Virus record (IMG/VR): IMGVR_UViG_3300029882_000073 | Location: 1-32,892 of that record | Reading direction: 5' to 3' (one strand) | DNA length: 32,892 nucleotides | Source: a virus | In this document: positions 1 through 32,892 of the stretch, one piece after another | Numbering within the stretch: position 1 is the stretch's first letter | Layout of the letters: every line of letters begins with the position of its first letter | Notes under the pieces: generated by a model | The model's database searches: none | Told to the model about the DNA's origin: nothing | The model's input: only the letters and a program-made list of their open reading frames with translations | Program-made: the position numbers and the translations under genes

Positions 1-2
1 TC

Positions 3-236
3 AAGTGCGGTTTCATCTCAAACCGCCTTGTAAGTTTTGGTGACGCAATACGACACGCAGAAGCGGCCGATCTTTACGAAACGAAGTCCGCCTACTTTTT
101 TGGTGGACGCATTAAAGATTGGCTGGGGGGTTGTCGGCGCGGCGAAATAGCTCGCGACGCTTCGACCGCAAATGATGTTAGTGAGGGTTCGCATGGTTGC
201 CTACCTACTGGCTCGGTTTCGATAGTAGGTAGGTAG
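3..236 (+). CDS. 3' end of an unidentified protein gene (truncated by window start)
   Basis: Reading from base 3 the frame stays open for 77 codons to a TAG at 234-236, while the other two + frames stop within the first 45 bases. The visible C-terminal part has a run of ordinary mixed residues (for example DLYETKSAYFFGGRIKDWLG at about codons 27-46) and then a Ser/Gly-rich tail. No family is recognisable. The last codons lie inside a GTAGGTAGGTAG stretch that forms one arm of a small hairpin. The start lies outside the window. It may be the end of an early or replication gene, but that is only a guess from its position before a gene-free region. Confidence 0.45.
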   Translation, partial: KCGFISNRLVSFGDAIRHAEAADLYETKSAYFFGGRIKDWLGGCRRGEIARDASTANDVSEGSHGCLPTGSVSIVGR

Positions 237-238
237 GC
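199..238 (+). repeat. Small dyad of GGTAGG repeats over a stop codon
   Basis: CCTACCTACT (200-209) is the exact reverse complement of AGTAGGTAGG (224-233), with a 14-base loop between them. The right arm continues with another AGG repeat and contains the TAG stop of the upstream frame. There is no U-tract, so it is not a standard terminator. It could be an RNA hairpin or a protein-binding site. The related string GTAGGTAGGCATG serves as the ribosome-binding region of the gene at 1202. Confidence 0.45.
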
Positions 239-633
239 TGACTCGGTAGGCATACGCAAGAGTTGCGTAATGGATTATCGATCACAAATCCGTGATCAGA
301 CCGTGTTTTATATTTGTGCGGATCGGTATGAAATTGAAGCGTCTATTCGATTGCATGAATTTTCAATGAGAATTCACGCAAATAGGCCATCAAATCGGTC
401 CTAATTCGGACTCGAGGGTTCGGATTCTTGGTCCAATTTTCTCGCTCGCCTCGTTACGCGAGTCGGACTGCAGTCAATGGTGCATAGAATGATCGTTGCC
501 GGCATTACCGCGCTGCTCAATGCGTTAGCTGCGGATTGGCGCCGCGCCGCTGCACCGTCGGCAAGGCGCGCTGATAGGGCGCTCTGTGACATCTGCTCTT
601 CAATCGAATGGAATGACGCTTTGGCACGGTCCA

Positions 634-736
634 CCTATACCGTAAGTCATCCGAATTATTCGCATTCACTGCATTGATATCATTGGGTTATTACGGCCTA
701 TTACGCTATTCGGTAAGGAATACCTTACGGTATAGG
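634..736. repeat. 13-bp inverted repeat with internal GTAAG palindrome
   Basis: CCTATACCGTAAG (634-646) recurs exactly inverted as CTTACGGTATAGG (724-736). The right arm overlaps a second palindrome, GTAAGG-aata-CCTTAC (713-728), so GTAAG boxes occur at 642, 713 and, inverted, 724. Between them TATTACG occurs at 689 and again at 699, followed by TATTCGG at 707. The spacing of 77 bases between the arms is too long for a typical terminator. A multi-site operator or replication-initiator site fits better, but this is inference. Confidence 0.6.
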
Positions 737-773
737 CGTGTCGGTCGATTAGATCACGCTTCTATGTGTGCGG

Positions 774-820
774 TATCTCGCGCCATATCTAACGTATCTC
801 ATTGATATCGTTGTATATCT
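774..820. promoter_or_regulatory. Five helically phased TATC(T/G) motifs
   Basis: TATCT begins at 774, 786, 795 and 816, and TATCG at 806, giving spacings of 12, 9, 11 and 10 bases, about one turn of B-DNA. The ATTGATATC(A/G)TTG context at 801-813 also occurs at 673-685. Such phasing would put all copies on one face of the helix, as in iterons or cooperative operators. No binding protein can be named from this window. Confidence 0.45.
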
Positions 821-912
821 CACCTTCCGTTCAGCATTCGTTCCTGTCTAATAGAGCGTGAACCCAAATTCACTTCTACGCGCGGGGGTATGGTCCACCT
901 CTCGGGCCACAG

Positions 913-948
913 AAAAATTCCAAAAAAAATTCCAAAAAATTTCAAAAA
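913..948. promoter_or_regulatory. Four phased A-tracts (predicted DNA bend)
   Basis: A-runs at 913-917, 922-929, 934-939 and 944-948 have centres about 10.5, 11 and 9.5 bases apart, the classical arrangement for intrinsic DNA curvature. They are separated by TTCC or TTTC. The run ends 16 bases before the ATG at 965. It could in principle be coding from an ATG at 890, giving a Lys-rich KIPKKIPKNFK stretch, but the phasing argues for a structural or regulatory role. Confidence 0.55.
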
Positions 949-964
949 CAGAACAGGCGAAACC

Positions 965-1195
965 ATGTGCCGCTGCGGACTAGATGAGACCACGCCGTTC
1001 TGCGGCGAGGACGGATGCGACTGGCCGGAAGACACCGACGATTCCAACCTGGCGATCACGGAGTTCCTGACTGGCGCGCGGATCCTGGCCCAGCTCGGGC
1101 TGATGAGCTTCCGCCAGTACCTGGATCTCTGTGTCGAATTCGATCCTGCCAATCCGGACGAGGAAGAGTTCTACGACGACGAAGACGCGGAGTAG
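965..1195 (+). CDS. Small acidic Cys-containing protein, unknown function
   Basis: A 76-residue protein beginning MCRCGLDETTPFCGEDGCDW. Four cysteines in the first 18 residues (positions 2, 4, 13 and 18) could bind a metal, although the spacing matches no family I know. The C-terminus is strongly acidic (DEEEFYDDEDAE). I prefer the ATG at 965 over an in-frame ATG at 890 because the extra N-terminus would be encoded by a phased A-tract block that looks structural. It is the first of a run of seven tiny genes and lies 6 bases before the next one. Function is unknown. Confidence 0.6.
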   Translation: MCRCGLDETTPFCGEDGCDWPEDTDDSNLAITEFLTGARILAQLGLMSFRQYLDLCVEFDPANPDEEEFYDDEDAE

Positions 1196-1201
1196 GTAGG
1201 C

Positions 1202-1420
1202 ATGCCGATGGACCACCCCCCAACTTCGATGAACTGGGATCTCAATCCGAACCCGCCGCTCTACACGCTGCCGGGGACTCCGATGCTGCCGGCTCTACCT
1301 CCGCCTCCGCTTCCGGCTCCAACCTTCAACTACGGATGCATATGCCCGCCCACTGCCGAGCAGACGTGCCGCGGCGATCGCTGTCCCCGGCAGCCGGCCA
1401 TGCTACCGGCCACCGCATGA
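1202..1420 (+). CDS. Small proline-rich protein, unknown function
   Basis: A 72-residue protein with about one quarter proline, including LPPPPLPAP near residue 33, and four cysteines in the C-terminal third (CICPP, TCRGDRC). The start ATG follows GGAGTAGGTAGGC, an acceptable ribosome-binding sequence. The stop overlaps the next gene in an ATGA junction at 1417-1420, which supports this frame. It is probably disordered. No family is recognised, and expression as protein is likely but unproven. Confidence 0.5.
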   Translation: MPMDHPPTSMNWDLNPNPPLYTLPGTPMLPALPPPPLPAPTFNYGCICPPTAEQTCRGDRCPRQPAMLPATA

Positions 1421-1665
1421 CCGATCCAAAGAAATTACTTACTGACTCCCAGATCGGAAATCTTCTCGGCGAGACATCTCCTCCTGCCAAGGTCAGGACC
1501 ATCCTTCAGAAGCTGCACGATCTGCTCGAGCAGGCGACCACCGAGAAGAGTCACTACTACGTCGCCTCTGTCTGTCGGGATGCCATCAACGAGATCACGC
1601 GACTCCAGCTCCTCGTTGACAAGAATTCGGAATACGCCTGGCGCTATGAGGATCTCCGCAAATGA
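1417..1665 (+). CDS. Small helical protein, unknown function
   Basis: An 82-residue protein starting MTDPKKLLTDSQIGNLLGE, with amphipathic helices in the middle (KVRTILQKLHDLLEQATTEK and a second Leu-rich stretch). The same frame is open upstream to 1015, but the upstream part is out-of-frame shadow of the preceding genes. The ATG at 1417 overlaps the previous stop (ATGA), and its own stop overlaps the next start in the same way at 1662-1665, indicating translational coupling on both sides. Charge and helix content suggest a soluble oligomer or DNA-binding accessory factor, but nothing specific can be claimed. Confidence 0.65.
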   Translation: MTDPKKLLTDSQIGNLLGETSPPAKVRTILQKLHDLLEQATTEKSHYYVASVCRDAINEITRLQLLVDKNSEYAWRYEDLRK

Positions 1666-1802
1666 CCCGCAACTTTGGCTTGAATAAGAAACCGTCCGAT
1701 CTCGCGTGGGTCTGGCAGAGCATGGTCGTCGTCGGGTGTGCCATCGTCTTCGTCGGCATCATGGCTCTCTACGAGATCTCGACGATCCACTTCTATCCGT
1801 AA
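1662..1802 (+). CDS. 46-residue single-pass membrane protein
   Basis: A very short gene whose ATG overlaps the preceding TGA (ATGA at 1662-1665). The protein has a basic N-terminus (MTRNFGLNKK), then one hydrophobic segment from about residue 16 to 38 (containing MVVVGCAIVFVGIMAL), and a short tail ending in IHFYP. A positive N-terminus before one helix suggests an N-in, C-out topology. It could be an accessory holin-like or membrane-anchoring peptide, but position in an early-type cluster of tiny genes gives no firm role. Overlap coupling is the main reason for calling it real. Confidence 0.6.
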   Translation: MTRNFGLNKKPSDLAWVWQSMVVVGCAIVFVGIMALYEISTIHFYP

Positions 1803-1817
1803 CAGACAGACAGACAG
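1802..1817 (+). repeat. (ACAG)4 tandem repeat before a start codon
   Basis: Four perfect ACAG units lie directly after the stop of the small membrane protein gene and seven bases before the ATG at 1825. The last unit forms ACAGG, the only Shine-Dalgarno-like sequence available to that gene. A change in copy number would alter spacing to the upstream stop rather than the reading frame. Confidence 0.6.
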
Positions 1818-1824
1818 GTCGACC

Positions 1825-2028
1825 ATGATGGAATATCCGGAATATCGCGGACTATCCTACGAACGGGCTTCACGCGAGGCCAGTGCAGTCATCGAACGGT
1901 ACGGTTGGTATCAGGGATTTAAGCGACTGACCATTCTGCATCAGATCATGGCTACGCACCTATGGGGCGGTCCCGAAGGTCATTCGAAGGATTGTCTGGC
2001 TCCAGCTCCACTGCTGTCTGTTCGCTGA
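1825..2028 (+). CDS. Small unknown protein
   Basis: A 67-residue protein starting MMEYPEYRGLSYERASREAS. The frame is open further upstream but without a ribosome-binding site, and the ATG at 1825 follows ACAGG with suitable spacing. ATG 1828 is an alternative. The middle (EASAVIERYGWYQGFKRLTI) looks like an amphipathic helix rich in aromatics, and the C-terminus is Ser/Pro-rich. The stop TGA shares its last base with the next ATG (TGATG at 2026-2030), a coupled junction. No family is recognised. Confidence 0.6.
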   Translation: MMEYPEYRGLSYERASREASAVIERYGWYQGFKRLTILHQIMATHLWGGPEGHSKDCLAPAPLLSVR

Positions 2029-2222
2029 TGTATCCGATGAACATGCCCAGGGTGCCACAGACAGCCCCACTGACGCGCAAACAATTCCGAGCCATCCAAG
2101 CCGCGATGAAGCGAGCCTACGCTCCAGGCAGGGCGGAGCGCATCCAGGCGGCCATCGAGAAACGTTCTCGGAAGAACGCCAAACGTTTATCCAACCAACC
2201 CCTCACAGGAGAATCAAAATGA
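2028..2222 (+). CDS. Small very basic protein, unknown function
   Basis: A 64-residue protein with many Arg and Lys residues, containing a predicted helix (RKQFRAIQAAMKRAYAPGRA) and a basic stretch KRSRKNAKRL. An upstream extension to 1962 exists in the same frame, but the ATG at 2028 forms a TGATG junction with the previous gene and is preferred. Its TGA overlaps the next ATG (ATGA at 2219-2222). The charge suggests nucleic-acid or ribosome contact, which is inference only. It also contains the ribosome-binding site for the next gene (AGGAG at 2207-2211). Confidence 0.6.
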   Translation: MYPMNMPRVPQTAPLTRKQFRAIQAAMKRAYAPGRAERIQAAIEKRSRKNAKRLSNQPLTGESK

Positions 2223-2377
2223 CCGATCCTAAAGACCCCTCGACCTTCGGCGGCGACACCGACCCGAGCGAAATGAATCCCGTCGAGCCGACCCAGGCTG
2301 AGCTTGACGCCGACATGGCTGCCAATCCGGATACGTCCGCCCAGGTAAGCGACACCGACACCGGTGGTGGCGGTTAG
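2219..2377 (+). CDS. 52-residue acidic disordered protein
   Basis: The gene has a clear AGGAGAATCAAA sequence before its ATG and overlaps the previous stop by four bases. The protein is rich in Asp, Pro, Thr and Gly, ends in GGGG, and has no hydrophobic core, so it is probably disordered. It contains DPSEMNPVEPTQAELDADMA near the middle. It sits directly before the tRNA gene and closes the run of seven tiny genes. No function can be assigned. Confidence 0.6.
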   Translation: MTDPKDPSTFGGDTDPSEMNPVEPTQAELDADMAANPDTSAQVSDTDTGGGG

Positions 2378-2387
2378 TACAAAATAT

Positions 2388-2465
2388 TGCGGGGTGGAGC
2401 AGCCCGGTAGCTCGTCTGGCTCATAACCAGAAGGTCGTCGGTTCAAATCCGACCCGCCGCAACCA
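2388..2465 (+). tRNA. Initiator-type tRNA-Met (CAU) with unusual acceptor stem
   Basis: The cloverleaf has a D-arm GAGC...GCTC, an anticodon stem TCTGG/CCAGA around loop CTCATAA (anticodon CAT at 2422-2424), a T-arm GTCGG-TTCAAAT-CCGAC and an encoded CCA end. A11-U24 and the CUCAUAA loop are initiator features. Three things are odd. The 3' acceptor strand (2454-2461) has eight bases against seven on the 5' side, so G2456 must bulge, and the gene is 78 rather than 77 bases long. Position 1-72 is U-A instead of the C-A mismatch of E. coli. Only two of the three conserved G-C pairs of the anticodon stem are present, because pair 29-41 is U-A. Function as an initiator is likely by descent but uncertain. 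Confidence 0.9.
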
Positions 2466-2573
2466 ACTAAACTGATCCAGCGCGGAACGTAGGATGAAGG
2501 CAGACCATCTCTGGATGGAACAATCTGTTGGACTACACGGGGACCGGCGGCAACGCTTCTCACCGAACGATAG

Positions 2574-2593
2574 CTGATAGTCGCGACTATCAG
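2574..2593. repeat. Perfect 20-bp palindrome
   Basis: CTGATAGTCGCGACTATCAG is its own reverse complement over all 20 bases, with TCGCGA at the centre. It lies in a non-coding stretch between the tRNA and the cold-shock gene. The absence of a loop favours a dimeric-protein binding site over an RNA hairpin, and there is no U-tract to make it a terminator. Confidence 0.7.
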
Positions 2594-2793
2594 AAAGCTC
2601 ACCGTGTGTGGGTCGCTGGCAGTTCTCTTCTACCATCCACATTGAAGATGTCGCTGGACGAATAGTTACCCAGGAATCTTCAACCCATTCGACGCAGAGC
2701 CTAGCCCGGCCCAAAGACCCGGCCCCGAATTGCAGCGGGATAACCCCTTCGTGAAGTTGGGGCCAAAGGCTTGCGTCCTTTCCGTTCCTTCGC

Positions 2794-2824
2794 GTGAGTT
2801 ATAGGCCAAGTGTCTATCACTCAC
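2794..2824 (+). repeat. Imperfect 11-bp dyad in the cold-shock leader
   Basis: GTGAGTTATAG (2794-2804) faces CTATCACTCAC (2814-2824), pairing at 10 of 11 positions around a 9-base loop. It ends 15 bases before the AAGGA ribosome-binding sequence of the cold-shock gene. It could be an operator or a temperature-sensitive leader hairpin. The sequence alone does not decide. Confidence 0.5.
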
Positions 2825-2852
2825 TGCGAGGTTGATTTTAAGGACCAACTCA

Positions 2853-3062
2853 GTGGCTACAGGAAAAGTTAAATTCTTCTCGGACGCAAAGGGCTTCGGC
2901 TTCATCGCTCCGGATGATGGCGGCGACGAAGTGTTCGTCCATAGGACCGCACTGGTTCGGTCCCTCAACGTTCTGCTCCCCGACCAGGCCGTCCGGTACG
3001 AACTCGTATCTGCCGAGAAGGGCAACGGCTTCAAAGCTGCAGACGTATCCTTGGTGGCCTGA
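2853..3062 (+). CDS. csp: Cold-shock domain protein (CspA family)
   Basis: A 69-residue single cold-shock domain. The RNA-binding motif RNP1 is present as KGFGFI (about residues 14-19) and RNP2 as VFVH (about 29-32), and the start VATGKVKFFSDAKGFGF matches the family closely. I chose GTG at 2853 because it gives the usual family length and follows AAGGA at 2840-2844. A TTG at 2832 would add seven residues. Family members bind single-stranded RNA or DNA in the cytoplasm and melt RNA structure. The stop shares one base with the next ATG (TGATG), so it is coupled to the terminase genes. Such genes are known in phages but are uncommon directly before terminase. Confidence 0.93.
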   Translation: MATGKVKFFSDAKGFGFIAPDDGGDEVFVHRTALVRSLNVLLPDQAVRYELVSAEKGNGFKAADVSLVA

Positions 3063-3676
3063 TGGTCGCCAAACTAACCACCGCGGAGAAGAACCGTCGG
3101 AGACGCTCGGTCGCCAAGGTCGGCCCGAAGAAAGTCGGTCGGCCCAAAAAAGAAGTGAAGCTTCCATCCCTCGAGCGCATGGCGATGATGCAATGCACGA
3201 ACCAGGAGATGGCCGCAATCCTGGGCATGTCGGCGCGCACCTTCGGTCTGAAGATCAAGGAAGATCCGGTCTTCGCCGAAACGATCGAGCGTGGCCGAGA
3301 GATCGGCAAGGTCAACCTTCGGATGCTGCAGCAGCGGCACGCGGAAGGTGAGGGCGGCCCCGCTGTCAATATGACAATGCACCTGTCGAAGCACGTCCTC
3401 GGTCAATTCGACAAGCCGGTCGACACTCATTCAACCGTGGACGTGAAAATTGAACTCATCAGTGCAGGCGAACGAATCTCCGCCAAGTTCGACGAAATCG
3501 AACGACGACTCGCTGGGCCCGTTGCTGGGGAAGAAGGACTCCCCGTCATCGACGGGACCTTCTCCGTCGTCGACCCCGGCGCCGCCTTCGCTGAAATCAA
3601 AGCTGACAGCCAACTCGTCGAAGGGCGAGATAATGGCGACCTGGCCGAAGGAAGTCCGGGAGGACTACCTAGCTAA
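3062..3676 (+). CDS. terS: Terminase small subunit-like protein
   Basis: A 204-residue protein directly upstream of the large terminase gene, which it overlaps by 44 bases. After a basic N-terminal tail (residues 10-32, with RRRR and GRPKK), residues 43-75 form a homeodomain-like helix-turn-helix (CTNQEMAAILGMSARTFGLK), the usual DNA-recognition module of small terminases. A helical segment containing ERGREIGKVNLRMLQQ follows and could support oligomerisation. The C-terminal third is Asp, Glu and Ser-rich and probably disordered. Known family members bind the pac or cos site as a ring and hand the DNA to the large subunit. The assignment rests on the helix-turn-helix plus position. Confidence 0.85.
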   Translation: MVAKLTTAEKNRRRRSVAKVGPKKVGRPKKEVKLPSLERMAMMQCTNQEMAAILGMSARTFGLKIKEDPVFAETIERGREIGKVNLRMLQQRHAEGEGGPAVNMTMHLSKHVLGQFDKPVDTHSTVDVKIELISAGERISAKFDEIERRLAGPVAGEEGLPVIDGTFSVVDPGAAFAEIKADSQLVEGRDNGDLAEGSPGGLPS

Positions 3677-4970
3677 GCTGTCGGACGAAGAACGTCTCGA
3701 CTTTGCCTACGCCTGGGAAATGTGGGGTCGGCAGAATCAGTTCGCCCCAAAGACGCTGCCTAATGGCATGGACTGGAATACGTGGTTAGTTCTCGCCGGC
3801 CGCGGTTTCGGTAAGACGCGCACCGGCGCTGAGTGGGTGAGATCCCTAGCATGCGGCTCGACGCCACTGTCTGGTGGAAAGCATTCGCACATCGCGATCA
3901 TCGCCGAAACCGCCAAAGACGCGCGCGACGTTATGATCGGCGACGGGAAGTTGTCGACCGAAGGTTCGGGCCTATTGCAGGTCCACCCCAAAGATTTCAT
4001 GCCGTTATACGAGCCTTCCAAGCGAAGGCTCACCTGGCCGAATGGATGTGTTGCCTCGATCTACAACGGCTCAGAGCCGGACCAGCTCCGCGGTCCTCAA
4101 CATTCCGCGGCATGGTGCGATGAGCTGGCGAAATGGCAGTACGCGCAGGATAGCTGGGATCAATTGCAGTTTGGTCTTCGTCTCGGATCCAATCCACAGG
4201 TGTTGGTGTCAACGACGCCGAGACCTATTGGTTTGTTGAAAGACATCATCAAGGATCCGTTCACGGTCATCACGCGTGGATCCACTTTGGAGAACGCAAA
4301 CAATCTCGCGAAGCAATTCATCGAGACCATCAAACGCAAATACGAAGGCACTCGTCTCGGTAAGCAAGAGATTTACGCCGAGATGCTCGACGACGTCCCC
4401 GGAGCCATGTGGACACGAGAGAAGCTGGATGAATTGCGTATCCACGCTAATCAAGTGCCTCCACTCCGGAGGATCGTAATCGCGATCGATCCCGCTATGA
4501 CGTCCGGCGAAGACGCCGACGAAACCGGAATCATCGCGGCCGGTCTCGGATATGATGGACACGGATACGTCCTCCAGGACACGTCCGGAGTTCTTCAGCC
4601 GAACGAATGGGCCACCCTAGCATGCCGGATGTACGCAGCTCTGGGTGGTGACCGGATCATCGGCGAGACCAACAACGGCGGCGATATGATCGAGAACACG
4701 ATCCGCGCCGTCAATTCTAACGTCGCATACAAAGGCGTTCACGCCTCGCGCGGCAAGGCCATTCGGGCCGAACCAATCAGCGCACTCTATGAACAGGGCC
4801 GCGTCCATCACGTTGGGGGGTTCTCTCAGCTCGAAGATCAGATGTGCGCCTTCACTCAGGATTTTGACCGCTCGACGGCAGGCTACTCGCCTGACCGATT
4901 GGACGCGATGGTCTGGGCGCTCACTGAGCTGATGCTCAGCGATTCCGCCTCAACATTCTTTTTCGCATGA
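3633..4970 (+). CDS. terL: Terminase large subunit (packaging ATPase and nuclease)
   Basis: A 445-residue motor protein. Walker A is AGRGFGKT (residues 55-62), Walker B is AAWCDE with Asp163 and Glu164, and a coupling motif VSTTPR lies at 192-197. The C-terminal RNase H-like nuclease has AIDP (Asp286), GET (Glu345) and DRLDA (Asp424) as likely metal-binding residues. The frame is open up to 3450, but that part is low-complexity shadow of the small subunit. The ATG at 3633 follows GAAGGGCGAG and begins MATWPKEVRED, typical of the family. The protein docks on the portal vertex, pumps DNA into the procapsid with ATP and cuts the concatemer. Confidence 0.97.
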   Translation: MATWPKEVREDYLAKLSDEERLDFAYAWEMWGRQNQFAPKTLPNGMDWNTWLVLAGRGFGKTRTGAEWVRSLACGSTPLSGGKHSHIAIIAETAKDARDVMIGDGKLSTEGSGLLQVHPKDFMPLYEPSKRRLTWPNGCVASIYNGSEPDQLRGPQHSAAWCDELAKWQYAQDSWDQLQFGLRLGSNPQVLVSTTPRPIGLLKDIIKDPFTVITRGSTLENANNLAKQFIETIKRKYEGTRLGKQEIYAEMLDDVPGAMWTREKLDELRIHANQVPPLRRIVIAIDPAMTSGEDADETGIIAAGLGYDGHGYVLQDTSGVLQPNEWATLACRMYAALGGDRIIGETNNGGDMIENTIRAVNSNVAYKGVHASRGKAIRAEPISALYEQGRVHHVGGFSQLEDQMCAFTQDFDRSTAGYSPDRLDAMVWALTELMLSDSASTFFFA

Positions 4971-4976
4971 GGCACC

Positions 4977-6332
4977 ATGGCGCTGCTCGATATCTTCAAG
5001 GGCGGTCGCCCAGGGCGGCGTAAGCAGGAGCCGCACCGCGACACCATAGCGTTCCCGAATCTAATTCCACAGAACAACATCGGAAGCGCCAAGAAGCTTG
5101 CCTACAAACCGACGCCGCGGAATCTTCGGTGGTTCTCTCTCAATCCGTACGCGCGTCGCGCCATCAATTCGATCAAGAACCCGATCGCGATGCTGGAATG
5201 GGAGATCGTACCGTCGGATGGTCTGCATCCCAACAGTGAACTGCAGCGTCAGATCGAAGTCGCTTCATACTGCATCGATCATCCGAACGGTGATGATAGT
5301 GCGCGAACGCTATTCGAACAGGTAGCCGAAGACATTCTCCTCGGCGCCGGCGCAATCGAGATGCAGGACAGCGGAAACCCTCTGCGTCCGCTCTGGATGT
5401 GGCCGGTCGACGGCCTCACTATTCAAATCTATCCCGGTTGGTCCGGAGGGCTAAACGAAGCCCGTTACGTCCAAGTCGTCGGCTACGGATCCTTCACGGG
5501 GTCCAACTCAGAAATGATCCCGCTGCGCAACGACGAGCTGATGTACATCCGGCCGAACCCGTCGACCGCGACGCCGTTCGGTCATGGCCCGCTCGAGATC
5601 GCGTTCAATACGATTTCGAGGATCCTGGGCGTCGGCGAGTTCGCCGGCAACGTCGCCACCAACTCTCGACCGTCTATCCTGCTCGATCTCGGCGAGGGCG
5701 CTACGGCCGAAACGCTTGGGGCGTTCCGCAGCTACTGGCGCAACGAGGTCGAAGGCCAGGGTGTTATGCCGATCACAGGCATGGCCGGCGCCGAGAAGGC
5801 CCGCGGCCCGTCGGTGATGAAGCTGTTCCCCGAAGGCGACGACGGGCTCTATCTCCAGTACCAGGAATTCCTGATCCGCGAGCTGGCAACGGCTTTCGAT
5901 ATCAGTCCGCAGAACCTCGGCCTCGAGCGCGACGTCAATCGCAACACTTCCGAGACGTCCGAGGATCGCGATCGTCGGCAGGCTATTAAGCCCGTCGCGC
6001 ATTTGATGGCTTCGCACATCACTCGCGAAGCTCTTCACGCCAAGCTCGGCTTCTCTCAGCTTGAGTTTCGCTTCAAGGGCATCGAGTCCGACGACGAGCT
6101 AAACCTCGCTGAAGTGTTCGGCATAGAATACGAGAACAACGCTATCACACCGAACCAGTACCGAGAGAAGCGCGGCCAGCCGCCGAGCACCAATCCATTC
6201 TCGGACATGCTCAAGGCCGATGTCGACATCGCAATACAGGCTGCGCGCGGCGCCGCACAGGTCGACGACAAGAATCTGTCTAGTGGCAGCAAGACCACTA
6301 AGACCAAACCCAAAACATCCAAGAAGGATTAA
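4977..6332 (+). CDS. Portal protein
   Basis: A 451-residue protein lying six bases after the terminase gene, as usual for head modules. It shows portal-family features: an N-terminal region ending in NPYARRAINSIKNPIAMLEW (about residues 56-75), a central alpha/beta region with WMWPVDGLTIQIYPGW and NDELMYIRPNPSTATPFGHG, a long helical segment containing FISPQNLGL-type sequence (AFDISPQNLGLERDVNRNT near residue 310), and a Lys-rich tail. Twelve copies normally form the ring at one capsid vertex through which DNA passes and to which the neck attaches. The family is clear, although the exact subfamily is not. Confidence 0.95.
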   Translation: MALLDIFKGGRPGRRKQEPHRDTIAFPNLIPQNNIGSAKKLAYKPTPRNLRWFSLNPYARRAINSIKNPIAMLEWEIVPSDGLHPNSELQRQIEVASYCIDHPNGDDSARTLFEQVAEDILLGAGAIEMQDSGNPLRPLWMWPVDGLTIQIYPGWSGGLNEARYVQVVGYGSFTGSNSEMIPLRNDELMYIRPNPSTATPFGHGPLEIAFNTISRILGVGEFAGNVATNSRPSILLDLGEGATAETLGAFRSYWRNEVEGQGVMPITGMAGAEKARGPSVMKLFPEGDDGLYLQYQEFLIRELATAFDISPQNLGLERDVNRNTSETSEDRDRRQAIKPVAHLMASHITREALHAKLGFSQLEFRFKGIESDDELNLAEVFGIEYENNAITPNQYREKRGQPPSTNPFSDMLKADVDIAIQAARGAAQVDDKNLSSGSKTTKTKPKTSKKD

Positions 6333-6337
6333 GCCAC

Positions 6338-6652
6338 ATGGCTATCAATAAGCGGGTCACTGCTGTTATCGACGGTTCCAGCACCCCGGACTTTACCGAT
6401 CGAATGGTCTTCGGCCAGCAGCTCGCAGTTGCAAACCTGATTGGCGGCGGCGCCGGCCAGACGGTCTCGACTGTCGTGACCTTCGCCGAAGCGCTACCGC
6501 CCACGTTCCAAGTCATCGTGACGAACTATCAGGCGTGCATCGCCTGGATCTCCGCGAAGACGACCTTCGGCTTCACGGTCAACCTGGCGCCGCTGCTCGC
6601 CGCGACCACGCTGCCCGCCGGCACCTTCGACGTTCTCGTCGTCGCCGCGTAA
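6338..6652 (+). CDS. Small beta-rich virion protein, unknown
   Basis: A 104-residue protein starting MAINKRVTAVIDGSSTPDFT, with GGAGQTVSTVVTFAEALP, ACIAWISAKTTFGFTVNLAP and a hydrophobic C-terminus LPAGTFDVLVVAA. The alternation of short hydrophobic strands with Gly/Thr/Pro turns suggests a compact beta-sandwich. It lies between portal and protease genes, six bases after the portal stop, and the next gene follows after 11 bases. Position and composition suggest a minor structural or decoration protein. I do not recognise the family. Confidence 0.8.
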   Translation: MAINKRVTAVIDGSSTPDFTDRMVFGQQLAVANLIGGGAGQTVSTVVTFAEALPPTFQVIVTNYQACIAWISAKTTFGFTVNLAPLLAATTLPAGTFDVLVVAA

Positions 6653-6663
6653 GGAATCACAAT

Positions 6664-6885
6664 ATGACTGTAATGACGGACCTCAACGCGATCGTAACGA
6701 CCGCGTCGTCCAAGACCGCGATGTCGGCACTGGCAATCGATGTCAACGCGCTGGTGTCTCTGGCAAAGCAGCACGTCGCCGAACTCAAGGTAGTTATGTC
6801 TCAGATCATCTCTGTGTACCCGTCGAGCGGTGGTGACTCAGCTAATCATGCTGCTCTCGTCTCCGTGCTTGCGGAGCTTGCATAA
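6664..6885 (+). CDS. Small helical protein, paralogue-like to the gene at 11219
   Basis: A 73-residue protein with a strong TAAGGAATCACAAT ribosome-binding region. The open frame extends upstream, but only as shadow of the preceding gene, and the ATG at 6664 is the natural start. The sequence has long Leu/Val/Ala helices (VNALVSLAKQHVAELKVV). It aligns without gaps over most of its length with the product of 11219-11443, sharing DLNAI/NLTAI, a Lys at the same place, an A-x-D and an AE pair. Its stop overlaps the next start (TAATG). Function unknown, probably a virion component of the head or neck. Confidence 0.8.
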   Translation: MTVMTDLNAIVTTASSKTAMSALAIDVNALVSLAKQHVAELKVVMSQIISVYPSSGGDSANHAALVSVLAELA

Positions 6886-7202
6886 TGGCCGATCAGACAG
6901 AAGAGGAATTGATGGCCGAGCTGGAAGCCGAAGAGCTTCGCAAGGAAGCTGACGCAGAGAACGTCAGTCGGGATGCTGAGAAGCTGGCGGTCCCAGAGTC
7001 CCTTGAGAACCCATTCGTCTACGAGGATGAGCCCGAGCGCAAAGCATGGGCAGGCGCACTTGTTGAACTCGATGGCTTCACTGACGAACGTCACGCGATC
7101 CATCAGCGCCTGGCTGAGATCAAGCCGTTCCTTAAAGTCGCGATCGATAAGTCAAACGGCGACACCAAGGAATTCCTGATCGGTCTTTCCTACCACCTCT
7201 AA
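6885..7202 (+). CDS. Acidic helical protein, unknown
   Basis: A 105-residue, strongly acidic protein. Residues 1-35 (MADQTEEELMAELEAEELRK onwards) are predicted to be one charged helix or coiled coil. Later come ENPFVYEDEPERKAW and a C-terminal helix. The ATG shares one base with the preceding stop. It lies 15 bases before the protease-scaffold gene. Small acidic helical proteins in this place are sometimes assembly factors, but no family is recognised and this is not claimed. Confidence 0.8.
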   Translation: MADQTEEELMAELEAEELRKEADAENVSRDAEKLAVPESLENPFVYEDEPERKAWAGALVELDGFTDERHAIHQRLAEIKPFLKVAIDKSNGDTKEFLIGLSYHL

Positions 7203-7217
7203 GGGGCTTCGCCCACC

Positions 7218-8453
7218 ATGAACGTAAAACTAGACAAGAAGGGCATCGCAGCCCTCGCAGACGATCAGTTCGCAGTTCCTGGCAAGCGCAAGCTTCGTAT
7301 CAACGACGCTCACAATACCAAGCTCTCTTGGTACAACGTCGAGAACACGCAAGGGCTTTCAATCGACGAGAAGCGCGAAGCTCGTCACCTAATCATCGCT
7401 CGTGCTGTCGAACTAGATGTCGACACCAGCGACTGGCATAAGTTGAAAGCCATCAGCCTTGAGGCAATGGCGCTCAACATCTCCAATTCAGATCACCCGA
7501 ACAAGATGCCGTTCTCTGGCATCCTGACGCGACTTGATCAGCCGTCCGACGGCGCCCCTGGTGGCGCGCACGGGCGTCGGATCATCGTCACTGCCGGAGC
7601 AGCGGAGAGGGCACTTTCCTCTCTGATGGGTATGGCGGTCAACTTCACTCCTTCGTTCGACGGTCACGATGCCCAGGAAAAGATTGGCATCATCACGTCA
7701 GCCAACATCGTTGGCAACGCGATCGCGATCGAGGGCTTCATCTACGCAGCCGATTTTCCAGAGACGGCGGCACTCATCAAAGATCTCAAGAAAGTCCTGG
7801 GCTTCAGCTTTGAAGCGCAACGTCTGACGATCGAAGACCCGAGCGCCGACATTCTCACGATCACCGATCTGTCTTTCACCGGCGCAGCGATTCTCCGCAA
7901 GGACAAGGCTGCCTACACAACCACATCGCTTGCGGCATCCGCCGAAGCAGGAGAAATAAAAATGACCCCCGAAGAACTGAAGGTAATCCTGGACGGCGCG
8001 CTCAAGCCTTTCGGCGATCGCCTCACCAAGATCGAAGCCGGTGCAGCCACTGTCGTTGCGCCCGCCGTGGTCGACGTCAAGGCTGCCGTCAAGGAAGCAC
8101 TCGATCAGGCCGCTGAAGTGCAGCGCATCGCTGCCGCGCAGACCCTTGCGATCGAGACAGCCGTCAAGACTGCCGTCGAAGCCGCCACCAAGCCGCTCGT
8201 CGATCAGCTCGCCGCTGCGGAGACGAAGGCCAAGGATGCTGAAGCGAAGGCTATCGCCGCTGCCGCCGCTCCCGATCGCAAAACCGTCAGCCCGATGATC
8301 ACCAGCTTGCTTGCCAGGGCGTCTATCACGCTGCCCGAGGGCGACGCGAAGCTCAAGGTCTCCGAACTCGACGTCTCACTCAAGGCGGCTGGTCTCAACA
8401 TGGATCAACGCATGACGCTCAAGCAAGAGCTGTCGCGTTTGGGCGCTCTGTAA
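7218..8453 (+). CDS. Prohead protease fused to scaffold
   Basis: A 411-residue protein with three visible parts. Residues 10-60 carry DDQFAVPGKRKLRINDAHNT, resembling the short F.VP..RK..I.D..H module (DUF6582-like) seen in front of some prohead proteases. Residues 85-230 form the protease-like domain, with FDGHDAQEKIG (candidate catalytic His150) and LGFSFEA (candidate Ser197). Residues 249-411 are an Ala/Lys/Glu-rich helical scaffold beginning MTPEELKVILDGALKPFGD. Such fusions cleave the scaffold and capsid N-termini during maturation inside the procapsid. A start codon with a strong ribosome-binding site inside the gene marks a nested scaffold. The gene ends 25 bases before the capsid gene. 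Confidence 0.88.
   Translation: MNVKLDKKGIAALADDQFAVPGKRKLRINDAHNTKLSWYNVENTQGLSIDEKREARHLIIARAVELDVDTSDWHKLKAISLEAMALNISNSDHPNKMPFSGILTRLDQPSDGAPGGAHGRRIIVTAGAAERALSSLMGMAVNFTPSFDGHDAQEKIGIITSANIVGNAIAIEGFIYAADFPETAALIKDLKKVLGFSFEAQRLTIEDPSADILTITDLSFTGAAILRKDKAAYTTTSLAASAEAGEIKMTPEELKVILDGALKPFGDRLTKIEAGAATVVAPAVVDVKAAVKEALDQAAEVQRIAAAQTLAIETAVKTAVEAATKPLVDQLAAAETKAKDAEAKAIAAAAAPDRKTVSPMITSLLARASITLPEGDAKLKVSELDVSLKAAGLNMDQRMTLKQELSRLGAL
7962..8453 (+). CDS. Nested scaffold protein (internal in-frame start)
   Basis: An in-frame ATG at 7962 (codon 249 of the protease gene) follows GCAGGAGAAATAAAA, one of the best ribosome-binding sequences in the window and A-rich unlike the surrounding codons. 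The 163-residue product would contain only the Ala-rich helical scaffold (LIDQL-type heptads and an AETKAKDAEAKAIAAAAA stretch). The arrangement matches lambda C/Nu3, where the protease gene encodes an internally started scaffold made in excess. That the site is used is inference. The ribosome-binding site itself is directly visible. Confidence 0.7.
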   Translation: MTPEELKVILDGALKPFGDRLTKIEAGAATVVAPAVVDVKAAVKEALDQAAEVQRIAAAQTLAIETAVKTAVEAATKPLVDQLAAAETKAKDAEAKAIAAAAAPDRKTVSPMITSLLARASITLPEGDAKLKVSELDVSLKAAGLNMDQRMTLKQELSRLGAL

Positions 8454-8478
8454 GAAGCGCGAAAAAGGAATAAGAACA

Positions 8479-9489
8479 ATGTCTTTCATTCAGCCCGCCA
8501 AGTTCGTTGACCAGATCACTGCCGCCGCCGATTTCCTCGGCAACGGCGCCATCGAAATCAACAAGTACGAATCCGAGATCTACGACATCATTCGTCGGAA
8601 CTCGATCTTCCTTCAGCGCGTCAGCCGCAAGCTTGCGACGGGTCATCCCCATCGTTACTTCGAGCAGACCGCGATTGCGACCGCAGCGTTCACCGATCCG
8701 CGCAACATCACCCCGACCGCAACTGGTCCGGCGCGTGTTGAGCGTTCGGCCTACGTTAAGGCGATCGTCAACCAGACGAACCTGTCGCTGTTCGACGTCG
8801 AAGTTACCCGTCAGCAGGGCCAGTTCGCTGCAGTCGAAGCCAAGGACATTCAGGACATCCTGAACTCCGTCATCGTGGCGTCGGCTTCCGGCGTTTGGAC
8901 CGGCACCGATACGTCGCTGACGATCCCCACCACGACCCAGTACGTCTCGGCTCTGACCCAGATCACCACCACGGGTCAGGTCGTGAACGGCGCCTCCATC
9001 ATCGACGGCATCAAGAGCCAGGTCGCCCAGATGGTTGCGAATACCACCTACGTAATCCGACCGACCGCGATCTACATCGATCCGATCCTCGGTGACTATC
9101 TCGATCGTGAAGCCAAGGCGTCGCAGATCACCTTCGACAAGGTCGAAGTGACTGCCGGCGTGATGGTTCGCGCGATCCAGACGCAGGCCGGCCCGATCCC
9201 CTTGGTTGTGGATCCGTTCCTGTCCGCGGCGATCTCTGCGGCGGGCGTCTCGGCGTATGGCTTCTCGGCGGTCCCGACCGCGCTGAAGGGCTACTACGCT
9301 GTCATCGTGACAGAGGCCGACATCGAGATGGCCGTCATCTCTGGCGGAGACGGCAATATGAGCCCGCGTCTGTTCCAGCTCGGTCTGCTGTCCGGGTTGC
9401 AGGGCCAGTACGTCGGCATCGTGTTCGACAACCTGATCGTGAAGGGCGCGACTTACGCGCACCGCCTGGTCCAGGTTCTGCGTCCGTAA
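8479..9489 (+). CDS. Major capsid protein
   Basis: A 336-residue protein in the canonical slot after protease and scaffold, with an AAAGGAATAAGAACA ribosome-binding region. Features fit an HK97-fold capsid protein: an N-terminal helical arm, a central domain with SQVAQMVANTTYVIRPTAIY and a C-terminal segment QYVGIVFDNLIVKGATYAHR. No separate decoration domain is visible. Cleavage sites for the protease cannot be located by eye. The gene is followed by a long hairpin and then a strong terminator, consistent with a very highly expressed product. Hundreds of copies build the icosahedral shell. Confidence 0.93.
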   Translation: MSFIQPAKFVDQITAAADFLGNGAIEINKYESEIYDIIRRNSIFLQRVSRKLATGHPHRYFEQTAIATAAFTDPRNITPTATGPARVERSAYVKAIVNQTNLSLFDVEVTRQQGQFAAVEAKDIQDILNSVIVASASGVWTGTDTSLTIPTTTQYVSALTQITTTGQVVNGASIIDGIKSQVAQMVANTTYVIRPTAIYIDPILGDYLDREAKASQITFDKVEVTAGVMVRAIQTQAGPIPLVVDPFLSAAISAAGVSAYGFSAVPTALKGYYAVIVTEADIEMAVISGGDGNMSPRLFQLGLLSGLQGQYVGIVFDNLIVKGATYAHRLVQVLRP

Positions 9490-9496
9490 TAACTCG

Positions 9497-9541
9497 GGAA
9501 GAGTTGTCGCTTCGGGGACATTAGCCTCACAAGCCTCTTCC
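9497..9541 (+). other. Hairpin in the capsid 3' untranslated region
   Basis: GGAAGAG (9497-9503) pairs with CTCTTCC (9535-9541), and TTGT (9504-9507) with ACAA (9529-9532), with a two-base GC bulge. This gives an 11-bp stem with a 21-base loop. It lies between the capsid stop codon and the terminator. It has no U-tract and may protect the capsid transcript from 3' decay. Confidence 0.5.
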
Positions 9542-9555
9542 AGAGTCTAAACACA

Positions 9556-9586
9556 CCCTCGGTGAGAAATCACCGGGGGTTTTTTA
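9556..9586 (+). terminator. Rho-independent terminator after the capsid gene
   Basis: CCCTCGGTGA (9556-9565) pairs with TCACCGGGGG (9570-9579) around a GAAA tetraloop, with one G-T wobble, and is followed by six T (9580-9585). A 10-bp GC-rich stem with a GNRA loop and U-tract is a textbook intrinsic terminator. Some transcription must pass through to serve the downstream neck and tail genes. Confidence 0.92.
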
Positions 9587-9612
9587 TTACCCGTCTTTAA
9601 ACAGGAGTTTCC

Positions 9613-9867
9613 ATGCACGTCTACGCCACCGGCGCCAAAGCCGTGAAGCAAAAATCATTCATCATGAGCATCTGTCCGGCCAAGCACCTCGAGGGCCAGG
9701 GTGAGATGCCATCCGATTGGGTGGACGATAAGAACGCGCCCCTGGAATTCAACGTCGAGTTCGTCTTCGGCAAAGCGGATGTCCCCGACTCCATCGGGAA
9801 GTATCTCGTGAAACATCAGTTGGCGAAGAAGTCCCGGCTGATCTTGCCCGAGCTTCTGACCGCATAA
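9613..9867 (+). CDS. Small virion-region protein, unknown
   Basis: An 84-residue protein with a clear ACAGGAGTTTCC ribosome-binding sequence, placed right after the capsid terminator. It begins MHVYATGAKAVKQKSFIMSI and has a mixed alpha/beta composition with acidic centre (DWVDDKNAPLEFNVEFVFGK) and basic C-terminus. Genes in this slot often encode head or neck accessory proteins. I do not recognise this family, and the role is inferred only from position. Confidence 0.8.
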   Translation: MHVYATGAKAVKQKSFIMSICPAKHLEGQGEMPSDWVDDKNAPLEFNVEFVFGKADVPDSIGKYLVKHQLAKKSRLILPELLTA

Positions 9868-9876
9868 GGAATCCAC

Positions 9877-10281
9877 ATGCCTCAGGTCTCATCCGAAATA
9901 AATGATCAATACTGGGAGCCGGTCGCCACAGGCCCGGTAGCGCAGTGCGATCTGAGTGTCTCGGCAACTACTCCGCCGCCCACGACGATCGCTGCTGCCG
10001 GTAGCTACGTGTCGAACGTTATCGCGAGTGACGGCTTCAAGGCACTCTCTTGTGCTGTTCTGTCATCGCAGGCCGGTGCAGTTTCGATCCAGCGTTACGT
10101 CGATAAGGTTGGTACGCTTCCCCAGGGCGCGCCCATCTCTTCCACGCTCGTCGCCGCCACCGCGAACGTTGTGAACTCAAACGATGGACTCCCGTTCCAG
10201 TCGTTCAAGGTCACCATCACCAACACCGGCGGGTCCACTGCAACCATCTCTGGATTTGCGCTTCTTCTGAACGCGGCGTGA
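9877..10281 (+). CDS. Beta-rich structural protein, unknown
   Basis: A 134-residue protein with TAAGGAATCCAC before its ATG, the same ribosome-binding style as several neighbours. It is rich in Ser, Thr, Val and Ala and contains no charged helices. The N-terminus is MPQVSSEINDQYWEPVATG and the C-terminus has TVTITNTGGSTATISGFALL, a strand-turn-strand pattern typical of Ig-like or decoration folds. It lies between the capsid gene and the connector, suggesting a capsid-decoration or head-completion role. Not assigned to a family. Confidence 0.8.
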   Translation: MPQVSSEINDQYWEPVATGPVAQCDLSVSATTPPPTTIAAAGSYVSNVIASDGFKALSCAVLSSQAGAVSIQRYVDKVGTLPQGAPISSTLVAATANVVNSNDGLPFQSFKVTITNTGGSTATISGFALLLNAA

Positions 10282-10282
10282 T

Positions 10283-11188
10283 ATGGGATCGAATTATCTA
10301 CAGGGTGTCAACGACGGCTTCGGCCTTCCTGCCACTCTGCCGGCCGGAGTCGCTCAACTCGCATCGACCCTAATCGATGCCGAGATCAAGCGACCGGAAG
10401 GTCTGATCTATACCAAGGACGGCAACGGCAATCCTTGCGCCATGGCATCCATGACGCCGAGCTTCACATACAAGCTTGGATCAGCCATCACACCTGGCAC
10501 CAATGTCGTCGTGACAGTGACTCCGGCAAATATCAGAGCCGACAGCATCGGTGAAGTCCTTGTCCTCGACTTCGCTAACCCGGCCGCCGTAGAAGCTTGC
10601 GTCATCGTAGCTGTCAACGGAACCAATCAGATCACGCTCGGCAATGTTCAGTTCAGCCACGCCAGTGGCGCCCTGGCCGACGTCGGTCGTGTCATCAGCG
10701 AAGATCGCACCACGCCAAGTAAGCGTTCAATCGTTCGCGTGGCCAAGTTTCCGCTCGTAAGCGTCGTCTCGATGCTTGGCCGGTACTCCTACGGGCGCCG
10801 GTCTGATCAGGTCGGCGGTCTCTATCAGGACATGAACCTGTTGGCGTCGATCCAGTCCTTCGGCGGTCCGCCGCCGTGGATACCGATCGCGATCCCGCCG
10901 TCATCCTGGTCGGATGCGACCGGTGAGATCTGGGTGCCGGCTGGTGAACTGCTCTCCTATTACTCCGACGTTCGCATCAAGTACGTCGCAGGATATCCGA
11001 CCGTACCTGATCCGGTGGCACGCGCAGCCGCACAGATAGCATCAGGTCTAATCCAGACATCAAATCTAAGCGGCGGTCTTCAGAGGATCACAGCCGGCGA
11101 CACCACGATGATGCGGTTCGCGGCAACGACTCTCGACAACGACGTCAAGAAGTTGCTGGACCCGTTCCGCGCGCGGACCACATTCTAA
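10283..11188 (+). CDS. Head-tail connector-like protein
   Basis: A 301-residue protein starting one base after the previous stop. The C-terminal half has features of the gp6-like connector proteins: SYYSDVRIKYVAGYPTVPDP followed by helices (ARAAAQIASGLIQTSNLSGG) and a final segment ending in LLDPFRARTTF. The N-terminal 150 residues are beta-rich with Pro/Gly turns, an extension longer than usual for the family. Such proteins bind below the portal ring and link it to the tail. Assignment is by motif and gene order, so it is fairly secure for the C-terminal part only. Confidence 0.7.
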   Translation: MGSNYLQGVNDGFGLPATLPAGVAQLASTLIDAEIKRPEGLIYTKDGNGNPCAMASMTPSFTYKLGSAITPGTNVVVTVTPANIRADSIGEVLVLDFANPAAVEACVIVAVNGTNQITLGNVQFSHASGALADVGRVISEDRTTPSKRSIVRVAKFPLVSVVSMLGRYSYGRRSDQVGGLYQDMNLLASIQSFGGPPPWIPIAIPPSSWSDATGEIWVPAGELLSYYSDVRIKYVAGYPTVPDPVARAAAQIASGLIQTSNLSGGLQRITAGDTTMMRFAATTLDNDVKKLLDPFRARTTF

Positions 11189-11218
11189 TCCAATCCCCAA
11201 CATCAAGGAATTTCTCTC

Positions 11219-11443
11219 ATGGGCGTCAAGGCAAACCTCACTGCTATCACCTTCACGACTGGCGGCAAGAACCAGGCTGAAATCGCTGCGTGCGATCTCC
11301 CTGGCATCATGCTCGAGGTCGAACTCGCGATTGCTGAGTGCATCACCAAGCTCACCTATCTTGTCAACGATGTGCTGACGCCGTCGGGCACCGAGTCTTC
11401 GAACATCACCACGGTCAACACCGCCATCTCCGCGCTGTCGTAA
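11219..11443 (+). CDS. Small helical protein, paralogue-like to the gene at 6664
   Basis: A 74-residue protein beginning MGVKANLTAITFTTGGKNQA. It aligns with the product of 6664-6885: NLTAI against DLNAI, a shared Lys ten residues later, ACD against AID, IAE against VAE, and PSG..SSN against SSG..SAN. Identity is low but the register and length agree. The central helix (IMLEVELAIAECITKLTYLV) is hydrophobic. It opens the block of fibre-like genes and lies nine bases before the next gene. The two copies could be adaptor proteins for similar virion parts, which is inference. Confidence 0.75.
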   Translation: MGVKANLTAITFTTGGKNQAEIAACDLPGIMLEVELAIAECITKLTYLVNDVLTPSGTESSNITTVNTAISALS

Positions 11444-11452
11444 GGAATCGAA

Positions 11453-12340
11453 ATGACCGGCCTCACGAACTATTCGGCAGACAATCTGCTGAACAACATC
11501 ACGGGACAGATTGCGCAGCCGGTCACGCCGTCTGTGTTCATGGCGCTGTTCACGGCGGTCGGTACTGACGCCGGCACCGGCTTCACCGAAGTCTCGACGT
11601 CCGGTACCGCGTATGCTCGTACGCAGGTTGCCGGCTCCGTTGCGGCTACTGCGTCGTTCACGACCGGCTCGGCGAACGTCACCATGACGACCAACCCTGG
11701 CTGGGTTGTGCCTGGCATGACCGTCTACGATACGACCAACTCGCAGGCGATCGGCACTGTCTCGACGTACGTCGGAACCGCGCTGGTCCTCACGGCCAAC
11801 GCTCTGCATGCGTCTTCCGGCTCGACCGACAGCTTGACGTTCTCGGCGTTCCCGAATGCCAGCGGCACTGCACCGTCGTCCACGACCAATGGCGCTGCTG
11901 TAGCGTACGCGGCTGCCACGGGCGCCGGCTTCGGTACGGTCATCGCTTGGGGTCTCTACGACGCTCTGACCGCGGGCGATCTTCTGGCTTGGGATTTCCT
12001 GGGCAACTTCCCCTGGTTGCCGTTCGAGGTTCCGACCGCGAGCAACCTAGTGTCCGTCAAGGCCAACGGGTTTGCCAGCAACGATCCGATCGTGTTCACA
12101 GCGGAGTACGGCGGGACTCTTCCGACGCTCTCCACGGGCACCTGGACGGGCTACACCGTGAACTTCGTTGCCACGCCCGCGACCGACGCCATCAACGTCG
12201 ACACCACTACGGGCCCGGCGACCGCTTGCGTCACAACCAGCTCCGGCTCTGGCATGCTGCGAAAGATCGTGCAGCAGTCGATCCCGGCTGGCGTAACGCC
12301 GTCGTTCGCGTCCGGCACTATCGTCATCAGCGCAGCGTAA
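11453..12340 (+). CDS. Virion structural or fibre-associated protein
   Basis: A 295-residue protein. Its start (MTGLTNYSADNLLNNI) and the pieces SVFMALFTAVGTDAGTGFTE, GTAYARTQVAG and IAWGLYDALTAGDLLAWDFL match a module I recall as common in phage fibre-region proteins, in which a short helix precedes a beta-sandwich ending with a 'G.YDA..GG.LL' motif. The module is split by about 65 inserted residues (SFTTGSANVTMTTNPGWVV onwards) that look like an extra beta domain. The C-terminal 75 residues are Thr-rich and end in ASGTIVISAA. It probably lies on the virion surface. Exact role unknown. Confidence 0.7.
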   Translation: MTGLTNYSADNLLNNITGQIAQPVTPSVFMALFTAVGTDAGTGFTEVSTSGTAYARTQVAGSVAATASFTTGSANVTMTTNPGWVVPGMTVYDTTNSQAIGTVSTYVGTALVLTANALHASSGSTDSLTFSAFPNASGTAPSSTTNGAAVAYAAATGAGFGTVIAWGLYDALTAGDLLAWDFLGNFPWLPFEVPTASNLVSVKANGFASNDPIVFTAEYGGTLPTLSTGTWTGYTVNFVATPATDAINVDTTTGPATACVTTSSGSGMLRKIVQQSIPAGVTPSFASGTIVISAA

Positions 12341-12346
12341 TAGCGG

Positions 12347-14116
12347 ATGGCCAACAACTGGTACGTAGGGTCCGTCGACTACGGCAACGTTGCGGCGTTC
12401 ACAGTTTCGCACGCCTACACGGTCGGCAATCTTATTCGCCAGTTGGCCACCCCCACTGTCGGCAACGAGCGAGTCTTTCGTTGCACGACGGCGGGTACGT
12501 CTGCAGGTACTGAACCGACGTGGAATCTAACCGCGGGCAGCACGACCACGTCTGGCGGCGCCACTTTCACCGAGGTGACCGGTCAACAGACCTTTCAGTC
12601 CCCCGGCGCGTGGGCAGCTCCTCACAAGCTGATCAACAACGCGATGCAGTCCGGATGGGCTGCCGAGGGCGACACGATTTACGTCGCCAAGAACCACGCG
12701 GAGTCGTCAGCCAACCAGATCAAGTTCCAGATGTCCGGCAGCAATTGGTTGCTGAACCAGGTCATCTGCGTCGACAACACAGGCACTGGCGATGTGCCGC
12801 CGCTCGCGAAAGACTGGTTTCCCCAGCCGGGCACGCAGAACACCAACCTCGGCGCCTCGGTCACAATGACTGCGTCCGGCAACAATGCCATCGCGTTCAA
12901 CGACCCCAGCAACAACGTCCAGATGTACTGGTGGGGGATCTCGTTCATCTCGGCCCACCAGATGCAGTCCAGCTCCAACGGCATGGAGCTGTACGACAAC
13001 TGTTATTTCGGGATGCTGGCCGGTTCCGATGCCAACAAGATGGGCGGTCCATTCTCGTATTCCCACACCTGGAATAACTGCACGTTCAGCTTCGGCGACA
13101 CCACCTGCCACAACAGCTTTGGCGGAGGCATCGGCAGAGTCATCAATGCGCAGATGGCGTCGGGCACGTCGTTCCCGAGCCGGTTCTGGAACAACCCGGC
13201 AGCGGGTGAGTTTCACCTGATCGACTCGGACCTCTCGGGCTGGGGCTCGAACTACATCATCAACCAGTCGGGCGGAGCCGGATCGCAGTACCTAGAGAAT
13301 TGCAAGCTGGCCTCGAACGCCATTCCCTTCAGTGTGGCGGGTGATGACGGCAAGCAGGGCCCGCTGGTCTCGTCCTATCTCATTCGGTGCTCGTCGGCCA
13401 ACGATGACAACGTGCACGGCGTCACCCGCGCCGCGGGCAACCTGCTGTCCTCCCGCACACTAGTTCGCACCGGCGGTGCCGCTGATGACACTGGTGCCTT
13501 TGGACACACCGTCAATACGTTCGCCAACCCGAACAACAGCCAGGTCACGTCATTCTATTTTCCGTTCGAGTGCTTTCCTCTTGCGTCGTGGAACAACAAG
13601 ACCACCTCGGCGCTGAACGTGACGTTGTATGGCGTCTCTGGCGCCTCGGCGATGCCGACGAACGCTTCCGTGTGGATGAACGTCACCTATCCAGGATCGT
13701 CTGCGGCACCCCTTGGCAGTGTCATGTCCACGCGCACTGCGATCTCCGCGACGACGGGTACGGCGCTCACGGCCGACACCAGCGCATGGGATAGCAAAGC
13801 GCCGCAGCGCGCCAACTCGACGGCCGTCACCCTCGGCCAGGTCATGGCAGTGTCGACCAACTCCGGCCGACTTTTCATCTGTACGACTGCCGGCACCACT
13901 GCATCTTCGGTTCCTGGTGGTTATGCCAGTGCCGTCGACGGCGGCTCGGTAACGGATGGAACGGCAGTATTCCAGGCGATGTGGCGCTTCAAGATTACGG
14001 CGTCACTGACATCGCCGCAACAGGCGCTTGCCGGTCCAGTCGAAGTGCAACCCTTCGTGCAGACCGGGTCAACCTCCGTGACGACGCTCTTTGATCCTTC
14101 ACCCACACTAAGTTAG
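12347..14116 (+). CDS. Fibre-like protein with two copies of a receptor-type module
   Basis: A 589-residue, Asn/Ser/Thr/Gly-rich protein of beta character. A module with RVFRCTTAGTSAGTEPTWN (about residues 17-78) recurs in diverged form as RLFICTTAGTTASSVPGGYA (about 475-548). This type of short module, with an 'R.C.TAG.S...EP.W' pattern, is frequent in fibres and surface-binding enzymes. The middle (residues 120-420) resembles a right-handed beta-helix, with alternating short strands and many Asn and Gly turns. No catalytic motif is evident. It lies in the block between connector and tail-completion genes, so attachment to head or neck is possible. Confidence 0.7.
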   Translation: MANNWYVGSVDYGNVAAFTVSHAYTVGNLIRQLATPTVGNERVFRCTTAGTSAGTEPTWNLTAGSTTTSGGATFTEVTGQQTFQSPGAWAAPHKLINNAMQSGWAAEGDTIYVAKNHAESSANQIKFQMSGSNWLLNQVICVDNTGTGDVPPLAKDWFPQPGTQNTNLGASVTMTASGNNAIAFNDPSNNVQMYWWGISFISAHQMQSSSNGMELYDNCYFGMLAGSDANKMGGPFSYSHTWNNCTFSFGDTTCHNSFGGGIGRVINAQMASGTSFPSRFWNNPAAGEFHLIDSDLSGWGSNYIINQSGGAGSQYLENCKLASNAIPFSVAGDDGKQGPLVSSYLIRCSSANDDNVHGVTRAAGNLLSSRTLVRTGGAADDTGAFGHTVNTFANPNNSQVTSFYFPFECFPLASWNNKTTSALNVTLYGVSGASAMPTNASVWMNVTYPGSSAAPLGSVMSTRTAISATTGTALTADTSAWDSKAPQRANSTAVTLGQVMAVSTNSGRLFICTTAGTTASSVPGGYASAVDGGSVTDGTAVFQAMWRFKITASLTSPQQALAGPVEVQPFVQTGSTSVTTLFDPSPTLS

Positions 14117-14123
14117 GCCCGCG

Positions 14124-14561
14124 ATGGCGATCTACGTCTACAACAGCACCACGGGCGCTCTTTCTTCGTGGTGCCCTGACGATACCGACCCGGTGGCGTC
14201 CAGCGATGTTCTGGCCGCCAACGGGCTCGTGTCGGTTTCTGGGTTGCCGGCACTCGGACCCACCGTTGGGTGGAATGCCGCGACCAAGACCACGGCAACA
14301 GTGACGGCACCTATTGCTCCGCAGCCGATCCTGACGAGCATGTGGATCATGCGGTTCACTGCGGCGGAGTTTCAGGCCATCAATGCGTCGACCGACCCGA
14401 CGGTGCAGCAGTTCATGTACGCGCTGAACCACACTCAACAGGTCGACTTGACGAATGCACAGATGATCGATGGCGCCAACTATATCGCCTCGATCAATTT
14501 GATCCAGTCAGCTCGACTCACCGCAATCATGGCCGTTCCCGCCAGCATCGATGGACCATAA
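14124..14561 (+). CDS. Small protein associated with fibre genes
   Basis: A 145-residue protein. The N-terminal half is beta-rich (MAIYVYNSTTGALSSWCPDD), the C-terminal half helical with MWIMRFTAAEFQAINASTDP, VQQFMYALNHTQQVDL and LIQSARLTAIMA. The helical part resembles small proteins often found next to phage fibre genes, with an 'F...E......S.D..V..F...L' pattern. It may be a fibre accessory or chaperone. It follows the large fibre-like gene by seven bases and precedes the next by two. The ribosome-binding sequence is weak, so translation may be coupled. Confidence 0.7.
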   Translation: MAIYVYNSTTGALSSWCPDDTDPVASSDVLAANGLVSVSGLPALGPTVGWNAATKTTATVTAPIAPQPILTSMWIMRFTAAEFQAINASTDPTVQQFMYALNHTQQVDLTNAQMIDGANYIASINLIQSARLTAIMAVPASIDGP

Positions 14562-14563
14562 AA

Positions 14564-15397
14564 ATGCCGGGCGGTTTTTCTCTCCATAACGACATTTGCA
14601 ACGGCCAGAACGTCGGCTCTGTTCTGACCACGTCGTTCGGTACCGTGGTTACCTCCAGCGCCACCGCCAACACCAAGGGCGCCTACACGCAATTGATTGC
14701 GGCGACAGCATCTGACGCCGCTTTCATGGAGGTCAGGATTTACGTCCAGAACTCTAACAGCCCAAACTTTGCGATCGACATCGCCGTCGGTGCGTCGGGG
14801 TCGGAAGTAGTTTTAGTTCCCAATCTTGTAACGCAAACGATCTTTGCTGGTTACAACTTGGTAGTCTGGGCGTTTCCAATTTCAATTCCGGCAGGCACGC
14901 GCATCGCCGCTCGCATGCAGGACAGCAGCGGTTCACAGACCGCCACTGTCTCCCTTAACCTGTTCGATGCTGGGTTCACCATGCCAGACGGATATTCTGG
15001 CGTCGATGCAATCGGCTTCACTGCTACCAGCACTGAAGGAACTTCACTCACCCCGAGCACGACCGTCGACACGATGGGCGCATACTCGCAACTGATCGCT
15101 GCCACCACGCGGGATTACGTTGGTATCTTCGGGGCTTTTGATTCCCAGCAGGGCAACAGCAAGGTTCAGTCCTACTTGGTCGATGTGGCCATCGGTGCGT
15201 CCGGCAGCGAGCAAATCATTATCCCTAAATTGTTCAACTATAACAGCGATAGCAACAACTGGATGTTCCAGTTTCCGTTTCATCCCATCCAGATCCCTGC
15301 CGGAACGCGCATCGCGGCGCGCTGCCAGACAAACGCAACTAGCGGATCGGGCAACCAGCGACCAATCGATCTGACACTGTATGGAGTCTACCTATGA
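14564..15397 (+). CDS. Fibre-like protein made of two duplicated domains
   Basis: A 277-residue protein. Residues 20-137 and 154-277 are clearly copies of one beta-rich domain: each has GAY(T/S)QLIAAT (39-48 and 172-181), V(A/D).A(V/I)GASGSE (near 75 and 209) and IPAGTRIAAR (108-117 and 244-253). I use the ATG at 14564, three bases after the previous stop, because the open frame further upstream is shadow of the neighbouring gene. The last base quartet ATGA overlaps the next gene. The 'IPAGTRIAAR' edge resembles sequences in capsid-decoration and fibre proteins. Probable role in virion surface binding, by inference. Confidence 0.75.
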   Translation: MPGGFSLHNDICNGQNVGSVLTTSFGTVVTSSATANTKGAYTQLIAATASDAAFMEVRIYVQNSNSPNFAIDIAVGASGSEVVLVPNLVTQTIFAGYNLVVWAFPISIPAGTRIAARMQDSSGSQTATVSLNLFDAGFTMPDGYSGVDAIGFTATSTEGTSLTPSTTVDTMGAYSQLIAATTRDYVGIFGAFDSQQGNSKVQSYLVDVAIGASGSEQIIIPKLFNYNSDSNNWMFQFPFHPIQIPAGTRIAARCQTNATSGSGNQRPIDLTLYGVYL

Positions 15398-15723
15398 CAT
15401 GGACACTCAGTGATTCAGGTACGACGTCGGCCTTGACGGTCGGCACCGAGACGGCGCTGGCCACTGACACTAACAACGGCACCTTCGTGCTTGAGGTTGA
15501 TACCAGCAATCTCGCGCTTGGCGACCTGCTCGAAGTCCGTGTCTACACCATCGCATTGAGCGGCGGCACCTTAACCCAGGCGTGGAAGGGTACTTACCAG
15601 CACGCCCAGATCAACAACCACAAGATCGCGCCTCCGGTCGCCAGCGACCAGAGCATCAAATGCACATTGAAGCAGGTGGCAGGTACCGGCCGAACCTTCG
15701 CTTGGAAGATGCTGAGAATTTAA
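15394..15723 (+). CDS. Small conserved-type beta protein of fibre block
   Basis: A 109-residue beta-rich protein beginning MTWTLSDSGTTSALTVGTET. It contains TFVLEVDTSNLALGDLLEVR, a WKGTYQHAQ motif and a C-terminus ending AGTGRTFAWKMLRI. I recall similar small proteins adjoining fibre genes in phages, but have no firm family name. Its ATG overlaps the preceding stop by four bases, so production is coupled to the duplicated-domain protein. A trimeric or Ig-like decoration subunit is possible. Confidence 0.75.
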   Translation: MTWTLSDSGTTSALTVGTETALATDTNNGTFVLEVDTSNLALGDLLEVRVYTIALSGGTLTQAWKGTYQHAQINNHKIAPPVASDQSIKCTLKQVAGTGRTFAWKMLRI

Positions 15724-15724
15724 T

Positions 15725-16915
15725 GTGCATCAGTATTATGGTTTACCCGCAGAACTCCCCGCCGCCACTGTAGCGTCGGCGACCACGCGCAGCTACGTCA
15801 TTCGCGGCGCGACGCCGCGGATCGTGACGGAGACAGGCTCGCGCACCTATGCCTCCGGATGGTCAGTTCTTACTGAGACAGAGACGGTCGTCAGTGGTGG
15901 AACGGTAGCGCTCGCCGGCCGATCCTTACTGATGCTGATCGGCAAAGCGCAGATCGCGGGACTGACCAGCCTGTCCGGTGCTACCAAGGCGAAAGTCAAA
16001 GGCAGTGCCGTCCTAACCGCTAAGGTGTTGATGGCGGCGCGCACGGCTGTAGCGGTCAAGGGCATAGCCCTATCTCATGGTGTCGTGTCGCTGGCTGGTC
16101 GCATCTCTTCTGCGATACATTCTACCGCAAACTATGGCGGACCGTCTGTCATTGCCCTTCTCGGCGCGATGGGCATCAAGATTCGTGCATCCGCTTCGCC
16201 TGTATCAAAAACTTCTCTCGCTGGATACTCAAAGGTTGCCAGCACAGGAAAATCATCCGCGTCGCTCAAGACTGGTCTCAGCGGGTCTACGACCTCGGTC
16301 ATCAAGACGCTGTCGGCTATGTCTGCTCACGTCGGACTATCTGGCGCGAGCCGGGCAGCCATCATGGCTCGGATCGTTCCACCAGGTGCTGTTGCGCTAA
16401 TCGGTCGCGCATTCGTTGCGGTTATGGCTCGAGCATTACCCAAGGCTACCGTTCCGCTCCAGGGGACGCTGACGTTGTCAGTGCAGGCCAAATCCAATCC
16501 ATCCTTCACTCAGAAGCTCTCCGGAGCCATGAAGGTGGCCCTGGCCTCGGGCGCCGGTATTATTTCTTCGGTACACCTATCAGGTGCAACGAAGATCAGA
16601 ACCATAAGCTCTTCGAGCATGTCTCGGATAGCTGGTCTGTTCGGATCCTCCACGATCGCAGTTCGATCTGTCTCTTCGGTAACAGCCAACGTCGCGCTCA
16701 GCGGCGTGTCTCGAGTCGTCACGTCGGGGCAGGGACTGATCGGCAGAGTCGTCTTCGTCGTCGCACTGACGGGGTCGACGAGCTTCGGGTTCATGTCGAG
16801 CGCAGCCCTCCAGGTGTTCGCACGATCGTCCCGTATCGCCGCAGCTCTCCTCGATTTCAGGAGCGCATCAGTCGCGGCAGAGAACAGGACTGCAGTAGCT
16901 CCCCCAAACAATTAG
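15725..16915 (+). CDS. Repeat protein built of fifteen 20-residue LxG units
   Basis: A 396-residue protein dominated by a 20-residue repeat. The Gly of an L-x-G motif falls at residues 65, 85, (105, degenerate), 125, 147, 167, 187, 207, 227, 247, 267, 287, 307, 327 and 350, so spacing is exactly 20 apart from slips of 22 and 23. The unit reads roughly V-x-L-S-G-A followed by a Lys/Arg or Ser-rich strand and a variable turn, with almost no acidic residues or aromatics. This looks like a beta-solenoid or fibre shaft. The start is uncertain: GTG at 15725 is used, since no in-frame ATG precedes the repeats, and it lies two bases after the previous stop. Residues 1-60 are a non-repeated head. Confidence 0.75.
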   Translation: MHQYYGLPAELPAATVASATTRSYVIRGATPRIVTETGSRTYASGWSVLTETETVVSGGTVALAGRSLLMLIGKAQIAGLTSLSGATKAKVKGSAVLTAKVLMAARTAVAVKGIALSHGVVSLAGRISSAIHSTANYGGPSVIALLGAMGIKIRASASPVSKTSLAGYSKVASTGKSSASLKTGLSGSTTSVIKTLSAMSAHVGLSGASRAAIMARIVPPGAVALIGRAFVAVMARALPKATVPLQGTLTLSVQAKSNPSFTQKLSGAMKVALASGAGIISSVHLSGATKIRTISSSSMSRIAGLFGSSTIAVRSVSSVTANVALSGVSRVVTSGQGLIGRVVFVVALTGSTSFGFMSSAALQVFARSSRIAAALLDFRSASVAAENRTAVAPPNN

Positions 16916-16923
16916 GATGATCT

Positions 16924-17202
16924 ATGTCGTTGCTGTGGCCGCCTAAAGATCCGGCGGAGACGCTGGACTATGATCTCGATTGGACCGCGCGTCTCGCTGG
17001 CGACACCATCGTGTCATCCGCTTGGACCATCCCAACCGGCTCAAATCTGTCCATCGTTTCCAACTCGTTCATCGCGTCTATCACCAAGGTATGGCTAACC
17101 GCCGGACTTCTTGGTCAGGTCTATACGCTTTCCAACGAGATCACCACGGCGGCCGGCGACACCATGATCGAAAGCGTGCAGATCCTTCTGCAGGCCAAGT
17201 AA
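16924..17202 (+). CDS. Fibre-tail adaptor-like Ig protein
   Basis: A 92-residue protein starting MSLLWPPKDPAETLDYDLDW, then WTARLAGDTIVSSAWTIPTG and a C-terminal beta pattern (VYTLSNEITTAAGDTMIESV). This is a compact Ig-like domain of the type I recall from small phage 'fibre-tail adaptor' proteins, whose shared pattern is D.DE.LDY..DW...L...D.I..S.W. It follows the repeat protein by eight bases and precedes the neck gene by a TAATG overlap. The placement fits an adaptor linking the fibre block to the neck. Confidence 0.75.
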   Translation: MSLLWPPKDPAETLDYDLDWTARLAGDTIVSSAWTIPTGSNLSIVSNSFIASITKVWLTAGLLGQVYTLSNEITTAAGDTMIESVQILLQAK

Positions 17203-17591
17203 TGGTGAACCTTCTTTATCCTCGGACGGTGGAGGTTCACCGTTTCAGATCAGTGGCCGGACCTGCAGACACTGCTATCGGTGGTCTCGGATATTCCGGT
17301 GCAGAGCAATCAACCAACCCCAGCGATGCCCAGGGCGAAATAGTCCTATTCACGGGGATCGCTGCGTCAATTCAGTCAGGCGACACCGGACGTAAGAAAG
17401 GCAAAGCCCTTCCTTCCGACGTCTTCTACGCGCCGACCTGGTACATCTTCATTCCTCCTACCGAGATCGCACAATACTCGATCAAGGATCGAGACATCAT
17501 CTTGGATGAAGAGGGATATCGATATGAGGTCGGGCAAAACTATTGGAGCATGGCCGGCTACAAGCTGAGCTGCATCCGGTTGGAGGCATAA
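17202..17591 (+). CDS. Head-closure or neck protein, tentative
   Basis: A 129-residue protein (ATG at 17202, sharing one base with the previous stop). It begins MVNLLYPRTVEVHRFRSVAG and has the beta-rich body VFYAPTWYIFIPPTEIAQYS followed by DRDIILDEEGYRYEVGQNYW, a pattern similar to small head-closure proteins (Stopper type) that are single beta-barrels with 'V..R.......G....I...D.....G..Y.V'. It lies directly before the tail terminator-like gene, as head-closure genes usually do. The assignment is by context and fold impression only. Confidence 0.65.
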   Translation: MVNLLYPRTVEVHRFRSVAGPADTAIGGLGYSGAEQSTNPSDAQGEIVLFTGIAASIQSGDTGRKKGKALPSDVFYAPTWYIFIPPTEIAQYSIKDRDIILDEEGYRYEVGQNYWSMAGYKLSCIRLEA

Positions 17592-17592
17592 C

Positions 17593-18471
17593 GTGGCGGA
17601 CATTTCGGACGTCACTGCGTATCTCCAAGCCACGGCAACTGCCGCAGTCTATCCAGATGGGATATCTGTTCCATCCGTCGCGGCTATGGACTGCAGGATC
17701 TACGAAGGATGGCCTGACGCGGCGCAGCTCGATCTCGATCTCGCCGGGAAGATGTTGTCCTTGTCAACTGGTCTTCCGGGCACTCGTCCAGGCGGTCCCG
17801 TAGCCAACGTGTCCATCTTCCCAATGATGGGCACTGGCATCGCCGTCTACCAAATCCTCGACGAGACATACGTGGTCACTCCGGTGAACTACGGAATGAG
17901 TCTATCCACCAACGGCAACACTCTTACCGTAACTGGACAGCCTAACGCGCAAGAATACCTGACGTTGGTCTGTGATGATCAATTCGCCTATTCGGCTAAT
18001 GGAGCGAGCACCGCAGCAATCTTGGCGACTCTCGCCAGCGCAGCGCAAGCAAACTATCCGAGTGCATCTTCAACTTCTAACACCATCACCATTCCAACCA
18101 CGCACGCATTCATCGTGCGCCAAGGCGGATACGGCGTTCTTGGCAAAGTGACTCATCGCCAACGTCATCCCGTGATGGTGAGTGTATGGGCGCCAACGCA
18201 AGCGGTGCGCTCGACTCTATCAAAGGCGATCGATGTCGCCATCAAGAACAGTAACAAAGTCACGATGCCTGATGGATCTCAGGCTCTCGTTATCTACAGC
18301 CGCACCAACATTTCTGATGACCAATCGTCTGCGACTGTCTACCGGCGCGACCTGATCTACATGGTCGAATATGCCACCGTCGAAACATTCCCCGGCGCCG
18401 TCATCACGACCGTTAATAACCCAATCACCGCGCAGGGCATCGGCAGCGCGATAGCCACAGCTTTAACATAA
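17593..18471 (+). CDS. Tail terminator or completion protein, tentative
   Basis: A 292-residue protein with a GTG start at 17593, one base after the previous stop; no nearer ATG gives a reasonable length. The C-terminal half has RQRHPVMVSVWAPTQAVRST, KVTMPDGSQALVIYSRTN and YRRDLIYMVEYATVE, a pattern typical of proteins that cap the tail tube in myoviruses. Residues about 95-185 look like an inserted beta-rich region with many Asn/Thr. Position just before the sheath gene supports a terminator role (hexameric ring at the head end of the tail). The family is not firmly named here. Confidence 0.75.
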   Translation: MADISDVTAYLQATATAAVYPDGISVPSVAAMDCRIYEGWPDAAQLDLDLAGKMLSLSTGLPGTRPGGPVANVSIFPMMGTGIAVYQILDETYVVTPVNYGMSLSTNGNTLTVTGQPNAQEYLTLVCDDQFAYSANGASTAAILATLASAAQANYPSASSTSNTITIPTTHAFIVRQGGYGVLGKVTHRQRHPVMVSVWAPTQAVRSTLSKAIDVAIKNSNKVTMPDGSQALVIYSRTNISDDQSSATVYRRDLIYMVEYATVETFPGAVITTVNNPITAQGIGSAIATALT

Positions 18472-18481
18472 GGCACATCAC

Positions 18482-18613
18482 ATGAACTACTTCCTCATTT
18501 GCGTTCATCCTTTCGGAAAGTACGAGAAGGGCACGATGATCACCGACGCTGCTGAAGTGGCGACGCTTCTGCTCGATCGCGAGCATCACTTCGTTCGGAT
18601 CACCTCCTTCTAA
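18482..18613 (+). CDS. 43-residue small protein, unknown
   Basis: A tiny gene with ATAAGGCACATCAC before its ATG and TAA at 18611-18613. The product (MNYFLICVHPFGKYEKGTMI ... DREHHFVRITSF) has a strand-turn-acidic helix-strand pattern. I recall similar short proteins with a 'F..Y..G..I.D...V..LL..EH...V' pattern encoded beside phage sheath genes. The frame is clean and codon use matches the neighbours. It sits between the tail terminator-like gene and the sheath terminator. No function assigned. Confidence 0.7.
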   Translation: MNYFLICVHPFGKYEKGTMITDAAEVATLLLDREHHFVRITSF

Positions 18614-18641
18614 TCCAGTTCCACTAATCAACCCTTTCCAG

Positions 18642-18667
18642 ACCCGCCCTTCGAGGCGGGTTTTTTT
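18642..18667 (+). terminator. Rho-independent terminator upstream of the sheath gene
   Basis: ACCCGCC (18642-18648) pairs with GGCGGGT (18655-18661) around CTTCGA, followed by seven T (18661-18667). The sheath gene's ribosome-binding GGAG starts just four bases after the T-run, so a transcript reading through carries a hairpin directly ahead of the sheath start. Confidence 0.92.
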
Positions 18668-18680
18668 ATTGGAGACGTAA

Positions 18681-20975
18681 ATGCCTGTATTTCTCGACGG
18701 CCAGCAAAATCTTGCGGCCCTAACCGTCCCCGGCGTTTACGGAGACATTATACTTCCGACTCCGTTGCTGCTCGGCCAGCCCACGAATATCGAAGGTCTG
18801 GTCGGCGTCGGTAGCTGGGGCCCGCTGAATGCTCTGATCCCGATGAGTAAGCCGCAGGATGCTGCGCTGAACATCGGGCCGCCCGTCATCCGTCCGTACG
18901 ACATCTCGTCCTATTTGTCGGCAGCCAGCCAGGTCGGCGGGGCGATCGGCTTCCTGGGCGTTCGCGTCTCGGACGGCACGGATACCGCTGCGTTCTCGCA
19001 GATCCAGTCCGGCGCTGCCTTCGCGGTTGGTTCTGCGGCCTTCACGACCAATCCATCCGTCAACGACACCCTGACGATCAACGGAAGCATTGTCACGTTC
19101 GTTGCTTCCGGTGCGTCGGCTCTCCAGGTCAACATCGGCAACAACCTTGCCTTGACCCTTCAGAACCTGATCACGATGCTGCAGGCATCTGCCGACAGCC
19201 AGTTGGTGAAGTTCGCCTACGCGCTGCAGGGCTTCGTACTGAACCTGGTGGCCGTGACCTCGGGCACCGCCGGCAACGCACTGACGCTCGCCAAGTCTTC
19301 GACCTCGATCACGCTGTCTGGCGCCACGCTGACCGGCGGCTCCGCTGGCGGCGCTGCTTGTATGACGATCTCTGGCAAGTACAGCGGCGTCCTCGGCAAC
19401 AAGATCCAGTTCTCGATCCAGAACGGCACGATGGCCAACACCTATATGGCTGTCGTCGTATTCCCCGGCATGGTTCCGGAGCAGTTCAACAACATTGCAG
19501 CCGCAACTCCCGCGACCGCCACCGTCTCCTTCACCGGGAACCCGGCGAACTCCGACACCGTGACGATCGCCGGCACCGTCGTCACCTTCGTGACCGCGAC
19601 TCCGACGGGCAATCAGGTGCAGATCGGTGCGACCCAGGCAATCACGATCGCTAACCTGATCTCGTTCTTGTCGGCTTCGACCGACTCCAACCTGATCAAG
19701 GTCAACCAGTCGGTGCAGGGAAGCATCGTTACGTTGACCGCCAACATCAACCAGGTGGTTGGCGCGGCCGGCAACTCGCTGACCCTCGCCAAGTCATCGA
19801 CGACCTTGGTGATTTCCGGTGCAGCCTTCACGGGCGGCGTCGGCACTGGCAACACCTTCTGGACCAACCTGACCAACGCGATCAACAACGGCACGCCGTA
19901 TCACGGTCCGTCCGCCTATGTGATCGCATCGGTAGGAACCGGTGTCGCAATCCCGACGCTGTCGTCTCCGCTGGTTCTCTCTGGAGGTACGGATGGCGCT
20001 GCCGGCGTCACCGATGCCACCTTGATGGGTCAGGACATCGTGCCTCGCAAGGGCATGTATGCTCTCCGCAATTCGAACTGCGACGGCTTCACTCTCTGCG
20101 ATCTCTCGACCATCGCGGACTATGCGGCGATCGTATCCTTCGGCTTGAGCGAGACGATGCTTCCGGTGTTCGCTTCGCCGTCAGGTGACACGATCCAGAA
20201 CTGTCTCAATACCCGCATCAATGCCGGCGTCGACAGCCCGTGGTTCTGGTTCATCCTCGGCGACTATCCGTCGTGGTACGACAGCTACAACGGTCAGACG
20301 CGACTGATCAATTCCTCGGCCATTGGTCTCGGGATCATCGGTAATCTGTCCCCGCAGGAGTCCCCGCTGAACAAGCCGCTGCAGGGCATCTCCTCGACGC
20401 AGCGTGCGACGCTTGGTCAGACTTACAGCGACACTGAGCTGTCTCTGATCAACACAGGCGGCATCGATACGATCCTGTCGCCGAACTCTTCACCCGGTGG
20501 CTATTACTACTCGTTCGCTACCGGCCGCAACGCCAGCTCGAACACCGCGGCGAACGGTATCGAGTACACCCGCATGACGAACTTCCTGATCCGTACTTCT
20601 CAGTCGAAGGCGGCAGGGTCATTCGTCGGTCAGTTGCAGTCGATCCAGCCGAACGATCAGACTCGCTCCAATGCCAAGTCCCTGTTCGACGGGCTGTCGG
20701 CACAGCTTGCATCTTCGCAGGTTGGTATCGGCATCAACGGCCAAGGCATCATCGACAAGCCGTGGGTGGTCCAGTGCGATCTCAATAACAACCCGCCGAG
20801 CCTGCAGGCTCTCGGTTACCTGTTCCTCTATTGGCAGGTTCGCTACCTGAACGTCATCCGATACTTCGTGGTGAAATTCCAGGGCGGCGGCAATGTCACC
20901 GTAACCGTTCAGAGCACGCAGCCGACGCCGTCGCAGTTCGCGGCCACGGCGAACACGGCTACCGCAACCTCGTAA
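18681..20975 (+). CDS. Tail sheath protein with two inserted repeat domains
   Basis: A 764-residue protein, the contractile sheath by its N-terminus (MPVFLDGQQNLAALTVPGVY), the central region and the conserved C-terminal lattice domain near residues 640-740 (SLQALGYLFLYWQVRYLNVI). Two copies of one domain interrupt it: residues 113-220 (FTTNPSVNDTLTINGSIVTF ... TLSGATLTGG) and 277-386 (FTGNPANSDTVTIAGTVVTF ... VISGAAFTGG). That repeated domain, with 'V.INGT.VTFV' and 'AGNALTLAKSST', occurs in many phage structural proteins and probably sits on the outer surface of the sheath. The core drives tail contraction. It is flanked by terminators on both sides. Confidence 0.95.
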   Translation: MPVFLDGQQNLAALTVPGVYGDIILPTPLLLGQPTNIEGLVGVGSWGPLNALIPMSKPQDAALNIGPPVIRPYDISSYLSAASQVGGAIGFLGVRVSDGTDTAAFSQIQSGAAFAVGSAAFTTNPSVNDTLTINGSIVTFVASGASALQVNIGNNLALTLQNLITMLQASADSQLVKFAYALQGFVLNLVAVTSGTAGNALTLAKSSTSITLSGATLTGGSAGGAACMTISGKYSGVLGNKIQFSIQNGTMANTYMAVVVFPGMVPEQFNNIAAATPATATVSFTGNPANSDTVTIAGTVVTFVTATPTGNQVQIGATQAITIANLISFLSASTDSNLIKVNQSVQGSIVTLTANINQVVGAAGNSLTLAKSSTTLVISGAAFTGGVGTGNTFWTNLTNAINNGTPYHGPSAYVIASVGTGVAIPTLSSPLVLSGGTDGAAGVTDATLMGQDIVPRKGMYALRNSNCDGFTLCDLSTIADYAAIVSFGLSETMLPVFASPSGDTIQNCLNTRINAGVDSPWFWFILGDYPSWYDSYNGQTRLINSSAIGLGIIGNLSPQESPLNKPLQGISSTQRATLGQTYSDTELSLINTGGIDTILSPNSSPGGYYYSFATGRNASSNTAANGIEYTRMTNFLIRTSQSKAAGSFVGQLQSIQPNDQTRSNAKSLFDGLSAQLASSQVGIGINGQGIIDKPWVVQCDLNNNPPSLQALGYLFLYWQVRYLNVIRYFVVKFQGGGNVTVTVQSTQPTPSQFAATANTATATS

Positions 20976-21000
20976 TCCTTCACCCCAATCAGCCTTTCAG

Positions 21001-21027
21001 AGCCCGCCCTAACACGGCGGGCTTTTT
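21001..21027 (+). terminator. Rho-independent terminator between sheath and tube genes
   Basis: AGCCCGCC (21001-21008) pairs with GGCGGGCT (21016-21023) around CTAACAC, followed by five T. The tube gene's GGAG ribosome-binding sequence begins five bases later. The whole region is a near-duplicate of the terminator region before the sheath gene. Confidence 0.92.
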
Positions 21028-21043
21028 CTTTGGAGATGCCTAA

Positions 21044-21481
21044 ATGCCCGTCAATGGAATGAACGTAGGCGTCGATTATTCGATCACCTACTACGACTCG
21101 AACTCGGGGAGTCTGATTACTCTCGGTGACGTTCAAGACGTCAAGATCACCGCGCTCAAGCACGACATCAAATCTTCGCCGTACAATCAGTTGCCTCGGT
21201 TCGGCTACGTTCCCGACGGCTACAAGATCGACTTCACCATCACGCGCAACGGATCTGTGCTCGAAGATCTGATGGTGACGTTCAGTACGAACTTCAACGC
21301 CGGCAACGTCATGGCGCCTGGCTACCTGAACGAAACGATCAACAACCCCGACGGCACCGTCAGCCGATATCAGTACACCAACCTCGTGGTGTTTCTGAAC
21401 AGCCACGGCGACATCAGCCGCGACAAGGTTGTCAGCCTCTCGCTCGAGGCTATGGCGTCGGATAAGGTAACGATTGCGTAA
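21044..21481 (+). CDS. Tail tube protein
   Basis: A 145-residue protein immediately after the sheath gene, the standard order for myoviruses. It begins MPVNGMNVGVDYSITYYDSN and is mainly beta, with KHDIKSSPYNQLPRFGYVPD, DLMVTFSTNF and a C-terminal hydrophobic strand (KVVSLSLEAMASDKVTIA), as in tube proteins that stack as hexameric rings under the sheath. TTTGGAGATGCCTAA provides the ribosome-binding site. Its stop TAA shares one base with the next ATG. Good agreement of size and position with the family. Confidence 0.92.
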   Translation: MPVNGMNVGVDYSITYYDSNSGSLITLGDVQDVKITALKHDIKSSPYNQLPRFGYVPDGYKIDFTITRNGSVLEDLMVTFSTNFNAGNVMAPGYLNETINNPDGTVSRYQYTNLVVFLNSHGDISRDKVVSLSLEAMASDKVTIA

Positions 21482-22281
21482 TGCAAATCGGAGTCATCAC
21501 CTGTAGCGGAATGAAGGTCGGCGTCATTACCATGGATCGTGGTGACGACGTCGACCAGTTCACTCCAGATCTCGATGGCTACACGCCGGAAGGTAGAGCA
21601 GGGCAGGGCGAGAGCAGTCACCTCGGTGGTCATCACGGTGGTGGAGTTCATCATCCGGATCCAACTCCGGAAGATCACAAGCACAACAGCATTCGATACG
21701 GTCATCATCACGCGCCCGGCAAAGAGTACGCACCGTCGAGCGGTCCAAGCTCTACGTTCCGTCAAGGGACTGCAGAGACCGACCAGGCGATCGTTGATGC
21801 TTCCAAGGCTCACAACCTTGACGTCAACACCATGCGCGGGATTGCCTCGATCGAGAGTTCGATGAACCCGTCGAGCAACGCCAATCGCTCGACCCAGTAC
21901 AAGGGTCTCTACCAGGTCGGTCACAATGAATGGGATCGGTTCGGAGATGGCGGTAACATCTACTCGGCGCACGACAACGCGATGGGTGCTGCTCGGATGT
22001 TCGATGCTAACCGCGCGCAGTTCAAATCTCATTTCGGTAGAGATCCGACCGACACCGAACTGTACATGATGCACCAGCAGGGTCTGGGTTTCTATACCAA
22101 TCACGCCATGACGAATATCTCAGGCAATCCGTATCCTGGGATGCACGGTCAACAGACGCATGAGAGCTTTGAGGCGGGTTGGGGCAGAGAGCTTGCGCGG
22201 CGCAAGGCTGGCTTCGCGGCTAGAGATAATGCGAGCCCGACGGCGGCAACGGCGTTTGATCCGGCGACGATGGCGCCGTAG
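21481..22281 (+). CDS. Virion lytic transglycosylase with His-rich N-terminus
   Basis: A 266-residue protein. The C-terminal domain carries transglycosylase hallmarks: GIASIESSMNPSSNA (catalytic Glu125), KGLYQVGHNEWDRFG (the GLYQ motif, 142-155), SAHDNAMGAARMFDAN and LYMMHQQGLGFYTN. Such enzymes cut peptidoglycan as the tail penetrates the cell wall. Residues 47-77 hold ten His residues (LGGHHGGGVHH, HKHN, YGHHH), probably metal-binding or flexible. The first 18 residues contain a small duplication (M-x-(I/V)-GVIT). The ATG overlaps the previous stop (TAATG). The 3' end overlaps an antisense gene by 62 bases. Confidence 0.9.
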   Translation: MQIGVITCSGMKVGVITMDRGDDVDQFTPDLDGYTPEGRAGQGESSHLGGHHGGGVHHPDPTPEDHKHNSIRYGHHHAPGKEYAPSSGPSSTFRQGTAETDQAIVDASKAHNLDVNTMRGIASIESSMNPSSNANRSTQYKGLYQVGHNEWDRFGDGGNIYSAHDNAMGAARMFDANRAQFKSHFGRDPTDTELYMMHQQGLGFYTNHAMTNISGNPYPGMHGQQTHESFEAGWGRELARRKAGFAARDNASPTAATAFDPATMAP

Positions 22282-22537
22282 GGAATTTGCGCGGGAATAA
22301 CCCGAGCAGAACTGTCCTCATCACCAGCCAATAGACGAAGAAGCCGAGCAGGAATTCGAGCCATCGCTCGCTCCAATTCCACCACGGCTGCTCAACAAAA
22401 TACATCCAGACGCACCAGAAAACAACGGCAGTGGCAACGCACACGACGCGCCCCGCCGAGGATATGCGCTCCCACAACTTCAACTTCCGCGTGACGAAGC
22501 TTCCGTCTCCAGCCGGGGTGCTCACCGTTACTGCCAT
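22220..22537 (-). CDS. Antisense two-helix membrane protein, possible moron
   Basis: The only convincing minus-strand gene in the window, 105 residues long. Its start (ATG read from 22537) is preceded on the minus strand by ACGGAGGAACTGAAAA, a strong ribosome-binding sequence. The product has a basic N-terminus, a first membrane helix at about residues 30-48 (VVCVATAVVFWCVWMYFV), a Trp-rich turn (EQPWWNWSERW) and a second helix at about 60-80 (LEFLLGFFVYWLVM...), then a Pro-rich tail. It overlaps the 3' end of the transglycosylase gene tail to tail. It may be a lysogenic-conversion or superinfection-exclusion type membrane protein or a holin. No motif decides. I see no clear promoter or terminator. 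Confidence 0.75.
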   Translation of the reverse strand: MAVTVSTPAGDGSFVTRKLKLWERISSAGRVVCVATAVVFWCVWMYFVEQPWWNWSERWLEFLLGFFVYWLVMRTVLLGLFPRKFPTAPSSPDQTPLPPSGSHYL

Positions 22538-22581
22538 TTTTCAGTTCCTCCGTTCACTCACCCGTACAGCATAGGACCGTC

Positions 22582-22938
22582 ATGACCAAAGCGAATTCTA
22601 CCGAGACTGCAACCGAAACGCTAACAAAAATGCTTGACACGGCATCAGCCACTGATTCTCGAGGGCGGTTGATTACGGTTAACAGGCTCAACGCTTTGCA
22701 GTTTTATCGCTTGACCAAAGCTATGGGTGTGAACTCGAGCAACCCGGCCAGTATGGATCTCGCCGTCCTCGTTTCGTCGGTCAAGAAGATCGACGCGACC
22801 CACGTTGCCCCTCCTTCATCTGAGGCCGAGATCGAATTTCTGATCCAGCAACTAGACTTCGATGGCATCGCTGCCGTCGGTGAAGCACTCAAGAAACTAG
22901 GCGAACAAGACAGCTCGGTCGACGCATCAAAAAACTAA
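22582..22938 (+). CDS. Tail assembly chaperone, short form
   Basis: A 118-residue protein, mostly helical (LQFYRLTKAMG, AEIEFLIQQLDFDGIAAVGE, ALKKLGEQDSS), in the slot immediately before the tape measure module where gpG-like chaperones are found. It ends SVDASKN with a stop right after AAAAAAC, which is a -1 slippery site. In phages of this type the short form (gpG) and a longer frameshift form (gpGT) coat the tape measure while the tail assembles. No assignment from sequence alone beyond position, helicity and the frameshift signal. Confidence 0.85.
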   Translation: MTKANSTETATETLTKMLDTASATDSRGRLITVNRLNALQFYRLTKAMGVNSSNPASMDLAVLVSSVKKIDATHVAPPSSEAEIEFLIQQLDFDGIAAVGEALKKLGEQDSSVDASKN

Positions 22939-23108
22939 GTAAGCGGCCCGCGTTCAAATTGCGGGTCGCTGCCTGTAGCGGAAACATTCCCTTCGATGCT
23001 GCCTTCGCCGCCGATGATGACTTCGTTCTCGCTTGGATAATAGCGGACGGAGAAAATAACGGCGGTGAGTACGACTGGGGCAACATGAAGTGGTTCCCAA
23101 GAAGATGA
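22582..23108 (+). CDS. Tail assembly chaperone, -1 frameshift form (gpGT-like)
   Basis: After slippage on AAAAAAC the next codons read CTA AGT AAG from 22935, and this frame stays open to a TGA at 23106-23108. It adds 57 residues (LSKRPAFKLRVAACSGNIPF ... NNGGEYDWGNMKWFPRR) to the 118-residue chaperone, giving about 175 residues. The added part looks like protein, with a hydrophobic FDAAFAADDDFVLAWIIADG centre, and its TGA overlaps the next gene's ATG at 23105. Without frameshifting this 170-base stretch would be unexplained. The efficiency is unknown. Confidence 0.85.
22929..22935 (+). other. -1 ribosomal slippery heptamer A-AAA-AAC
   Basis: The zero frame reads TCA AAA AAC TAA, so bases 22929-22935 form A AAA AAC in the correct phase for a simultaneous -1 slip. 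After a 7-base spacer (22936-22942) there is a hairpin, GCGGCCCGC (22943-22951) with GCGGGTCGC (22961-22969), nine pairs with one G-T wobble and a 9-base loop. This is a complete heptamer-spacer-hairpin cassette. Confidence 0.88.
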
Positions 23109-23548
23109 TGTCTCTAGCTCAACTCGAAGCCACCTTGGCGGCATCACTGAAGACGGTGGTGCCGAGGCTTGGGATGGGATTGGAAAAAGTAGGCACCATC
23201 ACCGAGATCAGGGCGCACGAGATACCCGGCCATTACCAGACAGGATGGGAACAACTCGCCGAAGCTACAATCGACGACAAGACAAGTAAGGGCTTTCCCG
23301 TGCCGTCGCCGCTGAAGCGGACCGGAGAGATGGCGGACTCCTACAAGAAGGAAGTCGATGTCCCAGCACTCTCGCTCATCGTCGGATCTCCGGAGCTAAA
23401 AGCACTCTGGCAAGAGGTCGGCACCGTTAATGGAACGCACAGCATTCCACCGCGACCAGTGTGCGAAATCGCAATGACAGAGGCACTTCCTTACGCCGAG
23501 AAGATGTTCGGTGAACTGGCTGTGTCGCTACTGATGGGCAAGCCATGA
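23105..23548 (+). CDS. Tail completion protein, gp10-like (tentative)
   Basis: A 147-residue protein. The ATG at 23105 overlaps the frameshift product's TGA by four bases. ATG 23108 or GTG 23090 are alternatives. It has helices at the start (LAQLEATLAASLKTVVPRLG), TGWEQLAEATIDDKTSKG, RTGEMADSYKKEVDV and a C-terminal IPPRPVCEIAMTEALP. The order 'T.W..L...TI......G...PL..TGEM' and 'E.GT....IPPRP' fits the HK97 gp10-like and related virion-morphogenesis proteins. The gene lies between chaperone and tape measure. Its stop overlaps the tape measure start (ATGA). Confidence 0.75.
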   Translation: MMSLAQLEATLAASLKTVVPRLGMGLEKVGTITEIRAHEIPGHYQTGWEQLAEATIDDKTSKGFPVPSPLKRTGEMADSYKKEVDVPALSLIVGSPELKALWQEVGTVNGTHSIPPRPVCEIAMTEALPYAEKMFGELAVSLLMGKP

Positions 23549-25461
23549 TCACCACATTCGAAGTCGGAGCCGTATTCAAGATCATCAACGAAGCCTCGCC
23601 GGCTCTCGCTGAGATCCTGAAGCAGGTACGTGCGCTCAACAGAGCAGTAGCTAAGGCGAGCGAAAGTCTTGCCCTCATTGGCAAGTCGTTCTCTGCGGTT
23701 AGCCTCGGTAGCGCCACGGCAGAGACAGGAGCATTAGCGAAGGCTTGGGGTGACGTGGCCACCAATGCCAGACTTGCACGCACGGCTATCGGAGGAGCTA
23801 CTAGGGCTTCGGCTGCCGGTGGAGGTGGAGCTGGTGCGGTCGGGGCCGGTGGCGCTGCTGCCCGCGGTCGCCGCGGTCGTCCAGGTTGGCTCGGTGGTGG
23901 TTCTCATATCTCTGGTCCAGGCGCTCCGATCCCTGGTGGCGGGCACATCCGTACCGGCGGAGCGGCTATGGCTGGAGCTGGTGCCTTGGGCTACGGCATC
24001 TATGAAGCAGCAGAGATGGAGGACGCCGTCTTCCAGCTCATCTATCATTCCGGCAAAGAGCAGAACGAAGAGAACCGCGGTAAATTCCGCAAGATACTTC
24101 AGGACTCCATGCTCGAGTCCGGATACGGCCTGAAAGACATTTCGGAGTCAGCCAAGCAAGAAATCAGGATGTTTCAGGGTACTCCTGGCGGCGGTCTTGA
24201 CGTGCTGCCGGAGATGCTGCGCGCGGCAACGATAGAGTCGCGACTGAAGGGAGAGAGTCCAGAAGAGTCGATGCGGGCTCTGATCGGTCTAGCGCATATG
24301 ACCAAGCAGTATTCTCCGGAAGCTATCAAGAAGCTGGCTCCGGCGTTCGCCTTCCTGTCGACAGCTAACCCGTCTTCTCTCGGATCGATGGAGCGAGCTG
24401 CATCGTACGCAGTACCACTCCTACAGTCTGGTCTTGAAATCGACCCGATGGATACCCTGCTGCTCGGCACAGCACTGACGCGCGCCGGCGCAACGAATAC
24501 CAAGTCCGGTACGTGGCTCCGCGAGATGGCGATCCGTTCTATGCCGGGTACTTCGATGATGTCGAAGATCGCATTCAAGAAGCACGAAGAGGCGCTGAAG
24601 GCGTTCGGTCTTGTAGACAAACAACACAAACCGACCTGGTTCACAGACAATAAGCCTGACCTGTTCAAGATGTTGGACATCGCTGGCGGGAAAGCCGCGT
24701 CCATCCCTGTCGAGAAGCGTGCGGCCTATGAGCGTGCGTTGTTCGGCGCACAGGGGGGTGGCGGCTTTGCTATGCTGGCGGATCCGGCTGTGCGCGAACA
24801 GGTACAAAATCTCAAGCGTGAAAAGGACTCTCCGGAGTTCGCCAACAGATACTCCACATTCTCCCAGAAGTATCTCGAGGGATCTACGGTTCAGGATGCC
24901 AGAACGGCCATCGCCGACTTCAACATCACTATGATGGACTTGGCCAAGTCGACACTCCCGGCAGTCAATATAGCTCTGGGTAATTTTAAGAGCGTCATCG
25001 AAGGACTACGCAATCTTGTTCCGGGGGCTGAAGGTAAAGGGCCCGTCGGCGCCACGATTGGTGCGAGAGTTTTAGAGGGCGCTGGTATCGGAGCGCTCGG
25101 TGGATCTGTCATCCCAGGTGTAGGCACGCTGGCAGGTGCTGTAGCTGGCGGAGTCATAGGCGGCGTCGGCGGCGTAGCCGAGCAATACATGAATGGCAAC
25201 CTGTCTTCCAAACACACTCCTGAGGTAGCTGAAGAACTACGCAACCTCCTGAAGCGTGCGCCAGAGCCTGGAGACAAGAACGACCCATCCAGGAGAGCAC
25301 CACCGCCGCCAACTCCTCTTGCAATCAGTTTTGCGATCGATGGCTCAGTCCTTGGACGAGTCCTAATGAACATCGGCGCAAACTCCTTCGACGGTCAAGC
25401 ACCAGCCTTCGATGGACTCAGCGAGCATCAGGGTGGTGTCGCCCAGCACTCAGACAAGTAG
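23545..25461 (+). CDS. Tail tape measure protein
   Basis: A 638-residue protein following the chaperone cassette, with the start overlapping the previous stop (ATGA). It has an N-terminal helical part, a Gly/Ala/Arg-rich stretch at about residues 90-150 (GGGGAGAVGAGGAAARGRRG), a long helical middle (for example LKDLLESKHEE-like charged helices) and a hydrophobic Gly/Ala segment near residues 507-548 with GIGALGGSVIPGVGTLAGAV, a potential membrane-penetrating part. At about 0.15 nm per residue the tail would be roughly 95 nm long. It sets tail length and is usually ejected ahead of DNA. Its end abuts a REP-like hairpin. Confidence 0.85.
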   Translation: MITTFEVGAVFKIINEASPALAEILKQVRALNRAVAKASESLALIGKSFSAVSLGSATAETGALAKAWGDVATNARLARTAIGGATRASAAGGGGAGAVGAGGAAARGRRGRPGWLGGGSHISGPGAPIPGGGHIRTGGAAMAGAGALGYGIYEAAEMEDAVFQLIYHSGKEQNEENRGKFRKILQDSMLESGYGLKDISESAKQEIRMFQGTPGGGLDVLPEMLRAATIESRLKGESPEESMRALIGLAHMTKQYSPEAIKKLAPAFAFLSTANPSSLGSMERAASYAVPLLQSGLEIDPMDTLLLGTALTRAGATNTKSGTWLREMAIRSMPGTSMMSKIAFKKHEEALKAFGLVDKQHKPTWFTDNKPDLFKMLDIAGGKAASIPVEKRAAYERALFGAQGGGGFAMLADPAVREQVQNLKREKDSPEFANRYSTFSQKYLEGSTVQDARTAIADFNITMMDLAKSTLPAVNIALGNFKSVIEGLRNLVPGAEGKGPVGATIGARVLEGAGIGALGGSVIPGVGTLAGAVAGGVIGGVGGVAEQYMNGNLSSKHTPEVAEELRNLLKRAPEPGDKNDPSRRAPPPPTPLAISFAIDGSVLGRVLMNIGANSFDGQAPAFDGLSEHQGGVAQHSDK

Positions 25462-25526
25462 TTTGGGGACAGGGCACCGAATGTTTGGCCATTTCTGGCA
25501 GATAAGTAATGGACCTGTCCCCAAAC
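25461..25526. repeat. REP-like hairpin element, 13-bp perfect arms
   Basis: GTTTGGGGACAGG (25461-25473) is exactly complementary to CCTGTCCCCAAAC (25514-25526), with 40 bases between. The first base is the last base of the tape measure stop. The GGGGACAGG...CCTGTCCCC arms with a non-palindromic core containing GGCACC resemble REP-type hairpins that are scattered in many proteobacterial genomes and are mobilised by RAYT transposases. The interpretation as a REP-like element is from memory of such sequences. It could also be a simple bidirectional hairpin. No transposase gene is present here. Confidence 0.75.
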
Positions 25527-25561
25527 CATCAACAACATACTGTCACTAGGTTAGGATTGCA

Positions 25562-26002
25562 ATGGCCGACATTCTAACGCTCGGCGGGATTTCCTTCGAC
25601 GGATTCTCCACACCAAACAAGATGATGGGCGGCGGAAACCAGGCGATGGTCGTCCACAAACTTCCTGGTGGCAGCCGCGTCATCGATACGCTGGGCCCAG
25701 ACGAAGCCAACGTGGTTTGGTCGGGAGAGTTCTTTGGCAACAATTCCTATTCAAACGCATTGGCGCTCGACGGCATGCGTGCCGCGGGCCAGGTAATTCC
25801 GTTGACATGGGGCGGACAATTTCGATCCGTGATCATCGACAACTTCATCTATCACGTAAGACGCATGCCTGTATGGGTGGAGTATTCGATCTCCTGCACC
25901 GTCTATCAGAACCCCGCTCTCGGTATCCTTGGCGGCATCGCATCGTCAATCGACTCGATGATCGCATCCGATCTCTCTTCCGCCGTCAGCTCACTGGGTT
26001 AA
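25562..26002 (+). CDS. Baseplate or tail protein, tentative
   Basis: A 146-residue protein in the first slot of the baseplate cluster. It begins MADILTLGGISFDGFSTPNK and contains VVHKLPGGSRVIDTLGPDE, VVWSGEFFGNNSYSNALALD and PLTWGGQFRSVIIDNFIYHV, a pattern I recall from N-terminal domains of tail or DNA-circularisation-like proteins (HKL.GG.RVID..G.D......W.G.F). It probably forms part of the baseplate or tube tip. It follows the REP-like hairpin, with GGATTGCA as a weak ribosome-binding site, and its stop overlaps the next start (TAATG). Confidence 0.75.
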   Translation: MADILTLGGISFDGFSTPNKMMGGGNQAMVVHKLPGGSRVIDTLGPDEANVVWSGEFFGNNSYSNALALDGMRAAGQVIPLTWGGQFRSVIIDNFIYHVRRMPVWVEYSISCTVYQNPALGILGGIASSIDSMIASDLSSAVSSLG

Positions 26003-26313
26003 TGATGACAATTCCATCCAACATCACGTCAGAGCTGGCGTTCCTTCAGGCCCAGGTGGCTGCCGCGACACCTATCAACAACGCTCCATTCGCAACAATT
26101 AAGGCGATGCAGCTCAACGCCGGCAACCTCGTCAACGACATTCAGACTGCCCTGACAGCCACCAACACACTCGATACGTGGGTAGCTCCTGTGGATCCCA
26201 AAAGCATTGTCTCCGGTTTCGATGCCGTCGTCTGCGCTGCCGTAGATCAAAACAACCTGTCGTTCTCGCGCGGCGTCGTCGGCCGAGTCGCATCCAACCT
26301 GGATCAACTATAA
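26002..26313 (+). CDS. Small helical baseplate-region protein, unknown
   Basis: A 103-residue protein with start ATG at 26002 (ATG 26005 also possible), sharing one base with the previous stop. It is helical and low in charged residues (MTIPSNITSELAFLQAQVAA, VNDIQTALTATNTLDTWV), and ends SFSRGVVGRVASNLDQL. Its stop TAA overlaps the next ATG. Position between two baseplate genes suggests a minor tail or hub component. No family recognised. Confidence 0.75.
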   Translation: MMTIPSNITSELAFLQAQVAAATPINNAPFATIKAMQLNAGNLVNDIQTALTATNTLDTWVAPVDPKSIVSGFDAVVCAAVDQNNLSFSRGVVGRVASNLDQL

Positions 26314-26534
26314 TGGCAGCAGAATTCATTGCCGCCACGATCCCAGCGAAGGTGTTGCGAGTCTCATCTACGAATCTGTTTCGTATCGCGATGATGGAGA
26401 CGGGCGATCCTCTGCAGTGGGTTGCTATCGCGCAGCTCAATGGCATGACCGATCCGTGGATCATTGCCCAGGAAACGATCCTGATCCCCCCCATTCTTCC
26501 GAGCGGAGTTCAGACCGGGATACTCGGCTTCTAA
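26313..26534 (+). CDS. LysM-like small baseplate protein (gpX-like)
   Basis: A 73-residue protein starting MAAEFIAATIPAKVLRVSST. The pattern NLFRIAMMETGDPLQWVAIA followed by LNGMTDPWIIAQETILIPP is like a LysM or tail-X module, in which two helices are packed on a two-strand sheet ('LF.IA....GD...W..IA..N...DP..I..G..L.IP'). Tail protein X of P2 and related proteins occupies a similar place and is needed for tail assembly. The assignment is from motif and position. It is coupled to the preceding gene by TAATG. Confidence 0.7.
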   Translation: MAAEFIAATIPAKVLRVSSTNLFRIAMMETGDPLQWVAIAQLNGMTDPWIIAQETILIPPILPSGVQTGILGF

Positions 26535-26535
26535 G

Positions 26536-27561
26536 ATGGCTATCACATCTGGATGGGGTCCGCATCACGCGGAGCTGATAGTCAATGGGTCGTCGCTCCC
26601 GATCGAGCACGGATCTGTTTCACAACAAGCCAAGCGCCACAGCTCGTCGTTCTCTGGCGCGATCCCGATGTCGTATCCTGGTGCATCCGAAGCGCTCTCC
26701 AATCTCGGAGACAACCAGGCGAGCATCTCCTGCACGACGCGCGGTCAGACCGCAACCCTAGTCACCGGAGAACTCGACTCCGTAAGCTACGACTTCATCC
26801 AACGCATCATTCAATTCTCAGGTCGAGACAAGTCGGCCAAGCTTCACGACACTAAGACGTCAGAGAAGTTTCTCAACCAAAAGCCAAGCGACATCGTGAC
26901 TACCCTCGCGGGGCGCGTCGGGTTGAGCGGCAACGTAACGGCCTCCTCGTTGATGGCCGGCAAGCAATTGCAGCAAGACTACGTTCACCTAACTGACAAC
27001 GTGACTCTCGCCTATGCCATCCACAAGCTTGCGCAGTTCGACGGCAACAAGTGGTGGGTCGATCCGAATGGTAACTTCAACTATGCGCCGATCGGCACGT
27101 CGGTCGGTTCCTATTCGATCATGGTCAATCAGGATGTGCAGCCGATCTCATCTGACTGCGTGCAGTTAGTCGTTCGGAGAAACATCCAGGCTGGCAAGGG
27201 AATCACGGCGACCGTGAAGTCTTGGCACCCGAAGAAGAAGGAAGTGTTCTCGTACACGACCAACGTTCCTGGTCCAGGTGGACCGAAGCCATACACCTAC
27301 AACATCCCGAACAGCGAGATGGATCACGTCACGCAGCACGCCAAGTCGCGAGCGAATGAGCTGGCTCGACATGAATTCACTGTGACGGCAACCGTCGTAG
27401 GCGACCCGACAGTGCAAGCTGGTATGAGCCTTTCGCTATCCGGAACTGACTTCTTCGATCAGAGCTTCGAGATCGACACAGTGCAGCACGACTTCGGGAT
27501 GTCGGGTCATCTTACACACATCACGGCGCGCTCGGCAAAGACCGGCAGAACGGCATCATGA
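26536..27561 (+). CDS. Baseplate hub protein (gpD-like)
   Basis: A 341-residue protein with the features of phage late control gpD and T4 gp27-like hub proteins: an N-terminal beta region, DKSAKLHDTKTSEKFLNQKP, SDIVTTLAGRVGLSGNVTAS and WWVDPNGNFNYAPIG (residues 60-190), then a beta-barrel region ending FDQSFEIDTVQHDFGMSGHL. Three copies form the hub on which the spike sits and through which the tube ends. The stop overlaps the spike gene by four bases (ATGA). Identification by motif impression and strong context. Confidence 0.85.
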   Translation: MAITSGWGPHHAELIVNGSSLPIEHGSVSQQAKRHSSSFSGAIPMSYPGASEALSNLGDNQASISCTTRGQTATLVTGELDSVSYDFIQRIIQFSGRDKSAKLHDTKTSEKFLNQKPSDIVTTLAGRVGLSGNVTASSLMAGKQLQQDYVHLTDNVTLAYAIHKLAQFDGNKWWVDPNGNFNYAPIGTSVGSYSIMVNQDVQPISSDCVQLVVRRNIQAGKGITATVKSWHPKKKEVFSYTTNVPGPGGPKPYTYNIPNSEMDHVTQHAKSRANELARHEFTVTATVVGDPTVQAGMSLSLSGTDFFDQSFEIDTVQHDFGMSGHLTHITARSAKTGRTAS

Positions 27562-28310
27562 GCGATTACGACAACAAGATCCTTGGCGTGATCGAACGCT
27601 GGTGGGCGTCGCGATACTCTGAACGCCACGCCATGGTCACGAGCTACGATCCGAAGCTGCATCTCGCCAAGGTCACGCTCCAACCAGAAGGCCAGGAGTC
27701 GGGTTGGCTTCCGATCGAGACGGGGCACATCGGTAACGGTTTTGGTATCGCTACCGGACTGACACCAGGCGATGGCAAGGCGACCGGCGACCAGGTCGTT
27801 GTCCGCTTCCAAGAAGGTGACTTCGAGTCCGGCAAGATCGTTCAGCGCGTTCACTCCGATGATCAGAAACCTCCCGAGGTTCAGTCAGGTGAGACGGTCA
27901 TCTGGACTTCATTCCAGAAGTCTGGCGGCGGCCCAGAGTCCGCGTCTGGTGGGCAGGGTGGTACCGGCCAGCAGATCTACCTGAAGAACGACGGCTCCAT
28001 CATGTGGACCGACGGCAACGGCGCGACAATCACCTTCGATGGCGCCGGCAATGCGACGTTGGTTTGCAACAGCTTTGCGGTCAAGGCGTCCAAGGACATT
28101 CACTTCACGGCTGGCGGCAACTTCACCGTCGTCGCAGGCAAGGACGCTGGCATCAGTGCCGGCGGAAATGCTGAATTTGCCGCGGGCAACATCCTCGGTG
28201 TCGATGCCGGCTCGCTTGTAGCTGCGCAGGGTGGCGGCAGCGTATCTGACGACTCGGTCAGCCCGCCGTCTGCACCTCCAGCAATCCCACCCTTCTCGGT
28301 GCCAGCATGA
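27558..28310 (+). CDS. Central spike / baseplate assembly protein V-like
   Basis: A 250-residue protein overlapping the hub gene by four bases. The N-terminal OB-type region contains HLAKVTLQPEGQESGWLPIE and GDQVVVRFQEGDFESGKIVQ (about residues 32-96), as in gpV and gp5 spikes. From about residue 145 the sequence becomes a repetitive Gly/Ala/Asp/Asn beta-helix (GSIMWTDGNGATITFDGAGN, GGNFTVVAGKDAGISAGGNA) that forms the needle. The C-terminus is Pro-rich (PPSAPPAIPPFSVPA). It pierces the outer membrane on contraction. No lysozyme domain is present. The cell-wall enzyme is probably the separate transglycosylase. Confidence 0.92.
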   Translation: MSDYDNKILGVIERWWASRYSERHAMVTSYDPKLHLAKVTLQPEGQESGWLPIETGHIGNGFGIATGLTPGDGKATGDQVVVRFQEGDFESGKIVQRVHSDDQKPPEVQSGETVIWTSFQKSGGGPESASGGQGGTGQQIYLKNDGSIMWTDGNGATITFDGAGNATLVCNSFAVKASKDIHFTAGGNFTVVAGKDAGISAGGNAEFAAGNILGVDAGSLVAAQGGGSVSDDSVSPPSAPPAIPPFSVPA

Positions 28311-29275
28311 CCACTACCCCTCTCGCGTTTCAACTCGATAGGGTCAAATCGACAGTCCGTCTGTTCGGTTTGACCCAACCCATTACAGCAAACTCGCTCG
28401 CATCCAACGTCAATTTCGTGGAGTGGGACGGCGGCACGGGGATCGGAAAGATCATCTTTAATGATCGTATCCCCTTGCCGGAGGAGTTCGCCGACCCGTC
28501 GCCATACCAGACTTACATCAATCAGTGGATGACAGGAGCATCCGCGGAGGCGTTGCCTCTTACGCTCGCGCAAGCACAGGCCGTCAAACTTAGCCTGCTC
28601 AAGAGCATCTTCCTGATCCAGAGCGAGGCCCCCGTATCGGTAGCCACATCTCTCGGAACATTTATCTTCAACGTCAATCCGACCGATCCTGCCAGCGTCC
28701 AGAACAACAACAACGTGATGTCGGCGCTGGCAGCCGTGAACGCCGACGTGGCGGCTGCCATTGCTGCCTTGGTCAGCTCCATCAACAGCAACGTCGTCGG
28801 TGGGGTCAACGGCAATGTCGTAGCTGGTGTCAACAACAATGTCGTAGCTGGTGTCAACAACGAGTTGAACGTAGCGGCTGGCGACGTCAACGCTCTGGCC
28901 GGCATAATCAACGCGAACGCCGCGGCCGGTAACACGATCGTTCAAGCAGGTGAAGACGCTCTTGGCGAGGGCCTGACGAGTCCGTACACCACAGTAGCGG
29001 GTGCGGGTTTCGGGGGCGGCGTCGGAGGCATCGCTGGCATCTCTGGTGTAGCAGCGTCGTACACAGGTCCAACCGCCTTGAGCGGCGTGACCTTGAGTCC
29101 GATCGGAGCCACGAGCTTCCAGGCATTCACGGTGGCTGACCTGTTCGCGGTGCTCTTGGCTGCGCAGGAGCAGATCAACGCAACCACGCTGGCGCTCGGC
29201 GTCAAGACCGCAGCGGTCAACGCTCTCACAACAATCTCGTCGGTCATCGCCTACGACGCAACAACCGGTTGGTGA
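28307..29275 (+). CDS. Tail-fibre-like protein with an interrupted helical domain
   Basis: A 322-residue protein overlapping the spike gene by four bases. Residues about 80-140 (LTLAQAQAVKLSLLKSIFLI ... NNNNVMSALA) and the C-terminus (FTVADLFAVLLAAQEQINAT ... ITAGW-type ending) look like two halves of a helical domain seen near the ends of phage fibres (DUF4376-like). About 150 residues separate them, beginning with an 8-residue repeat NVVGGVNG, NVVAGVNN, NVVAGVNN and continuing with Gly/Ala-rich sequence (GGGVGGIAGISGVAASY). The combination suggests an insertion into the domain. Role: probably an arm or plug of the baseplate, tentative. Confidence 0.6.
   Translation: MTTTPLAFQLDRVKSTVRLFGLTQPITANSLASNVNFVEWDGGTGIGKIIFNDRIPLPEEFADPSPYQTYINQWMTGASAEALPLTLAQAQAVKLSLLKSIFLIQSEAPVSVATSLGTFIFNVNPTDPASVQNNNNVMSALAAVNADVAAAIAALVSSINSNVVGGVNGNVVAGVNNNVVAGVNNELNVAAGDVNALAGIINANAAAGNTIVQAGEDALGEGLTSPYTTVAGAGFGGGVGGIAGISGVAASYTGPTALSGVTLSPIGATSFQAFTVADLFAVLLAAQEQINATTLALGVKTAAVNALTTISSVIAYDATTGW
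28790..28861 (+). repeat. 24-bp tandem repeat (three units)
   Basis: Units at 28814-28837 and 28838-28861 are identical (AATGTCGTAGCTGGTGTCAA followed by CAAC), preceded by a diverged copy at 28790-28813. They encode NVVAGVNN twice and NVVGGVNG once. The exact identity of two copies indicates recent duplication by slippage. Confidence 0.85.
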
Positions 29276-29276
29276 C

Positions 29277-29645
29277 ATGGCTGACGTTTCTTTGGAATGG
29301 GGTGCCGACTTCGAAGTCGACGCCACGGGAGACCTATTGGTTGTCGATGGGGATGACGAAGTTCGTCAACGCCTCGAGCGCCGACTGTTCACCGCGGTGA
29401 ACGGTTACGTCTGGCATCCGGATTACGGCGCCGGCCTGCCGCAGAAGATCGGATCGGTCTTGTCGGTCTCCGATATCCTGGCCGTCTGTTCTTCTCAGCT
29501 CGCGCTCGAAGCATCAGTTGCTCCGTCGCCGCCGGCTCAGATCAGCGTCGCAGCATCACCCAATCAGCCAGACCTGGTCACCATCAGCATCCAATACTGG
29601 GATGCCGCTACAGGCGTCTCCGTCAGTTTCACTATCACGTCTTAA
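29277..29645 (+). CDS. Baseplate protein, gp25/W-like
   Basis: A 122-residue protein one base after the previous stop. Residues 10-60 read DFEVDATGDLLVVDGDDEVR, QRLERRLFTAVNGYVWHPDY and GAGLPQKIG, the standard GpW/Gp25 signature in which EVRQR.ERRL and PDYGAGLP stand near the wedge contact. It joins the wedge in the contractile-tail baseplate (T4 gp25 homologue family). The order W then J then I is the classic P2-like order. High confidence. Confidence 0.93.
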   Translation: MADVSLEWGADFEVDATGDLLVVDGDDEVRQRLERRLFTAVNGYVWHPDYGAGLPQKIGSVLSVSDILAVCSSQLALEASVAPSPPAQISVAASPNQPDLVTISIQYWDAATGVSVSFTITS

Positions 29646-29659
29646 AGGGCGGGGAATAA

Positions 29660-30874
29660 ATGGCCACGCTACCTACCCAAAGCTTCGACACGATCGTCTC
29701 TAACACGATATCGGGCATTCAAGGACGAGCCAGCAAGCTCATCAATTTCTCCCAAGGCTCGACGCTGCGCGCAATCGTGGAAGGGTTCGCGGGACTCTTC
29801 CTGTGGTTCCAGGCAATGCTGTTGCAGGTCTTGAAGGCTACGCGCCTGTCTACCTCGAGCGGCACCGACGTCGATACCTTCACCGCTGATTTCATGCCGA
29901 TCATCCCCGGCAGTCAGACGGCCGTTTTACCAGGTGGAAGTCCGAGACTCGGAGCAGAGTTCGCAACCGGCCAGGTGACCTTCTCCCGATTCACTGCCGG
30001 CCCGACCTCTTGCTTCATCCCCGTCGGCGCCACGATCCAGACCGGTGACGGCGCGCAAAATTTTGCTGTGATCGCGAACACCACATTCGCGACCTACTCG
30101 GTAACGGCTGTTGGACCCGGCTACACGCTACCTTCGTCGGTGGCGTCCATTGTCGTGCCGGTCCAGGCCGCCGTCGCCGGAGCTGCCGGCAACGTTGCTT
30201 CTGGCGCCATTGCCACGATGACTTCGCCCATCACTGGTATTGATACAGTCAGCAACGTGGCCGCGTTCACGAATGGTACGAACTTCGAGCAGGACTCCGC
30301 TCTCAAGTCACGCTTCGCATCCTATATCCTCGGGCTCTCCCGTGGAGATTACTATGGTTTGAATTCCTCGATCACCGGTGTCGAAGTCAACGTCCAGTGG
30401 ACGCTGACCGAGGGATATAACTACGACGGCTCGTATCATCCCGGATATTTCTTCGTTGTCGCAGACGATGGATCCGGCAACCCGTCGCCAGATTTCATGC
30501 TGACGGTTACGAATGCCGCGCAGGCAGTGCGCCCACTTAGCATCATGTGCGGTGTGTTCCTTCCGTCCATCATTACCGCAAACGTATCGATGCAGATCAC
30601 CACGGCAACAGGGTATGATCATCCAACCGTCGTCGCCCAGGTCGCCGCTGCCGTAGCCACCAATATCAACAGCCTTGGCCTCGGCGTGTCACTGCCGTGG
30701 TCTCAGCTCTTACCATGGGCCTATGCGATCCCAGGTGTGACAGATGTCGCTGCCGTCTTCCTCAACGGAGCAACTGGCGATCCAGCGTCGATCAACGCCT
30801 TCAGATTGACGACGGACGGTAACGCACAGATCAAGGCATTCACCATCAAGGCCGGAGTGATGACCATCTCATGA
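29660..30874 (+). CDS. Baseplate J-like protein
   Basis: A 404-residue protein with a GGGGAATAA ribosome-binding sequence. N-terminal helices with INFSQGSTLRAIVEGFAGLF, a middle beta domain (YTLPSSVASIVVPVQAAVAG, AAGNVASGAIATMTSPITGI) and NFEQDSALKSRFASYILGLS show the baseplate J / gp47-like profile, including the repeated 'AG..GN.....I..' loop and the 'R....' helix near residue 215. It forms the inner wedge of the baseplate and its stop overlaps the next gene by four bases (ATGA). Firm by motif and gene order. Confidence 0.93.
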   Translation: MATLPTQSFDTIVSNTISGIQGRASKLINFSQGSTLRAIVEGFAGLFLWFQAMLLQVLKATRLSTSSGTDVDTFTADFMPIIPGSQTAVLPGGSPRLGAEFATGQVTFSRFTAGPTSCFIPVGATIQTGDGAQNFAVIANTTFATYSVTAVGPGYTLPSSVASIVVPVQAAVAGAAGNVASGAIATMTSPITGIDTVSNVAAFTNGTNFEQDSALKSRFASYILGLSRGDYYGLNSSITGVEVNVQWTLTEGYNYDGSYHPGYFFVVADDGSGNPSPDFMLTVTNAAQAVRPLSIMCGVFLPSIITANVSMQITTATGYDHPTVVAQVAAAVATNINSLGLGVSLPWSQLLPWAYAIPGVTDVAAVFLNGATGDPASINAFRLTTDGNAQIKAFTIKAGVMTIS

Positions 30875-31560
30875 CGACCGGAAGCTCTGGGGATATCCTA
30901 TCTCGCGTCCGCAAACTAATCCCACGCGGATGGTTCATGTTCGCCGCGACATTCAGAGACGCCATCATGGGCGGTATCTCTGATGGTGGATCATGGATCT
31001 ACAACCTCATCGGTTACACTCGAGCGCAGGGTCGTCTATCCACCGCCTACGGCATCTGGCTAGACATCTTTGCGTACGACTATCTCGGCAACTTCATCAA
31101 GCGTGGCGCTGCACCCGACTCTGCATTCAGGGCTGTTATCCGTGCGACCATTCTTCAAGAGCGTGTGACGCGCGCAGGCATGATCAATGCCGTCACCACG
31201 CTGACGGGTACGGCGCCAGCGGTATTCGAACCATGGAACACCTACGACACCGGGGCGTATAGCGGGCCGGCCCAGGTCGCCAACAGCCCGAACTACGGTT
31301 CGATGGGATACGGCGTCGGACGTGGCGGCTATGGCAACATGGGGCTACCGGGTCAGGTCTTCATACAAGTCACCCGTCGAACGAGTAGCGGTGTTCCTAA
31401 CGTTGATGGCTATGACGGTGACGCTGCCGGATACGGCGTCGGCACGATCGAATATGCGGGATCCTACACCACGCTGACGGGCGTCACCGATCCAGTGATC
31501 TACGACATGATCAATAAGACGAAGCCGACCGGCGTAACTGCTTGGGTCGCAATCAACTAA
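30871..31560 (+). CDS. Tail protein I-like (baseplate wedge)
   Basis: A 229-residue protein after the J-like gene, the P2-like slot for gpI. The first 120 residues are helical with ILSRVRKLIPRGWFMFAATF, YGIWLDIFAYDYLGNFIKRG and FRAVIRATILQERVTRAGMI, which resembles the wedge protein's N-terminus. The C-terminal part is Gly/Tyr-rich (NSPNYGSMGYGVGRGGYGNM), unlike typical gpI, then ends in VTDPVIYDMINKTKPTGVTAW. It connects the wedge to fibres. The glycine/tyrosine-rich insertion is notable. Followed by a terminator. Confidence 0.8.
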   Translation: MTTGSSGDILSRVRKLIPRGWFMFAATFRDAIMGGISDGGSWIYNLIGYTRAQGRLSTAYGIWLDIFAYDYLGNFIKRGAAPDSAFRAVIRATILQERVTRAGMINAVTTLTGTAPAVFEPWNTYDTGAYSGPAQVANSPNYGSMGYGVGRGGYGNMGLPGQVFIQVTRRTSSGVPNVDGYDGDAAGYGVGTIEYAGSYTTLTGVTDPVIYDMINKTKPTGVTAWVAIN

Positions 31561-31585
31561 GAACTCAACACTCCCAGTCTTCTTC

Positions 31586-31617
31586 ACCCCGCCGACGCTC
31601 GTCGATGCGGGGTTTTT
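31586..31617 (+). terminator. Rho-independent terminator before the fibre gene
   Basis: ACCCCGC (31586-31592) pairs with GCGGGGT (31607-31613), with an inner helix CGACG/CGTCG between them, followed by five T (31613-31617). It closes the baseplate block and lies 25 bases before the fibre start codon. Confidence 0.9.
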
Positions 31618-31641
31618 CTTTGCCAAAAAAAAGGTTCAACG

Positions 31642-32892
31642 ATGGATCGAGTTATCGTCTATCCCGGCGCGCTACCGCAAGACACAGACGTCCTGTCGAC
31701 CAACAAGTTCAACATGGTCGGGGAGGCATATCATAACCTTGCCGTACTCGGTAGCGGCACGCTCGTCGCCGGACTCGGTTGCATCCCAACGTCGCCCACG
31801 GCATCGCTTCAGGTGATCGTGAACGTCGGGTCCATCTTCGAGATGGATCCGACAGATCAGGTTGCGTACGGAGATCTCGGAACCGACGCCAACAACATCA
31901 TGAAGCAGGGCCTGTTGCAGAGCCCGGTGTCGTTGACGATCACGCCGCCGACGACGTCAGGATTCAGCCAGGTCTACCTGGTCGAGGCGATCCTTGACGA
32001 TATCGACACGGGGTCATTGGTCCTGAGTTATTACAACTCGGCCAATCCTTCCGCACCGTTCTCTGGCCCGGCAAATGCTGGCACTTCAAACTTCACTGTT
32101 CGATCTTGCCAGTGCGTCATCGCACTCAAGGCCGGCACGCCCGCGTCGTCCGGAACGCAGATCACGCCGTCGGCGGACCCTGGGTTCACGCCGCTCTACA
32201 CGATCACCGTCGTAAACGGTCAGACCCAGATCACGTCAGGTGGAATCGTTCAGGTCTCCACGGCGCCGTTCTTCCCGACGCTGCCGTCGGTGCCGAGCCA
32301 TGTGCAAAAGGGTGACTGGGTTTGGGGCACCGACACGGGTGCTGCCAATGCCTACGTCGTCACGGTTCCTCCGTTCATTCAGCCGCTCGTGGCCTATCAG
32401 GCCGGCATGGCGGTCAAGTTCAAGGCGGTCAATGCCAACTCGGGCAGCTCTGGGTCAACCATCAACGTCAATGGTCTCGGCACCGTTGGTCTGAAGCGAG
32501 CTGGCGGAGCTGCGCTGAACTCTGGCGACATCGTCTCCGGCCAGGTGCTCGAGGTCGTCTACGACGGCGCCAACTTCCAGATGGTGAACTACGTCGGCAT
32601 CAGCGCCGGCTCGACGACGAACAACTTCTCTACGTTGAGCATTCCGTACATTGCGGATACCTCGGGCGTCGCCAATGCGATCACGGCAGTCTACTCGCCA
32701 GCGATCACCAGTGGTCAGCAAGTAGCCGGTCTCTTCATCTCGGTGAAGCTGGCGAATAACATCAGCGCCGCTACCACGATCAACGTCAATGGTCTCGGTG
32801 CTAAGAACGTCACGCTCGGAAACCTTAGCGCTCTGAGTTCGACGAACGGTTTCGTGGCCGGCGAGATCCTGCTTCTGGTCTATGACGGCACG
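31642..32892 (+). CDS. Tail fibre protein (3' end beyond window)
   Basis: An open frame of 417 codons from ATG 31642 that runs off the window end without a stop. The N-terminus (MDRVIVYPGALPQDTDVLST) is followed by a conserved-looking adaptor domain, then at least two copies of a fibre repeat: one with TDTGAANAYVVTVPPF, GSTINVNGLGTVGLKRAGGA and YDGANFQMVNYVG, the next with ADTSGVANAITAVYSPAI, TTINVNGLGAKNVTLGNLSA and VYDGT. The motif 'TINVNGLG....' is typical of phage tail fibres. It probably binds the host receptor. More repeats and a tip domain are likely downstream, which I cannot see. Confidence 0.9.
   Translation, partial: MDRVIVYPGALPQDTDVLSTNKFNMVGEAYHNLAVLGSGTLVAGLGCIPTSPTASLQVIVNVGSIFEMDPTDQVAYGDLGTDANNIMKQGLLQSPVSLTITPPTTSGFSQVYLVEAILDDIDTGSLVLSYYNSANPSAPFSGPANAGTSNFTVRSCQCVIALKAGTPASSGTQITPSADPGFTPLYTITVVNGQTQITSGGIVQVSTAPFFPTLPSVPSHVQKGDWVWGTDTGAANAYVVTVPPFIQPLVAYQAGMAVKFKAVNANSGSSGSTINVNGLGTVGLKRAGGAALNSGDIVSGQVLEVVYDGANFQMVNYVGISAGSTTNNFSTLSIPYIADTSGVANAITAVYSPAITSGQQVAGLFISVKLANNISAATTINVNGLGAKNVTLGNLSALSSTNGFVAGEILLLVYDGT

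Follow-up and report, generated by a model that had tools for sequence, protein, structure and literature searches.

What a chain of 20-residue repeats does for its phage is the question raised by the gene at positions 15725 to 16915. The window, by which we mean the whole stretch of DNA analyzed here, is a 32,892-base IMG/VR record that carries terminase, portal, head-tail connector, sheath, and Baseplate_J genes, and because a tail sheath gene is present, the phage is a myophage. The features on which the argument draws are as follows.

10283-11188, + strand: head-tail connector (phrog_442, E 4.5e-9)
11453-12340, + strand: gp80-type "fiber I" domain protein, 295 aa (Pfam PF23140, E 1.6e-11, 45.1 bits where the cut-off is 27)
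12347-14116, + strand: cassette protein, 589 aa, with an N-terminal segment matching the "head decoration" PHROG phrog_20658 (E 8.4e-13)
14124-14561, + strand: cassette protein, 145 aa (phrog_25252, E 7.7e-7)
14564-15397, + strand: cassette protein, 276 aa, with two similar halves as judged from reading the translation
15394-15723, + strand: cassette protein, 109 aa, matching no Pfam or PHROG family
15725-16915, + strand: repeat protein (candidate "rope"), GTG start, ORF of 396 aa
15905-16834, + strand: 20-residue LxG repeat region, residues 61 to 370 of the repeat protein
16832-16912, + strand: C-terminal tail RIAAALLDF/RSASVAAEN/RTAVAPPNN, of which residues 379 to 396 match a motif learned from other phages
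16924-17202, + strand: gp77-type fiber-tail adaptor, 92 aa (Pfam PF23148, E 7e-24)
18681-20975, + strand: tail sheath (34% identity over 67% of the query to the annotated tail sheath of Komagataeibacter phage phiKX1)
29660-30874: Baseplate_J, a context gene

The 20-residue repeat is real, and its register is kept. An N-terminal stretch (residues 1 to 60) is followed by about fifteen 20-residue LxG slots (residues 61 to 360) and by an Arg-containing C-terminal tail (residues 370 to 396). LxG glycines fall at residues 65, 73, 85, 125, 147, 167, 187, 207, 227, 247, 267, 287, 307, 327, 340, and 350, and 14 of these 16 belong to the series that the preliminary description had read from the translation, which was exact as given. 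The glycines at 73 and 340 are out of register, LxG is absent from slot 105, and the steps from 125 to 147 and from 327 to 350 measure 22 and 23 residues. The self-similarity check confirmed the periodicity as significant: BLOSUM62 autocorrelation gave z scores of 8.6 at lag 20, 6.9 at lag 40, and 5.6 at lag 60, whereas across 500 shuffles no lag between 3 and 79 gave a z above 4.1. Ten LxG pairs are spaced by exactly 20 residues, against a maximum of 2 in 5,000 shuffles, a figure that rises to 3 when the most favorable spacing between 10 and 40 is used. A motif model seeded at ten LxG sites placed 13 units. In a set of 13 units picked at LxG sites, V is the most frequent residue at position -4 (7 of 13, followed by T in 3) and V or I occupies position +4 in 7 and position +6 in 8. 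Because of that choice of sites, L and G are fixed by construction, and it is the regular spacing that constitutes independent evidence. Residues 22 to 42 (RSYVIRGATPRIVTETGSRTY, window 15788-15850) resemble a decayed version of the Arg tail, and a second tail copy at that place is unsupported, with a motif score of -0.9.

Searches with the repeat protein itself led to identical copies and no other relatives. A Pfam search returned no model above cut-off, the sole hit being a subthreshold one to DUF1427 (E 0.026), and a PHROGs search gave no match at E 1 or better, PHROG 19041 included. No match was obtained among phage records, a PDB search produced a single chance match (E 0.68), and a search of viral contigs recovered five identical copies and nothing further. 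The gene is identical in DNA on these five other IMG/VR contigs, with 0 differences in 1,191 positions each, and thus the copies carry no information on selection.

The surrounding cassette was more telling. The repeat gene lies between the connector and sheath genes and directly before the gp77-type adaptor gene, which supports the original suggestion of a head- or neck-proximal fiber component. Gp77 and gp80 are the "fiber-tail adaptor" and "fiber I" of the Ralstonia podophage GP4, after which both Pfam families are named. The 16924-17202 product also matches PDB chain 8jou_D, at E 4.5e-6 alone and at E 2e-14 through a nine-sequence profile. The 11453-12340 product is detected by a local gp80 profile as well; that profile had been iterated over the same ORFs, this one among them, such that its E values overstate confidence, and the Pfam result for this product is independent of it. 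Between these two genes the repeat gene falls as in the GP4-type order. For the 589-aa cassette protein, position alone suggests a fiber role. The 276-aa product matched nothing above cut-off in Pfam or PHROGs and is possibly a fiber payload, maybe with a duplicated receptor-binding domain; BLAST self-comparison did not report its halves as similar.

We note some further traits of the window. The sheath is 764 aa long, compared with 497 aa in phiKX1, and parts of its residues 125 to 386 match Rhodobacter phage proteins annotated as tail tubes, which suggests an inserted domain common with tail tubes. A lone tRNA-Met (CAT) gene lies at 2387-2460, before the terminase gene. Contig L006 is identical to the window over 9725-22912, and the ungapped match of contig L003 (IMGVR 3300030693_000034) ends at 21109, with 376 mismatches up to 21572, a difference that is either an insertion/deletion or an assembly difference.

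Since the repeat protein had no matches beyond its identical copies, relatives were traced through gp77. Loci (given here by L numbers) were chosen by gp77 similarity and not by repeats, and they came from viral contigs (the best 80 of 580 confirmed in one scan) and 13 genome contigs; the first of the scans of genome collections confirmed no locus and the second confirmed these 13, and a plasmid scan gave three records, one of which was examined. Among the matches listed, 99 loci were analyzed, 10 of which lacked a directly upstream ORF of at least 100 aa, and the other 89 yielded 78 unique upstream ORFs, in which the wrong-frame automatic picks at L077, L087, and L144 were retained. The ORF directly upstream of gp77 was periodic (z above 5 at one or more lags between 8 and 59) in 51 of these 78 cases among the matches listed, most commonly at lag 22 (20 ORFs) or lag 20 (14 ORFs). 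Control ORFs of at least 200 aa from the same listed loci exceeded z 5 in 23 of 348 cases (25 of 433 in a separate count), and some of the periodic controls were themselves fiber genes or wrong-frame readings (e.g., L077, L087, L097, L111, and L154). The remaining 27 of the 78 listed upstream ORFs were aperiodic by this test, for example, those of L054, a Bradyrhizobium-type prophage, and L056. The preliminary description had suggested a shaft perhaps without known likeness, and on that point it needs revision: similarly placed proteins with 20- to 24-residue units and a like tail occur in many phages. In the literature searched we found no description of this class of repeat, tail, and gp77 genes, which does not prove that there is none.

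Among the matches listed, 57 loci offered 4.9 kb or more of DNA before gp77, and 19 of these carry a gp80-like gene no farther than 7 kb upstream of the adaptor gene. In the other 38 no such gene was found upstream, although in one of them (L043) it lies just downstream. The raw count of 26 of 64 is biased, as seven shorter loci (L073, L079, L085, L095, L097, L163, and L168) had been admitted only on a gp80-like match already seen, and the gp80 locus set retains near-duplicates such as L077 and L092, from one assembly.

The proteins upstream of gp77 are varied in size, domains, and units. Among the matches listed, the periodic ones range from 167 to 1,854 aa. Several have a large N-terminal domain, which begins alike in L039, L052, and L087 and is lacking in the window protein; in L039 it gave a BNR match below cut-off. 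Units are of the type GTFTLTGQ in L098, GSMDMTG in L091, and GVSATGSIG-like in L099 and L138, and since unit types differ between relatives, units appear to be exchanged or fast diverging. L075, L079, and L084 come closest to the window, with R-x-L-x-G every 20 residues in matching register, a gp80-like gene upstream, and gp77 downstream, yet the window protein aligns with those of L075 and L079 at only 19% identity. This register was read with a position-specific matrix of the window unit, which, with 8 shuffles per protein, serves for register and not for significance. Mixed alignments of the window protein with other 20-residue repeat proteins were gappy and out of register. L087 resembles the window protein in its units of about 20 to 22 residues (Y-x-L-T-G) and its Arg tail but differs in having the large N-terminal domain. 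In L039, the sheath of which is 69% identical to that of the window, the upstream protein has 1,056 aa and a weaker periodicity (z of about 4 at lag 32). The 1,854-aa protein of L052 (423-5987), upstream of gp77, carries two similar large domains that start like the L039 protein, each followed by 20-residue repeats. An ORF of L097 (3-1679) has 21-residue repeats (z 12) and ends in "GRGVQVAARRQA"-like units in place of the usual tail, and a gp80-like protein is encoded between it and gp77.

The C-terminal tail is the second trait held in common. A motif of two 9-residue "R..V.AE" units was trained on 54 tails from other phages, with the window protein excluded, the wrong-frame picks L077, L087, and L144 left out, and L039, L060, L073, L090, and L043 added to the periodic set. 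It scores 14.3 at residues 379 to 396, the extreme C terminus of the repeat protein, where the next best site scores 1.5 and none of 1,000 shuffles attains 14.3. Under leave-one-out scoring, among the matches listed, 20 of the 54 family tails reach at least 14.3, 34 at least 10, and 44 at least 7, compared with 1, 3, and 5 of 348 control ORF ends. The controls are topped by two ORFs of L044, which is Rhodococcus phage Shagrat; they lie at 1448 and 3038, two and three genes past gp77. These adjacent Shagrat genes (1448-4468) end in the Arg-tail motif with scores of 16.4 and 12.6, and in that phage the fiber genes may follow gp77 rather than precede it, the module being reversed. A simple count of Arg at a spacing of 8 to 11 was discarded as unspecific, for it was satisfied, among the matches listed, by 30 of 51 periodic and 13 of 27 other upstream ORFs and by 97 of 348 controls. 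Repeats, tail, and gp77 can also be one protein: in L111 (4807-6261) a single natural ORF of 484 aa comprises short repeats, an Arg tail, and a gp77 domain. PHROG 4137 also contains a gp77 match, at positions 257 to 344 of its 349-position profile. An apparent gp77 fusion in L074 was rejected, as its upstream part is a wrong-frame reading.

Nor is the window protein without a counterpart in known systems, for GP4-type podophages, in which fiber I and the adaptor are solved, have one in a like position. Their gene order is gp80, a repeat-type protein with an Arg tail, and gp77, with or without one extra gene between. In BcepIL02 these are gp55 (gp80 homolog), gp56 (repeat protein, annotated as virion associated, z 7.6 at lag 20), and gp57 (gp77 homolog), and in BcepMigl gp56-gp57-gp58-gp59 are arranged alike apart from an extra pectin-lyase-like gene, with z 3.5 at lag 20 for gp57. 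BcepIL02 gp56 and BcepMigl gp57 both belong to PHROG 19041, "virion structural protein." The gp77 of the 61-kb viral contig L163 agrees with the 8jou_D segment at every one of 84 residues; the contig also encodes a gp80 of 140 aa (the length of 8jou_a) and, between the two, proteins of 325 and 568 aa, which would be gp79 and gp78, counting from gp80 to gp77. The 325-aa protein (1303-2280 of L163) has z 5.0 at lag 10 and shares 36% identity with BcepMigl gp57 across 225 residues (E 1e-33). When the PDB was searched with BcepMigl gp57, no 8jou chain came up, and since such similarity should be detectable, the entry apparently does not include this protein as a deposited sequence. Further counterparts are found in Itty13 (z 3.1 at lag 10), PBC5 (orf12, z 4.6 at lag 20), and Atu_ph08 (z 3.5 at lag 40); among all GP4-type counterparts, only BcepIL02 gp56 exceeds z 5 at lag 20. 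The motif model placed 6 units in BcepMigl, 9 in BcepIL02, and 11 in L163, the last site in BcepMigl and L163 being probably false; one more site in L163 fits by eye only, giving about 10 to 11 units in the GP4-like protein. PDB entry 8jou contains 10 gp80 chains and 3 gp77 chains. The GP4 fiber reportedly comes in five chain-like copies set on a 15-fold adaptor, and in each copy an elongated rope protein is said to join five gp80 dimers; ten gp80 and three gp77 chains per fifth of the ring fit that architecture. From gene order, the gene between gp80 and gp77 in GP4 is a natural candidate for the rope.

How might the window protein work? We favor, with somewhat better than even confidence, the reading in which it is the rope of a neck fiber of the GP4 fiber I type, with repeats that dock gp80-type subunits and a tail that anchors in a gp77-type ring. 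The protein would be the connecting thread of a chain-like fiber. Each 20-residue unit would offer a docking strand to one subunit of the 11453-12340 product, the subunits being strung like beads, and the C-terminal Arg tail would tie the fiber to the neck by binding the adaptor ring, the product of the next gene. We infer both contacts, and the presence of the protein in the virion, from gene order and sequence. The tail-motif control on ORF ends acts in favor of the rope reading. Against it, the window protein has no sequence match to PHROG 19041, no gp80-like gene was found upstream in the 38 loci mentioned above, the protein between the gp80 and gp77 counterparts of phage JC1 is missing from a list of virion proteins considered below, and a rope of ten units would need far less length than many relatives have. 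The weak periodicity of most GP4-type counterparts and the biased gp80 count lower our confidence in it and in the ruler reading considered below.

The fold of the repeats bears on a different account, in which they form a rigid beta-solenoid or trimeric beta shaft, each unit a rung or segment, anchored to gp77 at the C terminus and independent of gp80. The alternating hydrophobic pattern within units is as expected of such a shaft, and the AlphaFold2 model of the 22-residue relative L138 (17 sequences) has strands throughout the repeats, a block of pLDDT 70 to 79 over residues 121 to 220, and, on realignment to Foldseek candidates, a resemblance to parallel beta-helices (1hg8, Z 15.8; 1rwr, Z 15.5). 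The mean pLDDT of that model is only 56, however, its best PDB match in Foldseek had an E value of 0.45, and the one strong viral match (E 7e-9) was to an uncharacterized phage protein at 25% identity. The window protein, predicted from its single sequence, came out as helices at pLDDT 36. The beta-solenoid in L138 is of low to moderate confidence, and repeat sequences may yield such folds as an artifact of monomer prediction. The authors of the siphophage LSH1 study suspect an artifact in a poor beta-helix prediction for the C-terminal part of gp34, the neighbor of which, gp35, matches a GP4 fiber chain (PMC13243795). A solenoid fold of the repeats is possible but unproven, and the independent beta shaft as a whole strikes us as rather unlikely.

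The low-confidence prediction for the window protein, together with the strong sequence divergence from unit to unit, would suit a flexible, largely disordered spacer in which the register records a history of duplication, the chain keeps length and solubility, and only the tail has a specific partner. A spacing of exactly 20 is nonetheless kept over ten successive units despite divergence elsewhere, a combination that neutral decay of duplicates does not predict, and we regard such a spacer as improbable. Less probable still is a fiber assembly factor absent from the mature virion. That idea draws on the GP4-type phage JC1, for which the virion mass-spectrometry list, in the excerpt available, includes gp53 (the gp80 counterpart by length and position) and gp55 (the gp77 homolog) and lacks gp54, which holds the equivalent position between them. 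It is at odds with the annotation of BcepIL02 gp56 as virion associated and with the fusion of repeats, tail, and gp77 in L111.

If the window protein is a rope, its repeats could also be a molecular ruler. One 20-residue strand would then serve each gp80-type subunit, and repeat number would set the bead count and the fiber length; the GP4 rope would be the protein between gp80 and gp77, and the same design of rope, bead, and ring, with repeat types and tip domains free to vary, would extend across podo-, sipho-, and myophages of many hosts. The sole numerical hint is the agreement between the 10 gp80 chains in 8jou and the 10 to 11 or so units in the GP4-like protein, and we consider the ruler doubtful. 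Were repeat number to set fiber length, phage neck fibers would offer a simple model for viral length measurement. More generally, the rope reading would assign partners and a likely function to many phage repeat proteins, a large class that mostly lacks annotation and is recognizable by a period of about 20 to 24 residues, an Arg-rich C-terminal tail, and an adjoining gp77 gene, and it proposes a candidate gene for the linking thread of GP4 fiber I.

Fibers that invite comparison have been described in other phages. The Anabaena myophage A-1(L), encoding gp82-gp81-gp80, has five bead-chain-like neck fibers on a 15-mer neck ring, and the likeness is one of description; both phages are myophages, but the A-1(L) fiber is there a head-to-tail series of gp81 trimers without a rope (PMC10966104). 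In the Alishewanella phage LSH1, a siphophage whereas that of the window is a myophage, the published report states that gp35 matches GP4 8JOU_g by HHpred, that the gp34 to gp36 genes travel together in LSH1-related genomes, and that in the working model gp36 on the virion attaches the gp35 fibril, with gp34 as payload (PMC13243795). As described there, the C-terminal region of gp34 is poorly modeled and perhaps repetitive, and by analogy the association of repeats, tail, and gp77 may suggest why part of gp34 models badly.

Nearer to the window are PHROG 19041 and GP4 itself. The members of PHROG 19041 (BcepIL02 gp56, BcepMigl gp57, and Itty13 QRE00591) occupy the same gene position, and BcepIL02 gp56 has the 20-residue periodicity and Arg-rich ends. 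Their units are G-x-A-x-M-x-L, in contrast to V-x-L-x-G in the window, their profile does not match the window protein, and periodicity is weak in BcepMigl and absent by autocorrelation in Itty13. The window differs from the GP4 fiber I module in belonging to a myophage, in its extra cassette genes, in a gp80-type protein of 295 aa as opposed to 140 aa, and in a repeat protein with no detectable sequence similarity to the GP4-type protein, such that it is position, unit length, and tail that link it to GP4-type ropes. In both, gp77 and gp80 homologs share one cassette after the head genes, and a repeat-type protein with an Arg-containing tail is encoded between them. By position and layout, the window protein would thus be the myophage counterpart of the GP4 rope, a putative virion component that brings a new repeat type to the fiber module of gp80, rope, and gp77.
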